A stretch of DNA of 64,000 nucleotides from a virus. Location of the stretch: the IMG/VR virus record IMGVR_UViG_3300044739_000018, positions 62,001 to 126,000 of that record. One strand, written 5' to 3'. The translations under genes and the position numbers were made by a program. This document shows positions 1 to 64,000 of the stretch, piece after piece; positions within the stretch are counted from its first letter, which is position 1; every line of letters starts with the position of its first letter. The notes beneath the pieces are model-generated. The model saw only the letters and a program-made list of their open reading frames with translations. It was not told the DNA's origin and searched no databases.

Positions 1-170
1 ACGACTTCGTAGCCGGGGATGTAGCCGACTTCCACCAGCCACTTCGCAACTGCCTCGGGACCGTTGGCGGCGATCTTGGCAAGTTCATGGTTCATGGCGT
101 CCTGCGCCAAGTCCCAGAGGTCGCCTTCATCCAGAATCTCGTCGGGATCGTCGGTTACGTGGATCTTCAC
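1..170 (-). CDS. Hypothetical protein, 3' part outside window
   Basis: Leftward open frame with a GTG start at 170 whose first bases overlap the TGA of the upstream gene (GTGA). It reads VKIHVTDDPDEILDEGDLWD onward for about 56 residues and runs off the left edge without a stop. It is acidic at the N-terminus. No family was recognised. Confidence 0.7.
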   Translation of the reverse strand, partial: MKIHVTDDPDEILDEGDLWDLAQDAMNHELAKIAANGPEAVAKWLVEVGYIPGYEV

Positions 171-484
171 GTGTACTTCTCCTTGATCTTGGTGATCTCA
201 TGCTCGTCCAGGCGTGCTTCGATCTCCTTCACGCGGGCGGCGAGGCAGATGATGCACTGGTCGTTCAGGACCCCATGAGGACAAGCCGCTGCTGGCTTTG
301 AGGACACCCGACGCCTGGGAACGGACGTTGGTACTTGTCCGGTTGCCTGCAACATGCGCTGGTGCTCGGCCTGGTCAATGAGGGCAGCCAAAGCCGAGGA
401 ACCCTCGACCGTTTCCCCTGCGGCTTCCAGTTCTTTGCGCCGCTCTTGTGCCCGCCTGAGCAGGCGCTCAGGAATCTCGGTCAC
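167..484 (-). CDS. Hypothetical protein with CxxC-type C-terminus
   Basis: 105 aa. The N-terminal half is charged and helical. The C-terminal third carries CPHG then, ten residues on, CIIC, a plausible small zinc site, and ends in a charged helix. The ATG overlaps the TGA of the upstream gene by 4 nt, as throughout this leftward operon. Function unknown. Confidence 0.75.
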   Translation of the reverse strand: MTEIPERLLRRAQERRKELEAAGETVEGSSALAALIDQAEHQRMLQATGQVPTSVPRRRVSSKPAAACPHGVLNDQCIICLAARVKEIEARLDEHEITKIKEKYT

Positions 485-729
485 CGGATCTGTTCACACC
501 TGTTGAGCGGGAAGTTGCTCAGCAGGTCTGGGTAGCCATCACCCGAGACGTGATCGTCGTAAACGTCCCTTGGCACCCAATAGATCGAAGCGCCGGGCAC
601 GTAGCGTGCCAGCGTCTCGATATCGAGGTAGTCGGGCTTGGCCTGGTCGTGAACCCGTCCGTCCACGTACACAGCGTTGTAGCTATCGCTCTGCACGAGG
701 ACGGTACGGGTGCCATTGGGCAGGTCCAC
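481..729 (-). CDS. Hypothetical protein
   Basis: 82 aa, no cysteine cluster or membrane segment. The start ATG at 729 shares its last base region with the TAG of the Ku gene upstream, so the two are translationally coupled. No family recognised. Confidence 0.75.
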   Translation of the reverse strand: MDLPNGTRTVLVQSDSYNAVYVDGRVHDQAKPDYLDIETLARYVPGASIYWVPRDVYDDHVSGDGYPDLLSNFPLNRCEQIR

Positions 730-1529
730 TAGCTGACAGCCTCGATGCTGGCAGCGAGCAGCGCCTCGAAGTCCTGCTCCGGCGAACGCTTGGGAGTGGA
801 CGGCGTGCTGGAAGCGGGCACCGGAGCACCCATCTTGGCAGCGACCAACTCAGCGATGCGCTGGCGGGTCTTGCTGGCGTAGTCGCCCGGATCGAACGCC
901 TCGGCCAGCGTCTCGATGAACTGGAGCGCCTTCTGGACGGTCTTGTCCTCGACCGTGGCCGAGTCGGTGCTGATCCCGTTCACGTCCTCGGGCCGGAGAA
1001 GCTCGGTGACGACGAGGTTGCCGTTCCATGCCCGCAGCCGCACCAGCTTGGTGCCACCCCGGCTCATCGCGATCTCACCCAGGAAGGCGTACTCGGCGTC
1101 CGGGTCCTGCAAGATGGCGAGGAGAACAGCGTGAAGCTGGTTCTTGGCCGAGGGGATGAAGGCGTACGAGTTACCCAGCGGGTAGGTGTACGGCTCCACT
1201 TCCTCGATTTTGTGCGGGACGAGGACGAGCATGCCCTTGTCCAACTCCGACTTCTTGGCCTCCGCGACCTCGTCGGCGTCGACCAGCACGTAGTTGTCCT
1301 TGCTGGTCTCACGCATCCGGCCACACTCGCCGGTCTTGCCGATGACGCCGTGCTGCTCACAGATGTAGGTCTGCGAGACACCGTGGGCGTCAGCGACGGT
1401 GGAGTGAGGACAGGCCAGCTTGAAGCCTTCCTCCTTGTCTGCACCCGACCGCTTGATCGGGTAGAAGTCGCCCTGCATCTGCATCAGCGGACCCAGGGAG
1501 ATTGTTACGTTGCTCTGCGCCTTGCGCAT
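729..1529 (-). CDS. ku: Ku-like DNA end-binding protein
   Basis: 266 aa, about the size of bacterial Ku, which forms a homodimeric ring on double-strand ends and recruits ligase in non-homologous end joining. The middle third shows the Ku core pattern: YVLVDADEVAEAKKSELDKG, then the VEPYTYPLGNSYAFIPS region, the long helix with AVLLAILQD, and a strand pair around LVRLRAWNGNLVVTELLRPE. The C-terminus has the Ku arm signature (EAFDPGDYASKTRQRIAELV). The N-terminal CPHS...CEQHG pair is extra and may bind zinc. A clear AAGGGG ribosome site precedes the ATG. It heads the leftmost gene group. Phage Ku proteins are known in a few mycobacteriophages, where they help circularise linear DNA. No ATP-dependent ligase is visible here. 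Confidence 0.85.
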   Translation of the reverse strand: MRKAQSNVTISLGPLMQMQGDFYPIKRSGADKEEGFKLACPHSTVADAHGVSQTYICEQHGVIGKTGECGRMRETSKDNYVLVDADEVAEAKKSELDKGMLVLVPHKIEEVEPYTYPLGNSYAFIPSAKNQLHAVLLAILQDPDAEYAFLGEIAMSRGGTKLVRLRAWNGNLVVTELLRPEDVNGISTDSATVEDKTVQKALQFIETLAEAFDPGDYASKTRQRIAELVAAKMGAPVPASSTPSTPKRSPEQDFEALLAASIEAVS

Positions 1530-1602
1530 ACCGCAACCCCTTTCGTTTCGTTTGGCGCTGGCACTTTGCCAGCAAGTTTGGTGCGTGTCAAGGCCCGGTT
1601 TC

Positions 1603-2142
1603 TCACCAGGCCATGTATTTCGGTCGTGTCTCGTCGGTGAGCCACTCCAGGCTGACTGGCTTGCCGCTCAACACTCGTTGGCAGATTTGGTTGTCGCAGC
1701 GGTGGGCTTCCTCGGCCATGCGAGTTGCCCAGCGTGCCAGGCTGGCATCATCGCCACCACGGCTTGTATTGCAGCGGTGGCAGGCAATGACGAGGTTCGC
1801 GTTGTCGTTGCCACCACCGTTGCGCCGCGAGACAAGGTGCTCGATGGTCCGCATGTTGCGCTTCGTGATGCCCGCTGTGGAGGGAAGCGGTGGCCTCAGG
1901 ACGTGTGTCTCCACGCCACACCAATGGCAGTTCGGGCCGTCACGAGCAACGAGCTTCTCGGCCTTGCGGCCCGCCCAGCCCATGCTGTTCGTGCCACCGA
2001 CTGTGCGCTCGTTCTTGAGCTTCTTGCGGCTTACAAGGCCGCAGTTGCCACAGTAGTACCGGCTGCTGCCCCGGAGGATGGTGTGATCGGGATGACCGCG
2101 GCAGGGCTGGTCGTCGAAAATGCCGCGGTACTCATTCGCCAT
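1603..2142 (-). CDS. HNH endonuclease
   Basis: 179 aa. The HNH fold is plain: CHWCG (zinc), then IEHLVSRRNGGGNDNANLVI with the catalytic His and the central Asn, and ACHRCNTSRGG. An N-terminal CGNC pair suggests a second zinc ribbon. It has its own start without overlap to neighbours, which fits either a homing endonuclease or a packaging-associated HNH. As it is far from any terminase in this window, homing is the simpler reading. Confidence 0.85.
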   Translation of the reverse strand: MANEYRGIFDDQPCRGHPDHTILRGSSRYYCGNCGLVSRKKLKNERTVGGTNSMGWAGRKAEKLVARDGPNCHWCGVETHVLRPPLPSTAGITKRNMRTIEHLVSRRNGGGNDNANLVIACHRCNTSRGGDDASLARWATRMAEEAHRCDNQICQRVLSGKPVSLEWLTDETRPKYMAW

Positions 2143-2145
2143 CGC

Positions 2146-2394
2146 TCACTTCGCAAACTCCGTAAAGCCCCCCAAGAACCGGGATTCTGTAGAGTTGACT
2201 TCGTAGTCCCTACAGAGTCCATGCCTGTTGATGCTCAGCTCGCGTGAGGGGCCTGTGTGCTTTTCGTGCTCGTACCTGTGGAACGTACAGGTACCCCAAT
2301 CGACCTTCGGCTCAATTCTGGCGTAAACACACGTGCCACAAGCCCGGATCTTGTAGTCGATCTCGATGAGCTTGCTACGTTTGTTTGCGTCCAC
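2146..2394 (-). CDS. Cysteine-rich hypothetical protein
   Basis: 82 aa from a GTG start. CGTCVYARIE...CTFHRYEHEKH...LCRDYE gives four Cys and several His in the order of a small zinc-binding or phage Cys-rich domain. Overlaps the 3' end of the upstream gene by 20 nt. No named family recognised. Confidence 0.65.
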   Translation of the reverse strand: MDANKRSKLIEIDYKIRACGTCVYARIEPKVDWGTCTFHRYEHEKHTGPSRELSINRHGLCRDYEVNSTESRFLGGFTEFAK

Positions 2395-2647
2395 GTTCCT
2401 TGATCTTTGCTACCTGCTGCGCCGTGAATTCCTCCAACTCCAACAGCAGCGCCTCGACCTGTTCCTCGGTCCTGCCCGTCTTGACCAAACTCTGCCGCAA
2501 TTCCTCTCGCAGCAGGTCAGTGATATCAGGCTTTACGAACTTGGGTTCATGCTTGCAGGGCGTGATGACGTGCTCGGTCTTGGGGCCAGGACACCGGCAT
2601 TGACGCAGCGTGATGCCGCACTCGCAAACGTCGATGAAGTGACTCAT
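2375..2647 (-). CDS. Hypothetical zinc-site/coiled-coil protein
   Basis: 90 aa. ATG at 2647 is preferred because AAGGAGACC precedes it. The N-terminus CECGITLRQCRCPG is Cys-rich, and the rest is a charged helix (EEQVEALLLELEEFTAQQ) likely to form a coiled coil. Function unknown. Confidence 0.7.
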   Translation of the reverse strand: MSHFIDVCECGITLRQCRCPGPKTEHVITPCKHEPKFVKPDITDLLREELRQSLVKTGRTEEQVEALLLELEEFTAQQVAKIKERGRKQT

Positions 2648-2781
2648 TCGGTCTCCTTGGTCAGCCTGTCGACCTCGGCCAGCAGCAGACGACGGTCCCA
2701 CTGCGCCTGGTAGTGCTCAGGCAACTTCGGTCCATACGCCGTGTCGCGGGCACGGATGGCTTCCAACTGCTTCGGAGTCAT
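2644..2781 (-). CDS. Small hypothetical protein
   Basis: 45 aa (MTPKQLEAIRARDTAYGPKL...). It overlaps its neighbours by ATGA on both sides, which supports it despite the length. The sequence resembles short phage proteins made of one amphipathic helix pair. Confidence 0.65.
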   Translation of the reverse strand: MTPKQLEAIRARDTAYGPKLPEHYQAQWDRRLLLAEVDRLTKETE

Positions 2782-2960
2782 TCTGCCCCCTTGGTCAGTG
2801 CCTGCGTGAGCTTTTCGGCATCGGCCTGGCTCAACATCAGTTCGAGCACAGAGCCAGGAGCTTCCTTGTACTCGTTCACGGAGACGAAGGCGGTGATGCC
2901 GACGCTGCGCAGGGCTGCCATCAAGTCACTAGAAGCCTTGCGTTCTCTGGCGTTACTCAT
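2778..2960 (-). CDS. Small hypothetical protein
   Basis: 60 aa starting MSNARERKASSD. Mixed alpha/beta pattern (VGITAFVSVNEY, LELMLSQADAEKL). Starts within the stop region of the phosphoesterase gene. Function unknown. Confidence 0.7.
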   Translation of the reverse strand: MSNARERKASSDLMAALRSVGITAFVSVNEYKEAPGSVLELMLSQADAEKLTQALTKGAE

Positions 2961-3538
2961 CAGCGCCGTTCGTCGTGATGGTCTATTGGCTTCCACTTCT
3001 TCTTCTCCATCCTGCGCACGGCCGCATCGAAGCTGATCGGCGCGTACTCCTGAGCGTCCACGCCCACGTCGAAGCTGCGCCTGTCGACGCGCTCTGCCAG
3101 CGTTCCGTGGCTGTGACCGTACAGGTGGAAGGCGCCTTTGTGGCTGCCGTTCCAGACCTCCATGCTGTAGTGACACAGCACGATCTTCTGCTTGCCGACG
3201 CTGATCTCATGCACGCCCGGGTGGATCTCGTCGAAACCCTCGGGGAACTCTGGGCTGCGCCGGAAGGCACTGGACTTGCGGGCGATGGTGCGGGCGTCGT
3301 GATTGCCGAGGATGATGACCTTGATGCCTTTGAGCTGGCGCAGGATATGACGAATCTCGTCATCCTTGATCTTCATGGCAAAGTCACCAAGGTGGTACAC
3401 CACGTCATCATCGTCTACGCGGTCGTTCCAGTTGTCGATCAGCGCCTTGTTCATCTGCGGGACGCCGGAGTAGGGACGGTCGCAGAAGTCGATGATGTTG
3501 GCGTGACCGTAGTGCGTGTCACTAGTGAACCAAATCAT
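2960..3538 (-). CDS. Calcineurin-like metallophosphoesterase
   Basis: 192 aa. All blocks of the two-metal phosphoesterase fold are visible: FTSDTHYGH (D-x-H), YHLGDFA (GD), ILGNHD (GNHD), VLCHYSMEVW and HLYGHSHG (GHxH). The start MIWFTSDTH at 3538 places motif 1 at the N-terminus, as in the phage and YfcE-type subfamily. Substrate cannot be read from the sequence; cyclic nucleotides, RNA 2',3'-cyclic ends or phosphoproteins are all used by relatives. Its place next to rtcB would suit an RNA-end function, but that is inference. Confidence 0.88.
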   Translation of the reverse strand: MIWFTSDTHYGHANIIDFCDRPYSGVPQMNKALIDNWNDRVDDDDVVYHLGDFAMKIKDDEIRHILRQLKGIKVIILGNHDARTIARKSSAFRRSPEFPEGFDEIHPGVHEISVGKQKIVLCHYSMEVWNGSHKGAFHLYGHSHGTLAERVDRRSFDVGVDAQEYAPISFDAAVRRMEKKKWKPIDHHDERR

Positions 3539-3734
3539 CCGTTCGCTTCCTCTTGAGGGCGGGGCCGATAACAGCGTCGAGCCGCCCGTCATGACCGACG
3601 AAGGAACGCATCCACCAATAGCCCTCGATGGAGGCGGCGAGACGCTTGCCCAGGTCATGTTGCTTGGCTCCGGGCCTCGGCACCAGCGACATGTGGACGA
3701 TGCGCCAGCCGCTCGTCCATTTTCTGCGGCTCAA
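3522..3734 (-). CDS. Small basic hypothetical protein
   Basis: 70 aa, lying between rtcB and the phosphoesterase with overlaps on both sides. Trp- and Arg-rich, no recognisable domain. Start could be the internal MSLVP at about 3692, but the ATGA overlap with rtcB favours 3734. Confidence 0.65.
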   Translation of the reverse strand: MSRRKWTSGWRIVHMSLVPRPGAKQHDLGKRLAASIEGYWWMRSFVGHDGRLDAVIGPALKRKRTDDLVH

Positions 3735-4885
3735 CCCGTGCCCTTGTAGTTCAGCACCTGATGGAGCGTGTGCTCGATCTTGACGAGATCCTTCTGATCC
3801 TCCATCACCTTGTCGATGTCCTTATACGCACCGGGCGACTCGTCGATGAGCGAGCCAGCATCCCGCGACTGCCAGGTCTTGCCCTTCATGGCAGCCTTCA
3901 AGTCGTCCCTCGTGAACATCTCCTTCGCCCTCTTGCGGGAGAACCTGCGTCCTGCTCCATGCGAGCAGGAGTTCCACGACAACGGGTTGCCGAGACCGCT
4001 CACGATGTAGCTGCGGGTGCCCATGGAGCCAGGGATGACGCCGAGCCTGCCAGTGTCAGCCTGGATGGCTCCCTTGCGGGTGATCCAAAGCTCCTGGCCG
4101 TCGTGCGTCTCCTGCTGCGTGAAGTTGTGGTGGCAGTTGATCCGCTGCCGCTCCTGGCCGGTGCCGACGAAGCTGAGCACTTCCTTCAACGCTGCTTCCA
4201 TCATCTGCTGACGGTTCGCCATGGCGTACTCCTGCGCCCACAGCATGTCAGCGATGTAGAAGCTGAACTCGGGGGTTCCCTGTGTGAAGTACGCCAGGTC
4301 GGGATCTTCGAGCTTCTCGCCCATGGCCTTCGCCATCTGCTTCGCGATCTTGATATGGCCGGAGGCAAGCTGGTTGCCGATGCCACGGCTACCGCTGTGC
4401 AGCACGACCCACACGGTGCCGCGCTCGTCGATGCACAACTCGAAGAAGTGGTTGCCCGAGCCAAGCGAGCCGAACTGCACGTGGGCCTTCTTGGCCTGGT
4501 CGCCGGTGAGCGGGTGCTTGTGGGCACCCATCCAGGCGTCCGCTGCCCGCGTGGAGTCAGCGTGCCACTTGCCCAGACCAGCAGGAACAACTTTCTCGAT
4601 CCTGCTCAGCAGCGGCTCCAAGTTGTCGGGAAGCTGGCCCTCGGTGAGCTTCAACTCAGATGCAATCATGCCGCACCCAATGTCCACGCCCACCGCTGCG
4701 GGCATGACGGCGTTCTTGGTGGGGATGACAGACCCGACTGTGGCCCCGATGCCGACGTGTGCGTCAGGCATGAGGGCGACATGGCCCTCCACAATCTTCA
4801 TGCGCGATGCCTTCTGCGCCTGGATGACGGTGCCTTCGTCGATATCCGACGCCCAGTTCAGGAGTCGGTCGTTGATCTTCTGCAT
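3731..4885 (-). CDS. rtcB: RtcB RNA ligase
   Basis: 384 aa, close to the usual 380-480 aa. RtcB joins 2',3'-cyclic-phosphate or 3'-phosphate RNA ends to 5'-OH ends using Mn2+ and GTP. Seen: HVGIGATVGSVIPT, VGVDIGCGM with the metal-binding Asp/Cys, GSLGSGNHFFEL, LHSGSRGIGN, the NCHHNF histidines and CSHGAGRRFSR with the guanylylated His. No archease is visible nearby. In a phage with a complete tRNA set, a plausible role is repairing tRNAs cut by host anticodon nucleases. The PNK-like protein at 11378-11947 would supply compatible ends. Confidence 0.95.
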   Translation of the reverse strand: MQKINDRLLNWASDIDEGTVIQAQKASRMKIVEGHVALMPDAHVGIGATVGSVIPTKNAVMPAAVGVDIGCGMIASELKLTEGQLPDNLEPLLSRIEKVVPAGLGKWHADSTRAADAWMGAHKHPLTGDQAKKAHVQFGSLGSGNHFFELCIDERGTVWVVLHSGSRGIGNQLASGHIKIAKQMAKAMGEKLEDPDLAYFTQGTPEFSFYIADMLWAQEYAMANRQQMMEAALKEVLSFVGTGQERQRINCHHNFTQQETHDGQELWITRKGAIQADTGRLGVIPGSMGTRSYIVSGLGNPLSWNSCSHGAGRRFSRKRAKEMFTRDDLKAAMKGKTWQSRDAGSLIDESPGAYKDIDKVMEDQKDLVKIEHTLHQVLNYKGTG

Positions 4886-5028
4886 TCGTCCCTTTCGGTT
4901 TCGTTTTCGTAGCGTCCCGGTCCCCCGAAACGTCCGTTGCGGGCGGCGATCTCTTTCGCTGCCTCGATATCGCCACGCAAGATGGCGTCCACTTCCTCAC
5001 GAAGTTCGTCGTTGCTCAGATGCTTCAC
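4858..5028 (-). CDS. Small acidic hypothetical protein overlapping rtcB start
   Basis: 56 aa from GTG at 5028, behind a strong GGAGG. It ends 28 nt inside rtcB in another frame. The reading VKHLSNDELREEVDAILRGD is helical and charged. The near-palindrome AAACGTCCGTTG lies inside it. Confidence 0.55.
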   Translation of the reverse strand: MKHLSNDELREEVDAILRGDIEAAKEIAARNGRFGGPGRYENETERDECRRSTTDS

Positions 5029-5095
5029 GTTGCCTCCGACAGTAGCCAGCGAAGGGCTGAAAGCGCCATTGGTTTCAGCCCAACGCTCGTTACTG

Positions 5096-5806
5096 CTACA
5101 GGTCGCCGTAGGGCCGGTTCGCAGCAGCCTTGCGGCGGGCGTTGACCAGCAAAACGATTCCGGCGATGACAGCAGCGATGATGAGCAGCCAGATCAGCAG
5201 GGCAAACCACGGGAATCCCGAGGACGACTTGCCGATCAACTGTCCGTTCTGCACCGAGTAGCCCACCGGCGTCGGGTGCTGGTACCACGGCGAACCCACG
5301 GTGAAGTAGTTCGGGTAGTAGAACGGATCGTTCCACAGCAGCCAGTACGTCGGAGAGCCGAGGGGCGGGTAGTACCCCAGGTAACCACCGCGATAGGTGC
5401 TGTAGTAGTTGTTGTAGGTGGTGCGGCTGTAGGTGTAGGTCTTGTTGGTACCCGGCACCTTGTAGCTCTTGCCACCGGCAACGGTGTTCTTGGAAATGTT
5501 GATCTTGCCCTTGGTGGGCTGCACGGTGTTGCGAGCCGTCGAAGCCTGGACCTTGGTGCCCGTCTTGGTGGGGGCGTGCGTGGCACGTCCACCCGTCTTG
5601 GCGGGCGGCTTGGCAGCAGGCGGCTTGGTCGCACGTCCGCTGGATGAACTGCCACCGCTTGAACGACTGCCACCGGATGAGCGGCCACCGGATGAGCCGC
5701 CGGATGAGCGTCCACCGCTGGAACCCTTCGCGTCAGCAACGCTCGCCATCGAGAACGTCAGGGCGAACAATGCGCTGAACACGGCGACGAGTAGCTTGCG
5801 TGTCAC
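5096..5806 (-). CDS. Secreted or membrane-anchored Ser/Gly-rich protein
   Basis: 236 aa from GTG at 5806 (GTGA overlap with the upstream stop, GAGG site ahead). It begins with a signal peptide (basic VTRKLL, hydrophobic core, ASVADA cleavage region). A Ser/Gly-rich repeat follows (SSGGRSSGG units), then a Pro/Lys/Thr-rich linker, a Tyr-rich segment and a C-terminal transmembrane helix (ALLIWLLIIAAVIAGIVLLV) with a short basic tail. It would be exported and held in the membrane with the repeat outside. The architecture suggests envelope modification or superinfection control, but no family assigns it. Confidence 0.75.
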   Translation of the reverse strand: MTRKLLVAVFSALFALTFSMASVADAKGSSGGRSSGGSSGGRSSGGSRSSGGSSSSGRATKPPAAKPPAKTGGRATHAPTKTGTKVQASTARNTVQPTKGKINISKNTVAGGKSYKVPGTNKTYTYSRTTYNNYYSTYRGGYLGYYPPLGSPTYWLLWNDPFYYPNYFTVGSPWYQHPTPVGYSVQNGQLIGKSSSGFPWFALLIWLLIIAAVIAGIVLLVNARRKAAANRPYGDL

Positions 5807-6447
5807 CAGGAATACCTCTTTCGTTGGTAGGGATCGGGATTGCGCTTCTTGTGGACGAGGTTCTGCTCTCTGATGGACTTGAAGATCGCGTCGTCCACAA
5901 ACGAATCCTCCGCCATGTTGTCTACGTGATCTGCCAGCCACAACCCACAGTAAAGCGGGTCGTCGTGCTTCTTGACCGGGTAGATGTAGATGGCACCATC
6001 CTCAGGCCAGTTGCCCTGACCCATGATGGTGCGGATTGCAAAGTTGATGGCGTCAACGGGCAGGTCCGGGCCGTAAGGCACGATGTACCCGAGAGCCACG
6101 GTTGGCTCGGCTCCAGGGACGTTGGCCCAGCAGGGCTGGTCAACCAGGAAGGTGCCAGCCTCGGCGTTCGCCATGTCGTTGGCCTGGAGTGTGTCCCAAA
6201 ACATTTCGGCAGCCTCACGGTCGGACAAACGGTCGTTCCGTGGTGTGAGAAGGTAACCGATCGGCCCCTTCATGTCGCGGATCGTGGTGATCCACGGCAG
6301 GGTGAGCGTGGCCTGGTAGTACGACCCGAGAGCGGCGTTCAGGTCATCCAGCGGGAACTCGGCCTCGACAGGCTCGTCAAAGGCGAGGATGGCCTGCTGT
6401 ATGCAGTCGAGATCGCCCACAGAGAACATCAAGTCAAGCTGCGCCAT
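5803..6447 (-). CDS. Hypothetical protein
   Basis: 214 aa, ATG at 6447 chosen because the upstream extension overlaps another gene. Acidic, no membrane segment, with a well-ordered alpha/beta pattern (IGYLLTPRNDRLSDREAAEM; VALGYIVPYGPDLPVDAINF). I do not recognise the family. Confidence 0.75.
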   Translation of the reverse strand: MAQLDLMFSVGDLDCIQQAILAFDEPVEAEFPLDDLNAALGSYYQATLTLPWITTIRDMKGPIGYLLTPRNDRLSDREAAEMFWDTLQANDMANAEAGTFLVDQPCWANVPGAEPTVALGYIVPYGPDLPVDAINFAIRTIMGQGNWPEDGAIYIYPVKKHDDPLYCGLWLADHVDNMAEDSFVDDAIFKSIREQNLVHKKRNPDPYQRKRYSW

Positions 6448-6661
6448 GACGCCTTCGCAGTCCGAGGTCAGACCAGAAGGTCTGGTGCCATTGCACGTTG
6501 TCGGGTCGGTCTGTGCTGCTGAGTCGCCTGGATACGAACCGCCGACCGCACTCGCAGCGCCAGACGGTGCCGTGCGGCTCGGAGGCATGGTAGCCATCGC
6601 CCCGCACCGGCGGAGCGCACTGATGCAGCGGCTTCGCGCCACGCTTCACGATGGTCCCCAT
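6434..6661 (-). CDS. Small zinc-ribbon-like protein
   Basis: 75 aa. CAPPVRGDGYHASEPHG...WRCECGRRF looks like a short zinc-binding domain of the kind found in many phage auxiliary proteins. Overlaps neighbours on both sides. Confidence 0.65.
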   Translation of the reverse strand: MGTIVKRGAKPLHQCAPPVRGDGYHASEPHGTVWRCECGRRFVSRRLSSTDRPDNVQWHQTFWSDLGLRRRHGAA

Positions 6662-6664
6662 GGG

Positions 6665-6850
6665 TTACCGCCTCCCTGTGCAGTCAGTGACGCCACAGTG
6701 CTGCCAGCGCGTGTCGAAGAACAGGCCCGGCGTGTCATCGTCGATCCTGTTTCCCTGGACGAAGGCCCAGCCACAGCCGCATGACGTGATAATGAAGTTC
6801 GTGATGCGCGGGAATGGTCCACGCGGCTCCGGCGTCTTGTCACGTGCCAT
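6665..6850 (-). CDS. Small hypothetical protein with Cys pairs
   Basis: 61 aa from ATG 6850 behind AGGTGG. SCGCGWAF and HCGVTDCTG give two Cys pairs that could hold zinc. Function unknown. Confidence 0.6.
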   Translation of the reverse strand: MARDKTPEPRGPFPRITNFIITSCGCGWAFVQGNRIDDDTPGLFFDTRWQHCGVTDCTGRR

Positions 6851-7217
6851 CGTCCACCTCATCCAGTATCTGCGTGTTGGTCTCCAGCACCTGGCGCAGA
6901 AGGACTTTGAGTTCCTCCTGCTCCTCGTGGGTGAAGGCGTCCCGGTTCACGATCAGCGTTGATGCGATGCTGGCCGTCACCATGGGCACAAAGAACACGA
7001 CCATGCTGGTGACCAGGCCAATGGCAACAAGGCGTCCCAGAAACGTCACGGGGTACGCGTCGCCGTAGCCAACGGTCGTTGCGGTGATCCACGCCCACCA
7101 CAGCGAGTCCCACAGGTTCTTGCCCTCTGCGATGTTGTACGTGATGCTGCTCACCACGAGCAGGACCACGGCCATCACCAGCAGCAGCCGCGGACTGTTT
7201 GCGATCTTGGCGATCAT
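6840..7217 (-). CDS. Two-helix potassium-channel-like protein
   Basis: 125 aa. It shows the minimal K+ channel plan: TM1 (LLLVMAVVLLVVSSI), pore helix (LWDSLWWAWITA), selectivity filter TTVGYGD, TM2 (VAIGLVTSMVVFFVPMVTAS) and a cytoplasmic acidic coiled coil (THEEQEELKVLLRQVLE). The filter matches the universal T-V-G-Y-G. The ATG at 7217 overlaps the TGA of another two-helix membrane gene. Phage copies could depolarise or precondition the host membrane; that part is inference. A perfect CAACGNNCGTTG palindrome lies in the filter codons. Confidence 0.88.
   Translation of the reverse strand: MIAKIANSPRLLLVMAVVLLVVSSITYNIAEGKNLWDSLWWAWITATTVGYGDAYPVTFLGRLVAIGLVTSMVVFFVPMVTASIASTLIVNRDAFTHEEQEELKVLLRQVLETNTQILDEVDDGT
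7070..7081. promoter_or_regulatory. Palindrome CAACGNNCGTTG
   Basis: CAACGGTCGTTG, exact, inside the channel-like gene. Confidence 0.6.
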
Positions 7218-7411
7218 GACTTCCCCCAGCACACATCCATGACGAGAGCGACCAACAAGCACGTGCCGCCCATCCACACCGTCGCGCGGAACATTTCTCC
7301 GTAGTCCACGCTCACGTGATCGAAGCCCTCAACGAACCCCACGCCTACGTGAAACCAGGCGGTGATGAGCCAAATGGCAGCACAAACGCCCAGTACCGCG
7401 AGTGACCTCAC
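7214..7411 (-). CDS. Two-helix membrane protein
   Basis: 65 aa with two hydrophobic stretches (LAVLGVCAAIWLITAWF and TCLLVALVMDVCW) separated by an acidic loop. It directly precedes and overlaps the channel gene, so it may be a partner protein. No family recognised. Confidence 0.7.
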   Translation of the reverse strand: MRSLAVLGVCAAIWLITAWFHVGVGFVEGFDHVSVDYGEMFRATVWMGGTCLLVALVMDVCWGKS

Positions 7412-7695
7412 CGCACCATCCCCTTGATCCGAGAAGCGGCCTCGTCGGCCAACCGCATGGCATGAGCCACGTCCTCGCTGTCAAGCTTCTCCAGCGCCAT
7501 GTTGGCCTGCGTGAGTCCGCAGTTGCAGCGTCCGTCTAGCTCGGGGAAGCCCGAGTCGTGCGCGGCAGCCGGGCAGTCGTTGAATCCCTCGTAGCCCTCC
7601 TGGAAGTGACCCCGGGCGACGTTGATGGCGAGCGCCAGGAGCACGTCGGTGTACTGGTCCTGCGTCAGTGTCGTGTACGGCTTGTCGATGTTCAT
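7408..7695 (-). CDS. Hypothetical protein
   Basis: 95 aa, helical, with DCPAAAHDSG...CNCGLTQANMALEK. ATGA overlap with both neighbours. Function unknown. Confidence 0.7.
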   Translation of the reverse strand: MNIDKPYTTLTQDQYTDVLLALAINVARGHFQEGYEGFNDCPAAAHDSGFPELDGRCNCGLTQANMALEKLDSEDVAHAMRLADEAASRIKGMVR

Positions 7696-8030
7696 GACGG
7701 GTAAATGTCGTCCACTTCGATCTCGTCGAAATCGGTCAGCGTGCCTAGGGCGTCGGTGACCCGCTTGGCGATCTCGTCAGACATCTTGTTCACGTCGACC
7801 TCGAACGCTTCCATGCCATGGATGTAGATGATGACCTCGAACTCGTTGGGAAGGTCCAACTCGTCGAGCAGGCGCGCTCGGAGGCGCACGTCCTCCACGT
7901 AGTCGTTGATGACCTGTGCCGCGTGCTTCTTGAACTGATGGACGACCTCTGCTTGGCGTGGCACCTGTGCCGGTGCCCGCTTCTTGGCGACCTTCTTGAC
8001 GGGTTTGGTTGCTTTACGGGGTACTGCCAT
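7692..8030 (-). CDS. Hypothetical protein with basic N-terminal tail
   Basis: 112 aa. ATG at 8030 chosen because GGAGG lies ahead of it. Residues 1-25 are Lys/Arg/Pro-rich, a likely nucleic-acid contact, followed by a mixed alpha/beta acidic domain. No family recognised. Confidence 0.7.
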   Translation of the reverse strand: MAVPRKATKPVKKVAKKRAPAQVPRQAEVVHQFKKHAAQVINDYVEDVRLRARLLDELDLPNEFEVIIYIHGMEAFEVDVNKMSDEIAKRVTDALGTLTDFDEIEVDDIYPS

Positions 8031-8559
8031 TTGCGTTCCTCCATGCAAGGATGCTGTCGTCGGGCTGGCCGTAGAAGGACCGGACCTCGGCCTCCCACTT
8101 CCAGATGCGCATTTCGGTTTCGTAGATCATGCTTTTGTGCGTGGGGTCCATGCCGAGCACGTCTGTTGTCTTGGGGTTCGGCGTGGTGATGGCACAGAGT
8201 TTCGTCGCGTAGACCTCCATGGCCTTCAACATCCGGCGCGGATCCTCCAGGTGTTCGATGAGTTCGATGGCAACGATGAACTCGGCTTTGCGGGGTGGCG
8301 TCCAGAACTCCAGGTCGGTGCCGTCCAGACCACCGTCAATTGGCAGGTAACGACCACGCCAACCAAGCTCCCGCAGGTACACGTCGAACTCGGTCCACCC
8401 TGCGCCAATGTCGATCACCATGTCGTCGTTACAGAGGCCAGCGTCGATCATCTTCTCGGCCACGGCGGAGTAACGCTGGCAGCGCCACTCGTACTTGCCG
8501 GTGCGAGCCTTCAAGTACTGGTCACACGTATCAATCCACGGTGCCGTCTGTGTCGTCAT
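8014..8559 (-). CDS. SAM-dependent methyltransferase, class I
   Basis: 181 aa. Motif I is VIDIGAGWTEFD, followed by an acidic turn at the end of the second strand (YLPIDGG) and AEFIVAIELIEHLEDP, the motif-IV/post-motif region typical of small-molecule or cap-type methylases. No DPPY/NPPF motif is present, so DNA adenine methylation is less likely. Substrate unknown. Confidence 0.75.
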   Translation of the reverse strand: MTTQTAPWIDTCDQYLKARTGKYEWRCQRYSAVAEKMIDAGLCNDDMVIDIGAGWTEFDVYLRELGWRGRYLPIDGGLDGTDLEFWTPPRKAEFIVAIELIEHLEDPRRMLKAMEVYATKLCAITTPNPKTTDVLGMDPTHKSMIYETEMRIWKWEAEVRSFYGQPDDSILAWRNANGSTP

Positions 8560-8944
8560 CGCGCCACCCCCAATCCTCGTTGAATGACTCGTCATCAGGG
8601 TAGAGCGAACGGGCCTGGTCCTCGGTGATGGGCAGATATGCAGCAGGCGTGCCGTTGCACCAGCCAAGCACGCTGTTCCAGGTGCCATAGCCGTAACCGC
8701 TGTCGCGCACCCAGCGCAAAGGGGCACGATCCCAGGCGGCGATCCAAACGCTCTCGATGAGCGCCTTGAACACGTTCTGATTGGTTGCCGTGATGGCAAA
8801 GCCCCACAGGCTGTCGGACAGCCCCAGAATGCGGCTGTTCCAGTTGCTGCGGGTGACGAACTCGCTCTTGTCGAAGTTCGTCTCGTGCGGATTCGGGTCG
8901 GCGGTGGTGAACTTTGTCATCTTGATCTCGTGGAACTCCGTCAC
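8531..8944 (-). CDS. Hypothetical protein
   Basis: 137 aa, Trp- and acid-rich C-terminus (DEDWGWRDDD type), no membrane segment. Overlaps the methyltransferase start by 29 nt. Function unknown. Confidence 0.7.
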   Translation of the reverse strand: MTEFHEIKMTKFTTADPNPHETNFDKSEFVTRSNWNSRILGLSDSLWGFAITATNQNVFKALIESVWIAAWDRAPLRWVRDSGYGYGTWNSVLGWCNGTPAAYLPITEDQARSLYPDDESFNEDWGWRDDDTDGTVD

Positions 8945-9267
8945 TTTGTCTCCAGGTCTTTGGCGAGCTTGGTCAAGCTCTTGGCTGCTGCCCGCATCTG
9001 TATGGCCTGTCTGTGATCGAAGTCGCGCCGACAGAATTGGACGTGCTTGAAAATGTCAGTCTCGATGGGGTCGTGGCACCAACCACAGTTGCCGCCCGAG
9101 TGGACGGGTAAAGGTTTACGCCCTCGCCCGCCCATGATCTCATAGACGAGGTAGTCGGCGCGTCCGATCTCGTTCTCTGCGGTCGTAACGTCACCCCCAC
9201 GTGCCGCTACCGCTGCATTGCCTAGTACCTCGCGTATCTCGTGCAGGTCACGAACGTCGACGAGCAT
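8941..9267 (-). CDS. Zinc-finger hypothetical protein
   Basis: 108 aa from ATG 9267. CGWCHDPIETDIFKHVQFCRRDFDH gives a C-x2-C plus C/H set like the DksA/TraR-type or phage single zinc finger. Helical flanks. Function unknown. Confidence 0.7.
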   Translation of the reverse strand: MLVDVRDLHEIREVLGNAAVAARGGDVTTAENEIGRADYLVYEIMGGRGRKPLPVHSGGNCGWCHDPIETDIFKHVQFCRRDFDHRQAIQMRAAAKSLTKLAKDLETK

Positions 9268-9268
9268 G

Positions 9269-9859
9269 TCAGTCCCAGAGGTCGAAGTACCAGGCGTGGA
9301 ACAGCTTGAACCCCTCGTCGAACTTGGTCTCCAGCGCAACGCGCTCGTCAGGCTCGGGGAACTCGTTGCCGAGAACCTTGGCGGCCTCGAAGCCCTCGAT
9401 GATCTTGGTCAGCACGGCGTTCCACGCCTCGCTGCCCGTCTCGGTGTCACTCGGCTCGCCCTCACCGTGCAGGCTGGCGGGGTAGCCGTGCTCCGTGGCG
9501 CGCAGGTGGGTGACGGTGCCGATGATTACGTCGTTGAGGTAATCGAACAGGCTCCACACGTCACGGTAGGACCAGCCACGCTCGGCCCGCTGGCGCAGGT
9601 GCTTGTACCTGGCGCGGATGTGACGTGGAGTCAGGTGCTTGTGCTCGATGATGCGGGCGACGCGCAGGTAAAGCGGCCGCGGTGTCAGTTTGTCGAAGAT
9701 GGCGTGCTGTTCCTTCCAGAGTGGGGAGTCAGGCTCCCAGCGGTAGGTGCCGTGCTCCGTGCGAAGCAGGTTGTCGATCTCCAGGTAACGCTCGTTCTGG
9801 AGCGCACGACGCTTGCCCTTGTCATACCAGCGATTGTGCAGCTTCTCGTAGACGCTCAT
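9269..9859 (-). CDS. Hypothetical protein
   Basis: 196 aa, strongly basic and aromatic (RAERGWSYRDVWSLFDYLND). Start ATG 9859 overlaps the upstream stop. All-helical appearance; no family recognised. Confidence 0.75.
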   Translation of the reverse strand: MSVYEKLHNRWYDKGKRRALQNERYLEIDNLLRTEHGTYRWEPDSPLWKEQHAIFDKLTPRPLYLRVARIIEHKHLTPRHIRARYKHLRQRAERGWSYRDVWSLFDYLNDVIIGTVTHLRATEHGYPASLHGEGEPSDTETGSEAWNAVLTKIIEGFEAAKVLGNEFPEPDERVALETKFDEGFKLFHAWYFDLWD

Positions 9860-10245
9860 GTTCCGAACGTTCCCCCACAGGAGGGGCACGTCTCGCCACG
9901 CATGACGCCGGGGTGCGGGCAGGTGAGCCGGTTCGAGTCGTTCAGGAGAGAGCGAAGCTTGGCCTCGGACTCGGTGTCCTCCTGGTGCCAGATATCGGCA
10001 TGGTGCCCGAACACGTAGTTCGAGAGAAGCTGGCCGAGACGCTGATCCGGGTTGGCGTACCAAACAGAGCGAAGCATGTTGATGATGGTCTCGATGCGCT
10101 CGGGAGCACGCGGGGTGGACAGCCATGGAGCACCGACGCCCTCGGGGAAGTCGGTAGCCATGACGGCCTTGTGTGCCTCACGCACGGTGTCGCGGTTGAA
10201 CCCGTCGTTGGGGTCCTTCTCGGGGTCGTATGGCTCGTTAGGCAT
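9856..10245 (-). CDS. Hypothetical protein with C-terminal zinc pair
   Basis: 129 aa. Begins MPNEPYDPEKDPNDGFN and ends CPHPGVMRGETCPSCGGTFG, a C-x9-C-x2-C zinc knuckle. The middle is helical. Function unknown. Confidence 0.75.
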   Translation of the reverse strand: MPNEPYDPEKDPNDGFNRDTVREAHKAVMATDFPEGVGAPWLSTPRAPERIETIINMLRSVWYANPDQRLGQLLSNYVFGHHADIWHQEDTESEAKLRSLLNDSNRLTCPHPGVMRGETCPSCGGTFGT

Positions 10246-10648
10246 TGGCGGGTTCTGCTCCTGGTATCTCGGGTGTGATGCGGGCCTGCGGGCATGCAGC
10301 AACGAGAGCCTCGAACTGGTCTTTGCTCCAACGCTTGCCAGACACGTCGAACTCGAAGGTGTCCCATCCGTCCTTGACGTGCTTGCCAAAGCCGTAGATT
10401 CCGACGCCCGCTTCTTCCTCCAGGTACTCGTGCAGGAACACCATGGGCCGCTCGTATTCCTCGTGGCCCCTCTCCATGCCTGCTGCTGCGTACTCGTCGG
10501 GGTACTCGCGGATGAGACCAGCCAGGTCGATGGTCAGATCGACTTGGTATTCGATGCTGCCCTTGATCTCGAAAGGCTCGGGATAGGGCGGGCCGTGGAC
10601 TGGCAGCACGAGGTCGGGCATGCCGGGGAGTCCAAGCTGGTCAGTCAT
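10238..10648 (-). CDS. Hypothetical protein
   Basis: 136 aa from ATG 10648. Acidic, mixed alpha/beta, with a KRWSKDQFEALVAACP segment. Overlaps both neighbours. Function unknown. Confidence 0.75.
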   Translation of the reverse strand: MTDQLGLPGMPDLVLPVHGPPYPEPFEIKGSIEYQVDLTIDLAGLIREYPDEYAAAGMERGHEEYERPMVFLHEYLEEEAGVGIYGFGKHVKDGWDTFEFDVSGKRWSKDQFEALVAACPQARITPEIPGAEPANA

Positions 10649-10793
10649 CGCCGCCTCCCATGGCGAGCAGAAACAGGAACACCAACGCGAGGATGAACAG
10701 GCCGAGGCCGAACAGCACAAATGCCTCCGGCCAGGTCACGCCATCCTGCACGATCCGGTCCCAAATCTGTGTAGCGAGAATCTCAGGCGTCAT
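10641..10793 (-). CDS. Single-pass membrane peptide
   Basis: 50 aa. After MTPEILATQIWDRIVQDG comes one strong transmembrane helix (FVLFGLGLFILALVFLFLLA) and an MGGGDD tail. Too short to assign. Confidence 0.65.
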   Translation of the reverse strand: MTPEILATQIWDRIVQDGVTWPEAFVLFGLGLFILALVFLFLLAMGGGDD

Positions 10794-11370
10794 CGTCGTC
10801 ATCCTCGTCGTCGTCGGTGCCCGCACTCACGCCGACGCCATGGACCTGCTCCATGTGGTAGCGCAGCAACTCCTTGTCATCGTCGAAGCTGATCGGGCAA
10901 AGCTGGCACTGTCCAGGATCGGGGTCCTCGCCGCCCTGGAAGCGCATGTCGGGGAAGAAGTCGTCACCCAAGGACTCACGGTAGGTTCGCTTCTTGCGAT
11001 CCTCCATTTCCTTCTCGCGCTTCTCCTGCAAGACCTTGAACCGCTCGATGATGGCAGGATTGCTCGGGGCGTATGGGTTGGGTCCAGTGTTGGGACCACC
11101 GGGCACGATGCCTGCCTGCGCCCCTGTCTGTGCCTTCGCGACGATCTGCGTGCTGCCACACTCGGGGCAGATCTGCTCACCGAACTCGGGACCGATCCAG
11201 TTGTGCTCGGGTGTCCCGTCGCTGCACAGGTCGGGCACGTGCGGCTGACCCTGGATGGCGTTGCCGTTCTCGTCGATGCACTCAGGTGAGTCGTACTCGG
11301 TGTCGGCCCAGGTTCCTCCGGGGTTGGCCTGGTAAAGCTCTGAGCCGCATTCTCCACAGCTTGTGTTCAT
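10783..11370 (-). CDS. Multi-zinc-finger acidic protein
   Basis: 195 aa from ATG 11370. Three zinc units are visible: CGECGSELY near the N-terminus, CPECGSTQ in the middle, and a C2H2-like CQLCPISF...LLRYHMEQVH near the end. It finishes in an Asp-only tail. The combination suggests an RNA or protein adaptor. No named family. Confidence 0.75.
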   Translation of the reverse strand: MNTSCGECGSELYQANPGGTWADTEYDSPECIDENGNAIQGQPHVPDLCSDGTPEHNWIGPEFGEQICPECGSTQIVAKAQTGAQAGIVPGGPNTGPNPYAPSNPAIIERFKVLQEKREKEMEDRKKRTYRESLGDDFFPDMRFQGGEDPDPGQCQLCPISFDDDKELLRYHMEQVHGVGVSAGTDDDEDDDDDA

Positions 11371-11377
11371 GGATCTC

Positions 11378-11947
11378 CTAGAGGTTCGGTTGTGCGTTGA
11401 CGCCCTGGATGCGCGCTCGAAGAACGGGTTCGAGAACGTCCGCATACAGCACGTTGCCGGGTAGCTGGTCTGCCGTCAAGGCCGAATGCCTTTCAAGCAT
11501 GAGGTCCATCACGTCGTCGGGAACCCGCTGATTGTGCTCCCGACGCCATTCGGTGTCATTCAGGTACCGGGCGGTGGCGTCGTCAACCCTGAACAGGATG
11601 CTCACGATGGGCACCTGATTGAGCAGAGCAGCCTCCATGACCTCCTTGCGCCAGCCCGAACGAATGTTGGTGCTGTCGAAGTAGACAGGCAGGTGGCGCT
11701 GCATGCGCTCCCGAACGATGCGGTGGGAGATCCCGAACACGAGGTCGTTGGCTGACTGATCGGCTCGGTTGCCAGTGATGACGTGGCGGAAGTGATCGGG
11801 CGACACGATGGCGTGGTGGTCGATGATGCCAGCCTGGATCAGCAACTGGCCCAGGGTGCTCTTGCCCGCGCCAGGAGGACCGACAGGAAGGAACAGCCTT
11901 CCTCCGCTCAGGTCGAGCAGCCCGCCCGTTCCCGTGCCTCCGCCCAT
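11378..11947 (-). CDS. P-loop kinase, polynucleotide-kinase-like
   Basis: 189 aa. Walker A LPVGPPGAGKST at residues 16-27, then the AAA_33/PNK-type pattern VYFDSTNIRSGWRKEV (Asp and the substrate helix) and an Arg-rich lid (DTEWRREHNQRVPDDVMD). This family phosphorylates 5'-OH ends of RNA or DNA. No phosphatase domain is attached. With rtcB nearby, it fits an RNA-end repair pair. Kinase specificity for nucleosides or toxins cannot be excluded. Confidence 0.8.
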   Translation of the reverse strand: MGGGTGTGGLLDLSGGRLFLPVGPPGAGKSTLGQLLIQAGIIDHHAIVSPDHFRHVITGNRADQSANDLVFGISHRIVRERMQRHLPVYFDSTNIRSGWRKEVMEAALLNQVPIVSILFRVDDATARYLNDTEWRREHNQRVPDDVMDLMLERHSALTADQLPGNVLYADVLEPVLRARIQGVNAQPNL

Positions 11948-12171
11948 CAGATCACGTCCTCGTCCACGTCGAGCCACGCTACGTCCTCGTCGTCGCTGTC
12001 GCTGTCTTGCCTCGCCAGCCATGCTTCGGCTTCGTCCCGCGTGTCGAAGCTGCGGATCACGCCGTCCACTTCATACAGGTCCACCAACTGGTGGCCCGTA
12101 TCCTGACCAGGACCGTCGAGGATGCCCTTCTCCACGCCCTCGTTGTGCGGGACGTAATAGGCGACGATCAC
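11947..12171 (-). CDS. Hypothetical protein with acidic tail
   Basis: 74 aa from GTG 12171 (GTGA overlap with the upstream stop). Reads VIVAYYVPHNEGVEKGI and ends in Asp-rich DVDEDVI. ATGA overlap with the PNK-like gene. Confidence 0.65.
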   Translation of the reverse strand: MIVAYYVPHNEGVEKGILDGPGQDTGHQLVDLYEVDGVIRSFDTRDEAEAWLARQDSDSDDEDVAWLDVDEDVI

Positions 12172-12374
12172 AGTTGCTTCTCGCGGGTCGGGATCTTGTG
12201 GATATCCAGCATGGTCTTGGTGACCTCCACGGCGTCGAACCCGCACATCTTGAACACGATGCCATCCACGATGATGGGCGTGGTGCCAAGCTGATTGCAC
12301 AGCGGGCACTTGTCGGGGTCGTTGCTCGGGTCGCCCTCCTGGTCGTAAGGCTCGACAGGCGGTGCAGTACTCAT
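12168..12374 (-). CDS. Small zinc-site hypothetical protein
   Basis: 68 aa from ATG 12374. DKCPLCNQLG provides a C-x2-C pair and KMCGFD another Cys. Function unknown. Confidence 0.65.
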   Translation of the reverse strand: MSTAPPVEPYDQEGDPSNDPDKCPLCNQLGTTPIIVDGIVFKMCGFDAVEVTKTMLDIHKIPTREKQL

Positions 12375-12604
12375 CGGGTGTCTCCCTTTTTGCTGTGGTT
12401 GTGGCTCCAGTCGGAGCGGTTGGCGTGCATTTCGTTGTGTGTTCGGTTCGCATTCACCCAATCGCCGGGTGCAAGCTCACGCTCGTGGTCCATTTCGATA
12501 TGGTCCGCGATCTCCATGAGCTTCTCGATGCGCTTCTGATCCTTCTCGGTCGGCCCGCGCTCGGGATCGGGGAAGGCACCACCCGTGTAGACGAGGCTCG
12601 TCAT
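12371..12604 (-). CDS. Small hypothetical protein
   Basis: 77 aa from ATG 12604. Charged helix with many His near the C-terminus (NRTHNEMHANRSDWSHNHS), a possible metal-binding tail. Confidence 0.65.
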   Translation of the reverse strand: MTSLVYTGGAFPDPERGPTEKDQKRIEKLMEIADHIEMDHERELAPGDWVNANRTHNEMHANRSDWSHNHSKKGDTR

Positions 12605-12840
12605 GCGGGCATCCGGAAGGATCGAGAGGAAGCGTCCCACTCCAGGTCGATGATGCCATCGTCGTCCTTGTCCAAGAGCAGGTCATCAGGGTCATCGTCT
12701 GGGTCGTAGTCGTCGAAGTCACCCTCGTTGTCGAAGTAGACATCGTCCGGGTCGTATGGGTCGTTCGACGACTCGTCGGACCAGCCAAGAGGTTCACCAG
12801 CCTCGTTGACATAGACGGTTGCACCCGCAGTCGGGAACAT
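12601..12840 (-). CDS. Very acidic small protein
   Basis: 79 aa with long Asp/Glu/Tyr runs (DFDDYDPDDDPDDLLLDKDD). Such acidic phage proteins can mimic DNA or sequester basic host proteins, but nothing here proves that. Confidence 0.65.
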   Translation of the reverse strand: MFPTAGATVYVNEAGEPLGWSDESSNDPYDPDDVYFDNEGDFDDYDPDDDPDDLLLDKDDDGIIDLEWDASSRSFRMPA

Positions 12841-13100
12841 CAGCACTCCACCTTTACGTGTTCGGCCAGGACGCGCTTGGCGTCGTATGCCTTCTTGCAC
12901 CTGGCGATGGTCTTGCAGGCGATCTTGTCGATCTTCTTGATCTTGCGCTTGGGCACGCTGTAGGGCTGAGTCTCGCCCTTGAACAGCGCGTACTCGGTGA
13001 GTTGGCCCCACTTGTTGCCCTCGGGGTCATACACAAAGAACTCGATGTGCCCATCCCCGAACAGCGTTGTGTCTGCGTACCAGCCCTCGAACACGGTCAT
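12840..13100 (-). CDS. Hypothetical protein
   Basis: 86 aa. Beta-rich first half (GHIEFFVYDPEGNKWGQL), then Lys-rich helix. Overlaps neighbours by 1-4 nt. Function unknown. Confidence 0.7.
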   Translation of the reverse strand: MTVFEGWYADTTLFGDGHIEFFVYDPEGNKWGQLTEYALFKGETQPYSVPKRKIKKIDKIACKTIARCKKAYDAKRVLAEHVKVEC

Positions 13101-13336
13101 CGGTAAACCTCCACCTGCGGCGCCTGGCCCTCGTAGAAGTAGAAGATGAACGGGTGGATGAAGCCATCGAGGAAGATGTCGATGGTGGTCGTACCTGGCG
13201 GCGTGTTACACGACATGCAGCCATGCTTGTCCGCGTCAGAGCTGACGCCCTTGACCTTCTCGGACAGGCCAATGGCGTAGACCATCGTGTCACCGAGAAC
13301 GACCTCAGTCACCGGCACCTTGATGAAGTTAGGCAT
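13097..13336 (-). CDS. Hypothetical protein
   Basis: 79 aa. VVLGDTMVYAIG and GCMSCN (C-x2-C), then an aromatic beta strand (IHPFIFYFY). Function unknown. Confidence 0.7.
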   Translation of the reverse strand: MPNFIKVPVTEVVLGDTMVYAIGLSEKVKGVSSDADKHGCMSCNTPPGTTTIDIFLDGFIHPFIFYFYEGQAPQVEVYR

Positions 13337-13640
13337 CGGCCAGCACCTTCTCGGCCAGCTTCTCTGCCCGCATGGCGAGGATGGTGTGGTACCGAGCGAT
13401 GCGGTACTCGTTCACCTGGCTGCGGCCAATGGCCTGGGCCACGGTGCGGACGAGTTCGCGGTGCTGATGCACCCACTCGACGTATGCCTTGATGGCCTCG
13501 ATGCCAGTCACATGCACCCTCGGCAGGAAGTCCTTCTTGAAGATGAGCATGATGGCTCGCCGTTCAGAGCGAGCCAGTTTGCTCGGGTCCACGTCGGGGA
13601 AGCGGTGCTGTGCGTGTTCGCAGAATTCGTCGATGGTCAC
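13329..13640 (-). CDS. Helical hypothetical protein
   Basis: 103 aa from GTG 13640, which overlaps the upstream TGA as GTGA. All-helical, Arg-rich. No family recognised. Confidence 0.7.
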   Translation of the reverse strand: MTIDEFCEHAQHRFPDVDPSKLARSERRAIMLIFKKDFLPRVHVTGIEAIKAYVEWVHQHRELVRTVAQAIGRSQVNEYRIARYHTILAMRAEKLAEKVLADA

Positions 13641-13819
13641 GGTGTCTCCCTTGTGTTGGCGAGTGATGCAGCCAGAAGGTCCAGTTGCATCATGAAGCTG
13701 TCGAGCAGGCCACCGTCGAGCGGTGTGCCATGGATGAGCGGGTGGAACAGGTTGAGCAGGGCCACGGTCCCGCATACGACGCAGCGGAACAGTGAGAAGT
13801 GCCGGATCAGGTGTTTCAT
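13637..13819 (-). CDS. Small hypothetical protein
   Basis: 60 aa, hydrophobic centre (CVVCGTVALLNLFHPLIHG) that could be one membrane-associated helix with a CVVC pair. Confidence 0.6.
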   Translation of the reverse strand: MKHLIRHFSLFRCVVCGTVALLNLFHPLIHGTPLDGGLLDSFMMQLDLLAASLANTRETP

Positions 13820-14103
13820 GCGACTCCGTACATGATGGCGATGCCGTTAAGCACGCGCTCGTTGATTGTGAGCAGGTCCTTCTGAACCTCCACGGCGTTG
13901 CGGGCTTCCTCGACCTGACGCGCAGCACGGTCCCCCACGTCACGGAGCAGGGCAGTTACGGCCTCGCCAGGAGTGAAAGCCTCGTGCTCTGAGTGGAAGC
14001 AGCGGGCCACCCAACGTCCGTTGTCGGCACGGACAGTCAGTTGGAAGCTCGTGCCCGTGGACTGCGCCAGCGCAGCCATGAGCTTGATGAGTTCGTCGTT
14101 CAT
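13816..14103 (-). CDS. Hypothetical protein
   Basis: 95 aa with an alpha/beta domain (TSFQLTVRADNGRWVARCF, like a small RNase-H or HicB-type antitoxin strand pattern) and a helical tail. HicB identity is not supported further. A perfect 12-bp palindrome sits in this gene at 14012. Confidence 0.7.
   Translation of the reverse strand: MNDELIKLMAALAQSTGTSFQLTVRADNGRWVARCFHSEHEAFTPGEAVTALLRDVGDRAARQVEEARNAVEVQKDLLTINERVLNGIAIMYGVA
14012..14023. promoter_or_regulatory. Palindrome CAACGNNCGTTG
   Basis: CAACGTCCGTTG, exact, inside a leftward gene. Confidence 0.6.
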
Positions 14104-14438
14104 ACCTTCTCCGTGGTAGGCACCTTGGGGTCACGGAAGTTGGCCTGGTCGAGCGTGTCTCGTGCCAGCAGCGTGAGGTACGTGCGTGGCGCTTTGAGCG
14201 CAGCAGGAATGTCCTTGGGATCACCCAGGACCACGGCGTTACGCCTGTCGATCTCGCCGTCGTTGATGCTTCGACCCACGGTCTCGACCACGTAAACGTC
14301 CGTTGACGTGCGGTAGATGCGATGCTCGGTCCACCTGCGCTGCCCAGGCGTGTCGTGCTCGCTGGTCAGATCGGCAAGAACCTCGCCGTCGAACTCCAGA
14401 GGTATGTCATTGGTGCGCTCGATGCGGTAGTGCCTCAC
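14100..14438 (-). CDS. Hypothetical protein
   Basis: 112 aa from GTG 14438, beta-rich with VYVVETVGRSINDGE. A near-palindrome (AAACGTCCGTTG) lies inside. Function unknown. Confidence 0.7.
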   Translation of the reverse strand: MRHYRIERTNDIPLEFDGEVLADLTSEHDTPGQRRWTEHRIYRTSTDVYVVETVGRSINDGEIDRRNAVVLGDPKDIPAALKAPRTYLTLLARDTLDQANFRDPKVPTTEKV

Positions 14439-14596
14439 TTGCTCGCGAGCAAGGCGTATTCAGCACTCGCCTTCTCGCCGCGGGCAGCTAGCTGCTCCAG
14501 CTTCTCGTTCTTGGTGAGTCCGTCCCAATGGACCTGGCGGATCTCGGCACGTTCGCGACGCTCGGCGCGTCGGCTTCTGCTGTTGTTACGGGGCAT
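14435..14596 (-). CDS. Small basic helical protein
   Basis: 53 aa from ATG 14596 behind AAGGAGAC. The first half is Arg-rich (NNSRSRRAERRERAEIR), the second half a helix. A nucleic-acid-binding role is plausible only. Confidence 0.65.
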   Translation of the reverse strand: MPRNNSRSRRAERRERAEIRQVHWDGLTKNEKLEQLAARGEKASAEYALLASK

Positions 14597-14674
14597 GCTG
14601 TCTCCTTGTCTCGGGGATGAGTGTTGAGTATGAGGGAGGATGGACGCCATTGTCCACCCTCCCTCACCGGGGAA

Positions 14675-14905
14675 CTAGCCCAGGCCGACGTGAACGGTGC
14701 GGCCCGAGTTGAAGCTGACGGTGACGACGTTGCCGTCGAGGACGGACTGGAGGTCAGCGCCGGTCATGCCACCAAAGACCCACGAACGAGCTTTGCCGCG
14801 AGCGGCCTTCGGCTTGGCTCGGCGGGCGATCTCGTCTGTGATGCCCTTGCGCTTGAACGTCTTGGTGGTGACAGGGTGCAGTTGCGTGATGGTCAGTTGA
14901 ATCAC
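14675..14905 (-). CDS. Small hypothetical protein, unusual start region
   Basis: 76 aa if started at GTG 14905 (GTGA overlap with the kinase-like gene). A near-perfect GGAGGTGA ribosome site overlaps this GTG itself and would be better spaced for an in-frame CTG at 14896. Product is basic with KTFKRKG and VTVSFNSGRTVHVGLG. Confidence 0.6.
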   Translation of the reverse strand: MIQLTITQLHPVTTKTFKRKGITDEIARRAKPKAARGKARSWVFGGMTGADLQSVLDGNVVTVSFNSGRTVHVGLG

Positions 14906-15450
14906 CTCCCTTCCAGAATGTGTAGTGCGTTGTTCTCCGCGTAGTCCATCCACTTGAACTCACCATCGGCTGTCTCACCGATGTTGCCATGGTGGGTGTC
15001 TGACACGTAGAGATCGGGATGGATCTTCGCCAGGGCAGCGAGAGCTTGGTTGACGTGAGCGTTCGCTCGGTCCCTGATTACTGGATTCTGGGTGTAGGGC
15101 GGAGGATCGGCCAGGTCATGCAGGTCGTTGTACGTGTGCTTGACACGCGTCATTACGATCCACTGGCCGCTCGGACTCAGGGCGTGGATGGGAGCGAAGA
15201 AGCGGGCCGCATCCGTGTCCTCGACTGCTGCCCATAGTGCAGCTTCGGCCAAGTTGATCTCGTGGTGGTGCGTCAAACGAGCAACTTTGAGCACGAAGTC
15301 GTCACTCAGTCCGTAGGCGAAACGTGACACGCCTTGGCCGAGTCGCTGCTCGCTGGCCTCCAGGTCTTGCGCCAGGAGCGGCACAGTCTCGTCATTGACG
15401 ACGATCTTGGTGCGCGGCAGCTTGAAGGTGTTCGGTACGTTTGGTTTCAT
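14902..15450 (-). CDS. Protein-kinase-fold protein
   Basis: 182 aa. Blocks in kinase order are visible: a glycine loop (RLGQGVSRFAYGL), FVLKVARL with the Lys, a hinge (WIVMTRVK), the catalytic loop VSDTHHGNIG with Asp and Asn, and WMDYAE in the DFG place. It is shorter than typical Ser/Thr kinases and resembles aminoglycoside-phosphotransferase-like or phage kinases. Substrate unknown. Confidence 0.7.
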   Translation of the reverse strand: MKPNVPNTFKLPRTKIVVNDETVPLLAQDLEASEQRLGQGVSRFAYGLSDDFVLKVARLTHHHEINLAEAALWAAVEDTDAARFFAPIHALSPSGQWIVMTRVKHTYNDLHDLADPPPYTQNPVIRDRANAHVNQALAALAKIHPDLYVSDTHHGNIGETADGEFKWMDYAENNALHILEGR

Positions 15451-15482
15451 TGTCTCCCTGTCTCGGGTTGTAACGGTTATAG

Positions 15483-15553
15483 CAGCCCATGGGGGATTCG
15501 AACTCCCGACGCTTGGCTGAGAACCAAGTGTTTTGCCACTAAACTAATGGGCC
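15483..15553 (-). tRNA. tRNA-Glu(CTC)
   Basis: Seven-pair acceptor GGCCCAT/ATGGGCT, T-arm GGGAG-TTCGAAT-CCCCC, anticodon loop TTCTCAG. No CCA encoded. Nearly the same anticodon arm as the rightward tRNA-Glu at 51705. Confidence 0.9.
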
Positions 15554-15557
15554 TTGG

Positions 15558-15629
15558 GGTGACCACGGAGACTCGAACTCCGCCCTCGGGGACCACAACC
15601 CCGTGTGCTACCGCTAACACTATGGTCAC
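15558..15629 (-). tRNA. tRNA-His(GTG)
   Basis: Acceptor GTGACCA/TGGTCAC, C at position 73, loop TTGTGGT. The base before position 1 is C, so the extra G-1 usual for bacterial tRNA-His is not encoded, unlike the second copy at 54421. Confidence 0.88.
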
Positions 15630-15635
15630 GCTTAA

Positions 15636-15770
15636 TTGAGGGACGGGATCACCACTCGCTTCCCATCCACGGCTTCGCGACGCCCGCTGTGGTCAAAGCG
15701 GTCAGATGACCTCCCACACGCACGGGCGTCGCGTCACGGGCCTAAGCCTTGTCCGTGTCCCGTCCCTCAA
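15636..15770 (-). ncRNA. Putative structured RNA with 13-bp closing helix
   Basis: TTGAGGGACGGGA (15636-15648) is perfectly complementary to 15758-15770. An internal 11-bp helix joins 15676-15686 and 15723-15733, and smaller helices (GGCTT/AAGCC, GGTC/GACC) fit between. Orientation is taken from the leftward tRNAs and genes around it. No open frame fits. Identity unknown. Confidence 0.6.
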
Positions 15771-15773
15771 ATC

Positions 15774-16691
15774 TCAGGCAGCGCCAGCCTCGGGCATGCT
15801 GCCACAGGTATTGCACTCGATGACCGTGCCACCCTCCTTCTCAACGAACGTGGTGGTGTCGCCCAGGTCGATCCAGTCGCCACAGTCGGCCACCATCCAG
15901 TCGGCGTAGAGGCTGTCCTTGCCGCCCGGAGCGTACTCCAGCAGGGTATCGGCATTGGCTCGGTGGAACTTCTCGAAGCGGGCCACCATCTTGAACGTGT
16001 CCTCCAGCCACGCATGCGAGCGAGGCGAGTGGTACTCCTGGTAGCCAACGCCCCAGTTGAAGCCAGCCACGCCCAGGTGGTCGAGATCGGCAATGTCCGA
16101 GTACGACCCGATGCCAACCTTGGCCGTGGACTTCTCGACCAGATCAGTCAGCTCGTCGGTTTCGTACTGGTACATCACCACGTCCGTGCCACCACGGTCG
16201 AACTCGATCATCCAGTTGTACTGCTTGTCCGTGTCGAAGTCTCGGCCAGTGGACTGGCCCATCTCCTCGTCGGTGGTCAGCAGAATGTCACACTGGATGC
16301 CGATGGCGGGCAAGAGTTCGAGGATCGTGTACACGCCAAGCCTGTCATCGAGCGCACCCGACGTGACCAGCAGGCCACCGGCTGTCTCGGTGATGGTGGC
16401 GGTGCCATCGCTCTGCACGCTGTCCAGGTGGGCGACAGCGAGCACAGGTGACCCGTTGTCCTTGTACCAGTAGAAGCGGTCGCCGCTACTCCGCCAGCCG
16501 TTGCTGTCCAGTTGCACCTTGTCCGCATAGGCTGAGAAGTCCCATGTGGTGCAAAGATGCGCCAGCTTGTCAGCGTCAAAGGCGTCGCGCACCCGCTGCT
16601 TGGCGGCTGCGCTGGGCTGCTTGCCCTTGGGCTTTGTCATGAGGCGAGTGCCCCATGCTTGGTTGTCGAGGCTGTTGCCAAACGTTGTCAT
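15774..16691 (-). CDS. M20/M28-type metallopeptidase
   Basis: 305 aa from ATG 16691. Metal-ligand blocks are in family order: AVAHLDSVQ (His, Asp), SGALDDRLGVY (bridging Asp), LTTDEEMG (Glu-Glu, catalytic base), FDRGGTD and a late YHSPRSHAWLED His. No signal peptide, so it acts in the cytoplasm, as an aminopeptidase, carboxypeptidase or deacylase. A C-terminal CNTC pair is extra. Purpose in the phage is unclear. Confidence 0.8.
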   Translation of the reverse strand: MTTFGNSLDNQAWGTRLMTKPKGKQPSAAAKQRVRDAFDADKLAHLCTTWDFSAYADKVQLDSNGWRSSGDRFYWYKDNGSPVLAVAHLDSVQSDGTATITETAGGLLVTSGALDDRLGVYTILELLPAIGIQCDILLTTDEEMGQSTGRDFDTDKQYNWMIEFDRGGTDVVMYQYETDELTDLVEKSTAKVGIGSYSDIADLDHLGVAGFNWGVGYQEYHSPRSHAWLEDTFKMVARFEKFHRANADTLLEYAPGGKDSLYADWMVADCGDWIDLGDTTTFVEKEGGTVIECNTCGSMPEAGAA

Positions 16692-18025
16692 CACGCTGCT
16701 GCTTTCAGGTTGAAGGTATGGGCGTCCTGCTTGTCGTGTTCCTTGTATGCGAAGTACAGGCTCTCGGTGGCAGCACACGTGGCCTCATCAGCCACGAGGT
16801 AGCCAGCGTTGGAGTTGATGTACTGGTAGTCGGTGGACAGTTCGATCTTGCGGTACGTCTTGCCCGTCAGGTGTGCGACGATGCGGGCAGCGGCATAACC
16901 GCTCAGGTCCCCGTAGGCGTTGAACACCACATAGGCGTCGGTGCTGGTGTGATGCGTGGGCACCAGGCGGTTGGGATAGTCCGCGGCCCAGATGCGGAGC
17001 GGCTGCACCCACACTCGGCCCGTGGGCCAGGCATGAGCAGCGTTCTCGCCCTCGAAGCTCCGCAATCCCATGCCACCCCAGCTTTTGAGAGCGCACCGTG
17101 AGGTTGAGTGGCTGCCCCACCAGCAGGAGCCGTCGTTGCTGAACGCCTCGGCGGACTGGTTGAGGTCACGAGTGAACTCGACGTGCCACGTTGCCTCCGA
17201 ACTGGAGTGCTGTCGAGCCATGTTGCCGATCTCGGAGATCAACTCAGGGTCGAGCTTGACCTTGTGCTGCTTGAACAGCTCGCTGGACAGGCGCTTGGTG
17301 AAGTTGCCTCGCTTGCCCTGCCACAGCGTCCCGACCTCGGTGACTGCCTTCTCCACATCGGTGTAGCTGAGCAGAGGCGTGGCGTCGTAGGCGCACAGGG
17401 TGTCGTAGAGCCTCGACTTGATGCGGTTGATGCCCGCTTCGTCGATGGTGCCCTTCGGCAGATTGACGGTGAGTCGCTCGTCCTGGGTGACCACGCCATC
17501 CCCGTTGGCCGGGAACTCGAACTCAGGATGCGGAGGATCGCACTCACAGCCGATGTGGTTGTGCTCGGCGGCGAAGTCGTTGTCATAGTGCTCGTCGCAA
17601 TCCTCGCAGTACGAGAAGTTGTTGTCGTAGCACGATTCGCAGTAATCAGCGCCTGCGGCATACGTGACGTTGTCCTCAGACACGTAGTCGTCACACCTGG
17701 CGCACTGGATGTAATGACCGAAGCAGTTGTCATCACAGACCTTGCGGTCCCTGTCCACCGTGCTCATGTCGCAGTCCCAGGTGAGCGCGGAGCAGTCGGC
17801 GCAGAACCGGCATTCCTCGCCGGTGAGGTCCTGCACCAGCTTGACGAACTCCTGCTCGGTCTGCTTGGGGTACTGCTGGTACCACCGTGACCACGCCACG
17901 TAGGCTTCGGTCAGGTTCTCATCGCTCGCGTCGTCCACGAGGGTGAGCATGGCGGCGATGACTGGTGCGGTATGGCCTGCGTTCAGGCAGGCGTCGAGTA
18001 CTTCGAGGTATTCCTCGCTGGTCAT
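16691..18025 (-). CDS. Large cysteine-rich protein
   Basis: 444 aa. Residues 70-165 carry repeated Cys/His pairs (CRFCADC, CDDNCFG, CARCDDYV, CESCYD, CEDCDEHY) resembling tandem zinc ribbons. The C-terminal 270 residues form a separate domain with WWGSHSTSRCAL and aromatic strands, possibly an enzyme. I do not recognise the whole; a ligase-like ring plus effector layout is a guess. Confidence 0.7.
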   Translation of the reverse strand: MTSEEYLEVLDACLNAGHTAPVIAAMLTLVDDASDENLTEAYVAWSRWYQQYPKQTEQEFVKLVQDLTGEECRFCADCSALTWDCDMSTVDRDRKVCDDNCFGHYIQCARCDDYVSEDNVTYAAGADYCESCYDNNFSYCEDCDEHYDNDFAAEHNHIGCECDPPHPEFEFPANGDGVVTQDERLTVNLPKGTIDEAGINRIKSRLYDTLCAYDATPLLSYTDVEKAVTEVGTLWQGKRGNFTKRLSSELFKQHKVKLDPELISEIGNMARQHSSSEATWHVEFTRDLNQSAEAFSNDGSCWWGSHSTSRCALKSWGGMGLRSFEGENAAHAWPTGRVWVQPLRIWAADYPNRLVPTHHTSTDAYVVFNAYGDLSGYAAARIVAHLTGKTYRKIELSTDYQYINSNAGYLVADEATCAATESLYFAYKEHDKQDAHTFNLKAAA

Positions 18026-18136
18026 TGGCTGTCTCGCCTTCTGTTGTTCGGTTTAGTTGTGTTGTTGGGCCTTCATCCATCTAGTCCCAACTCAGCTAGC
18101 GCCCTCATCCTTACCGTCACTAGCCTTCCCCATTTG

Positions 18137-18406
18137 CTACATGCAGAGCAGAGTCTCGATGGGCATGTGGTATCGCCCAGCCATCCACTGTGCAGCGATG
18201 AGCAGAGCATCCTGCTCATCTATCGCCTCGATGCTGAGTGTGGTCACGAGGACCATGCAGCTACAGCGTCCAGGCAAGAAGGTGTGCGGGCCACCATTGC
18301 AGCCCGGGTCCTTCTGATGGTCATGCGTGGAGCCAGCAGTCATGACCCTGAATCGCTGGGTCGGGCCGGTGCGCACGAAGTCCAGGTCATTCAGGTCATC
18401 ATCCAC
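18137..18406 (-). CDS. Hypothetical protein
   Basis: 89 aa from GTG 18406, with scattered Cys/His (DPGCNGGPHTF, RCSCMV) and a helical C-terminus. It is followed by 111 nt without a gene before the next gene. Confidence 0.6.
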   Translation of the reverse strand: MDDDLNDLDFVRTGPTQRFRVMTAGSTHDHQKDPGCNGGPHTFLPGRCSCMVLVTTLSIEAIDEQDALLIAAQWMAGRYHMPIETLLCM

Positions 18407-18415
18407 TGTTCCTCC

Positions 18416-19186
18416 TTACGACTTCAGTGTGGGTTCGAGCCAGAGCTTCTTGCTGAACATCTCGCGCTCCAGGTACGGGAACATCGAGAGCAGGTGCAGG
18501 GTCTTGAGCGTGTCGTGCTTGAACGCCTTGTGGAGTTCCTCGCGGACACGTTCCTCACTCACACCACCCAGCAGGCTCGCAACCTCGGCGTCTTGGAGCA
18601 CGTCCACGACCGTTGGGTCGAGGTTGAAGCTCTTGGTTACGGCGAATCTGATCGCACGCAGAGCACGCAGCCCATCCTCACGCAGTCGCGTCATGGGATC
18701 ACCCACGAAACGAATGTGCTGATGGGACAGGTCCACGCGTCCACCATGCGGGTCGATCACCTTCTGGCCCGTGTGCCACATGCCCCAGCCATTGGTCACG
18801 CTGTAGGCAAGGTTCGCCATGGCGTTCATGGTGAAGTCACGGCGAGCCAGGTCATCCTCGATGGTGCCAGGCTCCACGAAGTCGGGCCTGCGTCCGTCCG
18901 TGCTTGGCCCATCCTTGCGGCAGAGCACGAAGTCAGCAGTCATCCCACGCCACTCGGCAGGGACCTCGTGCTTCTCCGTGTCACGCGGGAAGCGGGCACG
19001 GATGGTGAGGTACTCCTCGGTGCTGAGGAAAATCTCGAAGCCCTCGTTGAGCAGCCACATGGTCATGGCCTCGAAGCTCGGAGCCTCCACAGCGTAGTCG
19101 ATGTCGTTGCTGCGCAGACCGAGAAGCTTGTCACGCACGCAGCCACCGACCTCGTAGGCGGTGATGTCAATGTCCGTTTGGCCCAC
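18416..19186 (-). CDS. cca: tRNA nucleotidyltransferase (CCA-adding) homologue
   Basis: 256 aa from GTG 19186 behind AAGGAGG. Class II CCA/poly(A) polymerase head: EVGGCVRDKLLGLRSNDIDY holds GG...RD and the DxD catalytic pair, then EDDLARRDFTMNAMA (ERDFT motif) and TRLREDGLRALRAIRFA. The enzyme adds CCA to tRNA 3' ends. Almost all tRNAs here lack encoded CCA, so the gene fits the tRNA operon. It is shorter than host enzymes (about 400 aa or more), missing most of the body and tail domains. Confidence 0.9.
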   Translation of the reverse strand: MGQTDIDITAYEVGGCVRDKLLGLRSNDIDYAVEAPSFEAMTMWLLNEGFEIFLSTEEYLTIRARFPRDTEKHEVPAEWRGMTADFVLCRKDGPSTDGRRPDFVEPGTIEDDLARRDFTMNAMANLAYSVTNGWGMWHTGQKVIDPHGGRVDLSHQHIRFVGDPMTRLREDGLRALRAIRFAVTKSFNLDPTVVDVLQDAEVASLLGGVSEERVREELHKAFKHDTLKTLHLLSMFPYLEREMFSKKLWLEPTLKS

Positions 19187-19328
19187 GGTGCGCCTCCTTC
19201 TGCTTGTTCTCCAGGTAGATCGCCAGTGTCCAGCACCCGAGGCCAAAGGCCACGATGCCAGCGAACGGCGCGCCACCCGTGAGGAAGGACAGGGCACAGA
19301 ACCAGAGGAAGAATGTCCAGAACCTCAT
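19167..19328 (-). CDS. Small membrane protein
   Basis: 53 aa from ATG 19328. MRFWTFFLWFCALSFLTGG and IVAFGLGCWTLAIYL are likely two membrane helices; basic tail. Overlaps the cca start. Confidence 0.65.
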   Translation of the reverse strand: MRFWTFFLWFCALSFLTGGAPFAGIVAFGLGCWTLAIYLENKQKEAHRGPNGH

Positions 19329-19555
19329 GGTGACTCGCTTTCGTTGCAGGGACGGTTGGTGTTGCAGTTGGAACACAGGTGATGCTCGGTGCGACACGAG
19401 ATACCGATGAGCGGGCACTTGTGCTCAGGAACGGAGGGCAGGTGTGCGTACTCGGGGCACATGAAATCCTCGATGAGAGCGATGAGCACTTCCTCGTCTA
19501 CCGGGTCCATGTCCTGGTCGTAGCTGATCTCGACGTACCGCACGCGATGGCTCAT
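19325..19555 (-). CDS. Small Cys-rich hypothetical protein
   Basis: 76 aa from ATG 19555 (ATGA overlap upstream). FMCPEYAHLP, HKCPLIGISC and LCSNCNTNRPC suggest one or two zinc sites. Confidence 0.65.
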   Translation of the reverse strand: MSHRVRYVEISYDQDMDPVDEEVLIALIEDFMCPEYAHLPSVPEHKCPLIGISCRTEHHLCSNCNTNRPCNESESP

Positions 19556-19719
19556 CCGCAGGTCCGCCAATCACAGCATGTCATCCCGTCGAGTTCCTCG
19601 ATGATCTCGTCGAGCAGGGCATTGCGAGCGCGTCCGCAGGCGTCATCGGGGTGATTCGTGCGCTCGGACTCGGGCGGGCGGTACGACTCCAGCAGCGCAA
19701 GGATTTGCTCGTACGTCAT
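19552..19719 (-). CDS. Small hypothetical protein
   Basis: 55 aa (MTYEQILALLESYRPPESE...) ending MTCCDWRTCG. ATGA overlaps on both sides. Function unknown. Confidence 0.65.
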   Translation of the reverse strand: MTYEQILALLESYRPPESERTNHPDDACGRARNALLDEIIEELDGMTCCDWRTCG

Positions 19720-19868
19720 CCGTGGTGCCGGTTCGGGTTGACGACGATCTCACGCCAGGTGCCTGTCTCGGCAGTCCAGAGCATGAGCGGCTGTGCGTTG
19801 GGGATGGGCTTCCGCCTGCGGACGTTGGTCTGGACCATCGTGCGCAGGGCGTACCAGTAGAGCTTCAT
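19716..19868 (-). CDS. Small basic hypothetical protein
   Basis: 50 aa (MKLYWYALRTMVQTNVRRRK...). ATGA overlaps both neighbours. Function unknown. Confidence 0.65.
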   Translation of the reverse strand: MKLYWYALRTMVQTNVRRRKPIPNAQPLMLWTAETGTWREIVVNPNRHHG

Positions 19869-20131
19869 GCTGTCTCGCTTTCTTCTTCGATGAGCTGGGC
19901 CAGTTCGTCCGGCGTGAGCGGGAACTGTTCGGTGGCGGCATTGAGTCGGCGGGCCATGCGGTGAAGCTCACGGCGTCCGACGTGCTCCAGGATGATGCTT
20001 GTGAAGCCGCTGTCGGTCCTGACTCGAACCTTCACGTCGAACTCGTCAGGGTCGTAGTCGTCGCTGACTGCTGGCCGACGCTCGACTTCGATGGGTACCG
20101 CCCGCCATGCGTAGAAGTAGTGGGTGCTCAT
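19865..20131 (-). CDS. Hypothetical protein
   Basis: 88 aa, alpha/beta, acidic C-terminal helix (LTPDELAQLIEEESE). Function unknown. Confidence 0.7.
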   Translation of the reverse strand: MSTHYFYAWRAVPIEVERRPAVSDDYDPDEFDVKVRVRTDSGFTSIILEHVGRRELHRMARRLNAATEQFPLTPDELAQLIEEESETA

Positions 20132-20868
20132 CAGTACGCACTCACTGTGCGGAACCTGTCGAACAGGTCGTTGCGCACCCTGTCACAACAAGCGGAAATG
20201 TCATCGCACTCGTTGTTCATGATGGCCTCGTACCGGGCAAGGTGGACGGAGATACCACAATCCGTCTGCTTGCCGTTGCCTCCACAGCGGAAGCATGGGC
20301 CACCAGGGCCAGTGGGCTTGCCGTTGAGCATGCCCGTGATGAACATGCCCGTCCCGACGCAGCGTCGGCATCGACCGATCTCGTCTGTTTCGGGATTCTT
20401 GCCGTCGTAGGTGCCAGGCTCACAGCCCGCACGGAACTTGCGCCGTCCGTTGGGCTGGATGGTGGAGCGTGGAGCAGGCTTGTCGATGCCAGCAGCCTGC
20501 GCCGCACGCTTGCGTCGACGCAGGTCTGTGGTCTGAGCAGCCTCGCTGTTGGCCCGGATCTCGGGCGTCTCCACGTAGTCGGGGTGCGTGGTCTTGGGGT
20601 GCTTGTCGCAGCAAAGCACCTGCTTGCCCTTGACCACCCGGTACTCAATGTCCGTTGAGGAACATGCCCAGCAGGTGGGCTTCTCGGGTGTGTGCCTGCG
20701 CAGGGTCTGACCGAAGGTCTCGCGTGGCTGGAACTTGCGGGGAGAGGCCACCCTGTCAACTTTCACAACTTCGCGGGCCTCAGCCAGCCCACGCTTGGCA
20801 GCGAAGCAGGCGCGCACGCCATGCCTGTCCTCGTGGTAGCCGTCGCAGCTACCGCATTTGACGCTCAT
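20131..20868 (-). CDS. Zinc-finger protein with DnaJ-like CxxCxGxG pair
   Basis: 245 aa. N-terminal CGSCDGYHEDRHGVRAC, a central CWACSSTD...CCDKH, and then CRRCVGTGMFI...CFRCGGNGKQTDC, which matches the DnaJ-type zinc module. No J domain is present. It may be an RNA- or protein-binding factor. Confidence 0.75.
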   Translation of the reverse strand: MSVKCGSCDGYHEDRHGVRACFAAKRGLAEAREVVKVDRVASPRKFQPRETFGQTLRRHTPEKPTCWACSSTDIEYRVVKGKQVLCCDKHPKTTHPDYVETPEIRANSEAAQTTDLRRRKRAAQAAGIDKPAPRSTIQPNGRRKFRAGCEPGTYDGKNPETDEIGRCRRCVGTGMFITGMLNGKPTGPGGPCFRCGGNGKQTDCGISVHLARYEAIMNNECDDISACCDRVRNDLFDRFRTVSAY

Positions 20869-21152
20869 GATCCCGCCGCCTCGTCCAGCTTGGAGCACCA
20901 GTGCCCCACGAACTCGCCGGGATTGGTCATGTCGTAGACGGGCAGCTTCACGCCACACACGCAGGCACCAGCTTCCTCCTGCGTGATGGGCGACCACATG
21001 CCCGGATCTCCACCGATGCGATGCGGAGTGTACGCATCCCACTGGTAGAAGTTGCCCGTGTCCTGGTAGTGGATGATCTGGCCGTGTGCGGGCGGCCATT
21101 CGAGGACCAGGCTCACGGACGTGGTGGTCGTGGGGACCTGGATGATCTCCAC
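20865..21152 (-). CDS. Hypothetical protein
   Basis: 95 aa from GTG 21152, beta-rich with CVCG near the C-terminus. Function unknown. Confidence 0.7.
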   Translation of the reverse strand: MEIIQVPTTTTSVSLVLEWPPAHGQIIHYQDTGNFYQWDAYTPHRIGGDPGMWSPITQEEAGACVCGVKLPVYDMTNPGEFVGHWCSKLDEAAGS

Positions 21153-21370
21153 TAGAAGCGCACCTTGATGCGCTCGACCTCGACCTTGGCGGCGAGGGGC
21201 CGCTTGTTCGGGGGGAACAGGGCGACGGCCTTGGTGTAGGCGTGGCCCTTGCTGGTCGCGAAGACCCGGATGGGCCGCTTGGCGTCCTCGTGGCCCACGA
21301 GGGTGACGAGGAACCAGTTGGCCTTCGCCACGACTCGCATGGGCCGGGCGTTGGGCTTGTTCTTGCGCAC
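21152..21370 (-). CDS. Basic hypothetical protein
   Basis: 72 aa from GTG 21370 behind AAGGAGGCGC. Lys/Arg-rich, strand-rich (MRVVAKANWFLVTLVGHED). Its style resembles the basic proteins at 23414 and 25001, all in the same repeat-rich stretch. Confidence 0.65.
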   Translation of the reverse strand: MRKNKPNARPMRVVAKANWFLVTLVGHEDAKRPIRVFATSKGHAYTKAVALFPPNKRPLAAKVEVERIKVRF

Positions 21371-21419
21371 GATGCGCCTCCTTGTCTCAGGAAGGTGACC
21401 GGATGCCACCTAAACCCGC

Positions 21420-21566
21420 TCAACGTGTGTTGAGAAGGTCTAGGAGCGGTCCCAACGCCCACGTGCCTGCGAACAGACACGGCAGCGTGCAGAGGTTGTC
21501 GGGACCTGCCTCCGCTCTTGTCGGGGTGCGAAACTTGCCTGCTGTCGCAATTGGACGCAGCGCCAT
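21420..21566 (-). CDS. Small ORF ending in palindrome
   Basis: 48 aa (MALRPIATAGKFRTPTRAEA...). The last codons CTC-AAC-ACA-CGT-TGA form the CAAC-N4-GTTG inverted motif. The gene at 29706 ends the same way. Weak ribosome site. Could be coincidental. Confidence 0.4.
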   Translation of the reverse strand: MALRPIATAGKFRTPTRAEAGPDNLCTLPCLFAGTWALGPLLDLLNTR

Positions 21567-21675
21567 GGCGCACCCTCACACGCTCCACTAGAAGCGTTTA
21601 ATCCCGCTCGAAGCGGGCACCAGGATGGTTGACCCGTTACCGGGCTAATTCGATAGTCGCATTAAGACCTCCCTC

Positions 21676-21734
21676 GTTCACAGGAACCACCAAACGTGTT
21701 GGGGATTCTTGTGAACGTGCCCCTCGCGGGGCAC
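21676..21734 (-). terminator. Paired hairpins, likely terminator/processing site
   Basis: Stem GTTCACAGGAA/TTCTTGTGAAC (21676-21686 with 21706-21716) is followed at once by GTGCCCC-TCGC-GGGGCAC (21717-21734). There is no T-run. They lie between leftward genes. Confidence 0.5.
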
Positions 21735-21741
21735 GGTCAGG

Positions 21742-21918
21742 TCAGTCGTGGACCACTGGCATGTCGCCAATCCACGTGACCATGTGGGCGTCGAAAAGGA
21801 GGCCGAAGTCGGCCACTTCCTCGACAGGCACCACAGGGAGCGGCTTGGCATTGACGACAGCGGCCTCGTGTTCAGCGAGGCGGGCGTCGATGCGCTCCAA
21901 AAGCTCCTTCGTGGTCAT
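21742..21918 (-). CDS. Small hypothetical protein
   Basis: 58 aa from ATG 21918. MTTKELLERIDARLAEHEAA is a coiled helix and the C-terminal half is strand-rich. Function unknown. Confidence 0.65.
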   Translation of the reverse strand: MTTKELLERIDARLAEHEAAVVNAKPLPVVPVEEVADFGLLFDAHMVTWIGDMPVVHD

Positions 21919-22094
21919 CGGGTGTCTCCCCTTTCGTTGTTGAGCTTGCGGGTGCGTGCGCCCAGTTGCCCAGGCGTCAGGAAGGGCTGGCTGCAAGGGC
22001 CAAACATGCAACGGTTCGGCACCTTGGGTGCCCACGGCTGGACCTCGTGGTCGTGGCCGTTGGGGCAGGAGAAAAAGCGGACGGTATCGCTCAT
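21915..22094 (-). CDS. Small zinc-site protein
   Basis: 59 aa from ATG 22094. FFSCPNGHDHEVQPW...CMFGPC gives Cys/His ligands for one zinc. ATGA overlaps. Confidence 0.65.
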   Translation of the reverse strand: MSDTVRFFSCPNGHDHEVQPWAPKVPNRCMFGPCSQPFLTPGQLGARTRKLNNERGDTR

Positions 22095-22234
22095 GCGGGC
22101 ACCTCGATGAACTGGATGGTCCCGAAAACCACTCGGGCTGGACGTGCGTTGAAGAACGCTGCCAAACGCACCACGTTGGCGAGCGTGGGTCCGGCAAAAA
22201 CGATCTTGCCGTTGGCGTTGACGAGGACGAACAT
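22091..22234 (-). CDS. Small hypothetical protein
   Basis: 47 aa, mostly hydrophobic strands (MFVLVNANGKIVFAGP). Overlaps both neighbours. Confidence 0.55.
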   Translation of the reverse strand: MFVLVNANGKIVFAGPTLANVVRLAAFFNARPARVVFGTIQFIEVPA

Positions 22235-22422
22235 CAGTTGTCCGCCACGTCGTAACCGGCGCAAGAAGGGCAGTTCCCGCATGCGGGATTGCCCGTGCCG
22301 ATGACGCCCTGGCGCAGCACGATCTCGCGGTCCTCGACGATCTCGTCGAAAAGGTCGTGACCACGCCACGACTCCACGTCCTCACGCACGATGGCAGCGA
22401 TGGCTACCAAAAGGTCCAGCAT
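22234..22422 (-). CDS. Small zinc-site protein
   Basis: 62 aa from ATG 22422, helical, ending CGNCPSCAGYD (C-x2-C-x2-C). TGATG junction with the next gene. Confidence 0.65.
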   Translation of the reverse strand: MLDLLVAIAAIVREDVESWRGHDLFDEIVEDREIVLRQGVIGTGNPACGNCPSCAGYDVADN

Positions 22423-22452
22423 GTTGTCCTCCCTGTCTCGGGGATATGCACG

Positions 22453-22557
22453 TTCACAAAAACCTCCGCGATCATCCCGGATCAGGCGCACAGCTTGTCG
22501 CCCTTGGGGCCAACCTCGTCAGGAAGGCTTGCGCCGGTACGCGGAGGTTTTTGTGAA
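22453..22557 (-). ncRNA. Putative structured RNA closed by perfect 18-bp helix
   Basis: TTCACAAAAACCTCCGCG at 22453-22470 is exactly complementary to 22540-22557. The 69-nt interior has further pairing (GGCGCA/TGCGCC). It lies in a 373-nt gap between leftward genes. The rest of the gap (22558-22795) holds short AAAA-loop hairpins (CACGCC-AAAA-GCGTG, CAGCC-AAAA-GGCTG) and no convincing gene. Confidence 0.6.
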
Positions 22558-22795
22558 AGTGGGAGCTAAGACCTTCACGCCAAAAGCGTGGTTTGGACGG
22601 TGCTCCACGTCCCCGCGGCTAGCGACTGGGATCGCTGCCCAAACTCCCGTTATCACGCAGCCGGATTAGGGCTGGCCCAAAGACTTGTGGCTGGTACGGG
22701 TGGAACCTCCCGCTACCCACTTACGGCCTGCCTACCATCGTCGCTCGGGTCTCCAGCCAAAAGGCTGTCCGTGCCCGACAGGCACCACTCAAAAC

Positions 22796-22963
22796 TCAGT
22801 CCTGGTGTTGCGAGCTGGGTGCCCGCATCAAGGACTCGAACTCGCGAAACTCACGCTCACGAGCGGTCAAACCTCTCCGAACTTGGAGCGGCTTGCGGTT
22901 GGGCCGCCGTTTGCCTTTCGGCGGCTTCATGCGCGGCGTCTTGTCGGTCGGGGCGAAAAGCAT
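22796..22963 (-). CDS. Small basic protein
   Basis: 55 aa from ATG 22963, Lys/Arg/Pro-rich (RMKPPKGKRRPNRKPLQVRR) then an acidic helix. Follows the next gene by a few bases. Probably nucleic-acid binding. Confidence 0.55.
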   Translation of the reverse strand: MLFAPTDKTPRMKPPKGKRRPNRKPLQVRRGLTAREREFREFESLMRAPSSQHQD

Positions 22964-22964
22964 C

Positions 22965-23342
22965 TCAACCCCGCAACGTTCGTTTCGCGTCCTCGGGTGT
23001 GGGTCGGCGGCTGGCAGAAGGTGCCTGACCAACTCGCTTGCCGGGGCGTGAGGACAAAGTCCCCGACTGGACCATCTGCGGCTTGGGACCACCCTCGTCG
23101 TGAAAACCGACGATTGAGGCCCAACCTGTGGGCTTGACGCTCTGGCGTGCGACCAAACGCACGTCCACAACGGTGATCCACGACTGGCTGCGCAGCATGT
23201 TCGGGCTGTGCGGCCTGTCGTCAGGCTGGTGGGACTTGATCGACACGATTGTCGGCTCATCACCCAAAAGGGCCTTGCGCCGAGAGCGTGCCTCTCGTTG
23301 TGCCCGCGCCTGCCTACGACGCTCGGTCTTTGTCAAAAGCAC
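22965..23342 (-). CDS. Basic hypothetical protein, start uncertain
   Basis: About 125 aa. GTG at 23342 is used; GTG 23372 or TTG 23336 are alternatives. Arg-rich N-terminus (TERRRQARAQREARSRRK), strand segment SWITVVDVRLVARQSV and a Pro/Arg tail. Just upstream (23354-23410) is a hairpin-forming inverted repeat (GTTGGGG...CCCCAAC). Confidence 0.5.
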   Translation of the reverse strand: MLLTKTERRRQARAQREARSRRKALLGDEPTIVSIKSHQPDDRPHSPNMLRSQSWITVVDVRLVARQSVKPTGWASIVGFHDEGGPKPQMVQSGTLSSRPGKRVGQAPSASRRPTPEDAKRTLRG

Positions 23343-23413
23343 CTGCCTTTCATGGTCGGTTGGGGAGCGCACCTAAAAGCCGCCGCTTCTAGGTGCTGCC
23401 CCAACCGACCGTG

Positions 23414-23779
23414 CTAGGCGGCCTGCTTCTCGGCGGCCTTGACGAAAACCGCCTTGTAGGCGGCCCGTCCGGCCTTGTTCTTCTGGCCCGGCTCGGCCTT
23501 GGCGTGGGCGCGCTTGAAAGCGGCCTGGGCCTTGACCTTGAGGAGCGCGTCCTCACGGCTGGAGCCGGTGGTGATGCGGGCGACCGTCTTGCCCTTGACG
23601 ATGACCTCGACGCCAGCGGCGGCACGAAGGTCGTCGCCGGAAGCGTTGAGGGCCAGGGTGCGCTGGACTGCGGAGATCCTGACGAAAAGCTTGTGCCCCT
23701 TGCGTGCGGGGCGCGGCTTCGCCAAGTTCCGGTAGCCCAGCTCGGCCACGGCCGCGGCCTTGCTGATCTTGGTTGCCAT
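23414..23779 (-). CDS. Ala/Lys-rich basic protein
   Basis: 121 aa from ATG 23779. Ala- and Lys-rich helices (SKAAAVAELGYRNLAKPRPA, KVKAQAAFKRAHAKAEPG) around a strand motif (VEVIVKGKTVARITTG). The composition fits a DNA- or RNA-compacting protein. Confidence 0.7.
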   Translation of the reverse strand: MATKISKAAAVAELGYRNLAKPRPARKGHKLFVRISAVQRTLALNASGDDLRAAAGVEVIVKGKTVARITTGSSREDALLKVKAQAAFKRAHAKAEPGQKNKAGRAAYKAVFVKAAEKQAA

Positions 23780-23832
23780 GACGGTAAAACTCCTTGCTGT
23801 CTCGCTACTGCGCGTCCTGTCTTGGAAGCGCA

Positions 23833-23902
23833 TGGTGGCTGCACGGGAATCGAACCCGTCACCCTTGAAAGAGCCGCATGGGCGGTGGCACCGAGCACAG
23901 CC
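23833..23902 (-). other. tRNA-like element with encoded CCA, degenerate
   Basis: Good acceptor (GGCTGTG with TGCAGCC), A73 followed by CCA, and a T-arm CGGG-TTCGATT-CCCG. The D-arm is abnormal and the anticodon arm is poorly paired around CTTTCAA. Could be a decayed tRNA or a tRNA mimic. Confidence 0.5.
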
Positions 23903-24080
23903 GGTAAAAAGTCCGTGTATATAGATGGGGGGCAGTAATACTCCCGCGTTGGGAGAGGTAATCCCGGGCATGTTTCGCCCTACGCCTCTCGGGAGCGTTT
24001 CCCGGCATCATGCTTCCCGCCTAGCGCAACCCAAGCGGGCCATGACATAGCCCATCCGTTCAACGGATGTTCCGGATGAC

Positions 24081-24215
24081 TCAAACCATGGACCTATCCC
24101 GGCTAAAAGCTGCCAAACGGTCCACGGACCACACTTCGTGCCCCGTACCTCGGGCTAGAAGCAGTCCATATGGGATCACACGAACCCGGCCGTACTGCTC
24201 ATGGCGCAGCACCAT
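24081..24215 (-). CDS. Possible small protein
   Basis: 44 aa (MVLRHEQYGRVRVIPYGLLL...) with CAAGG seven bases ahead of the ATG. Its end overlaps one copy of the local repeat motif. Weak candidate. Confidence 0.3.
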   Translation of the reverse strand: MVLRHEQYGRVRVIPYGLLLARGTGHEVWSVDRLAAFSRDRSMV

Positions 24216-24832
24216 CGGAGAGCCTTGGTGGCGTGCCCGATCCCGCATTGCGGCAGGAAAGGTGCTACCCGAGATCCGGTTTCCCGGCCATAGGCCAACC
24301 CGGAAAAAGGGCACCAAGGATCGCGATGGATCTATGCGTGGACACGCTTGTCCAGCACAGGTTCGCGAACGTGGAGGGTGATTCAATCTGTAGGCGTCTG
24401 TACCCGCCCTCATTGTGCCGTGTACCGTCAGCACCCGAGGATGCGTCAAGCCACTGGTGGAGCGCCCCCCAACGAAGGGCACCCCTACGCACGAGGTGAG
24501 CAGCACGCTCACCCTCCTGTTATGTCCAGGGGCGATCCTGGGCCAAAAGCGCCCGAACCCCTAGTCGTCATGCATGCACCCCAGTCGCTACCCTGTGTGC
24601 ATGCGGGCGTCCTATCCCGGCCGTAGGCCAACGGACGTACCCGTGCATGAGCGTGGATGGTTGTCTGTCCATCCCCCAGCGTGCCCTGTGAGGCATGCTG
24701 GGGCATGTACCCAACCGTGCTAGGTGGTGGCATGTGCCATCCAGGGGGCAGGAGTCGAACCATGCCCGACCGTGCCAGTGCAGTGCTCACCCATGGTGTG
24801 GCCTGCTGGCGCGTCCTATCCCGGCTCTAGGC

Positions 24833-24844
24833 CAACGGACGTTG
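24833..24844. promoter_or_regulatory. Palindrome CAACGNNCGTTG
   Basis: CAACGGACGTTG, exact, attached to one copy of the local TATCCCGGC motif. Confidence 0.6.
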
Positions 24845-25000
24845 TGCGGTCCCACCCTTCTTCATGCAGCATCCCGAGCTGTACTCGGGGTAGGTGCAAG
24901 GGGACGCTACCGATCCCTGAAGGGCACGTGGCACCACCTAGCGGGGACCTATGTACGGGCGCGCCGAAGCCGGGCGCTAGGCCCGGTTCCGGACGGCCGC

Positions 25001-25336
25001 CTACTCTCCTTCGGCGCGACTCCACATGGAGCCGTTGTACGTGCGCACCTGTCCACCCCAGACGCGTCCCCACCGCTCGCGCGGCCCGAGTGACGTGCTC
25101 TTTCGGGTAGCCATGAAGTCGAGGTCGGCCTTCGTGCTCAGCCGCGTTGCTGCCTTGGACTCACCGGCGAACGAGTTGCGTGGCGCGAACCGCAATGCCA
25201 GGGGCTGAGCGTTCACGCGTGCCTTCATGGCGCTAACCATGATGCGCACGTAGAACGAGCAGGCTGGATCAGGGCATACGCCACCCGTCCCGTGCCGGTG
25301 CGGCGCAAGGCCGCGCGGAATGAGAGCGAGGGACAT
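25001..25336 (-). CDS. Basic hypothetical protein
   Basis: 111 aa from ATG 25336 behind a strong AGAGGAGG. GVCPDPACSFYVRIM gives a zinc-like pair near the N-terminus. The rest is Arg/Ser-rich. It is the first gene of the leftward array next to the divergent regulatory region. Confidence 0.65.
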   Translation of the reverse strand: MSLALIPRGLAPHRHGTGGVCPDPACSFYVRIMVSAMKARVNAQPLALRFAPRNSFAGESKAATRLSTKADLDFMATRKSTSLGPRERWGRVWGGQVRTYNGSMWSRAEGE

Positions 25337-25953
25337 AAGATCCTCCTCTTGTTTGGCCGCGTTGAACTAAGGGGACCATCCCCGACCACGGAGCGCGGTC
25401 GTTCAAAGCAGCGGCGGTTGTCTCTCCGCCTCCCGGCGTCGCAGCCGGGCACAGCCCTAGCTTAACCCAGGGCATACGGTAGTGCCAAGGATTCCCAGAT
25501 TTCGCATAAGTGCAGGTCAGAGGCCCGGGGGGGGTCCGGTATGGGCGGAATGTCCGGTTTGAATTGCTTCGCCTGGTATCCCCGTACGCAGCGAAGAAAG
25601 TCAAAAGTCTAGAGTTGACTCTAGGGTTGGCGAGTCTGAGGTCTCGTGAACGGACGTTTTGAGATCTGTTGCCAAGCACCGCAACAGGGCTGACCTGCCC
25701 GGACGCGTTCCGACAGACGCGGCTGAACAGATTTCACAAGCTCACAATCGCCAACGGACGTTCTGTGGAAATCGAACGAGAAATCAGCTAATGGCGATTT
25801 GACAGCCGCGAAGGCGCAGGTCAGGGGTTGTCAAGACCAACAAACTAGTTGGATTTGTCGTTCGATCCTATGCCAACGGACGTTGAAATGGTTTTGTCCA
25901 CTTCTCCTGGAGGAATGCTGGCGTCAGGGAGACCCGGGCTGTATTCTGCTGGG
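25337..25953. promoter_or_regulatory. Divergent regulatory region
   Basis: About 600 nt without a gene between leftward and rightward transcription. It carries three palindrome-type sites (25648 GAACGGACGTTT, 25752 CAACGGACGTTC, 25874 CAACGGACGTTG) spaced 104 and 122 bp. A TATTCT box at 25942-25947 lies six bases before the clp-like ATG, consistent with a leaderless transcript. Confidence 0.55.
25874..25885. promoter_or_regulatory. Palindrome CAACGNNCGTTG
   Basis: CAACGGACGTTG, exact, 69 bp before the clp-like gene. Confidence 0.65.
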
Positions 25954-26529
25954 ATGTTCGAACGGTTCACTGACAAGGCGCGAAGGATCCTCGTTGTATC
26001 CCAGGAGGAGGCTCGCGAACTCGACCACAACTTCCTCGGAACCGAGCACATCATGTTGGCGATGCTGCACGAGGAAGACACCATCCCTCATGACGTGCTG
26101 GTCACCATGGGTGCCGACTACGAGCAGGCACAGAAGCTCGTCCGAGCAGCCGTGCCCGCGACAGGCGCGAGCGGCCAGGCTCCGTTCACGCCTCGGGCCA
26201 AGAAGGTCTTGGAACTCTCGCTGCGGGAAGCCCTCCAGCTTGGGCATAACTGGATTGGTCCCGAGCACATGATTCTCGCCTTGGTTCGTGAGGGTGACGG
26301 CATCGGTGTTGCCGTGCTGGAGCAGATGGGTCTCGACTGGGGAGTCATTCGCCAGGGCGTGATCGAGGAAGTGGGCAAGAAGCTCCCTCGTATGCCCGCA
26401 GCAAGGACTGTTACGCTGCCCCACGATGAGGCCAAGGAGCTGCGTGAATGGATTCTGCGGTTCGGCGGCTTGGTAAACCCGCTTCCCCATGCTCTGGACG
26501 CTGTATTGCGGCGCCTCAACAACCTTTAA
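25954..26529 (+). CDS. Stand-alone ClpC N-terminal domain protein
   Basis: 191 aa. It opens MFERFTDKARRILVVSQEEA and contains both Clp_N repeats (FLGTEHIMLAMLHEED and WIGPEHMILALVREGDG) joined by FTPRAKKVLELSLREALQLG, almost a copy of host ClpC residues 1-150. There is no AAA+ module; the remaining 40 residues are a short tail. In the host this domain binds adaptors, phospho-arginine proteins and antibiotics. A free copy could act as a decoy or adaptor for ClpCP protease. It resembles the mycobacterial ClpC2-type stand-alone domain in concept. Leaderless-looking promoter and palindromic sites lie upstream. Confidence 0.92.
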   Translation: MFERFTDKARRILVVSQEEARELDHNFLGTEHIMLAMLHEEDTIPHDVLVTMGADYEQAQKLVRAAVPATGASGQAPFTPRAKKVLELSLREALQLGHNWIGPEHMILALVREGDGIGVAVLEQMGLDWGVIRQGVIEEVGKKLPRMPAARTVTLPHDEAKELREWILRFGGLVNPLPHALDAVLRRLNNL

Positions 26530-26612
26530 GTCAACGCAACTGGGTGTTAAGTCAACGCATCTAGCTGATACCCGGAGCATTGACTACTGTTTCACCTTAA
26601 GTCAATCCATGC
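26530..26612. repeat. Short direct repeats in convergent gap
   Basis: TTAAGTCAACGCA-type units occur twice, followed by AAGTCAATCCATGCCT and AGAGTCAATGCATGCCT. They lie between the clp-like and nuclease-like gene ends. Possibly terminator remnants or protein sites. Confidence 0.5.
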
Positions 26613-27137
26613 CTAAAGTAGAGTCAATGCATGCCTGAGTAGGCGCATTGGTATGAGTTCAGACGCTGGCATGACGTAGGCACCTTTGAAGGTGCCCTCT
26701 GTTGAGATGTGCTTGATGTCGAAGCCGTATGCCCACCCCACGAACACCACTTTGATGGGTGGAGTCAATGTCTCGACCAATGCCAGGATGTAGATGCTCT
26801 CATCATGCCGTTCTCGGGGCCGAACGGCGAGGCGATACAACTCGTGCGGCTTGCTCCTGCGCATCAACGATGTCTTCACGTCGATGCAGCCGAAGTCCGA
26901 CCCGCCATCACCGACCAACGGGTTCTTGTCGATCTCGGCGCGCCGTTGGAAGTACATCTCCTCGGCTCCCATGTACCGATGCAGTGCAAGTTCCCCGAGC
27001 TGCCCAACGAGCTGATCTTCGATCAACGAGGATTGACGGTCGTCTCCTCGGACCCAGCTCACTCCGCCAATGCAAGCGTTCTCAACGTGCGTTTGAATCC
27101 GGTCGAGCGTCTGCTTGTTGATCAGCGTGTGTATCAC
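26613..27137 (-). CDS. PD-(D/E)XK-like nuclease, putative
   Basis: 174 aa from GTG 27137. QLVGQLGELALHRYMGAEE supplies the helical Glu, and GGSDFGCIDVKTSLMRR matches D-x(n)-D-x-K of the restriction-nuclease fold. Two strands follow (YILALVETL, KVVFVGWAYG). Could be a recombination or host-DNA nuclease. Confidence 0.6.
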   Translation of the reverse strand: MIHTLINKQTLDRIQTHVENACIGGVSWVRGDDRQSSLIEDQLVGQLGELALHRYMGAEEMYFQRRAEIDKNPLVGDGGSDFGCIDVKTSLMRRSKPHELYRLAVRPRERHDESIYILALVETLTPPIKVVFVGWAYGFDIKHISTEGTFKGAYVMPASELIPMRLLRHALTLL

Positions 27138-27543
27138 GGCGGATCCTCTCGATCTCTAGCTGCACGGCGAGGTCGTCAAGTTTCTCGTTGGTCTTGCGCA
27201 GCTCGATCAAGATGTTCGCGAGCAACTGCGCCGTTCCGTGGTCAGAAGTTCCCTTCGACGTGATCTCGTGGACGGCGCAGTAGTAGGAGCCGGGCGCACT
27301 GTTCGGCTCGCGGCAGAGCTTCTCCTGGCATTCGGTCGGCGGCTGCGGCACCGGGGCTGGCAGGCTCGACCGGAGCGTGTGGATCTTCGTCAGGATTTCC
27401 GGACGGGCCAGCGTCATCTTCTCGTGGGCGTACACGATGTCGAGTTCGTCGTCGTATAGCTCGGGGAGCAAGGGCAGGATCTCCGACACCCGCATGTCGT
27501 CGTAGTCCTCGATCACTATGTCCATCTTCAGTTCATCAGTCAT
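27082..27543 (-). CDS. Hypothetical protein
   Basis: 153 aa, acidic N-terminus, a Pro linker, a CQEKLCREP...YYCAVH motif like a phage zinc knuckle, then a long helix (LANILIELRKTNEKLDDLAV). Overlaps the nuclease-like gene by 56 nt. Confidence 0.65.
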   Translation of the reverse strand: MTDELKMDIVIEDYDDMRVSEILPLLPELYDDELDIVYAHEKMTLARPEILTKIHTLRSSLPAPVPQPPTECQEKLCREPNSAPGSYYCAVHEITSKGTSDHGTAQLLANILIELRKTNEKLDDLAVQLEIERIRRDTHADQQADARPDSNAR

Positions 27544-27554
27544 CGTGCCTCGGA

Positions 27555-29592
27555 TAGTCGGCGTGGGCCGGAGAGTTCCGGGTGGACCAGTCGGATGGGA
27601 GGGGTCGAGGCTAGTTGGGTCGGGGTGGGACGGGAAGTCGGTTGGCTCGGTGTGGGGCGAACTGGTTCGTCGGGCGGGGTGGGGCGGGGATGACCAGGCA
27701 TGTCAGGTGGTCCGACGCGGGGAGAAGGGGGCAGGCTGGGTTAGTCGGTAGGGCTGCTGTGGGACGGGGCGGGTAGTCGGCTGGGGACGGGTTGACTGGC
27801 ATAGGCTCGGGAAGTCGGGCAGGCCCGGGTCGGGATGGCGAGGGACGCGACGGGCTGGGGAGCGATGGGTAGGCGGGGGCAGTCGGGATGGGAGCGGGGG
27901 GACGACTCGGCTTGTCGGACAGGTGCGGAAGGGTGCGGTCTGTCGAAGCGAGTGGGGTGCGGGTCGGTGCGACAAGGTTCGTCGTAAGGGGTCGGGCCGC
28001 GCGGGGTCGGGCGGGGAGGGTTGGGTAGTCGGAGCGGGACGAGAGGGTTGGGGGCGCACCGGGGAGGGGCGGGCAGGAACGTCAGTTGGGGCGTGTTGAT
28101 GTGGCTGGGCTTGGATGGTCGGCTTGGATCGAGACGGACGGGGCGGGCAGGGGTCGGCGGGGGTAGTCGTTTGATCAGGGTCGGGTTGCGCTGGGCCGGG
28201 TAGTCGGCTTGGGTCGGGAAGGGTCGGGCGATCTTGGGTCGGCTTGTCACGTGGGAAGCGAAGGCAAGGGGTGGGTAGTCGGAATGGGATGGACAGGACT
28301 GGCCGGAATAAGGTTAGTCACTTGGACAGAGTTGTCCTGGCGAGGGGAGACAAGTCGTATGGGTTGAGACGGCTTGGGATGCAGTCGGCCAGGGACGGGT
28401 CGTCATTCGGGCAGGGGGGATTTGGCATGGCTCGGGCAGTCATGCGTCTTGGGGCGGGTGGCTTCGGGGTGGCATGTCAGATGGGGCGAAAAGGGAGGGA
28501 CGGGTGAGGTCCGGATAGTCGCGCTGGGGCGTGCGGGCACGGGACGGCATGAGTAGTCGCGTAGGTGTGAGACGGGTGGGATAGGCATGGCGTGTCATGC
28601 GGGATGGGTGGACCCGGATGGACGGGGGAGGGGGCGGGTGGGGTTGTCGTAAGGGTCGGCTCGGGAAGGCTTGCCGGGTGATCGGGCGGGCTTGGCTCGG
28701 GAAGTCGTTAGGGCCGGGAGGAGTCGGGGTGGCGAGGGTAGTCGGCCAGGATTGGTCGAGGCCGTGCCGGTATGGACCGGATAGTCGCTCGGGGCGAGAC
28801 GGAGAGCGCCGGGGTGGCATGGGTTGTCGGGGTGGGACGGCTCGGGCGGGGCAGGGTGGGGCCGGATCGGGGGGAGCCGGGCGGTGACGACTCGGGCCGG
28901 GACGGGACGTCGATGCGTGCAGGGACGCGATGGAACGGGGAGGGTAGTCAGGAGGGGATGCGAAGGGTCGGGTTGGGTAGTCGCCAGGGAGGGGGCGTCG
29001 GGGGCAGGGTCGGACGGGGTTGGGTGGTCGAGCAGGGATGCGTTGGATCGGGGAGACCTGGGAAGTCGACCGGACAGGGGCGGGCCGAGGCGCGAAGGGC
29101 TGGGGTCGGGTAGTCGAGAGGGCGGTGACGAGGTGGCTAGGGCGGGATAGTCGCGTGGCGTGGGCCGAGGCGGTACGGGTGGACCCGGGTAGTCAGACGA
29201 CTTGGGGCGGGTGGGACCGGTAAGTCGAAAGAATAGGTCTGACTAGGGAGGGGTAGTCGGATTGATTAGGAGGGCCGCGGCTGGGGGTGGTAAGGGAAGT
29301 CGGTGAGCGCGGGGTTGGGTCGACCAGGGAAGTCAGATGGTAGGGCCAGGGAAGCCGTGACTCGGGACGGGTAGTCGTGCGGGGTGGGTTGAGCTGAGGA
29401 GGCGGGGGTGGGATTGGTTGGTCAGATGGGGCAGGGGATGAAGCGCCGATGGGCTGGGCTGGGCAGGGAAGTCAGATGGGGCGGGTTGGGATGTTGAGAC
29501 GAGACGGGGGCAGGCGGGGGATGTCGGCGGGGGCAGGAGCGGGACGGCGTGGGCAGCGTTGCGACGGATTGGGGAGGGACGGGTAGTCGTGT
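27555..29592. repeat. G-rich degenerate tandem array, 5-nt register
   Basis: About 2 kb with no credible gene; the top strand is extremely G-rich. I counted 49 copies of a GTCGG-like core, usually preceded by TA or AA (GGGTAGTCGG). Between cores, GG recurs every 5 nt (NNNGG). Core-to-core distances are mostly 32/33, 37/38, 42/43 or 47/48, i.e. 2 or 3 modulo 5 in 43 of 48 intervals by hand count. Antisense frames through it are Pro-rich by-products. Candidate roles are a G-quadruplex or R-loop zone, a replication or partition locus, or a C-rich Rho-loading leader on the other strand. Confidence 0.85.
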
Positions 29593-29639
29593 ACCGGGAG
29601 TAACCCGGGTCCAAGTTGCCAAGTTCGTTGTTGCAGAAC

Positions 29640-29665
29640 GAACGAGACCGGCTACCCCGAAGGGT
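29640..29665 (-). terminator. Hairpin, possible terminator
   Basis: GGCTACCC-CGAA-GGGTAGCC, an 8-bp stem with a tetraloop, lies just downstream of the leftward gene at 29706 and before the G-rich array. Confidence 0.55.
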
Positions 29666-29705
29666 AGCCCGTCACGTTCAGCCTTTCAAGAGCAAGTTCT
29701 TTTCC

Positions 29706-29912
29706 TCAACGTTTGTTGAGAAGGCGGTGCAAGGCCCGAATGCTCTCAGGCCACTCGTCGTTGGGGAACACGTCGGACAGCGGCTCGCATGACAGCACAC
29801 GGAAGCACGCCTTCTGGCAGCGGTGATGGCACCAGCCGTCGTCCGGGCAGTGCCAGATGGTGTGCATGTCGTCGGTCGGGTCCCGGCCTACCTGCGGCGC
29901 TTCCGTTGCCAT
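29706..29912 (-). CDS. Cys/His-rich hypothetical protein
   Basis: 68 aa. IWHCPDDGWCHHRCQKACF gives a compact zinc set. The gene ends CTC-AAC-AAA-CGT-TGA, the same palindromic end seen at 21420. Confidence 0.65.
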   Translation of the reverse strand: MATEAPQVGRDPTDDMHTIWHCPDDGWCHHRCQKACFRVLSCEPLSDVFPNDEWPESIRALHRLLNKR

Positions 29913-30100
29913 TCTTCCCTTGCCTTCTCCAGCGTCTGGCCCTCCGACTTGCTGCCGAACCTGCGGGCAGGGTCATCGGGATCGGGGAAGACCCCGCAAC
30001 GACCACACCGCCCGGACCCATGGAATCGCACGATGGGCCAGACGGTGCAGTCGCACGCGATGAAGTCGATCCCGAAATCATCGAGCGGGTACTCGGCCAT
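29888..30100 (-). CDS. Small zinc-site hypothetical protein
   Basis: 70 aa from ATG 30100 (TAATG junction with the upstream gene). ACDCTVWPI and GRCGRCGVF are Cys pairs; Arg-rich C-terminus. Confidence 0.65.
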   Translation of the reverse strand: MAEYPLDDFGIDFIACDCTVWPIVRFHGSGRCGRCGVFPDPDDPARRFGSKSEGQTLEKAREEWQRKRRR

Positions 30101-30756
30101 TACAGCTTGGCCCACTCCACGACGGCGTACCGTCCGTAGCTCTGGCTGCGGGTGGCACCAATGCCCTGCTGCTCGCCGGTGGTCCAGAGATCGGCCCACT
30201 CGTCGTCGGAGAAGTCGAAGTCGCTTCGCACCGAGAACGGCACCTTCGCGTCCTCGACGTACTCCTCGTACTGAATGCCCGTTCCACGGAAGGTGGAGAC
30301 GAACCGCTGCTGGATGCCGGACGGCTCGGTGACGCCCAGGTGCAGGCGATCCTCGATGACGAAGATGTGCTCCGCCACGAATGCCTTCGTGCCCTTGCGG
30401 GTGGGACCCCAGCGGCGGTCAGGCCAGCGGATCGAAGCCGCCTCCTTCAACGCCGCCTTGAGCTGACGGCCCTCGATGTAGAGGCCCTCGTCGTCTCTTT
30501 TGAACCCATTGAGCTTGGTGGTCTTGACGACCTCGTCGATGGCGTCGTCCTTGACCACGCCGCGCTCCAGCATGGTCTTGGTGACCAGCTCAGAGATCAG
30601 CGCCTGGTTGTCGGCACCGAGGGTCTTCTTGATCCAGCCCTCGGCCACCTTGGGGTCGGACGGGATGCCGCCGACCAGGTGATCGACCTGGAGCACGCCG
30701 CCGAAGCGGTTCTTGTAGAGGGCGTCGCGATGCTTCTCGAACACACTGTTTGCCAT
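30100..30756 (-). CDS. Possible RAMP-like protein
   Basis: 218 aa. LYIEGRQLKAALKEAASI resembles the RAMP start-of-helix motif, and the C-terminus GIGATRSQSYGRYAVVEW resembles the glycine-rich loop of Cas5/Cas6/Cas7-type RNA-binding proteins. HIFVIEDRLHLG and the strands between fit a ferredoxin-like fold. No CRISPR array or other cas gene is in the window, so any RNA role is open. The resemblance is by eye only. Confidence 0.6.
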   Translation of the reverse strand: MANSVFEKHRDALYKNRFGGVLQVDHLVGGIPSDPKVAEGWIKKTLGADNQALISELVTKTMLERGVVKDDAIDEVVKTTKLNGFKRDDEGLYIEGRQLKAALKEAASIRWPDRRWGPTRKGTKAFVAEHIFVIEDRLHLGVTEPSGIQQRFVSTFRGTGIQYEEYVEDAKVPFSVRSDFDFSDDEWADLWTTGEQQGIGATRSQSYGRYAVVEWAKL

Positions 30757-30777
30757 GATGTTCTCCTTACGGTTCGG

Positions 30778-31299
30778 TTAGACGGATTCCTGCGTGATGC
30801 TTTGGTACAGCCGGGTGAACTCCTCGTCGGAGATCACGTCCTTGACGGTCTTGCCGGTCGGGACCTGCTTGGCAAGCTGCTTGAAGAACATGGCCTCCAT
30901 CGAGAGCCTCGCGGCCTGGCTGCCATAGCTCGTGGCGACATAGCTCAGATCGGCGTTCGTCATGTCGCCCACCTGCCGCCTGGTGTTGCTGTCGTCGATG
31001 ACATACATCTGCGACAGCGGGTTCTCGCCCGCCCTGACCGCGGCCACGAAGTTGTCAAACTTCTCGGCACGCATGAGCTGGCGGGCCTCGGCCCGACGCT
31101 TCGCCAAGGTGTGGCTGGCGACCTCACGGAGCTGACCGAGGGCCAGGTCGTGCTGCCACTCCGACAGATGCTCCGGTGCATGCTCCTCCAGCCAAGCGAG
31201 GGCCTTCTCGGCAACCTCTCGGCTGGTGAAGTCACCATGCTCGGGGATGGCCTGCTCCACCGCGTTCTTCACGATGATCGCTGGCCGAATGTCGTCCAT
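30778..31299 (-). CDS. Helical hypothetical protein
   Basis: 173 aa from ATG 31299, all-helical with an N-terminal block like a structure-specific or anti-restriction protein (REVAEKALAWLEEHAPEHLS). Family not recognised. Confidence 0.7.
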   Translation of the reverse strand: MDDIRPAIIVKNAVEQAIPEHGDFTSREVAEKALAWLEEHAPEHLSEWQHDLALGQLREVASHTLAKRRAEARQLMRAEKFDNFVAAVRAGENPLSQMYVIDDSNTRRQVGDMTNADLSYVATSYGSQAARLSMEAMFFKQLAKQVPTGKTVKDVISDEEFTRLYQSITQESV

Positions 31300-31396
31300 G
31301 GTCCTCCTCCTAATTACGGTGTGGTTGGTGCTGCGGAGAGGCAAGGTACATCCATAAGGAGTAGAAGTCAAGAGGCAATATGTCCAGAGACGCGAA

Positions 31397-31422
31397 GAAG
31401 GGGCCGGTTTCCCGACCCCTTC
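31397..31422 (-). terminator. Hairpin terminator candidate
   Basis: GAAGGGG...CCCCTTC with an inner CGG/CCG pair and TTT loop, in the gap after the ParB-like gene. Confidence 0.55.
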
Positions 31423-31449
31423 TAGCGCATCCTCCCGTAGAAAGGGAGA

Positions 31450-32289
31450 TCAGGTGGTCACCGGCTTGGCAACCTTGCTTGCCTTGACGATGGCCTTCTT
31501 CGTGGGCTTGGCACCGCGGAGCCGACCGTGCCGAGTGAAGGGGTCGCGCAGACGGCGACCGGAGTGCTTGTTGATGATCTTGATGAAGCTCCTCGCAAGC
31601 TCGATGTGATTGTTCGATCCGGTGACCGAACGGGTCCGAGCCTGGCTGTCCATCAAGAGGGCGCGCGGGGACTCGTTGCGCAGCGCGTCCGCGACCATGG
31701 ACGTGTCCAGGTCGGGGAAGGCGATGAGCGTCAGGGACAGGCCCTTGAGCACCCGGTCATCGAAGGCAGAGGCGAGGTTCGCCCACGCCGACGTGACGAC
31801 GTTCATCGTGCGCCGGACGGCAGTTGCGCCGCCCCGCTCGTACATCCAGTACATGGCCCGCACGGCACGGATGTTCTTGGCACCCGCGTCATTGCTGAGC
31901 TTGTAGCCGAACGACGTGATGATCTCGTCGATCTCCTTGGCCTTGGCCTCGCCAGCGAACAACTGCGCCCGGTGCCGAGCGGCGGGCGTGATGTTCTTGC
32001 GGCCCTCCTGAGCACGGACGAACAGGCTGGCCTGGTCCTGCGGGGTGTCGGGGCTGATCTGCGCCCAAGCTGTCGTGAAACCGAGGCGACGGAGCGCCTC
32101 CAGCCGGTGCTGACCGTCCCACACCCATGTCGGGGCCGAGTGGTCGTCGTGGGCGATCATCAGAACGCCCAACAGACGCGGGTCGTACTCAGCGACGATC
32201 TTCATGACCCGGCCCTCATCCAGCTCCCGCTGGTAGCCCGGATGCACACGAAGACCGCTGAGCGGAATCTCCTTGTACTGCGTGGTCAT
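31450..32289 (-). CDS. ParB/DGQHR-domain-like protein
   Basis: 279 aa from ATG 32289. IPLSGLRVHPGYQRELDEGR and VWDGQHRLEALRRLG match the ParB N-domain / DGQHR fold, a CTP-binding nuclease-like or DNA-binding module. The middle is helical and the C-terminus is Lys-rich (KPTKKAIVKASKVAKP). No ParA is nearby. It could regulate or bind a repeated DNA locus such as the array 2 kb away; that link is inference. Confidence 0.75.
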   Translation of the reverse strand: MTTQYKEIPLSGLRVHPGYQRELDEGRVMKIVAEYDPRLLGVLMIAHDDHSAPTWVWDGQHRLEALRRLGFTTAWAQISPDTPQDQASLFVRAQEGRKNITPAARHRAQLFAGEAKAKEIDEIITSFGYKLSNDAGAKNIRAVRAMYWMYERGGATAVRRTMNVVTSAWANLASAFDDRVLKGLSLTLIAFPDLDTSMVADALRNESPRALLMDSQARTRSVTGSNNHIELARSFIKIINKHSGRRLRDPFTRHGRLRGAKPTKKAIVKASKVAKPVTT

Positions 32290-32482
32290 TGCCGTTTCCT
32301 CCATGTTGGCGTTGTGCGGACGAGAGTAGAGCACAGGTTGATCACCGGAGTCAATACCCCCGGACAAAGATTCTTTGCCCACCGATTACAGGCCGTCAGC
32401 GGGCCTAATTTTCCATCCGAACAGCGAACTACTTCGATGTTCTTCAAGCGGGCACGGCTGGTGACCTTATGGATGGTCTTCT

Positions 32483-32520
32483 CAACGGTCGTTGACAGCG
32501 TTTTGCGAGAACTGTTAGAG
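32483..32520 (+). promoter_or_regulatory. Promoter overlapped by palindromic operator
   Basis: TTGACA at 32492-32497, 17-nt spacer, TTAGAG at 32515-32520. The perfect palindrome CAACGGTCGTTG (32483-32494) shares its last three bases with the -35 box. The GTG of the next gene begins seven bases after the -10, so the message would be leaderless or nearly so. Confidence 0.75.
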
Positions 32521-32527
32521 TGTCCCG

Positions 32528-40356: not shown

Positions 40357-40527
40357 ATGGTTCTATGGTGTCGCTGTGGTGAGGACGACTGCGATGCGAT
40401 TGCCGAGATGATCGGTGAGTTCGTCGCAGCCACGCCTGAGGGCACGGTCAACCACCACTTCATCGTCCGGTGCTCACAGGGCCATGTCGGCTCTCCCATC
40501 GCGGAGATGGTGAGCCTGGACGTGTAG
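40357..40527 (+). CDS. Small Cys-rich protein
   Basis: 56 aa (MVLWCRCGEDDCDAIAEMIG...), with a later RCSQGHVGSP. Zinc site likely. Ends TAG. Confidence 0.55.
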   Translation: MVLWCRCGEDDCDAIAEMIGEFVAATPEGTVNHHFIVRCSQGHVGSPIAEMVSLDV

Positions 40528-40536
40528 CCTTCGGGT

Positions 40537-40602
40537 GTGGGCCTATTCTTCTTCCTCGTAGTCTTTGTGGTCATCCTGATCCTGGTGAGCAATGGCCGCT
40601 GA
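40537..40602 (+). CDS. Tiny membrane peptide
   Basis: 21 aa from GTG 40537, one hydrophobic helix (FFFLVVFVVILILV). Overlaps the next gene start by 11 nt. Confidence 0.4.
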   Translation: MGLFFFLVVFVVILILVSNGR

Positions 40603-40909
40603 CCTTCGCGACATCATCCTCGACGCTCTCGGCTGGACGGAGTTCCCCCGGGGCGACGACTTCGAGTTCTTCGAGGAGCCGGAGCCGTGCGACAACTGCG
40701 ACGAGGGCCTCGTCACGGTCTTCAACTACGAGAACCGCCGCCTATGCCGTCGCTGCATGATTGAGCATGCCGATTCGATGGGCTGGATGGAAGCTCCGAA
40801 GGACGCCGAGGTAAAGTGGTTCGTTCTGGAGGCTCCCGTTGGCGAACCAGAAGTTCAGGATTCTGAAGAACCGGAACAGCCAACCTCTGGACAAGACAGC
40901 CTCTGGTAG
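40592..40909 (+). CDS. Zinc-ribbon acidic protein
   Basis: 105 aa. CDNCDEGLVTVFNYENRRLCRRC is a zinc ribbon; the rest is acidic with a Glu/Pro tail. Function unknown. Confidence 0.7.
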   Translation: MAADLRDIILDALGWTEFPRGDDFEFFEEPEPCDNCDEGLVTVFNYENRRLCRRCMIEHADSMGWMEAPKDAEVKWFVLEAPVGEPEVQDSEEPEQPTSGQDSLW

Positions 40910-40922
40910 CTACCGTCCCGGA

Positions 40923-41513
40923 ATGATCGACATAGAGACGGTGGTGGAGGAAGCGGCTCTCAAGTTCTGCAACATGAACGTGATGACGCCGTGTGAGAAT
41001 CAGCCCTGCGACCAGCACCTCGCGCTGGCGGGAATCGCCGCCGATGCCATGGCGAAGCACCTTCCCTCTGGCGTCGTGTATGGAGGCGACTGGCGAACCT
41101 GCGAGACGCTCTGGACGGGCAGGAAGCTCTATCACATTGATCAGCGCAAGCGCGAGCGGGGCTATGACCGCAGTGCGCGGGACGAGATCCTCTCCGAGCG
41201 CAGCGCACCGGAAGCTGACCTCATCAGTTCCCGGGTGCTTGGCATCGAGGGCGATATGCACATGCCCGCCATCGACATCGACTTCCCGGTCTACGCCGTG
41301 CAGTCCGACACGCCAGGTCACTCCCACCTCTACATCAACCGCCAGTTGCCGTGGGAGGCGTACGTGAAGCTGCTTCACGCCATGGCGGAAGCGGGCCTCG
41401 TGGAGAAGGAGTACGCCAACATGTCCGAGGCCCGCGGCGCCAGCTTCCTCTACATGCCCGGGAAGGGCAACGGCCCCAAGCGGGAGAAGGCTTCTTCCGA
41501 CTACTGGGGCTAG
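40923..41513 (+). CDS. Hypothetical protein
   Basis: 196 aa from ATG 40923 (weak ribosome site). Helical N-terminus with CENQPCDQH, then alpha/beta. Ends TAG. Family not recognised. Confidence 0.7.
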   Translation: MIDIETVVEEAALKFCNMNVMTPCENQPCDQHLALAGIAADAMAKHLPSGVVYGGDWRTCETLWTGRKLYHIDQRKRERGYDRSARDEILSERSAPEADLISSRVLGIEGDMHMPAIDIDFPVYAVQSDTPGHSHLYINRQLPWEAYVKLLHAMAEAGLVEKEYANMSEARGASFLYMPGKGNGPKREKASSDYWG

Positions 41514-41525
41514 CCTTAGTCCGGT

Positions 41526-42368
41526 TTAGCTGCTAAGTCGGACGAAGGACTTCCCTTGGTCCGACTTAGTGAGCACACGGGCCTGGAGGTAGGGACGCCC
41601 GAGCATCCACGAGTGGCTGCCCACCACATACACCGGATCACCACCGGCGAGGTCACAGAATTCCTCCGCTGCTGCGGGCGGCGTGATCTGGTCGAACTTG
41701 CCCCACACGCACAACATCGGAAGCGCACGATCATGCAGTTCCGCCACCTCATCACGCATGTCGATGCTGAGAAGCTCGAACGCGGCGGGCATGGTCGTCC
41801 TTGGCGAACGAACGTTGGTGGAGAAGTCGGGGAACACAGCTCTCGCAGTGGACACCATCCTGCCCATGAGGAGGTCAGCCGTTTCGATGGGGCTGAGCAC
41901 GAATCGGCGCATCGTCGGCTTTCTCCATGCGGGCGTGGCTGCACCATCGCGGTAGATGATTCCGCTCACCCTGTCCGGGTGGTTGGCAGCCAGATCCACG
42001 GCTACTGCTCCGCCCATGGAGTGCCCGAGCACGACGGCGCTGTCAATGCCCAGTCGGTCCATCAATCCGACGATGGTGTCAGCCATCCCGCTAATGCAGC
42101 CCCGCTCCAACACTGGATCGGAGCCTCCGAAGCCCGGCAGACTGGGGTTGACGACTTTCCAGCCAAGCTTCTCGGCCAAGATGCTGCTCTCTCGCCAGTA
42201 CATGCCGCCACCGGCGAACCACCCGTGGATGTTGATAGCAAATCCGCTATCACGGTGGCTGTTGTTCGAAACTGCGTAAACGAGCCGCCGACCAGCGATG
42301 TCCACTGCGGCGGGCTGCATTCGCGGCCGCATGATGAGAACGTCGACCGTAACTTCCACAAGTATCAA
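41526..42368 (-). CDS. Alpha/beta hydrolase
   Basis: 280 aa. Oxyanion segment NIHGWFAGGG, nucleophile elbow GHSMGG, Asp in GKFDQITPP and His in VVGSHSWML give the full catalytic triad. No signal peptide, so cytoplasmic. It is the only leftward gene between rightward blocks. Substrate (ester, lactone or haloalkane) unknown; quenching of a host butyrolactone-type signal is only a guess. Confidence 0.88.
   Translation of the reverse strand: MILVEVTVDVLIMRPRMQPAAVDIAGRRLVYAVSNNSHRDSGFAINIHGWFAGGGMYWRESSILAEKLGWKVVNPSLPGFGGSDPVLERGCISGMADTIVGLMDRLGIDSAVVLGHSMGGAVAVDLAANHPDRVSGIIYRDGAATPAWRKPTMRRFVLSPIETADLLMGRMVSTARAVFPDFSTNVRSPRTTMPAAFELLSIDMRDEVAELHDRALPMLCVWGKFDQITPPAAAEEFCDLAGGDPVYVVGSHSWMLGRPYLQARVLTKSDQGKSFVRLSS
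41533..41569. terminator. Perfect inverted repeat, bidirectional terminator candidate
   Basis: CTAAGTCGGAC (41533-41543) with GTCCGACTTAG (41559-41569) between convergent genes, overlapping the hydrolase 3' end. Confidence 0.55.
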
Positions 42369-42380
42369 TCACAGTTTTCC

Positions 42381-42392
42381 CAACGGACGTTG
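42381..42392. promoter_or_regulatory. Palindrome CAACGNNCGTTG
   Basis: CAACGGACGTTG, exact, in the divergent gap beside the hydrolase gene. Confidence 0.65.
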
Positions 42393-42488
42393 AGCATTCT
42401 GACCGCGTACGAGAAAACCTACCGTCCTGATCTGTCCGGCATTTCCCTCAGAAAATCCGTGCAGACGGAAAACTTCTAGAGGCTTGAC

Positions 42489-42695
42489 ATGCAAGACATG
42501 ACATCTGATGCACTTTGGGAGCGTTTGGAGACAGCCATCGAAACCGCAATCTTGGCGCGCCGTCGAATGAATCTTGCAACGCCGGGCACCAAGGAGGATG
42601 ATGTGGCGGCCGCCATCGCCTTCAAGACGAAGTGCAAGGCGCACGTGGCCCTCATCAAGCTCATCGACGGAGAAGCAGCTACCCCACAACCATGA
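42489..42695 (+). CDS. Small helical protein
   Basis: 68 aa, two helices. Divergent from the hydrolase; a perfect palindrome at 42381 lies between them. Confidence 0.65.
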   Translation: MQDMTSDALWERLETAIETAILARRRMNLATPGTKEDDVAAAIAFKTKCKAHVALIKLIDGEAATPQP

Positions 42696-43198
42696 ACACT
42701 GCACAGAAGAAACCGAAGGAGCTGAACCGTGAACGTCGTCGCACGCGCCGTTGCTACGACCATCTATACGTTGCTCCACTCTGGGTTGCCTTCGAGGCGA
42801 ACCTCGGAACCCTCCTCAGGACTTGCGATGCTGTGGGGGCGTGCATGGCCCTTCCGAGCACGCCGTACTATCGCCAAGCCCTTGCTCGCGGTCGAACCCT
42901 CAACGGGAAGCAGACCTGCGTCCACTGGGTCCAGAAGGGCACCTACGTCGAGTCCATGAAGGGCAAGGCCCGCATCATCGGAGTCGAACTTGCCGATGAC
43001 GCAACGATGTTGGGCGACGTGCGGCCCGCACGGGAACGCACCATCGTCTGCCTCGGACATGAGCACGAAGGTCTTCCGGCAAAGGTCTATCCGCTGCTGG
43101 ACGAGGTTGTGGAGATCCCCATGATTGGCGTGGGTAGCAGCCTTAACGTTGCCGTCGCAGGGTCCCTTGTCTTGTACAAGTTGAGCGGCTTGATCTAA
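42692..43198 (+). CDS. SpoU/TrmH-family RNA 2'-O-methyltransferase
   Basis: 168 aa. Family motifs: ANLGTLLRTCDAVG (motif 1), IVCLGHEHEGLP (motif 2) and IPMIGVGSSLNVAVAGSLVLYKL (motif 3, knot). The size is that of TrmL/TrmH-type single-domain enzymes that methylate tRNA wobble or G18 ribose. It fits a phage with many tRNAs. Confidence 0.9.
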   Translation: MNTAQKKPKELNRERRRTRRCYDHLYVAPLWVAFEANLGTLLRTCDAVGACMALPSTPYYRQALARGRTLNGKQTCVHWVQKGTYVESMKGKARIIGVELADDATMLGDVRPARERTIVCLGHEHEGLPAKVYPLLDEVVEIPMIGVGSSLNVAVAGSLVLYKLSGLI

Positions 43199-43238
43199 CA
43201 CAGATTACCTCCGATTCTATAGATGGAAAGGAGGTACC

Positions 43239-43403
43239 ATGGACCCCATTCTGGTAGCAGTCTTTCTAGTCATCGCGTTCGTAGTCTTCCTGTACGCCGC
43301 GCTGGCAAAGACGCCGCGCTTTGACCGCGTGCAACTGATCGCTGGAGGCAGCGCCGCCTTCATCGCACCCGTTGTGTACGAAGCCGTAAAAGCAGCGGCC
43401 TAA
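43239..43403 (+). CDS. Small membrane protein
   Basis: 54 aa behind AAAGGAGG. One or two hydrophobic helices (ILVAVFLVIAFVVFLYAAL and LIAGGSAAFIAPVV). Confidence 0.65.
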   Translation: MDPILVAVFLVIAFVVFLYAALAKTPRFDRVQLIAGGSAAFIAPVVYEAVKAAA

Positions 43404-43513
43404 CCACTTCCCGACGTGCCCTGGCTGATAAAGTCGGGGCACGTCCGCGCCCCAACAGCCCTCGATCTACAACACGCCCTTCATCCTCTGGGGCCAAGCC
43501 TACGTCTGAGCCA

Positions 43514-43906
43514 CTGGAGTTCCGCGTCCTCATCTGCGGTGACCGCAACTGGACCGACTACTGGGGCATCAGAATGCTCGTTGAGGGCTTGCACCGACAG
43601 GCTGTCTCAAATAAGCAGACACTCGTCATCATTCACGGTGCTGCCCGTGGCGCAGACCTAATCGCTGGTGAGATTGCCCTCAGCATCGAGGGTGTGAAGG
43701 TGGAGGAGTACCCGGCCCAATGGGAGAAGCACGGGAAGAAGGCCGGGCCGCTCCGCAACGTCCAGATGCTGCAAGAAGGTCAGCCGGAGCTTGTCATCGC
43801 TTTCCACGACGATCTTGCGAACTCCAAGGGAACTCGTCATATGGCGACCATAGCCGCCAAACAAGGTCTTGATGTGTACGTCGTGCGCCGCTATTCTGGC
43901 GGCTAA
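43514..43906 (+). CDS. SLOG/YspA-like nucleotide-binding protein, start unclear
   Basis: The conserved fold starts at FRVLICGDRNWTD and continues VIIHGAARGADLIAGEIA, YPAQWEKHGKKAGPLRNVQM and KGTRHMATIAAKQGLDVYV, the SLOG (Rossmann-like) pattern of DprA/YspA relatives that bind nucleotide or ADP-ribose derivatives. The frame has no ATG, GTG or TTG before residue 20; the first is ATG 43574, inside the fold. CTG 43514 is offered as a start. A frameshift from the membrane gene before is possible but unsupported. Confidence 0.75.
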   Translation: MEFRVLICGDRNWTDYWGIRMLVEGLHRQAVSNKQTLVIIHGAARGADLIAGEIALSIEGVKVEEYPAQWEKHGKKAGPLRNVQMLQEGQPELVIAFHDDLANSKGTRHMATIAAKQGLDVYVVRRYSGG

Positions 43907-43924
43907 CCGAACAAGGAGGAAGTA

Positions 43925-44656
43925 ATGAGTGACACGCTCCCCGAGCCTGAGGTCGATCTCATCGACGAGGCTCTTGACCAGATGAGGGAGGCGCTGTCCC
44001 ACGAGGACATCCTGATCGCCTTTCTCCTGGATCGCTCTGGCAGCATGGCCTCGATCCGCACAGCGACCATCGACGGCTTCAACGAGTTCAAGGGCGAGCA
44101 GTCCAAGAACCCTGGCAAGGCATGGGTCTCGCTCTATCAGTTCGACACGCAGTACCAGACGGACTACGAGATGGTCGAGATCGCGAAGACTCCCTTCCTC
44201 GATGAGACCACCTTCGTGCCCCGTGGAGGCACTGCTCTCTACGACGGCATCGGCCACATGGTCACGCAGGTCGAGAACAGCCTGGCGCAGATGCCGGAGA
44301 AGCCCGGCTCCATCCTCATGGTCATCATGACGGACGGCGGCGAGAACAGCAGCACTGAAATGACTGGGCCTGCCGTCAAGACGATGATCCAGGACAAGCA
44401 GAAGGAAGGCTGGGACTTCGTGTACCTCGGCGCCAACGTGGACGCGTTCCAGGAGGCTGCCAAGGTCGGCATCCCCAAGGGCTTCGCTGCTCAGTACGCG
44501 TCGACCCGTGCCAGCACGCAGGCTGTGTACGCCGCCTCGTCTGTCGGCACCACGACCATGCGTTCCACTGCGCGCAAGAAGGGCGCATCGCTCACGTCGA
44601 GCGGCGTGGACTTCTTCGCCTCCGAGACCGACACGAGTGACGCCAAGGACGAGTGA
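43925..44656 (+). CDS. VWA-domain protein
   Basis: 243 aa. MIDAS motif LLDRSGSMASI, later TALYDGIG and IMTDGGENSS. Tail Ala/Ser/Thr-rich. Cytoplasmic metal-dependent adhesion or adaptor fold. Partner unknown; it follows the SLOG gene. Confidence 0.85.
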   Translation: MSDTLPEPEVDLIDEALDQMREALSHEDILIAFLLDRSGSMASIRTATIDGFNEFKGEQSKNPGKAWVSLYQFDTQYQTDYEMVEIAKTPFLDETTFVPRGGTALYDGIGHMVTQVENSLAQMPEKPGSILMVIMTDGGENSSTEMTGPAVKTMIQDKQKEGWDFVYLGANVDAFQEAAKVGIPKGFAAQYASTRASTQAVYAASSVGTTTMRSTARKKGASLTSSGVDFFASETDTSDAKDE

Positions 44657-45123
44657 ACCTCCCGACCGGGCGTGATCTAAAGCACCTTCGGTCGTGCATC
44701 CGAGACGCCAAAGAGTTCTCGACGTGCGCGAAGGCGCAGTACTTCTCCGTGATCGTGGACACACACGACTACGTGATCGGCACGGGGTACAACGGAAGTC
44801 CGAAGGGCATGCCTCATTGCACGGATGGGGCGTGCCCTCGGGCGCTCAACCAACCGCCATCAGGCGGTGGGTACTCGGACTGCATCAGCATTCACTCCGA
44901 GGCCAACGCTCTCCTGCACAGCAACTACACGCAGCGGCGGGACGGCGGGACCCTCTACATCAATGGCCGACCATGCTGGGATTGCGCCAAGCTGATCGCG
45001 AACAGCGGTCTGAGGCGAGTTGTCGCTCTCGATGACGGCAGCAAACGTGACTATCCCAAGGTCGATGACTTCCTGGATGAAGCGGGCATCGCCCTCATCC
45101 TCGTGACCCCGGAGGAACTGTGA
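44653..45123 (+). CDS. dCMP deaminase family protein
   Basis: 156 aa from GTG 44653. HSEANALLHS (HxE) and GRPCWDCAKLI (PCxxC) form the zinc site, with TGYNGSPKGMPHCTDG typical of dCMP deaminases. Extra DGACPRALNQ insert as in phage T4 Cd. It makes dUMP for dTTP synthesis. No thymidylate synthase is visible here. Confidence 0.92.
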   Translation: MNLPTGRDLKHLRSCIRDAKEFSTCAKAQYFSVIVDTHDYVIGTGYNGSPKGMPHCTDGACPRALNQPPSGGGYSDCISIHSEANALLHSNYTQRRDGGTLYINGRPCWDCAKLIANSGLRRVVALDDGSKRDYPKVDDFLDEAGIALILVTPEEL

Positions 45124-45236
45124 TCGAGACTTACGCCGAGGCGGCGAAGCGGGCACAGCAGAACTTGGTTGACGTACTCATCATGGCCGACGCCCTGCTG
45201 TTCTTCGGCAGCCTGGTCGCCCTGTTCCTGGCATGA
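45120..45236 (+). CDS. Small membrane peptide
   Basis: 38 aa from GTG 45120 (GTGA), C-terminal hydrophobic helix. Confidence 0.55.
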   Translation: MIETYAEAAKRAQQNLVDVLIMADALLFFGSLVALFLA

Positions 45237-45421
45237 GCTACCCGCCCGACTCCATGCGGCCCGGCGACAAGACAGTGCCGAACACTGACCCCGATCTGGG
45301 CAGGATGCTGCGCACCTTCTCGGACGCCATGGACCAGTGGATTGCCCGTAGGAAAGAGTCAAGGAAAGAGGAACGCCAGTTCAAGCGCGTTCAACGTAAG
45401 TTGAAGCGACAGTACAAATGA
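45233..45421 (+). CDS. Small basic protein
   Basis: 62 aa with very basic C-terminus (RRKESRKEERQFKRVQRKLK). ATGA overlaps both sides. Confidence 0.65.
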   Translation: MSYPPDSMRPGDKTVPNTDPDLGRMLRTFSDAMDQWIARRKESRKEERQFKRVQRKLKRQYK

Positions 45422-45723
45422 CACGTTTCCGCATCGAACACAGGTTCGGAGGCAACCCAACCGTCGAATACCGCGATTCCATCTACACGGCGATGTGGCT
45501 CGTGGAGAAGTACCTGAACCTTGACGTGAAGCTCGTCATGGTCGAACGCATGGAGGAAGATTGCGAATCGAAGTCGTCTACCGAGGCGTCGTCATCGGAA
45601 CCATCCACGACGCAGGAAGCAGACACACCCTCACCACCCCCTGCGTCATCGAGCGAAACGACGCCCTCAACATCAACGTCTACGACGGACCCGCCGCCAC
45701 CCCCAGCAACTACAACGTCCTGA
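45418..45723 (+). CDS. Hypothetical protein with overlapping tail
   Basis: 101 aa. The first 48 residues look ordered (RIEHRFGGNPTVEYRDSIY); the last 50 are Ser/Thr/Pro-only because they share DNA with the next gene in another frame. Confidence 0.6.
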   Translation: MTRFRIEHRFGGNPTVEYRDSIYTAMWLVEKYLNLDVKLVMVERMEEDCESKSSTEASSSEPSTTQEADTPSPPPASSSETTPSTSTSTTDPPPPPATTTS

Positions 45724-45923
45724 CCCAGATCGCCGCTGGCTTGGATCGGCAGGCGTCTGCAACAGAACGGATGGCGAACTTCCAGGGCAATATCGAGCGC
45801 GCCATCAACGAGGAGTTCACTTTCCTCCACGAGCAGTGCCGTGTGCAACAGGCCATCATCGACAAGTTGAATGTCGAGCTTGCGGCGTCGAGGGGAGGGG
45901 ATGAAAGTGAACCTGCTGCGTGA
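45561..45923 (+). CDS. Hypothetical protein from TTG start
   Basis: 120 aa from TTG 45561 behind GGAGGAAGA. Beta start (IEVVYRGVVIGTIHD), then a coiled helix. Overlaps the previous gene by 163 nt. Confidence 0.65.
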   Translation: MRIEVVYRGVVIGTIHDAGSRHTLTTPCVIERNDALNINVYDGPAATPSNYNVLTQIAAGLDRQASATERMANFQGNIERAINEEFTFLHEQCRVQQAIIDKLNVELAASRGGDESEPAA

Positions 45924-46071
45924 GATCTGCCACGGTGCAACACTCGTTGCGGAGTTCTGGATCTACGGTGCCGCGTACGCCCTCGCACAGCTTCTGACCT
46001 GGGATGATGACGATTTCCGCAGGCCCTTCGAAAATCAGTTGGTGCCCGCTCCAGAAGTCGCTATCGTCTGA
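45901..46071 (+). CDS. Small hypothetical protein
   Basis: 56 aa from ATG 45901, behind GAGGGGAGGGG. Helical hydrophobic centre. Last gene before the RNA operon. Confidence 0.6.
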   Translation: MKVNLLREICHGATLVAEFWIYGAAYALAQLLTWDDDDFRRPFENQLVPAPEVAIV

Positions 46072-46107
46072 TCGCTAAAGAAATTCCGGCTCGTTGCCGA
46101 AAACTTG

Positions 46108-46135
46108 TTGACATCCCGAGAACTAGGGGTAAGGT
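46108..46135 (+). promoter_or_regulatory. Promoter of the tRNA operon
   Basis: TTGACA (46108-46113), 16-nt spacer, TAAGGT (46130-46135). ATG 46146 follows ten bases on. The spacer shares CGAGAACT with the 32492 promoter. Confidence 0.7.
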
Positions 46136-46145
46136 AGCAAACGCT

Positions 46146-46298
46146 ATGACGCAGAACATGACCACCGAGCGATTCCAGGGGACATCCCTCCTGTCGAGTC
46201 CCGTGGCCGCGTCTGCCTACCCGCAGCCCGTCCATGAGACGAAGCGGGAATTGGGCATCCAGGCGAATCGCCCGGATACCAAGTGCCTCACCTGGTAA
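46146..46298 (+). CDS. Small leader-like protein
   Basis: 50 aa (MTQNMTTERFQGTSLLSSPV...). Starts about where the transcript should begin, so translation would be leaderless. No recognisable domain. Confidence 0.55.
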   Translation: MTQNMTTERFQGTSLLSSPVAASAYPQPVHETKRELGIQANRPDTKCLTW

Positions 46299-46308
46299 AG
46301 ACTCACCT

Positions 46309-46361
46309 GTAGGGGAGTACAACCAGAAAGGCACAAGGGACCAATAGGTCTCTCCCCTACA
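46309..46361 (+). other. Hairpin ahead of first tRNA
   Basis: TGTAGGGGAG/CTCCCCTACA 10-bp stem with an inner GGACC-AATA-GGTCT hairpin. A candidate RNase III processing site. Another strong stem, CCCGGGAGGG/CCCTCCTGGG, lies at about 46552-46592. Confidence 0.5.
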
Positions 46362-46386
46362 TAGCAGACCAACAACTGAATATCAT

Positions 46387-46454
46387 ACGCCGGAGTCAAG
46401 GTGATCATCGGGTCTCCAAAACCCGTGGAGTGGGTTCGATTCCTACCCGGCGTG
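46387..46454 (+). tRNA. tRNA-Trp(CCA)
   Basis: Acceptor ACGCCGG/CCGGCGT, loop CTCCAAA, T-arm GTGGG-TTCGATT-CCTAC, G73. D-arm short. Confidence 0.85.
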
Positions 46455-46595
46455 CAAGGAGAATGTACCTCCGGCGTCATACGGAGTGAGGATCTCCAGC
46501 AGGCGATAGTCCGGTACCGAACATAACCCGGACGCATAGGCATCGGAAATGAAGTACCCCGGGAGGGGCGGTTACGGCTGTCCCTCCTGGGTCAT

Positions 46596-46678
46596 GGGTC
46601 GGTATGCAAACGGTGAAGCAAGCTGGCTGTAAACCAGTGACGTAAGAGACGTTGGGGGTTCGAATCCCTCCTGGCCCA
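46596..46678 (+). tRNA. tRNA-Tyr(GTA)
   Basis: Acceptor GGGTCGG/CTGGCCC, loop CTGTAAA, long variable arm as in bacterial Tyr, A73. Confidence 0.93.
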
Positions 46679-46803
46679 CAAATCCGACGAGAACCTCGCT
46701 GTTGTGAGACAAACTGTTGTAGCAGGACCGTCCGTGAGCCGGAGGTTATAGGCCCGGACATAGAGGCGGTCTACGCGACCAGGAGGTCACTCATCGGAAG
46801 CAT

Positions 46804-46877
46804 GCTCCACTAACTCAATTGGCTAGAGTACCTGCCTCTTAAGCAGGGAGTTCAGGGTTCGAGTCCCTGGTGGAGTA
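46804..46877 (+). tRNA. tRNA-Lys(CTT)
   Basis: Acceptor GCTCCAC/GTGGAGT, loop CTCTTAA, T-arm CAGGG-TTCGAGT-CCCTG, A73. Confidence 0.93.
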
Positions 46878-46960
46878 CGAGCAGGAAGTTCCGGTTCAAT
46901 TCCGGAGGCCGTGGCGCAAGCCAGGGTTTGGTGTAACGGCAGCACACCTGCGTTGTTCAC
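46878..46960 (+). pseudogene. Two tRNA fragments
   Basis: An isolated T-arm (TCCGG-TTCAATT-CCGGA) is followed by an isolated 5' half with a normal D-arm (GGTGTAACGGCAGCAC). Neither completes a cloverleaf. Probable relics of recombination. Confidence 0.5.
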
Positions 46961-47034
46961 GGTCCTATAGATCAGATGGTTAGATCGCTACCCTGTCAAG
47001 GTAGAGGCCGCGGGTTCGAGTCCCGTTAGGACCG
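46961..47034 (+). tRNA. tRNA-Asp(GTC)
   Basis: Acceptor GGTCCTA/TAGGACC, loop CTGTCAA, T-arm GCGGG-TTCGAGT-CCCGT, G73. Confidence 0.93.
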
Positions 47035-47061
47035 CGCAAGTAATGGTGAAGCTGAACTGAA

Positions 47062-47113
47062 GCTCGCAGAGGGAACTGGACTGTGAATCCAGGGCCACCA
47101 GTCTGGAACGAGC
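47062..47113 (+). pseudogene. tRNA-like hairpin with GTG loop
   Basis: A good anticodon-like stem-loop (CTGGA-CTGTGAA-TCCAG) within GCTCG/CGAGC, but there is no T-arm. Probably a decayed tRNA-His. Confidence 0.35.
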
Positions 47114-47295
47114 CGAAGGAATGCCCAAGCCTTGCTCCGCCAGTCGTCGGCCGACTGACATGCCTGTGATGACATATTGGGCTTCATGCCCTCGGGACCA
47201 CCAGCGATAGCCGATGGGCGTCCTAAGCTGATGTGCCGAAATACCCGCCCAACTTCTTCGGGAGTTGGGATTGCGCCTTGAAGCGCAGCAGTCTA

Positions 47296-47367
47296 GTCTC
47301 GATGGTGAAATGGAGATCATTGCGGTCTACGAAACCGCCGTTAGAGGTTCGAATCCTCTTCGAGACG
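47296..47367 (+). tRNA. tRNA-Arg(ACG)
   Basis: Acceptor GTCTCGA/TCGAGAC, loop CTACGAA, G73. A34 would need editing to inosine. Confidence 0.92.
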
Positions 47368-47376
47368 CCACCACAC

Positions 47377-47450
47377 GTCGATGTAGCTCAGCCGGACAGA
47401 GCGCGGGCCTCCGAAGCCCGAGGCCAGAGGTTCGAACCCTCTCATCGACG
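47377..47450 (+). tRNA. tRNA-Arg(CCG)
   Basis: Acceptor GTCGATG/CATCGAC, loop CTCCGAA, G73. The next gene starts two bases after its end. Confidence 0.93.
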
Positions 47451-47452
47451 CC

Positions 47453-47842
47453 ATGAAGATCCAAGGTTGGCTCGACTGGTTCCGCGAGCACGCTTTGCCC
47501 AGGGACACGTTCATCGAGAAGGTGACCGACCACGTGGGCAACGTCAGCCGGACCCGTGAAACCAAGATCAAGGTTCCTCGCCGTGCCCGCATGGACGAGA
47601 TCGACAAGCTCCTGGCTGCGGCCAAGGGCGTGAAGCTCGATACCGAGATCATCGTTCCGGCCCATGCCGTGGCTGCGGAGGGGGCGACAACGACGATTCA
47701 GATGAATTGCGCTGACTGCAACGAACGTTGCAACGGAAGCGTGAAGACTTCCTGGCTCACCAGTCAGGCAGCAGGAGATCTAGTGAGGTGGCAGTGCGCC
47801 AAGTGCGGACTGGAGCAGTTTTGCAGTATCACGCCGCAGTAG
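47453..47842 (+). CDS. Zinc-pair hypothetical protein inside tRNA operon
   Basis: 129 aa. ATG lies two bases after tRNA-Arg(CCG), with no ribosome site, and the TAG is positions 8-10 of tRNA-Thr(GGT). C-terminal NCADCNERC...WQCAKCGLEQFC is a zinc ribbon. Function unknown. Confidence 0.75.
   Translation: MKIQGWLDWFREHALPRDTFIEKVTDHVGNVSRTRETKIKVPRRARMDEIDKLLAAAKGVKLDTEIIVPAHAVAAEGATTTIQMNCADCNERCNGSVKTSWLTSQAAGDLVRWQCAKCGLEQFCSITPQ
47719..47730. promoter_or_regulatory. Palindrome CAACGNNCGTTG
   Basis: CAACGAACGTTG, exact, inside a gene of the tRNA operon. Confidence 0.6.
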
Positions 47843-47905
47843 CGTCAACGGTTAGCGCGCGTCCTTGGTACGGACGAAGTTCAGGTTCGATTCCTGACTG
47901 TGGCT
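47833..47905 (+). tRNA. tRNA-Thr(GGT)
   Basis: Acceptor GCCGCAG/CTGTGGC, loop TTGGTAC, T73. Overlaps the CDS end by 10 nt. Confidence 0.9.
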
Positions 47906-48002
47906 CTCGGAGTGTCGGGTACCAGTGATGGCCCGAAGCGACCTGCCCCCAAAGTACCGGTTGAGGGGACGGTTGTATCGAGCACTCCTATCCCGGGTGG
48001 TG

Positions 48003-48025
48003 GCGGGCTGGTAGCTCCAGCCCGC
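48003..48025 (+). other. Strong hairpin between tRNAs
   Basis: GCGGGCTGG-TAGCT-CCAGCCCGC, nine perfect pairs. The stretch 47906-48038 otherwise has no gene. Possible processing signal. Confidence 0.5.
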
Positions 48026-48038
48026 TGCTTCCCATCAC

Positions 48039-48110
48039 GTCTCTGTAGTTCAAAGGAAAGAACACGAGTTTCCTAAACTTGCGATGGGGGTTCGAGTCCT
48101 CCCAGAGACG
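48039..48110 (+). tRNA. tRNA-Arg(CCT)
   Basis: Acceptor GTCTCTG/CAGAGAC, loop TTCCTAA, T-arm GGGGG-TTCGAGT-CCTCC, G73. Confidence 0.9.
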
Positions 48111-48139
48111 CTCAAGCCAGTGGATGCCATCATGCCGTT

Positions 48140-48221
48140 GGAAGGGAACATCCGGCTGCGTAGTAGCCGTCCTGAAAGACGTTCGTGCGGGCATCGGCGG
48201 GTTCGACCCCCGTAGCTTCCA
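48140..48221 (+). tRNA. tRNA-like, anticodon unclear
   Basis: T-arm GCGGG-TTCGACC-CCCGT and a five-pair acceptor core GGAAG/CTTCC. The anticodon arm (CGTC-CTGAAA-GACG) has a six-base loop. Could be a Ser/Phe-type tRNA that has drifted. Confidence 0.45.
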
Positions 48222-48334
48222 CAACGAGGGAGCTTGCTGCCGGTGCAGCCCTGGCACATTGTATTTCGAGCGGATAGTGCCGATCTTTAGGTGAGCAGAT
48301 CACCCCAGACCCTGGTGATTGGACTGGGGAATCT

Positions 48335-48427
48335 GTGCGCTATCGACACTACGAACTCAAGACGATCTTCATGGTTGCCTTTGTGGCCTTCGTAGTCATC
48401 AACCTCGTAATGGTGGTGGCTATATGA
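48335..48427 (+). CDS. Tiny membrane peptide
   Basis: 30 aa from GTG 48335 behind GGGGA. One transmembrane helix (MVAFVAFVVINLVMVV). ATGA overlap with the next gene. A hairpin at 48296-48335 precedes it. Confidence 0.5.
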   Translation: MRYRHYELKTIFMVAFVAFVVINLVMVVAI

Positions 48428-48834
48428 GCGGTGAAACCGAACAGCAGGTCAGTGGGTGGACAGTTGACACCCTGAATGAGCACCTCCAGCGCATCATTGA
48501 TGAGAAGCTGGCAGCTCAGGACGTGCTTATTACGGAGCGCGACCGCCGTTACGAACAACGCTTTGAGGCCCAAGAGAAGGCCATCCAGAAGGCGGAAACC
48601 GCGACCGAGAAGCGGTTCGAATCGGTCAACGAGTTCCGATCCGTGCTTTCGGACCAGACGAGGAGCTTCCTCCCTCGTGAAGAGTACAATCGTGCTCACA
48701 CAGATCTGGCTAGCCGGTTGGATGAGGCGACCAAGAGTACCAACGAGAAGTTGGAACAGGCCGTGAAGACCCTTGAGAGTCGCATTGCCTCTCTCCAGCA
48801 GCAGCTCAACGCCGTCGAAGCGGTGGTGAAGTAA
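48424..48834 (+). CDS. Coiled-coil protein
   Basis: 136 aa, almost wholly helical with heptads (RIASLQQQLNAVEAVV). First of three coupled genes; the next two add membrane helices, so together they may form a membrane complex. Confidence 0.7.
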   Translation: MSGETEQQVSGWTVDTLNEHLQRIIDEKLAAQDVLITERDRRYEQRFEAQEKAIQKAETATEKRFESVNEFRSVLSDQTRSFLPREEYNRAHTDLASRLDEATKSTNEKLEQAVKTLESRIASLQQQLNAVEAVVK

Positions 48835-49052
48835 TGCCCGTCGTGACCTTGGGGACGCTGGCCGAGAAGCTGATCGCTGCCCAGACTGGCATTGACCAGA
48901 TCCAGGTAGAACTCAGGAAGGTCAACGAGCAAGCTCTTGACCGGCGAGTCTCCAAGCTGGAAGACACCGTAAAGTTCTTGAGCCGCACAGTCGCCGCCAC
49001 GCTCATTTCGGCCATAGGGTCGGCCATCCTCGCGGTGGTGATGTCCCGATGA
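48834..49052 (+). CDS. Coiled-coil protein with C-terminal membrane helix
   Basis: 72 aa. Helix then VAATLISAIGSAILAVVM at the C-terminus, tail-anchored type. TAATG coupling. Confidence 0.7.
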   Translation: MPVVTLGTLAEKLIAAQTGIDQIQVELRKVNEQALDRRVSKLEDTVKFLSRTVAATLISAIGSAILAVVMSR

Positions 49053-49393
49053 ACGAAAAAATGGATGAGACAAAGGCGGACTCCCGCTTCAATGGAGTGC
49101 GTGTCCTCGTCACCGCCATCATTGTCGGCGTATTGGCCGTGGCGGTATTCGTGTCGGCCAGCCTCCTGACGAGAGTGCCGAAGAACGCTCAGGATCTCCG
49201 AGAGCGGTGCGTGTCATCAAACCTGGCGATCCAGCAGTTCAACACCAAGTTCTCGCAGTTGGTTGACTTGTTCGACCAGTCGCTGGCAAACCCGGACCCG
49301 AACAGGCCACCGCCGTCGCCGGAGGTCCTTGCTCTTTACGCCGAGTTCAAAAAGCCCGTCCCTCTCATCAAGTGCGAGGACGACGGCCGCTAA
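49049..49393 (+). CDS. Membrane-anchored protein
   Basis: 114 aa. N-terminal TM helix (VLVTAIIVGVLAVAVFVSASLL), then an outside helical domain with a Pro-rich loop. Resembles Rz-like layouts, but its place far from the holin argues against that. Confidence 0.7.
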   Translation: MNEKMDETKADSRFNGVRVLVTAIIVGVLAVAVFVSASLLTRVPKNAQDLRERCVSSNLAIQQFNTKFSQLVDLFDQSLANPDPNRPPPSPEVLALYAEFKKPVPLIKCEDDGR

Positions 49394-49400
49394 GTTTTCG

Positions 49401-49594
49401 TGAACCCAAGCTCAGTAGGCAGAGTAGCCTTCAGGGGCCGGAGGTCGTGGGTGGGATTCCCACCGAGTCCATCATGAGTCGTCACTCGGGTGTAGCGCCG
49501 CCAGGCTGCCTACAGTGACGGTTCATCGTGGGGTCGTAGCTCAGTACCCAGAGCACCGTCTGGAACCTACGAAAGTGCGGGTAACACAACACCT
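49401..49594 (+). pseudogene. Two degenerate tRNA-like segments
   Basis: 49401-49470 and 49531-49594 have D-arm-like starts (AAGCTCAGTAGGCAGAG; TAGCTCAGTACCCAGAGC) but abnormal T-arms (TGGGATT loop or none). Probably decayed tRNAs. Confidence 0.4.
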
Positions 49595-49677
49595 GGAGAG
49601 ATACCCAAGTGGTGAAGGGGACGGTTTGCTAAACCGTTAGGTCGAAAGGCGCGTGGGTTCGAACCCCACTCTCTCCG
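49595..49677 (+). tRNA. tRNA-Ser(GCT)
   Basis: Acceptor GGAGAGA/TCTCTCC, loop TTGCTAA, long variable arm, G73. Confidence 0.93.
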
Positions 49678-49753
49678 CGCTGGTGGGTATGCGGACTATA
49701 GGCGTGCATGCGCGCTTGGTCGTCCCGGCGCCGGGATGGCTGCCCACCGGATT

Positions 49754-50025
49754 CTTGAGATAGCCGGGTGACCGCGGCACGACTTGATCGTGTCGAGGAA
49801 GGTCGGGACTCCACAGGACGAGGGAGCCAACGAGAGTTGGGCGGGCGTGAGCTTGCGGCTCTGCAACAGAGACGAGCCGGTTAAGTCCGGGTGAAACGGG
49901 CAACCCCCTGGAGCAACTTCATACAGAGGTCGCTGGTCCGGCGATAACCTCGGGTAGAAGGCTTAGATGGATGGTCACCGCGCTACATGCTGGCGTACAG
50001 AATCCCGCCTACAAGCTATCTCAGT
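49754..50025 (+). ncRNA. rnpB: RNase P RNA (catalytic RNA)
   Basis: About 270 nt, closed by P1 TGAGATAGC/GCTATCTCA (49756-49764 with 50015-50023). The conserved blocks are in order: GAGGAAGGTCGGGACTCC (E. coli GAGGAAAGTCCGGGCTCC), TGCAACAGAGA (identical to E. coli), GGGTGAAACGG, GGAGCAA, CGGGTAGAAGGCT, TTAGATGGATGGTC (E. coli CTAGATGAATGACTG) and ACAGAATCCCGCCTAC (E. coli ACAGAACCCGGCTTAT). It is smaller than host RNase P RNAs (350-400 nt), so some peripheral helices are reduced. It would work with the host RnpA protein to mature the tRNA 5' ends. It sits between two tRNA-Ser genes. Confidence 0.9.
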
Positions 50026-50030
50026 ATCTC

Positions 50031-50117
50031 GGAGCGATGGCAGAGTCTGGTTGATTGCACCTGCCTTGAAAGCAGACGTGGGGTAACTCACCGGGGGTTC
50101 GAATCCCTCTCGCTCCG
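50031..50117 (+). tRNA. tRNA-Ser(TGA)
   Basis: Acceptor GGAGCGA/TCGCTCC, loop CTTGAAA, long variable arm, G73. Starts only a few bases after the RNase P RNA. Confidence 0.93.
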
Positions 50118-50122
50118 CTCGC

Positions 50123-50134
50123 CAACGTTCGTTG
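50123..50134. promoter_or_regulatory. Palindrome CAACGNNCGTTG
   Basis: CAACGTTCGTTG, exact, six bases after tRNA-Ser(TGA). Confidence 0.6.
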
Positions 50135-50142
50135 GCAAACCC

Positions 50143-50260
50143 GTACTCATTCCTAGTACCGCTACGCAATGTTAGTCCTCGTAACTATCCGCCTGGCTGA
50201 CCTGCGGTTTTAACGTCCTCCCACCTGTTCAAACGTGTGGCCGGTACTAGACATGAGTAC
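50143..50260 (+). ncRNA. Putative structured RNA closed by split 16-bp helix
   Basis: GTACTCAT-tc-CTAGTACC pairs with GGTACTAG-ac-ATGAGTAC, 16 pairs with a symmetric 2x2 internal loop. It encloses 82 nt with no gene. Looks like an RNase III site or an unknown RNA. Confidence 0.55.
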
Positions 50261-50272
50261 ATGACTCACCTC

Positions 50273-50356
50273 GGAAGGCATCCGAATTGGAGAGGAACCC
50301 GCCTCGAAAGCGGGCACGGTGTAACAGCCTTGTGGGTTCGAGTCCCACGCCTTCCG
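50273..50356 (+). tRNA. tRNA-Ser(CGA)
   Basis: Acceptor GGAAGGC/GCCTTCC, loop CTCGAAA, long variable arm, G73. Confidence 0.93.
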
Positions 50357-50391
50357 CTTTGACAACCCGATGTGACAGAGCAGTCTGTATC

Positions 50392-50458
50392 GTAGCTCAG
50401 TTGGATAGAGCGCCGCCCACAAGGCGGAGGTCGCAGGTTCGAGTCCTGCCGAACACTG
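50392..50458 (+). pseudogene. Degenerate tRNA-like element
   Basis: Normal D-arm (TAGCTCAGTTGGATAGAGC) and T-arm (GCAGG-TTCGAGT-CCTGC). The acceptor does not pair well and the anticodon loop lacks U33 (CCACAAG). Confidence 0.45.
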
Positions 50459-50492
50459 GAACTCTCGAATGTGCGGGCGAGTCAATAACCTC

Positions 50493-50838
50493 GGGGCTGA
50501 CAGGTTTCGACGGTGCAAGTGAAGCTAGGAGTGCGACCGGTCTTGGGCAGAGACCTAAAACGGCCTACCAAAAACAAACGACAACGACATCGTTGCCGAG
50601 GCAGAGGCCGTCCTGGCTTCTGCTGCTCTCGCTACTGTCTGACAGTAGCTTGCGGGGAAGCCCATCCTTGAGATCCAAACGGGCATGTGACATGACTCTC
50701 AGGAAAGACTGAGTGGCGCTCCGTGAAATGCGGGCTGACAGCCGGAAAGACGGCACACTGGCCCGACAGTAAACGGGAATGGTCGTATCACAAGTAGTGA
50801 ATCTGCAACGGACGTGGGTTCGAATCCCACCAGCTCCA
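50493..50838 (+). ncRNA. ssrA: tmRNA
   Basis: Starts GGGGCTGACAGGTTTCGACGG and ends with T-arm GTGGG-TTCGAAT-CCCAC and CAGCTCC-A; the acceptor pairs with GGGGCTG. The tag frame reads about TNDNDIVAEAEAVLASAAL-ATV then TGA, so it ends ATV, not the usual LAA, much like the tag I recall for phage Bxz1. CCA is not encoded. It would rescue ribosomes on mRNAs lacking a stop. Confidence 0.95.
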
Positions 50839-50848
50839 CGTGTATGCG

Positions 50849-50945
50849 CAACGAAAGGTTGGCTTAGAGGCAGCCATCCTATAATGAGTGGGGTAACGGT
50901 CCATCTTGGCAGTAGCTGGGGTGGACCTCCGGGCAATACCGTTGG
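50849..50945 (+). ncRNA. RNA resembling 23S rRNA L11-binding domain
   Basis: GTTGGCTTAGAGGCAGCCATC at 50857-50879 differs by one base from E. coli 23S helix 43, and the following CTATAATGAGTGGGGTAAC resembles the next part (helix 44) of actinobacterial 23S. Further helices (AACGGT/ACCGTT, GGTCCA/TGGACC) close it. The rest of the gap to 51063 has no clear gene. Could be a decoy for L11, thiostrepton-like ligands or translation factors. A decayed tRNA D-arm is the alternative. Confidence 0.5.
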
Positions 50946-51063
50946 AGACAGCGAGTACGTCCGGGATCAGGTACGTGGGGACTAGCCTGCCCATCGGTAA
51001 CCGCTTTCTCCGTTCCTCGGAACCGCCCTTTGGCGTAATAGCACATCCTTGCGTGACACACCT

Positions 51064-51146
51064 GGAGAGGACCCGAACGGTCAGGAGCCTCGTTGGAAGC
51101 GAGGTACGGGTGCAAGCCCTAGTGGGTTCGACCCCCACCCTCTCCG
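51064..51146 (+). tRNA. tRNA-Ser(GGA)
   Basis: Acceptor GGAGAGG/CCTCTCC, loop TTGGAAG, long variable arm, G73. Fourth Ser isoacceptor. Confidence 0.92.
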
Positions 51147-51207
51147 CTCCACATAGCGGGACGACAACTAATCGCGTTACAGGAAGTCGTTCTGCACGAC
51201 CAAGGAG

Positions 51208-51384
51208 GTGAGTGAAGGTTATCAGCACCTACATCCGGTGGCATCAAGCTTCCGTTTGGAGCCTTCTCTCACACCGCAACCTGATCTGAAAGTGGTACGA
51301 CCGGCCCGACAAGAGGCTACCCTCCTCAGCGTCCCGCCTCCCTGGCTCGGTGCCCGCATGCGTGCGGGCTTACCTGCGGTGTGA
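51208..51384 (+). CDS. Possible small protein
   Basis: 58 aa from GTG 51208, or 25 aa from GTG 51212 in another frame; both follow CAAGGAGG. Composition is not strongly protein-like. A GCCCGCA-TGCG-TGCGGGC hairpin follows at about 51357. Region 51385-51509 has no other gene. Confidence 0.3.
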   Translation: MSEGYQHLHPVASSFRLEPSLTPQPDLKVVRPARQEATLLSVPPPWLGARMRAGLPAV

Positions 51385-51431
51385 TTCCTCAGGTGAGAGT
51401 GGTCGTGAATCCACGTGATTTGACGGTAAGC

Positions 51432-51443
51432 CAACGCTCGTTG
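51432..51443. promoter_or_regulatory. Palindrome CAACGNNCGTTG
   Basis: CAACGCTCGTTG, exact, in a non-coding part of the tRNA operon. Confidence 0.6.
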
Positions 51444-51509
51444 CAGTGAGAACGTGGCTTCGCAGGAACAAGATGTCGGAATGCTGAACTGGCCGTGACG
51501 GTGCAGTCG

Positions 51510-51580
51510 TTGGGATTCGTATATCGGTAGTACACCCGGCTTTGAACCGGGTGGAGTGGGTTCGACTCCCGCATCCCCCC
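51510..51580 (+). tRNA. tRNA-Gln(TTG)
   Basis: Anticodon stem CCCGG/CCGGG, loop CTTTGAA, T-arm GTGGG-TTCGACT-CCCGC. The first two acceptor pairs are mismatched. Confidence 0.8.
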
Positions 51581-51629
51581 TTGAACGGAGACTGAAACAC
51601 CTGATCCAAAGGTAACAGCGTTCCATCAT

Positions 51630-51700
51630 GCCCCCATCGTTTATGGGTAGGACATCAGCCTTTCAAGCTGATAGACAGGGTTCGAGTCCCTGTGGGGGTA
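51630..51700 (+). tRNA. tRNA-Glu(TTC)
   Basis: Acceptor GCCCCCA/TGGGGGT, loop CTTTCAA, A73. Confidence 0.93.
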
Positions 51701-51704
51701 CCAA

Positions 51705-51775
51705 GGCGCATTAGTTTAGTGGGAAAACAACTGGTTCTCAGCCAGTCGTCAGGAGTTCGATCCTCCTATGCGCTA
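51705..51775 (+). tRNA. tRNA-Glu(CTC)
   Basis: Acceptor GGCGCAT/ATGCGCT, loop TTCTCAG, A73. Second copy of this anticodon. Confidence 0.93.
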
Positions 51776-51832
51776 CTCATAGCAACGGCTCCGTGGCTCC
51801 TCCATCGGTACACCCGATGAGAGGGGGTGAAC

Positions 51833-51994
51833 GTGCCCAAGTATCACAGAGTAACGGGAGCCACCCGCTGCTATGTCTGCGGCCAGCGTCTGACGCTGAC
51901 CGACTATGACGACGGCGATGAGGTCATCGCTAGTCACATAGACAAGACTCACATGAGAGTCATCAAGGCTCTCATTCGTTTCGCCCGCTCCTAG
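51833..51994 (+). CDS. Small C2H2-like zinc-finger protein
   Basis: 53 aa from GTG 51833 behind GGGGGTGA. RCYVCGQRLTLTDYDDGDEV and SHIDKTH give C-x2-C...H-x4-H. Ends TAG. Possibly DNA- or RNA-binding. Confidence 0.65.
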   Translation: MPKYHRVTGATRCYVCGQRLTLTDYDDGDEVIASHIDKTHMRVIKALIRFARS

Positions 51995-52053
51995 CTGGCG
52001 GCCCGGCGACACCTGCCGTAAGTGGTGTGACGTGGGGGAGAGACCTCATCCAT

Positions 52054-52127
52054 TGCCGGGTAGCTCAGATAGGCAGAGCAGCCGCCTGTTAAGCGGAAGC
52101 GCGTGGGTTCGATCCCCACCCTGGCAG
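52054..52127 (+). tRNA. tRNA-Asn(GTT)
   Basis: Acceptor TGCCGGG/CCTGGCA, loop CTGTTAA, G73. Confidence 0.93.
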
Positions 52128-52131
52128 CCAT

Positions 52132-52203
52132 GGGACGATAGCCAAGTGGTAAGGCGACGGATTGCAACCCCGTCATTCGTCGGTTCGATTCCGACTCGTC
52201 CCT
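52132..52203 (+). tRNA. tRNA-Cys(GCA)
   Basis: Acceptor GGGACGA/TCGTCCC, loop TTGCAAC, T73. An A-C mismatch closes the anticodon loop. Confidence 0.88.
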
Positions 52204-52256
52204 CCATGTGATACAGAACCCGATCCTGACCTAGCAGGAGCAGTCGCCGCGGGGTC

Positions 52257-52308
52257 CCCCATGTATCCACAAACTGAGAGATACTATTCAGAATGTGGAT
52301 AGATGGGG
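52257..52308 (+). other. Long hairpin with symmetric internal loop
   Basis: CCCCAT-gt-ATCCACA pairs with TGTGGAT-ag-ATGGGG. Same design as the helix at 50143. A small CCTCC-GGT-GGAGG hairpin follows. Candidate RNase III processing signal. Confidence 0.55.
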
Positions 52309-52359
52309 TCCTCCGGTGGAGGACTGAAACTGGTGATGGTAGGGTAACTGTCTCAACTT

Positions 52360-52432
52360 GTGCGTGTAGCTCAACTGGCAGAGCACGACGTTGCCAACGT
52401 CGAGGTCGAGGGTTCGAACCCCTTCACGCACT
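52360..52432 (+). tRNA. tRNA-Gly(GCC)
   Basis: Acceptor GTGCGTG/CACGCAC, loop TTGCCAA, T73. Confidence 0.93.
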
Positions 52433-52437
52433 CGCAT

Positions 52438-52510
52438 GCGGGAGTGATGTCAACGGTTAGCATCTCTGCCTTCCAAGCAGATCGTGCCGGTTCGAATCCG
52501 GTCTCCCGTT
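52438..52510 (+). tRNA. tRNA-Gly(TCC)
   Basis: Acceptor GCGGGAG/CTCCCGT, loop CTTCCAA, T73. Confidence 0.93.
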
Positions 52511-52511
52511 C

Positions 52512-52540
52512 TTGACGCTGGCACCGGCGTGTCATAAAAT
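52512..52540 (+). promoter_or_regulatory. Internal promoter
   Basis: TTGACG (52512-52517), 17-nt spacer, TAAAAT (52535-52540): the best -10 in the operon. Transcription should begin about 52547. Confidence 0.75.
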
Positions 52541-52546
52541 GGGCGT

Positions 52547-52711
52547 TGGCGGAGAAGCCTACGGGGCGACTCCGAGTGTAATCCGATCAGTCGAACCTCA
52601 GCCTCACGGTGAAGGCCCACTACTTACTCAAAGCCGGAACCTAAAGGCGGGCACCGTAATCGGGTTGCCGCGCAAAGAAAGTACCGAGAAGGGGCCGCAA
52701 GGCCCCTTCTC
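52547..52711 (+). ncRNA. Putative independent small RNA
   Basis: About 165 nt between the promoter and a GAGAAGGGGCC-GCAA-GGCCCCTTCTC hairpin (52686-52711). Internal pairing includes ACGGTG/CACCGT and TTG-GCGG/CCGC-G-CAA. A frame is open through it but crosses the terminator into a tRNA. Not recognised as 6S, SRP or a known riboswitch. Confidence 0.55.
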
Positions 52712-52715
52712 ACTA

Positions 52716-52787
52716 GCCTTCGTGATGTCAACGGCAGCATTCCTGTCTTGTAAACAGGTCGTGGCGGTTCGAATCCGTCCGGAGGCT
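52716..52787 (+). tRNA. tRNA-Thr(TGT)
   Basis: Acceptor GCCTTCG/CGGAGGC, loop CTTGTAA, T73. Confidence 0.92.
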
Positions 52788-52927
52788 CCAAGCAGTTGTG
52801 ATGAAGCAGCATGTAAGCCGCCTGGCGGTGGAAACTCGCGGTCCGAATCTCAGGCTGGCAGAAATGCCAAGGGAACGGTGGCACTGGGAGCCGTTGGGGT
52901 GTTGGAACTTCTTGAATGACTGCTCAT

Positions 52928-53002
52928 GGTTCAGTAGCTCAGACTGGTTAGAGCGTCCGGTTGAAACCCGGGAGGTCGTCCGTTCGATCCGGACCTGAAC
53001 CA
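52928..53002 (+). tRNA. tRNA-Phe(GAA)
   Basis: Acceptor GGTTCAG/CTGAACC, loop TTGAAAC, A73. The 140 nt before it contain a tRNA-like but unfoldable segment. Confidence 0.93.
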
Positions 53003-53017
53003 CGCCGATAGAGTCTC

Positions 53018-53251
53018 ATGGCTTCTATCACCATCACCATCCCCGATGCTCAGGTTCAACGAGTGTTGGACGCCTTCAGCCATCGTTACGGCTACCAAGA
53101 CCAGATTGACGGCGCACCAAACCCTCAAACGAAGGTCCAGTTCGCCAAGCAGCAGGTGGCACTCTGGATCAAGCGAGAGACCGAGGACTACGAGCGGGCA
53201 ATCCGAATCGCAGCAGCCGAGGCGGCTGCCATTGCACTCGACGCCACCTGA
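53018..53251 (+). CDS. Hypothetical protein
   Basis: 77 aa. MASITITIPDAQVQRVLDAF looks like the start of a small phage structural or tail-associated domain, Ala-rich helix at the end. Function unknown. Confidence 0.7.
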   Translation: MASITITIPDAQVQRVLDAFSHRYGYQDQIDGAPNPQTKVQFAKQQVALWIKRETEDYERAIRIAAAEAAAIALDAT

Positions 53252-53265
53252 CGTAGAATCAGACC

Positions 53266-53616
53266 ATGTGTGGTGGAGGGAAGTGCAACCCCGATCCTCA
53301 GGTCGCCGCCAGCTTCCACCGCCTGGAGGAGCAGCGTCTGGCTGACATCGAGCGGTGGGGCCAGTGCGAGGAGATCAGCTACCGCAACAAACGGTGCCAC
53401 TACCCAATCGGTCACGACCGCGGGCACCATGCCGGTGACGGAATCACCTGGGCAACGGACGTTGAACATGAGGGCGGCCAGGCGGCAGAGCTGAAGAAGT
53501 TGTTCGAGACGTGCAAGACGATCATCCCCGGCATCGAGCTGCCCGCATGGGTGGAGTTCCAGGCCGACTTGTCTCACCTGGGCTTTCTGCTGGGGATCAA
53601 GAACGAGGACGCGTAA
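53266..53616 (+). CDS. Cys/His-rich hypothetical protein ending in tRNA
   Basis: 116 aa. Starts CGGGKCNPDP; later CEEISYRNKRCHYPIGHDRGHH, a phage zinc motif. Its TAA is positions 8-10 of tRNA-Val(GAC). A perfect palindrome lies at 53453. Confidence 0.7.
   Translation: MCGGGKCNPDPQVAASFHRLEEQRLADIERWGQCEEISYRNKRCHYPIGHDRGHHAGDGITWATDVEHEGGQAAELKKLFETCKTIIPGIELPAWVEFQADLSHLGFLLGIKNEDA
53453..53464. promoter_or_regulatory. Palindrome CAACGNNCGTTG
   Basis: CAACGGACGTTG, exact, inside a gene. Confidence 0.6.
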
Positions 53617-53678
53617 CTCAGAGGCAGAGTGCCAGGACGACACCCTGGTGGTCATTGGTTCGAATCCAATCGTGTCCA
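53607..53678 (+). tRNA. tRNA-Val(GAC)
   Basis: Acceptor GGACGCG/CGTGTCC, stem CCAGG/CCTGG, loop ACGACAC with C instead of U at 33. A73. Confidence 0.85.
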
Positions 53679-53682
53679 CGCA

Positions 53683-53896
53683 GCAAAATGCCAACTCAAG
53701 TTGAAGAGGCACCCATACCGAGAGCACATCGTCTTCATAAGACGCCCTGTGCGGATTAAGAGTTTACCAACGGTAGGCTGCTACATCATTGTGTCGATGT
53801 AGTTTGATCAGGACCCTCGGGGCAGGTAGCGCACTCGGCAGATAACCGGGGAGGCGGCCATGGTGGAACCTTGGAAACACGAGCCAAGCACTGCGG
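53683..53896 (+). other. Inter-tRNA segment with tRNA relics
   Basis: Holds a CAT-loop hairpin (CGTC-TTCATAA-GACG) without a usable T-arm, a CTACATC/GATGTAG hairpin and a Leu-like D-arm half. A 23-codon frame from ATG 53690 has no ribosome site. No gene is called. Confidence 0.4.
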
Positions 53897-53966
53897 TGCC
53901 GTGTGATTTGGTAATCAAGGCTGGCTTATATCCAGCCCCTCTCGGGTTCGACTCCCGGCGCGGCTA
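53897..53966 (+). tRNA. tRNA-Ile(TAT)
   Basis: Acceptor TGCCGTG/CGCGGCT with a T-T first pair, D-stem GATT/AATC, loop CTTATAT, A73. Confidence 0.85.
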
Positions 53967-54045
53967 CGTCATGACCTACCTCCGAGAGTTCTCCACAGTG
54001 AGTGGGTAGTGTCGGCAGGAAAACTCGGCTGACTGTCGGCCACTT

Positions 54046-54120
54046 GCGTAACAAGCCAACTAGGTTGGAGGCGCTACCCTGATAAGGTAGATATGCGAGG
54101 TTCGAATCCTCGGTTACGCA
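54046..54120 (+). tRNA. tRNA-Ile(GAT)
   Basis: Acceptor GCGTAAC/GTTACGC, loop CTGATAA, A73. Confidence 0.94.
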
Positions 54121-54161
54121 CTCAGAAATACGACTGATGCAGCAATAGAAACAGCGACCAG

Positions 54162-54236
54162 GAGGGGCCTGAAACCCCTTCGGCCTGCCGAGGTCAGCAT
54201 GCGGCTCTTAACCGCCTCGCCCCTCTCTGCTGAAAC
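54162..54236 (+). pseudogene. tRNA-like element without T-arm
   Basis: Seven-pair acceptor GAGGGGC/GCCCCTC and a Lys-type anticodon arm (TGCGG-CTCTTAA-CCGCC), but the T-arm is missing and a CTGA/TCAG hairpin takes the D-arm place. Confidence 0.45.
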
Positions 54237-54262
54237 TGTTGAAGGCGTATCAACTGAAGCAA

Positions 54263-54335
54263 GCCTCTCTGGCGTAATGGATAGCGTGTCGGCCTTTTAA
54301 GCCGGTCGGTCAGGGTTCGAATCCCTGGGGGGGCA
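54263..54335 (+). tRNA. tRNA-Lys(TTT)
   Basis: Acceptor GCCTCTC/GGGGGGC, loop CTTTTAA, A73. Several G-U acceptor pairs. Confidence 0.9.
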
Positions 54336-54343
54336 CTTTTCAT

Positions 54344-54416
54344 AGGCGGGTAGCTCAGAGGCCAGAGCAGCACCCTTACAAGGTGAAGTGCGAGGGTTCG
54401 ACTCCCTCTCCGCCTA
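54344..54416 (+). tRNA. tRNA-Val(TAC)
   Basis: Acceptor AGGCGGG/TCCGCCT, loop CTTACAA, A73. Confidence 0.93.
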
Positions 54417-54420
54417 CCAT

Positions 54421-54495
54421 GGTGGCCGTAGCTCAGTTGGTTAGAGCGCCAGGTTGTGATCCTGGATGTCGGGGGTTCGAGTCCCCTCGGTCACC
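54421..54495 (+). tRNA. tRNA-His(GTG)
   Basis: G-1 encoded, acceptor GTGGCCG/CGGTCAC, C73, loop TTGTGAT. The next gene starts two bases after it. Confidence 0.94.
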
Positions 54496-54497
54496 CC

Positions 54498-54650
54498 ATG
54501 AGCACCAAAGTCAAAGAGATCACGTCGAATCCCAACGGGGACCGGCGACGGTGCCAGCTCTGCAATCCAACCCCTGACCGAATTCCACTGGACAAGGTGT
54601 GGGCCTGGTCGCTAGAACATCCAGGAGAACCTTGGAGGCGAAGTGGCTGA
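54498..54650 (+). CDS. Small zinc-pair protein
   Basis: 50 aa. RRCQLCNPTPDRIPLDKVWA contains C-x2-C; this motif is common in phage and actinobacterial small proteins. ATG lies two bases after tRNA-His with no ribosome site. Confidence 0.65.
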   Translation: MSTKVKEITSNPNGDRRRCQLCNPTPDRIPLDKVWAWSLEHPGEPWRRSG

Positions 54651-54828
54651 GACCCTGACGGACGTTTCCCAGCACTACCGGGAGCGGGCAGAAGTCAGCA
54701 TGTACTGGTGGGACGAGGACGACGAGGTTGCCATGGAGATCGTGCAGGACGCCATGAAGAACCTCATGTTCGCCTTCAAGCGGGCAGGAGTACGAGTACC
54801 GGCCCTGCACGTCACGGGCAGGAAGTAA
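54643..54828 (+). CDS. Small hypothetical protein
   Basis: 61 aa from GTG 54643 behind GGAGG. Helical, acidic centre. Overlaps both neighbours. Confidence 0.65.
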   Translation: MAETLTDVSQHYRERAEVSMYWWDEDDEVAMEIVQDAMKNLMFAFKRAGVRVPALHVTGRK

Positions 54829-55088
54829 TGGGCGACCCGTTCCGCTGTGGACGTTGCGACACGTGGTTCGACTACTACGAGGCCCTGGAGCGGCACATCG
54901 CGAAGGAGCATCCCAAGCCCTCGGACAAGTCGGTCCTCGCCACCATGCAGTATGAATTGAAGGAGGCGCTGCTTGAAATCCAGCGGCATCATGCCGACTT
55001 CAAGAAGGTCAGTCAGGCCCTCGACGACTACGAGGAGCATGGCGATGCGAAATTGCTTTACAAGACGGTCAGGAGCGTTGTAGGATGA
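54828..55088 (+). CDS. C2H2 zinc-finger protein
   Basis: 86 aa from ATG 54828 (TAATG coupling). FRCGRCDTWFDYYEALERHI then AKEH is a classic C-x2-C-x12-H-x4-H finger, followed by a coiled coil. Probably binds nucleic acid. Confidence 0.75.
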   Translation: MGDPFRCGRCDTWFDYYEALERHIAKEHPKPSDKSVLATMQYELKEALLEIQRHHADFKKVSQALDDYEEHGDAKLLYKTVRSVVG

Positions 55089-55097
55089 TTCCCACGT

Positions 55098-55170
55098 TGC
55101 GGTGGGAGGGGACGGAGACCCTGTCAGGCTCATAACCTGGACTATGCGAGTTCGATTCTCGCCGCCGCTA
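55098..55170 (+). tRNA. tRNA-Met(CAT)
   Basis: Acceptor TGCGGTG/CGCCGCT with a mismatched first pair, loop CTCATAA, A73. The mismatch is reminiscent of initiators, but the anticodon stem lacks the three G-C pairs. A tRNA-Ile(k2C-type) cannot be ruled out. Confidence 0.88.
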
Positions 55171-55194
55171 CTAAGCAGTACAGCTTAACCTCTT

Positions 55195-55267
55195 GCCGGG
55201 AGGGTGAAACGGTTTCCACGGGGGCCTCATAAGCCTCAGACATGCGGTTCGACTCCGCTTCCCGCCA
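55195..55267 (+). tRNA. tRNA-Met(CAT), second copy
   Basis: Acceptor GCCGGGA/TCCCGCC (one mismatch), stem GGGGC/GCCTC, loop CTCATAA, A73 followed by CCA. The G-rich anticodon stem makes it the better initiator candidate. Confidence 0.85.
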
Positions 55268-55286
55268 CCATCTAAGGGACGCCTCC

Positions 55287-55307
55287 AAGGAGGTGAGTCC
55301 GATGTAG
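55287..55307 (+). other. AUG-UAG minimal ORF behind a strong ribosome site
   Basis: AAGGAGG (55287-55293), eight bases, then ATG-TAG (55302-55307). If UAG is read through, the frame continues 47 codons to a TGA inside tRNA-Ala(GGC). The 14-nt block CCAAGGAGGTGAGT also occurs at 51200. A GGCCCCG-CAAGT-CGGGGCC hairpin follows at about 55397. Confidence 0.45.
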
Positions 55308-55428
55308 CAGCAACAACTAACATGCGAAGACACTCAACGGAGTGCCAGGAGTAACTCGGTAACACGGGCGCTGCTCCACAGGTCAATCGGGAGGCCAGGC
55401 CCCGCAAGTCGGGGCCGCTCCAATTCTT

Positions 55429-55501
55429 GGGGACGAAGCTCAGCAGGTTGAGCATCTGTCTGGCAGACAGAAGGTCGAGGGTTCGAATCCCTTCGTCTCC
55501 A
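55429..55501 (+). tRNA. tRNA-Ala(GGC)
   Basis: Acceptor GGGGACG/CGTCTCC, loop CTGGCAG, A73. The next gene starts five bases after it. The acceptor lacks the G3-U70 identity pair's exact form (G3-T70 is present as G-T). Confidence 0.92.
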
Positions 55502-55506
55502 CCATC

Positions 55507-55746
55507 ATGGCATCAGCAACCGAAGGCAAAATCGACGTAGAGGTTACGCACGCATTCTGTATTGACCGTGCAGTCAAGACCTTGAAGTCGGTCTACAAGG
55601 CGGGTTTGAGTGCCGAGATCATCGAGCACACGCTGGCAACAGTGGACCGCTGGTTGAAGATTGCCGCAGAGATCCGAGCGGGTGACGAGCTTGCTAGCTA
55701 CAAGTTCAACGCCCTGAAGAGGCAGTTGGAAGAGGAGAGTATGTAG
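55507..55746 (+). CDS. Helical hypothetical protein
   Basis: 79 aa, ATG five bases after tRNA-Ala(GGC), no clear ribosome site. Charged helices. Ends TAG. Function unknown. Confidence 0.65.
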   Translation: MASATEGKIDVEVTHAFCIDRAVKTLKSVYKAGLSAEIIEHTLATVDRWLKIAAEIRAGDELASYKFNALKRQLEEESM

Positions 55747-55964
55747 TACGAACTCGGTGCGGACGTGATTCCGCCACTGCCTTCTGCCAACGCCTGGGCC
55801 GAACCGTGACGAACGGTGACTGCAAGGGAAGGTGCCGACATGGGAACTCCGGCCGGGTTACCTGTGAGCGGATAGAGGGGTCAGTGAAGAAATGACCCGA
55901 TAGGGGAACGCTGTGCCGCGGAGGCGGCGGTCCCTTTCTTATCCATCCTTTATCTCCGCAACAC
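55747..55964 (+). other. Non-coding segment with hairpins and terminator
   Basis: Contains ACCGT-gacga-ACGGT, GGGTCA...TGACCC and a GCCGC-GGAG-GCGGC hairpin followed by TCCCTTTCTT, a likely attenuator or terminator near 55945. No gene seen. May be another small RNA. Confidence 0.45.
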
Positions 55965-56037
55965 GGGCCTGTAGCTCCAACGGTAGAGCAACTGCTTTGC
56001 AAGCAGAGGGTTGTCGGTTCGAATCCGACCTGGTCCA
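55965..56037 (+). tRNA. tRNA-Ala(TGC)
   Basis: Acceptor GGGCCTG/CTGGTCC with G3-T70 and one mismatch, loop TTTGCAA, A73. Confidence 0.9.
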
Positions 56038-56042
56038 CGCAA

Positions 56043-56125
56043 GGGCGAGTGGCGTAATTGGCAGCCGCGCTGGTCTTAGGAACCAGTGTCTATATGACGT
56101 GCGGGTTCGAGTCCCGCCTTGCCCA
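56043..56125 (+). tRNA. tRNA-Leu(TAG)
   Basis: Acceptor GGGCGAG/CTTGCCC, loop CTTAGGA, long variable arm, A73. Confidence 0.93.
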
Positions 56126-56126
56126 C

Positions 56127-56408
56127 GTGACGGCACGAGCAGGAACAGCAAGGAAGTCCACCGGAGCGGTAGCCAAGGGAGCCACTCGGCGGATATCAGT
56201 AGCTCGCACGGGAGGGTATCCGTGTGGCTTCTGTGGTGGCGGGAAACCGAACGGGCAGCGGTACTGTGCCCAGTGCATTGACGAGTATGCCGACTTCATG
56301 GAAGTCACTGGCATCGACGAGTCACCGCACAGTGCCGACCTCTACAAGCTCTATCGCTTCATGTCTATGAAGGATGAAGTCGAGCGCATCAAAGAGAAGT
56401 ACAGCTAG
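56127..56408 (+). CDS. Zinc-pair protein starting at a tRNA end
   Basis: 93 aa from GTG 56127, one base after tRNA-Leu(TAG). CGFCGGGKPNGQRYCAQC is a zinc ribbon and cannot be shortened away, so this start is needed. Its TAG overlaps the first base of the next tRNA. Confidence 0.7.
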   Translation: MTARAGTARKSTGAVAKGATRRISVARTGGYPCGFCGGGKPNGQRYCAQCIDEYADFMEVTGIDESPHSADLYKLYRFMSMKDEVERIKEKYS

Positions 56409-56482
56409 CTGACGTAGCCCAATCCGGCAGAGGCACATGGTTCAGAACCATGCCAGTGGAGGTTCGAGTCCTCTCGTCAGCA
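56408..56482 (+). tRNA. tRNA with CAG anticodon (Leu), short variable loop
   Basis: Acceptor GCTGACG/CGTCAGC, stem CATGG/CCATG, loop TTCAGAA, A73. The anticodon is for Leu CUG, but the variable loop has 5 nt while bacterial tRNA-Leu normally has a long arm. It resembles the CAA tRNA at 59758. Confidence 0.85.
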
Positions 56483-56486
56483 CCAA

Positions 56487-56559
56487 GCCTCTGTAGTGCT
56501 AATGGTTATCACGTCGGTTTCGTAAACCGAAGGACTCAGTTCGACTCTGAGCAGAGGCT
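56487..56559 (+). tRNA. tRNA-Thr(CGT)
   Basis: Acceptor GCCTCTG/CAGAGGC, loop TTCGTAA, T73. Confidence 0.93.
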
Positions 56560-56563
56560 CCAC

Positions 56564-56646
56564 GCGAACGTGGCGGAATGGTATACGCGCTAGGTCGAGA
56601 GCCTAGTGCCCGCAAGGGATTGAGGGTTCGACTCCCTCCGTTCGCA
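56564..56646 (+). tRNA. tRNA-Leu(GAG)
   Basis: Acceptor GCGAACG/CGTTCGC, loop TCGAGAG with C33, long variable arm, A73. Confidence 0.9.
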
Positions 56647-56706
56647 CAAATCGTTGACCCGCTCGCCCTCCAATGTTAGGGTCAGGTTCAACTGAACCTC
56701 AAGACC

Positions 56707-56994
56707 ATGGAGGCGGCGGTGGACGAGTACGTGGCGCTGTTCTGCCCGCACTGCGGCGTGCATCTCAACGAGGTTGAGACGGACGACGAGACCCTGGTTG
56801 CCCTCACTCCTGAGCCTGGGACCAGTGTGAAGTGCGGCCACTGTGGTATCGAGACCGACGACTGGAACCACATCGTCCAGTGCCGTCGCACGCTTGGCGC
56901 TGTGGGGGAGCTTCGGTTCCGTCAGGCGGCTGAGCGTCTTGCCGCTCTGGAGCAAGAGCTTGCCCTCGGCACGGAAGCTACGCGGGCCTTCTAA
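56707..56994 (+). CDS. Zinc-ribbon protein overlapping tRNA-Arg
   Basis: 95 aa. FCPHCGVHL and VKCGHCGIE form one ribbon, then a coiled helix. The last 11 codons and the TAA lie inside tRNA-Arg(TCT); the TAA is in its anticodon loop. Confidence 0.7.
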   Translation: MEAAVDEYVALFCPHCGVHLNEVETDDETLVALTPEPGTSVKCGHCGIETDDWNHIVQCRRTLGAVGELRFRQAAERLAALEQELALGTEATRAF

Positions 56995-57028
56995 GCCTGT
57001 GGACCGGGTTCGATTCCTGGCGGGGGTG
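56962..57028 (+). tRNA. tRNA-Arg(TCT), overlaps gene end
   Basis: Acceptor GCCCTCG/CGGGGGT, stem CGGGC/GCCTG, loop CTTCTAA, T-arm CCGGG-TTCGATT-CCTGG, G73. D-arm is short and irregular where the sequence also codes for protein. Confidence 0.75.
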
Positions 57029-57033
57029 CCATC

Positions 57034-57180
57034 ATGATTGTCGCACTTCTGCTCGGCCTGTTCTGCCTCATTTTTGGCATCGGGCTTTACTTCGACAGCT
57101 ACACTCACAACTGGTGCGACCTGCACCATTGGGATAGGTGTGAGCAACAATGCTCAGGACGAAGGTGGCGGGGCTGGTGA
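57034..57180 (+). CDS. Small membrane protein
   Basis: 48 aa, ATG five bases after tRNA-Arg(TCT). TM helix LLLGLFCLIFGIGLYF, then Trp/Cys-rich tail. Confidence 0.6.
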   Translation: MIVALLLGLFCLIFGIGLYFDSYTHNWCDLHHWDRCEQQCSGRRWRGW

Positions 57181-57440
57181 CAGAAACAGAGAATGCAACC
57201 CACACGCTGTTTACCTGGATCACGCCGTCAGGCACTCAGGCTCGGATCAAGGTCGTCCTTGGTGCGGGCACACAGCGCGAGGTGTGGGACATGGCGGCGA
57301 ACGTCTTGAAGTTCGAGATGGTGGACAACCTTCACATGGAGCGCACGAACGGAGATGCTCCGCCCGCCGACGACATCTTCGCCATGTGGATTCAGTTCGC
57401 TATCGCCCACTGCAAGCAGATGAGTGGCGTCGAAGACTAA
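57150..57440 (+). CDS. Hypothetical protein
   Basis: 96 aa, alpha/beta. Its TAA ends at the base before tRNA-Pro(TGG). Function unknown. Confidence 0.7.
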   Translation: MLRTKVAGLVTETENATHTLFTWITPSGTQARIKVVLGAGTQREVWDMAANVLKFEMVDNLHMERTNGDAPPADDIFAMWIQFAIAHCKQMSGVED

Positions 57441-57511
57441 CGGGTCGAGTTGTTACGGAAGCATCCGGGGTTTGGAACCCCGTGGCCGGGGTTCGACTCC
57501 CTGCGACCCGA
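57441..57511 (+). tRNA. tRNA-Pro(TGG)
   Basis: Acceptor CGGGTCG/CGACCCG, loop TTTGGAA, A73. Confidence 0.93.
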
Positions 57512-57524
57512 CGTAGTAATGCAA

Positions 57525-57598
57525 CTGGGTATGGCTCAGCTAGGTAGAGCGCCGCGTTCGGGACGCGGAGGCCGTTGGTTCGAATCCAACTACCCAGA
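57525..57598 (+). tRNA. tRNA-Pro(CGG)
   Basis: Acceptor CTGGGTA/TACCCAG, loop TTCGGGA, A73. Confidence 0.93.
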
Positions 57599-57698
57599 CT
57601 CACCAGGTAGGTGACACGAAAGGATGCTCACCATGAGCAAGCGCGTGGACTGTAGGGAGGTGCCGCTGATGACCCTGTCGTAAGGGAGGTGATCATCA

Positions 57699-57869
57699 AT
57701 GGCAGCCAAACAGTCCAACAAGAAGAAGGGTGGCAACAAGCACTCTTCAAATCTTCGTCGGCACGAACGGAAGGCACTTCACAACCGTCGTATTAACTAC
57801 ACGCCCGTTCCCGGCAAGTGCGGTAGCTCGTTCTGCGAGAAGCGCACCGGCTGTGAACCCTGGAAGTAA
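57699..57869 (+). CDS. Small basic Cys protein
   Basis: 56 aa behind AAGGGAGGTGA. Lys/Arg/Asn-rich N-terminus (KKKGGNKHSSNLRRHERK) and a CGSSFCEKRTGC end that could bind zinc. Probably nucleic-acid binding. Confidence 0.7.
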   Translation: MAAKQSNKKKGGNKHSSNLRRHERKALHNRRINYTPVPGKCGSSFCEKRTGCEPWK

Positions 57870-57962
57870 TCCTGGGCACGGCGTTAGCGGTATCTCCTAG
57901 AAACCAACCGGCTCAACGGCTTGGGGCCTCAAATTGGTGGTCCCAGCCGTCGAGACCTGTTC

Positions 57963-58304
57963 ATGCCCTACAAGAATCCGGAAGATCAACGTGCAAGTGA
58001 ACGCCGGTACTATGCAGCACACCGAGAGCAGGCGCTTGAGAAGCAGCGCAGGCATCGAGCGGCGTTGAAGTTGCACGTGAACGGCATCAAGGCGTCCACT
58101 CCCTGCACAGACTGTGGCGTCTCATACCCCTACTACGTCATGGACTTCGATCACGTTCGTGGTGAGAAGATCGGTGACTTGAATCGCCTCGTTGCCACTG
58201 GCCGCAAAGCACTTGTGCTCGCAGAAATGGAGAAGTGCGAGCTTGTCTGTGCTAACTGCCATCGGGAACGAACACATCAACGGGCATTGGCTCAGTTTGG
58301 TTAG
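57963..58304 (+). CDS. HNH endonuclease ending in tRNA-Pro
   Basis: 113 aa, same family as 38074: basic helical N-terminus, CTDCGVSYPYYVMDFDHVRG, CELVCANCHRERTH. The last 24 nt lie in tRNA-Pro(GGG). Likely tRNA-linked homing endonuclease. Confidence 0.88.
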   Translation: MPYKNPEDQRASERRYYAAHREQALEKQRRHRAALKLHVNGIKASTPCTDCGVSYPYYVMDFDHVRGEKIGDLNRLVATGRKALVLAEMEKCELVCANCHRERTHQRALAQFG

Positions 58305-58355
58305 AGCGCCGGTCTGGGGGACCGGAGGCCGCAAGTTCGAATCTTGCATGCCCGA
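58281..58355 (+). tRNA. tRNA-Pro(GGG)
   Basis: Acceptor CGGGCAT/ATGCCCG, stem CCGGT/ACCGG, loop CTGGGGG, A73. Overlaps the HNH gene end. Confidence 0.92.
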
Positions 58356-58415
58356 CGCAACACTCCTGTCTGTCGCATTCTCGATTGGATGTTCCAATCA
58401 GACAAGGAGGATACA

Positions 58416-58796
58416 ATGAGCATCTACTACAGTCCTGAGGACCACGGTCTTGAGGTCTTTGGAGAGCTTGACGAGCCGAATATGTCCTACGAGTTCCACA
58501 TGCTCGTCGTGTGGCAGTCGAAGGACGGGCGGCTCTGGTATGCAGAGGACAGTGGGTGCTCGTGCCCCAGCCCTTTCGAGGACTGCCACAGCACCGATGA
58601 CCTCATCGAGATCACGCACGCCAGCCTTGACCAGTTCTGGGCCGACGTAAACGACTTCTCCGGCTACAGCAACGAAGGCATCCTCGCCTGCGAGAAGACC
58701 CGGCTTCTCTCTGAGGTGACAAGTGCCTTGCCTCCGCTCGATGTCAGTGGCACCATTGCTGGCTTGGAGCGGATTGCTCGGGACCTCGCGTCCTGA
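58416..58796 (+). CDS. Conserved-looking phage protein
   Basis: 126 aa behind CAAGGAGG. EFHMLVVWQSKDGRLWYAED then CSCPSPFEDC is a pattern I associate with a family of actinophage proteins of unknown function. C-terminal helices. Confidence 0.75.
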   Translation: MSIYYSPEDHGLEVFGELDEPNMSYEFHMLVVWQSKDGRLWYAEDSGCSCPSPFEDCHSTDDLIEITHASLDQFWADVNDFSGYSNEGILACEKTRLLSEVTSALPPLDVSGTIAGLERIARDLAS

Positions 58797-58804
58797 GCAC
58801 CCAT

Positions 58805-58877
58805 TGGCAGATAGTGTAACCGGCAACACACTTGGCTCTGAACCAAGAGACTCCAGGTTCGAACCCTGGTCTGCCAG
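58805..58877 (+). tRNA. tRNA-Gln(CTG)
   Basis: Acceptor TGGCAGA/TCTGCCA, loop CTCTGAA, G73. The next gene starts three bases after it. Confidence 0.93.
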
Positions 58878-58880
58878 CTT

Positions 58881-59147
58881 ATGGATGAGTGGAAAGCGGC
58901 AACGTTTATTCCGAACGTGATGGATGAAGCCGTTGAGAGCAAGAATGACGCCGTAAGAGCAGAACTCATCTACTGGCTACATACGACCTGGCCTGAGCAT
59001 TGCCCGTGCAATTCCTGTATCGAGCAGCGAGAGGACATACAGGCCATCGTCGAAGGACGACCACACTCCTACAGCGGAACGAAGGTGCGTCGTGGGCAAG
59101 AAGGTAACATCGACAGCGAAACAAGAGAAGGCAGCACGCCTTCATGA
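58881..59147 (+). CDS. Hypothetical protein with HCPCNSC motif
   Basis: 88 aa. Helix then TWPEHCPCNSCIEQREDIQA; the same C-P-C-x2-C-x-E-x-R/H pattern occurs at 59401 and 59582, so the three are paralogues. Confidence 0.65.
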   Translation: MDEWKAATFIPNVMDEAVESKNDAVRAELIYWLHTTWPEHCPCNSCIEQREDIQAIVEGRPHSYSGTKVRRGQEGNIDSETREGSTPS

Positions 59148-59193
59148 GAAGAAGAAGCTGCGTAAGCAGAAGCGACGTGGTAACCCAAGCTGA
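59092..59193 (+). CDS. Small very basic protein
   Basis: 33 aa from GTG 59092, Lys/Arg-rich (LHEKKKLRKQKRRGNPS). Overlaps the gene before by 56 nt. Confidence 0.45.
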   Translation: MGKKVTSTAKQEKAARLHEKKKLRKQKRRGNPS

Positions 59194-59248
59194 ATGGGCA
59201 GTTCCGATTAGCTGTGGGGATGCCGGGGTTAGCCTCCCGGCCGCGGGC

Positions 59249-59328
59249 ACAGGCTCGTGTAGCTCAAAGTGGCGAGCACGCAGAGGCGTGGCTGAAACCC
59301 AGGAAGTACGGATCAACCAGTCCATCAT
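59249..59328 (+). pseudogene. 5' tRNA half
   Basis: GTAGCTCAAAGTGGCGAGC is a normal D-arm, but no T-arm follows before tRNA-Gln(TTG). Probably a relic. Confidence 0.4.
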
Positions 59329-59399
59329 TCGGGAGTCGTTTAACGGCAGGACAGCGGGCTTTGAACCCGCGAGTGAGGGTTCGAATCCTTCCTCCCGAG
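59329..59399 (+). tRNA. tRNA-Gln(TTG), second copy
   Basis: Acceptor TCGGGAG/CTCCCGA, loop CTTTGAA, G73. The next gene starts one base after it. Confidence 0.93.
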
Positions 59400-59400
59400 C

Positions 59401-59616
59401 GTGAATCAAGCTGACCGAGGCAGACTCAAAGAGATCATAGAGCTGGAGCGCGGGCTGACATACAGGGAAGCCGTGCATGCCATCGAGATGCAAGAGAAGC
59501 TCTCAAAGTTGCAGGTCATCGCATCAACCCACGAGAACTTCCCTGAGATTTGCCCATGCGTGGACTGCAAGGAGCAGCGCCATGACCTCAAGGTCATCCG
59601 ATCTCACTACGGATGA
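59401..59616 (+). CDS. CPCxxC-motif small protein
   Basis: 71 aa from GTG 59401, one base after the tRNA 3' end and without a ribosome site. ENFPEICPCVDCKEQRHDLK matches its paralogues at 58881 and 59582. Confidence 0.7.
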   Translation: MNQADRGRLKEIIELERGLTYREAVHAIEMQEKLSKLQVIASTHENFPEICPCVDCKEQRHDLKVIRSHYG

Positions 59617-59767
59617 GCTGATCGCCTTCGTCCGGCGCAGGATGGTCAACCTGGACGAGTTGGCCCAGTTCCTCCACAACCACTTCCCCGAGGAGTGCCC
59701 GTGCTGGCTCTGCTCTGAGCACAGGCACCAGATCAGGGAGATCAAGCACAAGTACAGGCTGGCGTAG
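59582..59767 (+). CDS. CPCxxC-motif small protein, ends in tRNA
   Basis: 61 aa. FPEECPCWLCSEHRHQIREI. Its TAG is positions 8-10 of the following tRNA. Paralogue of the two genes before. Confidence 0.7.
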   Translation: MTSRSSDLTTDELIAFVRRRMVNLDELAQFLHNHFPEECPCWLCSEHRHQIREIKHKYRLA

Positions 59768-59831
59768 CCCAATTGGTAGAGGCCGCGGAGTCAAATCCCG
59801 TGGGTTGTCGGTTCGAATCCGTCCGCCAGTA
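59758..59831 (+). tRNA. tRNA with CAA anticodon (Leu), short variable loop
   Basis: Acceptor GCTGGCG/CGCCAGT, loop GTCAAAT closed by an A-C mismatch, 5-nt variable loop, A73. Relative of the CAG tRNA at 56408. Confidence 0.75.
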
Positions 59832-59964
59832 CCAAATCCGATGCCTATGTCGCCTTCTGTCTGAATCTTTCAGACACTCCACGTGCCCGCGTGGGTTGTC
59901 TTCTCGCCCCCCGGGGCATACTCTAGGAGTACCTGCCTTCCTCCATGGCTGGTTGGTGCGTTAT

Positions 59965-59997
59965 GAAGCCCCGCGGCAGATCCCGCGGGGCTTCTTT
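59965..59997 (+). terminator. Strong terminator of the RNA operon
   Basis: GAAGCCCCGCGG-CAGATC-CCGCGGGGCTTC-TTT, 12 perfect pairs and a T-run start. The stretch 59832-59964 holds no gene. Confidence 0.85.
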
Positions 59998-60001
59998 GCG
60001 T

Positions 60002-60181
60002 CTAGGCCCCGACGCTGGCGAGGATCCGACTCGGCCAGAACTCCTCCAGGCCAAGCTGCCTCACAAGTTCGAGACGGTCTTCTGGTCGTGCCGCCATCGC
60101 GATGAACTTGATGAAGGCAATGTCCAGGTAGCGGAGCGGAACGTCGTGCAAGTTGGCGACGAGCCACGGATCAGGAATCAC
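60002..60181 (-). CDS. Small hypothetical protein
   Basis: 59 aa from GTG 60181 (VIPDPWLVANLHDVPLRYLD...). Helical. Ends TAG. Overlaps the gene upstream. Confidence 0.65.
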   Translation of the reverse strand: MIPDPWLVANLHDVPLRYLDIAFIKFIAMAARPEDRLELVRQLGLEEFWPSRILASVGA

Positions 60182-60413
60182 GGAGCCTCTTGACCTCTGC
60201 GATCAGGGCCAGAATGACCGACTGTGGCGACCAGCCGCCGAGGTGGCGCTTGCAGTCCACGGCGTCGATGAAGTGCTCGTCCTCGACGCACGTACACGGC
60301 TGGGTCGTGTCATCGGGCTGGTCGAGCACGTCGTACAGGTGTGTTCGACCGTCGTCACTCGTGCCGCAGGCGGACTCCAAGATTGCCAGCGTCATGTCGT
60401 CAGTGGGGAACAT
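60171..60413 (-). CDS. Hypothetical protein
   Basis: 80 aa from ATG 60413. Contains CTCVEDEHFIDAVDC and a helical C-terminus. TGATG junction with the upstream gene. Confidence 0.7.
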   Translation of the reverse strand: MFPTDDMTLAILESACGTSDDGRTHLYDVLDQPDDTTQPCTCVEDEHFIDAVDCKRHLGGWSPQSVILALIAEVKRLRDS

Positions 60414-60655
60414 CAGCCGTTCCAAGTCTTCGGGTCCTCCACGATGTAGGTCCAGACGTTTTTCACGTCCGAGGACATCTTCTTGATCCTGTCCTGCTGG
60501 ACCATCTTCGCCAAGATGCGGTTCACGGCGAAGTACGTGATCCCCAATTCGGTTGCCAACGTCCGTTGAACGATTCGAATTCTGTGCAGTCGGTCGGACT
60601 TTCGGAACAAGTACGCGTGGAGGGCGTCAATGTCAATCGCTTGCCCGCGCGGCAT
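60413..60655 (-). CDS. Winged-helix DNA-binding protein
   Basis: 80 aa. HRIRIVQRTLATELGITYFA-VNRILAKMVQQDRI is a helix-turn-helix with wing (WTYIVED). Small regulator type. A perfect palindrome CAACGTCCGTTG at 60557 lies in its own gene, compatible with autoregulation. Confidence 0.75.
   Translation of the reverse strand: MPRGQAIDIDALHAYLFRKSDRLHRIRIVQRTLATELGITYFAVNRILAKMVQQDRIKKMSSDVKNVWTYIVEDPKTWNG
60557..60568. promoter_or_regulatory. Palindrome CAACGNNCGTTG
   Basis: CAACGTCCGTTG, exact, inside the winged-helix gene. Confidence 0.6.
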
Positions 60656-61373
60656 TCTCCTCCTTCAAGCGTTCACGAAGCTTGTGGTAGCGCAGTTCAA
60701 GCTCCTCGTTGTAGCGCCGGAGTTGGCGCTCCTCCTTGACGGTGATGAACTGCCCCCCGGATACGCACCCCTTGCAGCCACGGAAACGTCCGTTGCCACT
60801 CTCCTCCCACGCCGTTGTCATCTCTGACTTTCGGAACCACATGTCGCATAGTGGGCAATGCTCCCACGATGGCTGCTTTGCGCAGTCCTCGCACAGCACT
60901 GCCGCGATCTTGTGCTTGCCGACGTAGACCCTGTAGTGCCCGCCATGGTGGCGATCCCTCGTCTCCACTCGGCTGCGGCAGTCGTGGCAGAGCCGAAAGA
61001 ACTTCTGCTCGGCCCCGTCGAGGTGCTGACGGTTCACCATGTCCCAAATGTCCTGGAACCCGGTGTCCCGGACGATGCACTCTGGATGGCCGAAGGTCTT
61101 CTTCTCGAAGATCACGCCGCCCTTGGGCACCTTGTATGACCTCGGCAGCCGAATGACGAAGATCAGGCGAAGGGACTTGGCTCGTATCGGCTGGGAGCAA
61201 ATCTGGCACGTCGATGCCCGCTTGGACGAATCGGCGTAGATGCGGAACAGGGCACTCCGCGGATTGCAGCCATTAGGAAAGACGCAGACCAGGCGAGCGC
61301 CCTTAGGGTGCGGGTCGCGGGGAGGCTTCGGCTTCTCGTAAGTCTGTGGGCCGAAGTCGTCATCGTCAGCCAT
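60633..61373 (-). CDS. Cys-rich zinc-binding protein
   Basis: 246 aa. Successive pairs CQICSQPI, PECIVRD, CHDCRSRV, CEDCAKQ, CPLCDMWF and CKGCVSG indicate at least three zinc sites; the C-terminal 35 residues are a charged coil. Role unknown, probably nucleic-acid or protein scaffold. Confidence 0.75.
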   Translation of the reverse strand: MADDDDFGPQTYEKPKPPRDPHPKGARLVCVFPNGCNPRSALFRIYADSSKRASTCQICSQPIRAKSLRLIFVIRLPRSYKVPKGGVIFEKKTFGHPECIVRDTGFQDIWDMVNRQHLDGAEQKFFRLCHDCRSRVETRDRHHGGHYRVYVGKHKIAAVLCEDCAKQPSWEHCPLCDMWFRKSEMTTAWEESGNGRFRGCKGCVSGGQFITVKEERQLRRYNEELELRYHKLRERLKEENAARASD

Positions 61374-61641
61374 TCAACCGTCCCTTCAACCCCGGTGCCG
61401 GATGGAAACCAAGAACACGGTGCTCGGGAACAACAACTTCTGCACCAGTGGCTGGGTTCCTGCGAACCATGGCCTTGCGGACATGGGTTTCGAAACGCCC
61501 AAACCCCCGGATGGTCACATTCTGTCCATCCTCCAGGGCAACTGCAAGCGATTCCAGAAAAGCCCTCATGACGCGAGCCGCCACCGCAGGGTCGACGCCC
61601 TCCTGGGCGCAGACGGCGGTGATCAAGTCGGTTGCGTTCAA
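61366..61641 (-). CDS. HU/IHF-family DNA-binding protein
   Basis: 91 aa from TTG 61641 behind GGAG; this gives the usual LNATDLITAVCAQEGVD start. Core NVTIRGFGRFETHVRKAMVR (the HU arm base) and RRNPATGAEVVVPEHRV with the Pro at the arm tip. Bends and compacts DNA. GTG 61668 would add nine residues. Confidence 0.92.
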   Translation of the reverse strand: MNATDLITAVCAQEGVDPAVAARVMRAFLESLAVALEDGQNVTIRGFGRFETHVRKAMVRRNPATGAEVVVPEHRVLGFHPAPGLKGRLNG

Positions 61642-61709
61642 TCCGCCGTCTCCATGGCTTGCAGGCACCTATCCGCCACTGCCTGGTCCTGCCACTTTAG
61701 ACTCTCGGC

Positions 61710-62033
61710 GTGGACAGTCAAGACCGGTTCTCCCGTGCCCAGTTCGAAGCCGCCCGTATGTTCGTAGCCCGGATGCGAGCGGAGGCCAACCAGGAGATGT
61801 TCGAGTTCGATGACATCGGCATGCTATGGCTACCAGACCTCGACGGTGAAGATCCCATCGTGGCCGATGTGGATGGCAGGCCCATAAGCGCCGGGGACTT
61901 CGTGCGGGCGGCTCTGGTCATGATGTGGAGCATGCTGCTGGAGACAGCCCAGCTTCAAGACCTCGACCCTGGTGCCCTCGTGACGCAGCTTGGTTTGAGC
62001 CTGGCTCAGTACGAACCGCCAGAAGGTACTTGA
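61710..62033 (+). CDS. Hypothetical protein
   Basis: 107 aa from GTG 61710, with a TAGACT box nine bases ahead, so probably leaderless. Acidic, helical. Divergent from the HU gene. Confidence 0.7.
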   Translation: MDSQDRFSRAQFEAARMFVARMRAEANQEMFEFDDIGMLWLPDLDGEDPIVADVDGRPISAGDFVRAALVMMWSMLLETAQLQDLDPGALVTQLGLSLAQYEPPEGT

Positions 62034-62577
62034 CAGGAATGCCACGCGTGTGATTCACTTCCGCACGCGACGCGACAGGCCAGGGGCCGGTCCCAAGTAC
62101 GAAGGTCGGAAAAGCGGGATTAGCGCCGGTGAGCAGTAGCCGGTTGGGGCAAAGCCCCTCCAGAGAGTCCGGGTGATGCCGGACCAAGGCGCTCGCAGAA
62201 TGTTGGCCTCGGATAAGTCAAGGTCTAGATGGAGTCAACTCCCATCTAGCTCCGAGTCGCGCATTACGGCATCCCTTAACACGGGGGGCGGCCGGGGTCT
62301 TCGACACCCTGCCCCCCGGACCCCCCGCTCGCTGCCGCTCGCAAAAAGACCAACTTCGTTCTGCTGCAAGAAGCAAGTTGCTTTCCACCTCGGACAGACT
62401 CCGGCTCGTCTACCTATATGTCGATTGAGCGGGCCTGAACGAAAGCAAATTTTCGGAAAAGCCTGTGACCAGGGACGATGCGAGTCCGTAGTGCAAGTTT
62501 TACGCACTTAAGCAGGTCGGCTAAGTGCCGGTTGTGAGGCCGTCGAACTCAACGTGCGTTCAGCCGATACAGATGGC
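62034..62577. other. Non-coding structured junction
   Basis: About 540 nt with no gene. Hairpins include GTCCGG-GTGAT-GCCGGAC and TAGATGG...CCATCTA; near-palindrome CAACGTGCGTTC lies at 62550. It separates the early/RNA part from the holin-like gene and may hold late promoters or a long leader. Confidence 0.5.
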
Positions 62578-62925
62578 ATGACTGACGCACTACGCCGGGC
62601 AATCCGGACATTCATCCAGGCGTTCCTGGGTTCGATCATCTCCTCAGGCGTGCTCTCTGCCGTTGCCACAACTGGTGCGGTGGACTTGTCGAACTTGCAG
62701 AAGGTTGGTGCCGCGGGTCTTGCCGCTGGCCTGATCGCTCTTGTTTCGTTCGCACAGAACGCTCTGGAAGATGGCGGCCAGATCCCTGCATTGCTGAAGG
62801 CTCCTGCCTCTGACGGGGCGGATCCCGTACCGGATCCCGAGCCTGAGCCTCCCGCACCTGTGAAGCGGGCAGCCCGCAAGAAGGCTGCTGCTCCCCGGAA
62901 GGCCGCACCCCGGAAGAAGGCATAA
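62578..62925 (+). CDS. Holin-like protein
   Basis: 115 aa. LRRAIRTFIQAFLGSIISSG and VGAAGLAAGLIALVSFAQNA are two membrane helices; an Asp/Pro linker and a Lys/Ala/Arg-rich tail follow, as in many actinophage holins. Makes the membrane pore at lysis. Confidence 0.8.
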   Translation: MTDALRRAIRTFIQAFLGSIISSGVLSAVATTGAVDLSNLQKVGAAGLAAGLIALVSFAQNALEDGGQIPALLKAPASDGADPVPDPEPEPPAPVKRAARKKAAAPRKAAPRKKA

Positions 62926-62927
62926 CC

Positions 62928-63002
62928 GTGGGAGTGCTAGTGGGCATCTTCCTTGCCGTCTTCCTGATCTGGCTCGTCTGGGTCATCTTCGGCGGAGCCT
63001 GA
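62928..63002 (+). CDS. Tiny membrane peptide
   Basis: 24 aa from GTG 62928 (IFLAVFLIWLVWVIF). One helix directly after the holin-like gene; may help lysis. Confidence 0.5.
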   Translation: MGVLVGIFLAVFLIWLVWVIFGGA

Positions 63003-63005
63003 TCC

Positions 63006-63497
63006 ATGGCGTACCCCCGGTTTCAGCAGGCCCGCGCCTTCAAGGCCATTAAGCGCACGGCGGGAGATGTCACTTTCACCCAGTCCACGACATGGGTGAA
63101 GGCGAACGCGTTGTTCGAACTTCCCTTGGCTGCGCAGGTGGGCGACTATCTGGAGGCCAGCCTCAACTGCATGAGCGGCAACGAGGCCCAGAACCTGTTC
63201 CCGGACGTGTTGACGCTCAGTGGAGCTGCCGGAACCGCTGTGACCTTCTTTGGCAGCGGGGGCACCACGGCCAACGAGGGCATCGAAGGTTGGGTGGCAG
63301 AGACGGGCGTCTACAAGCGGTATGGGGCCAACGTGATCGTCGGCCCGCTGACTGCCACCGAGATAGTCAGCGGTATTTGCTACGTGACGCTGGGGTACCG
63401 CACGAACAGTTCAGGTGGATCCAAGACGTTGTTCGCCAACGCCAACAACCCGCTGTTCTGGTCCGTCAAGAACCTTGGTCCGGCAGATCCGAACTAA
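63006..63497 (+). CDS. Putative structural protein
   Basis: 163 aa, beta-rich with many Gly/Thr/Asn (GTAVTFFGSGGTTANEG), the look of a capsid decoration, head-fiber or minor tail protein. No catalytic motif. Overlaps the 3' end of the convergent gene by 32 nt. Confidence 0.6.
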   Translation: MAYPRFQQARAFKAIKRTAGDVTFTQSTTWVKANALFELPLAAQVGDYLEASLNCMSGNEAQNLFPDVLTLSGAAGTAVTFFGSGGTTANEGIEGWVAETGVYKRYGANVIVGPLTATEIVSGICYVTLGYRTNSSGGSKTLFANANNPLFWSVKNLGPADPN

Positions 63498-63930
63498 GCG
63501 CCTGTAGCTGCTCCAGTAGGGCCAGCAGTCGCTCGGTAGTCGCAGCGATCTCCTTGGGGTCAACAGGCCGTCCGTTTGTGGGTACGTTGCCCCCCCAACC
63601 CTCAATCGTGTCGAGCGGGCGTACCCGTTCCGCAGGGCACTGGATCTTCGACGGGTCCTTGTGGCCGGTGAAGTTGATTCCCCAGATGTGGCGGAGGTAC
63701 TGCCACTCCGGATGGTGGTCGCAGTACTCACACTCGTTCGGAGCGTGGAGGACTCCGGAGTCGCAGTGTGGGAACTGGACCTTCCCCGCACGTAGTTCGG
63801 TCTGCAAATCCACGTCAACGAAGCTCTCGACCAGATCGGGGTCGAAGTTCATGCCTTCGGCCCAGTGGGTGGGAGCGGTGGCGTCGTGGACCTTGCGCTT
63901 GAGTCTGGTCACCTTGCCCTGGAAGCTCAT
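63466..63930 (-). CDS. Hypothetical protein with Cys/His site
   Basis: 154 aa. FPHCDSGVLHAPNECEYCDHHPEW is a likely zinc site. Phage accessory type. ATGA overlap with the gene upstream. Confidence 0.75.
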   Translation of the reverse strand: MSFQGKVTRLKRKVHDATAPTHWAEGMNFDPDLVESFVDVDLQTELRAGKVQFPHCDSGVLHAPNECEYCDHHPEWQYLRHIWGINFTGHKDPSKIQCPAERVRPLDTIEGWGGNVPTNGRPVDPKEIAATTERLLALLEQLQALSSDLPDQGS

Positions 63931-64000
63931 GAGAACATCCTGTATAGCTCGCCACCGATGGCGCGTCCAACGCCCATGGCGAAGCCAAAGAGTATGGCGA
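63927..64000 (-). CDS. Hypothetical protein, 5' part outside window
   Basis: Open frame entering from the right edge and ending TGA at 63927: ...AILFGFAMGVGRAIGGELYR. Hydrophobic C-terminus. Confidence 0.55.
   Translation of the reverse strand, partial: AILFGFAMGVGRAIGGELYRMFS

What the first reader, a model, noticed from the sequence alone, without database searches (positions are those of the whole stretch)
27555..29592. 2-kb G-rich array with a 5-nt GG register reset by a GTCGG core
No gene, a heavily G-skewed top strand, about 49 GTCGG-like cores. Between cores GG falls every five bases. By hand count 43 of 48 core distances equal 2 or 3 modulo 5, so the structure is GTCGG-(NNNGG)n-TA, with variable bases but fixed register. 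It suggests selection for periodic GG, not sequence. Ideas: serial two-tier G-quadruplexes, R-loop-forming origin (like switch regions, also built of pentamers), a protein filament site, or on the other strand a C-rich Rho-loading leader.
Basis: partly seen in the sequence, partly recalled or inferred. Interest (0 to 1): 0.92.

Follow-up and report, generated by a model that had tools for sequence, protein, structure and literature searches.

The report
Phage VIPR guide-RNA array
The strange G-rich stretch is most likely a store of about 48 short RNA guides used by an actinobacterial phage, with a CRISPR-like protein encoded next door, to recognise and silence genes of rival phages; it belongs to the VIPR systems first described in a 2026 preprint.

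Summary
In detail: GG recurs every 5 nt (z = 8.9 over dinucleotide shuffles) and is reset by a GTC (GAC on the other strand). On the strand of the flanking genes the grammar is GAC-(NNYCC)n, about 49 units. It is a tandem array of gapped guide RNAs (VIPR), not a G4, R-loop or Rho element.

A neighbouring gene (30103-30756, minus strand) encodes a Cas7/Csm3-fold RAMP protein. An unbiased protein search found 78 relatives (some redundant). 53 have such an array within 3.5 kb; 60 of 63 arrays lie in the same orientation, with the sequence rewritten and the register kept. Reading only the NN dinucleotides with a 1-nt skip, array guides match genes of other phages far above shuffled controls; skips of 0, 2 and 3 stay at chance. 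Full-length matches have the skipped base on the codon wobble position: C5-methyltransferase, terminase, ImmA/IrrE-like protease, and rival vipr genes. Two window guides spell the tyrosine-integrase motif; one has near matches (19-22 of 24) in actinobacterial integrases, and this phage record shows no integrase.

This is the code reported for VIPR (PMC13142463). Open: which strand is transcribed (C-rich favoured), and which of the seven published types this is. No RNA was measured.

The parts
27552..29588 (-). Array of about 49 units GAC-(NNYCC)n (48 guides of mostly 5-9 pentamers plus a closing unit); G-rich on the + strand as (GGRNN)n-GTC
   Evidence: HMM parses; periodicity
29526..29588 (-). 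Guide 0 (12 NN); read backwards with 1-nt skip = G[HQ]ATV[HQ][FL]T[FL][DE]TY, the tyrosine-integrase motif
   Evidence: near matches (19-22 of 24) in four Phage_integrase genes, in codon phase
27817..27884 (-). Guide 41 (13 NN); read backwards = [HQ]PS[IM][DE]TTL[DE][IM]YG[HQ], the same integrase motif; no close target found
   Evidence: negative scans
28829..28911 (-). Unit 15 (16 NN); nine consecutive NN match recT motif GPDGQWRDV; tentative, only 9 of 16 NN
30103..30756 (-). Vipr candidate: 218-aa Cas7/Csm3-fold RAMP protein with Gly-rich loop GIGATRSQSYGRY
   Evidence: AF2 model; Foldseek and VIA; PADLOC Csm4/Csm3 hits across the family; profile comparison
30781..31299 (-). Conserved helical partner gene (phrog_4604-like), adjacent to the RAMP gene in many relatives; candidate vap accessory gene
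   Evidence: no PDB fold match
31450..32382 (-). ParB-like / DUF6551 gene next to the module; link to the system unknown
29661..29689 (-). Candidate promoter TTGAAA-17-TACCCT upstream of the array on the C-rich strand
   Evidence: consensus score only; sequence
27082..27543 (-). Gene directly downstream of the array; the array runs up to its ribosome-binding region. No relative found

Best explanation
The region is a VIPR-type guide array of an actinobacterial phage. It is transcribed, most likely on the C-rich (minus) strand together with the operon, into RNA made of units GAC-(NNYCC)n. The neighbouring Cas7-fold RAMP protein is inferred to line up along each unit, one protomer per pentamer: it would hold the conserved YCC (GGR on the other strand), which explains the strict 5-nt register, and leave the variable NN free to pair with double-stranded DNA. 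Successive NN pairs are read with one target base skipped, so the site has a 3-nt period and the skipped base usually falls on the codon wobble position. Each unit is thus a separate guide. Targets are genes of rival mobile elements, among them tyrosine integrase for the window array. Binding probably represses transcription, as shown for phage SUSP1 VIPR. Shown here: register, association with the RAMP gene, 1-nt-skip target matches. Inferred: transcription, unit processing, RNP formation, repression.
For: (1) The adjacent gene has a Csm3/Cas7 fold: the top 50 Foldseek PDB hits are all CRISPR RAMP or effector chains, best E 1.9e-5; VIA Z 9.1 over 152 residues; 12 of 19 family members hit PADLOC Csm4, best E 2e-4. 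(2) Of 78 loci found by protein alone (some redundant), 53 have an array within 3.5 kb and 60 of 63 arrays have the same orientation. (3) Over 68 non-redundant arrays with 6124 pentamers, the last two positions are C at 70% and 95% while both NN positions are near even (the parse favours this). (4) 845 guides against 2.43 Mb of phage DNA with arrays masked: with a 1-nt skip, 5 hits of score 17 or more against 0.0 in shuffles and 12 of score 16 or more against 2.3; skips 0, 2 and 3 at chance. Full-length in-phase hits: C5-methyltransferase 20/20, rival vipr gene 18/18, terminase motif 16/16 in two phages, ImmA/IrrE-like 25/28. (5) Window guide 0 spells G[HQ]ATV[HQ][FL]T[FL][DE]TY; in 394 actinomycete genomes at up to 3 mismatches it gives 14 hits against 2 for the reversed control, and 4 of 6 independent contexts are Pfam Phage_integrase genes at that motif. 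The phage's own record has no integrase match and no such site. (6) The published VIPR system has the same parts and the same 1-nt-skip rule.
Against: No RNA or binding data. The vipr-sense strand is CC-rich, whereas SUSP1-clade arrays have GG on the sense strand. Direct profile similarity to SUSP1-clade Vipr is weak (E 6.8e-4, HH probability 27%). Window units are mostly 5-9 pentamers, shorter than the 9-16 reported, and no common structured tail was found. No perfect full-length target was found for any window guide; guide 41 had none. 25 of 78 RAMP loci have no array above threshold (some truncated or diverged). Some shuffled-control thresholds rest on few hits.
Confidence: 0.92

Rival explanations
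1. It is a VIPR array, but the guide RNA is the G-rich (+) strand, antisense to the vipr operon: (GGRNN)n followed by a short GGGNAGTC tail.
For: SUSP1 vrRNAs are GG-rich and their repeat tract ends in GGGTAGT or GGNAGT tails, like the G-strand core GGGNAGTC here; RAMP proteins of one family would then read the same GG-x-NN order.
Against: The array is on the vipr-sense strand as CC in 60 of 63 cases. Consensus promoters with score 7.5 or more lie upstream of the C-strand in 7 of 58 arrays and of the G-strand in none, although mean scores on neither side exceed shuffles. It would need antisense promoters inside coding starts.
Confidence: 0.28
2. The array is a binding lattice for the RAMP protein used for autoregulation or as an RNA sponge, without DNA targeting.
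For: In many relatives the array ends directly at the ribosome-binding site of the RAMP gene, and regular lattices suit cooperative coating.
Against: Does not explain the excess of 1-nt-skip matches in codon phase to genes of other phages or the integrase reading of window guides. In the window and several relatives the array is not in front of the RAMP gene.
Confidence: 0.04
3. A C-rich Rho-loading leader or Rho decoy.
For: C-rich, G-poor RNA is a classical Rho ligand (general knowledge); composition.
Against: Rho needs no fixed 5-nt register with GAC resets; does not predict the RAMP neighbour or the target matches.
Confidence: 0.02
4. G-quadruplex series, R-loop origin or switch-like region.
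For: G-rich strand with many short G tracts.
Against: Found in many phages at different genomic positions, tied to a protein gene; NN positions carry target information.
Confidence: 0.01

Closest known systems
VIPR systems (Viral Interference Programmable Repeat; Escherichia phage SUSP1, type II), PMC13142463
   Same: Phage-encoded single RAMP protein with a small partner gene and intergenic pentanucleotide-repeat guides with variable NN; 1-nt-skip code with wobble skipping; targets in competing phages, including other vipr genes.
   Different: Sense strand carries YCC/NN rather than GGY/NN; units separated by GAC and packed head to tail, about 49 in one array; units shorter; no SUSP1-type structured tail; partner gene is a different protein family. 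Whether this equals one of the seven published types could not be checked, as supplements were not available.
Gordonia phage UmaThurman and Mycobacterium phage LittleE loci (SUSP1-clade Vipr relatives)
   Same: Actinophage RAMP gene with tandem 5-nt-register arrays; UmaThurman also has head-to-tail units with register resets.
   Different: GGYNN on the vipr-sense strand; RAMP protein only remotely similar.
Type III-A CRISPR Csm3 and type VII Cas7
   Same: Fold of the protein.
   Different: No near-identical CRISPR repeats; 5-nt rather than 6-nt register and gapped reading.

Membership tests
VIPR | RAMP homolog with RRM core and Gly-rich loop encoded beside the array, mainly in phages | tested here: met
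VIPR | Sequence homology of the RAMP protein to characterised Vipr (SUSP1 clade) | tested here: inconclusive
   hhalign colinear including the Gly-rich loop, E 6.8e-4 for one comparison but HH probability 27%
VIPR | Pentanucleotide repeats alternating a conserved trinucleotide (GGY or related consensus) with variable NN | tested here: met
   NNYCC on the vipr-sense strand, GGRNN on the other
VIPR | GGY on the transcribed strand | not testable with these tools
   No RNA data; the vipr-sense strand has YCC
VIPR | NN dinucleotides specify targets with a 1-nt skip | tested here: met
   for the array family; for window guide 0 (near matches only)
VIPR | Natural targets in competing mobile elements | tested here: met
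   Targets in other phages' methyltransferase, terminase, ImmA/IrrE-like and vipr genes; integrase genes
VIPR | Accessory vap gene | tested here: inconclusive
   Conserved helical partner gene beside the RAMP gene with no known fold match
VIPR | Expressed vrRNA bound by the Vipr protein | not testable with these tools
   needs RNA sequencing and pull-down
VIPR type II (SUSP1-like) | 9-16 GGY/NN repeats per vrRNA followed by a structured invariant 3' tail, GG on the vipr-sense strand | tested here: not met
   CC on the sense strand, mostly 5-9 pentamers, GAC separators
CRISPR array | Near-identical direct repeats of about 20 nt or more between unique spacers, with cas genes | tested here: not met
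   No tandem repeat found there by TRF; only GAC and the YCC register recur; no PADLOC hit for the window RAMP protein itself
Rho-loading (rut) leader | Rho-dependent termination or binding | not testable with these tools
   composition alone fits; no test possible

The most novel reading that the evidence does not exclude
This actinophage branch is a distinct VIPR variant that uses C-rich guides (GAC handle, YCC/NN lattice) of opposite polarity to the GGY/NN guides described, stored in CRISPR-like head-to-tail arrays of up to about 49 short units, with separate evolution of the RAMP read-out.
Probability: 0.4. Interest if true: 0.8.

Novelty: new member of a known kind. Interest (0 to 1): 0.68.

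Why it matters
It supports, independently of the discoverers' material, that the gapped 1-nt-skip guide code is real and used by actinobacterial phages, and it offers an array of about 48 guides with a readable target, the integrase of temperate rivals. It shows that a phage arsenal can be decoded from DNA alone by translating NN dinucleotides as codons. If the C-rich polarity is confirmed, RAMP proteins have two opposite ways of presenting a gapped guide, which bears on how CRISPR effectors arose.

Tried and rejected
Coding function: stops in all frames in the window array, so no single ORF; open frames in relatives fit the low stop frequency of C-rich DNA. recT as target of unit 15: 11 of 15 pattern hits are recT-like genes in phase, but homologous hits count as one event, only 9 of 16 NN match, and a second guide pattern gave 10 unrelated hits, so it is tentative only. 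Integrase reading of guide 41: exact scans of viral and genome collections empty, none in 50 related records, and one 3-mismatch hit that does not look like an integrase. Guides 0 and 41 against 30 top PF00589 loci, apparently XerC/D-like: no enrichment. Promoter scan: only the high tail favours the C-strand; means do not exceed shuffles. First unit parse missed that the dinucleotide after GAC belongs to the guide; redone. Partner gene fold: no PDB match. Megablast of 25 kb in phage records: none. RAMP in plasmids: none. FtsZ hit of the RAMP profile (E 0.0027) taken as chance.

Full report
Observation. The stretch 27555-29592 is 52% G and 17% C on the + strand. GG recurs at 5 and 10 nt (z 8.9 and 6.2 against dinucleotide shuffles). 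An HMM parse finds 49 cores with spacings 2 or 3 mod 5 in 45 of 48 (the parse favours this register). Rfam and TRF find nothing there.

Context. The window is part of a 163,481-base virus record of about 60% GC with a long tRNA array. All genes next to the array are on the minus strand, so on the gene strand the array is C-rich. Over 68 non-redundant arrays in relatives the pentamer is NNYCC and the reset is GAC; the last C is 95% conserved and the NN positions are near even.

Relatives. A protein search with window:30100-30756 gave viral contigs at 57-61% identity that carry the same kind of array between a partner gene and that gene. A degenerate DNA pattern and a profile search gave many more. 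Of 78 loci found by protein alone, 53 have an array within 3.5 kb, and 60 of 63 such arrays have the same orientation. The sequence between relatives is rewritten but the register is kept. Bacterial relatives are an Actinomadura, a Streptacidiphilus and an Acidimicrobiales MAG; both cultured ones show the array. A record labelled Microcystis phage Mae-JY09 also has gene and array.

The protein. The AlphaFold2 model (mean pLDDT 68) matches only CRISPR Cas7-type RAMP or effector chains among the top 50 PDB hits, VIA Z 9.1 to Csm3. Family members hit PADLOC Csm4 and Csm3 models weakly. No Pfam family covers it.

Literature. A paper search found one match: VIPR systems (PMC13142463, bioRxiv 2026), phage RAMP proteins with guides of YNNGG repeats whose NN dinucleotides pair with double-stranded DNA with a 1-nt skip, aimed at competing phages. 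No other paper on it was found.

Test of the code. Guides parsed from all arrays (845 unique) were searched in 2.43 Mb of held phage DNA with arrays masked, at skips 0-3 and with shuffled NN order. Only the 1-nt skip exceeds shuffles: 5 against 0.0 hits at score 17 or more, 12 against 2.3 at 16 or more. The best are full-length and in codon phase with the skip on the wobble base: NAADYGVPQT of a C5-methyltransferase (20/20, and 19/20 in two other phages), LAERVFVEE in a rival RAMP gene (18/18), RGPHGLGK of terminase in two phages (16/16 each), EREADRFAAAFLMP of an ImmA/IrrE-like protein (25/28). Gene names for the methyltransferase, terminase and ImmA/IrrE targets come from motif recognition, not from a database match. 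A first, cruder parse had shown the same preference.

Window guides. Guide 0 reads, backwards, G[HQ]ATV[HQ][FL]T[FL][DE]TY and guide 41 [HQ]PS[IM][DE]TTL[DE][IM]YG[HQ], both the C-terminal motif of tyrosine integrases. In 394 actinomycete genomes guide 0 gave 14 hits at up to 3 mismatches against 2 for the reversed control; 4 of 6 independent contexts are Pfam integrases at this motif. Guide 41 found no close target. Neither integrase nor the guide 0 site is found in this record. A recT reading of unit 15 is only tentative.

Strand. The C-rich strand is favoured by orientation and by strong consensus promoters upstream of 7 of 58 arrays against none on the other side. The G-rich reading is favoured by the likeness of GGGNAGTC to SUSP1 tails GGGTAGT. 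SUSP1-clade loci carry GGYNN on the vipr-sense strand, so relative to its vipr gene this branch has the opposite polarity whichever strand is transcribed.

Verdict. The array is a VIPR-type guide array, most likely a member of a known kind described in 2026. Polarity and architecture differ from the SUSP1 type; whether that is one of the seven published types could not be checked. Shown: register, gene association, target code. Inferred: transcription, processing, RNP assembly, repression.

Noticed in passing
window 49756-50027 (+): Bacterial RNase P RNA (class A, 120 bits against a gathering score of 100) inside the phage tRNA array, near a tmRNA at 50493-50841; a phage-encoded RNase P RNA looks unusual.
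   Followed up: no
window 46387-59834 (+): Very dense tRNA array; ARAGORN finds 43 tRNA/tmRNA genes in the window.
   Followed up: no
window 38010-38083 and 38648-38717 (-): Two tRNAs with anticodon CTA (called tRNA-Pyl), possible amber suppressors.
   Followed up: no
window 25849-26529 (+): Stand-alone protein with two Clp N-terminal domain matches (Pfam Clp_N, 5.8e-25), a possible Clp adaptor or decoy.
   Followed up: partly
window 31450-32382 (-): ParB-like protein (DUF6551, phrog_1033) next to the RAMP module.
   Followed up: no
L197 (PP395641, labelled Microcystis phage Mae-JY09): Record carries the RAMP gene and an 11-core array of the otherwise mostly actinobacterial type; the host label may deserve a check.
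   Followed up: partly
L235 (Gordonia phage UmaThurman) 2587-2894: Head-to-tail GGYNN units with GGCAGG-type resets beside an SUSP1-clade RAMP gene and an integrase: an isolated phage in which the system could be tested.
   Followed up: partly
L133, L138, L190: Several arrays per phage record at separate places, some with strong consensus promoters and a terminator-like hairpin just upstream.
   Followed up: no

Follow-up and report, generated by a model that had tools for sequence, protein, structure and literature searches.

Genes and features of the locus

The window analysed here is a 64,000-nt stretch (positions 62,001 to 126,000) of the IMG/VR virus record IMGVR_UViG_3300044739_000018. 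It holds genes for RNase P RNA, tmRNA and a tRNA-Ser-like molecule and, between the last two, an RNA that resembles the GTPase-associated centre (GAC) of 23S rRNA (Table 1). The tRNA-Ser-like gene gave partial blastn matches to the annotated tRNA-Ser of Arthrobacter phage Mimi and Streptomyces phage GiJojo, and a weak, sub-threshold match to the tRNA-Sec model in Rfam cmscan.

Table 1. Position and parts of the GAC-like RNA and the stable-RNA genes near it; numbering within parts is that of E. coli 23S rRNA
Feature	Position in window	Strand	Remarks
RNase P RNA, class A, phage-encoded	49756..50027	+	RF00010, 120.2 bits, full length, above gathering score
tmRNA gene	50493..50839	+	directly upstream of the GAC-like RNA
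Whole GAC-like RNA	50845..51055	+	~211 nt, between tmRNA and tRNA-Ser-like gene; both GAC halves and closing stem
Closing stem 5' strand, H42-like	50845..50854	+	pairs with 51046-51055, 9/10 pairs, one C.C mismatch
H43 (1057-1081)	50856..50880	+	20/21 identity over 1059-1079; Rfam LSU match
Junction 1082-1086 and H44 5' strand (G1087 AGU)	50881..50889	+	invariant A1084/A1085/A1088, covarying 1082:1086
Inserted domain, 139 nt	50890..51028	+	closed by GGG 50890-50892 / CCC 51026-51028
UUUG linker	51029..51032	+	near-invariant in the phage family; E. coli 23S GAC has no linker
H44 3' half, GC-GUAAUA-GC hairpin (1091-1103)	51033..51045	+	A at 1101, U in E. coli
Closing stem 3' strand	51046..51055	+	read from sequence; pairs back to 50845-50854
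tRNA-Ser-like gene	51063..51146	+	downstream of the GAC-like RNA; not called by ARAGORN

The sequence GGTTGGCTTAGAGGCAGCCATC is found exactly at 50857-50878 and nowhere else in the window, where 0 occurrences are expected even with 3 mismatches. Comparison with E. coli 23S 1059-1079 (GUUGGCUUAGAAGCAGCCAUC, taken from L123/L208) confirmed the 20 of 21 matches to helix 43 that the initial annotation had counted. Rfam cmscan placed the LSU rRNA model RF02540 at 50853-50905, over H43/H44, with 22.4 bits and an E value of 7.7e-5, a match that is below the gathering score of 50 yet above chance level. The RNA is not part of a ~2.9-kb rRNA, as this match covers 53 nt only and the flanks are tmRNA and the tRNA-Ser-like gene. 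A tRNA had been named as the alternative to 23S; no tRNA-family model matched inside 50845-51055, and the 23S reading stands.

The interval originally assigned to the RNA, 50849-50945, proved too short. Its boundaries were wrong because a 139-nt domain, inserted into the H44 5' strand at about E. coli 1090/1091, separates the two GAC halves. Relatives revealed that the resemblance to 23S resumes as TTTGGCGTAATAGCACA at 51029-51045, and the H44 hairpin together with the 3' closing strand (TTTGGCGTAATAGCACATCC, 51029-51055) lies 130-160 nt further downstream, outside that interval. H43 has the 1057-1081 pairing and the conserved loop, the GC-GUAAUA-GC hairpin of H44 sits at 51033-51042, and a stem unites the two. 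Sequence comparison thus strongly supports the window RNA as a complete GAC, with closing stem, H43, H44 and tertiary-contact bases. Its MFE z score is -2.99. A point against is that H44 is missing from the MFE structure of this RNA, though the fold of H44 depends on tertiary contacts.

The RNA recurs in viral genomes and isolated phages

We found at least 165 distinct full-length relatives with the same layout in four productive IMG/VR scans, isolates and genome contigs, with a length of 147-334 nt (10-90%). The first two IMG/VR scans gave at least 120 matches each, and the family total is larger than the 165 members collected. In 84,980 species genomes, 13 of 18 pattern matches were true members, some of them beside phage-type genes. 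Nine isolated phages carry the RNA with at least 6/8 closing pairs: Pseudomonas phages Milchi, pf16 and UNO-G1W1, Cronobacter phage GAP32, Pectobacterium phage CBB, Xanthomonas phages XacN1 and XaC1, Aeromonas phage 4_4572 and Erwinia phage Kaldavass. In these isolates it is unannotated, lying in gaps between annotated genes or overlapping short hypothetical ORFs. The GAC-like RNA is virus-associated, and many of the phages that have it are unrelated to the one analysed here.

Several candidates were rejected. Vibrio phage 2.275.O has the 5' core with an unconvincing 3' half, the match in Paenibacillus phage Pd_22F is genuine 23S, and plasmid matches (523 records) are presumed to be genuine 23S on large replicons.

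Rfam 15 has no family for the RNA beyond the weak rRNA match, and we found no description of it in the literature searched, the coverage of which excluded preprints and most subscription journals. With that reservation, the RNA family appears to be undescribed.

Pairing covaries and tertiary-contact positions are invariant

Because the 165-member set had been selected on at least 5/8 closing pairs, the covariation analysis used another set, of 121 members, in which pairing had played no part in the selection. Pairs 3-8 of the closing stem were formed in 83% of cases, as against 33-46% with the strands slid by 1-3, and pairs at the base of the insert in 94%, as against 44-75% when slid. Individually, the basal pairs of the insert reached 98/97/89% where 61/54/41% is expected. 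Within the GAC itself, 1058:1080 of H43 was paired in 99% (42% expected) and 1082:1086 in 91% (55% expected). At least 7/8 closing pairs together with 3/3 insert pairs were found in 76/121 members (63%), compared with 0.6% when halves came from different members.

For conservation, the 5' positions were read from members that the 3' pattern had identified, and the 3' positions from those that the 5' pattern had identified; the counts lean somewhat high, as the end patterns allowed only two or three mismatches and closing pairs were required. The invariant positions on the 5' side are G1055, G1059, U1060, G1063, C1072, A1077, A1084, A1085 and A1088 (U1060, C1072, A1084, A1085 and A1088 at 58/58 each among members found by the 3' element), and U1083 is kept in 57/58. 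On the 3' side, C1092, G1093, U1094, A1098, G1099 and A1103 are invariant and A1095 is kept in 73/78. We take the invariant positions to be the tertiary-contact network known from GAC crystal structures. Loop bases 1067-1070 vary among members, position 1067 being A in 43, G in 12 and C in 3 (n = 58). A1101 and the UUUG linker are marks specific to the phage family. Together, the covariation in 121-165 relatives, the invariant tertiary bases and the recurrence in isolated phages bear out the initial annotation of a phage RNA resembling the L11/GTPase-associated centre. One member, L036, is identical to E. coli 1046-1077 at 32/32 nt and 83% identical over 1091-1120, which supports a probable descent of the family from a 23S gene.

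Inserted domains differ between classes and some carry a sarcin-ricin-like loop

The inserts are large and variable, without conservation between classes, whereas the GAC is constant. A hairpin of the type CACCCCGNAAYGGUAAGG stands directly before the 3' core in the inserts of 33/165 members (e.g. L001), and also in L319; another insert class has GACCCUUAGAG in that place. At L167 and L069, one contig carries a pair of GAC RNAs whose inserts differ, which suggests exchange of inserts while the core stays the same.

Nine relatives with long inserts, about 5% of members, have a hairpin that resembles the sarcin-ricin loop, of the form AGUA-C-NNNN-G-G(A/G) within a 6-bp stem (5 or 6 pairs) and with GNRA in seven of the nine. 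Under a stricter test it was found in 6/121 members, as against 0.035 in dinucleotide shuffles. The window RNA was searched for such a loop, a stem bearing C-GNRA-G and the bulged-G motif AGUA/GA, and none was found; Rfam detected no sarcin-ricin loop in the two relatives tested. Most members with the hairpin (L050, L085, L103, L145, L174, L193, L288 and L297) also have an upstream segment of 7-11 nt, 64-74 nt before the loop, that is complementary to it and is possibly a switch or an alternative pairing. Because of this upstream complement in most and the lack of Rfam support, we leave the hairpin as a strong resemblance to the sarcin-ricin loop rather than a proven motif. The pattern GGAGTRGCRAGTGGAAG, tried as a way to further members with such a loop, was discarded, as 57/59 new loci were chance matches. 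Long queries of this class against isolated phages returned core or 23S matches only, or none.

Genomic setting

A tRNA lies within 1.5 kb in 89/152 loci, the nearest always on the same strand at a median of 20 nt, compared with 19/59 for random places in the same loci; the 63/152 loci without a tRNA within 1.5 kb count against the decoy proposed below. RNase P RNA is present in two loci, that of the window and L002 (9376-9703, minus strand, 264 bits). No neighbouring protein recurs widely except HNH endonucleases (22 loci), which are expected near phage tRNA clusters. Genes for RNA repair (RtcB, Thg1, polynucleotide kinase/RNA ligase and another RNA ligase) accompany the RNA in no more than a few loci. 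A protein with DUF2828/DUF7788, which is annotated as RNA-binding and may be a Ro60-like RNA binder, was found in 7/173 loci and 0/57 controls, counts that are too few for significance, the controls amounting to ~1/4 of the total length. In those seven loci its gene is at most about 5.5 kb away from the GAC RNA (L001 at 8940-10328; L222 at 2070-3590, PHROG 'RNA-binding protein'; also L015, L066, L076, L164 and L318). The 163-kb record from which the window comes, itself possibly incomplete, yielded no gene for L11 or for L12, and for this reason any protein partner of the RNA would be the host's.

Comparison with known RNAs

The phage RNA shares with the GAC of 23S rRNA (H42-H44, E. coli 1051-1108) the H43 sequence, the GC-GUAAUA-GC hairpin of H44, a closing stem and the tertiary-contact bases. 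It differs in being a free-standing gene, in the insert in the H44 5' strand (139 nt in the window), in A1101 and the UUUG linker, and in a closing stem whose sequence is unrelated to H42 in most members. By setting, the nearest kind is that of GOLLD and ROOL, large structured RNAs of phages and prophages with unknown function that are often near tRNA islands (PMC12286853). The GAC-like RNA is shorter than these and is built on an rRNA domain, and the window RNA and two relatives tested had no Rfam match to GOLLD or ROOL. Ribosomal-protein mRNA leaders, such as the L10 leader, likewise imitate a protein-binding site of rRNA; unlike these, the GAC-like RNA stands among tRNA genes with a tRNA-like gene rather than a ribosomal-protein gene downstream, and has no Rfam match to them. 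T4 stable RNAs C and D are also small stable RNAs of a phage tRNA cluster, but were rejected as relatives, as neither has the GAC sequence. In the 5% of members concerned, the AGUA-C-GNRA-G-GA hairpin on its 6-bp stem is like the sarcin-ricin loop of 23S; unlike the latter, it sits inside the H44 insert and goes undetected by Rfam.

A possible off-ribosome decoy

We propose, giving it about an even chance, that the RNA is an off-ribosome GAC that binds host L11, possibly also translational GTPases or RelA, and acts as a decoy. Like the tRNAs and tmRNA beside it, the RNA would be excised from a transcript of stable RNAs; it would then fold as a GAC away from the ribosome and may engage the L10/L12 stalk along with L11. 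In competing for these partners, it could bias host translation, or the control of the stringent response, to the advantage of the phage. The variable insert may tune affinity, stability or specificity; in a minority of members its sarcin-ricin-like loop would supply the second half of the site at which factors bind. The GAC is known to bind translation factors and to stimulate them (PMC8183687), and binding of RelA to the ribosome is mediated by L11 (PMC9998046). These known roles and the conserved fold are our grounds for expecting a stable transcript that would bind L11 in competition with the ribosome; the effect of the RNA in the cell is a guess, as no recurrent protein partner was found. 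Titration of L11, or effects on the stringent response or on GTPases, as suggested in the initial annotation, would be plausible. Against a decoy stands the vast excess of ribosomes over the transcript of a single phage gene, unless that transcript is very abundant. We consider it improbable that an RNA with both a GAC and a sarcin-ricin loop would be a miniature factor-binding centre, which would bind and perhaps stimulate GTPases off the ribosome and so reprogramme elongation or ppGpp signalling.

If the proposal is true, the GAC-like RNA would be the first case known to us in which phages employ a functional domain of rRNA in trans, as an RNA of its own. It suggests that phages use RNA for ribosome mimicry, would extend the phage translation kit of tRNAs, tmRNA and RNase P RNA, and would offer a natural means of probing the biology of L11, the stalk and RelA. 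The phages isolated with it can be cultured, and in their genomes the RNA accounts for a gap in the annotation, so that the proposal is directly testable.

An unlikely but serious alternative is that the RNA serves counter-defence as bait, a substitute target for host toxins, nucleases or modifiers that attack the GAC or, in a subset, the sarcin-ricin loop. Its place in the company of tRNAs and tmRNA, joined in two loci by RNase P RNA, agrees with this, as do the RNA-repair genes near some loci and the sarcin-ricin-like loop in some members, and phage tRNAs have been proposed to counter tRNA-targeting defences (PMC10264068), which provides a parallel. However, conservation spans the whole tertiary fold and not one site, with loop bases 1067-1070 free to vary, and the repair genes are near only few loci. 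To our knowledge, no defence system attacks the GAC.

The large, varied inserts with recurrent motifs, the tRNA neighbourhood and the DUF2828/DUF7788 protein near some loci would also fit a scaffold, in which the RNA, L11, L10 and L12 would assemble off the ribosome into a stalk particle, there to concentrate elongation factors or to protect phage tRNAs and other RNAs. We hold this to be quite unlikely, given that inserts differ between classes and there is no constant partner. It is distinctly improbable that the GAC is only a compact, stable fold that presents a functional insert: the GAC is robust as a fold and the insert is large and varied, but a plain helix would suffice, and the inserts are class-specific while the GAC is constant. 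Moreover, conservation extends to exposed bases, such as U1094 and A1095, that would not be needed merely for holding an insert.

Thiostrepton occupies the space that separates the N-terminal domain of L11 from the H43/H44 tips, stacking on A1095 (PMC8183687), the base kept in 73/78 members. The RNA is nevertheless very improbable as a sponge for thiopeptide antibiotics, and the binding of thiopeptides suggested in the initial annotation is unlikely, with G or C in place of A1067 in 15/58 members found by the other end. A1067 is required for tight thiopeptide binding, and thiopeptides mostly do not enter Gram-negatives, the hosts of the isolated phages found. Resemblance by chance, contamination by host rRNA and a 23S fragment in decay, readings that draw on genuine 23S in some phage-labelled records such as Pd_22F, are ruled out by the covariation controls (slid strands, mixed halves) and disagree with the coherent layout, the phage-specific insert, the UUUG linker, A1101, the compensatory changes in 121-165 members and the nine isolates.

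Elsewhere in the window, two tRNAs with a CTA anticodon lie on the minus strand at 38010-38083 and 38648-38717; ARAGORN calls both tRNA-Pyl, Rfam supports the first, and they are possibly amber suppressors.
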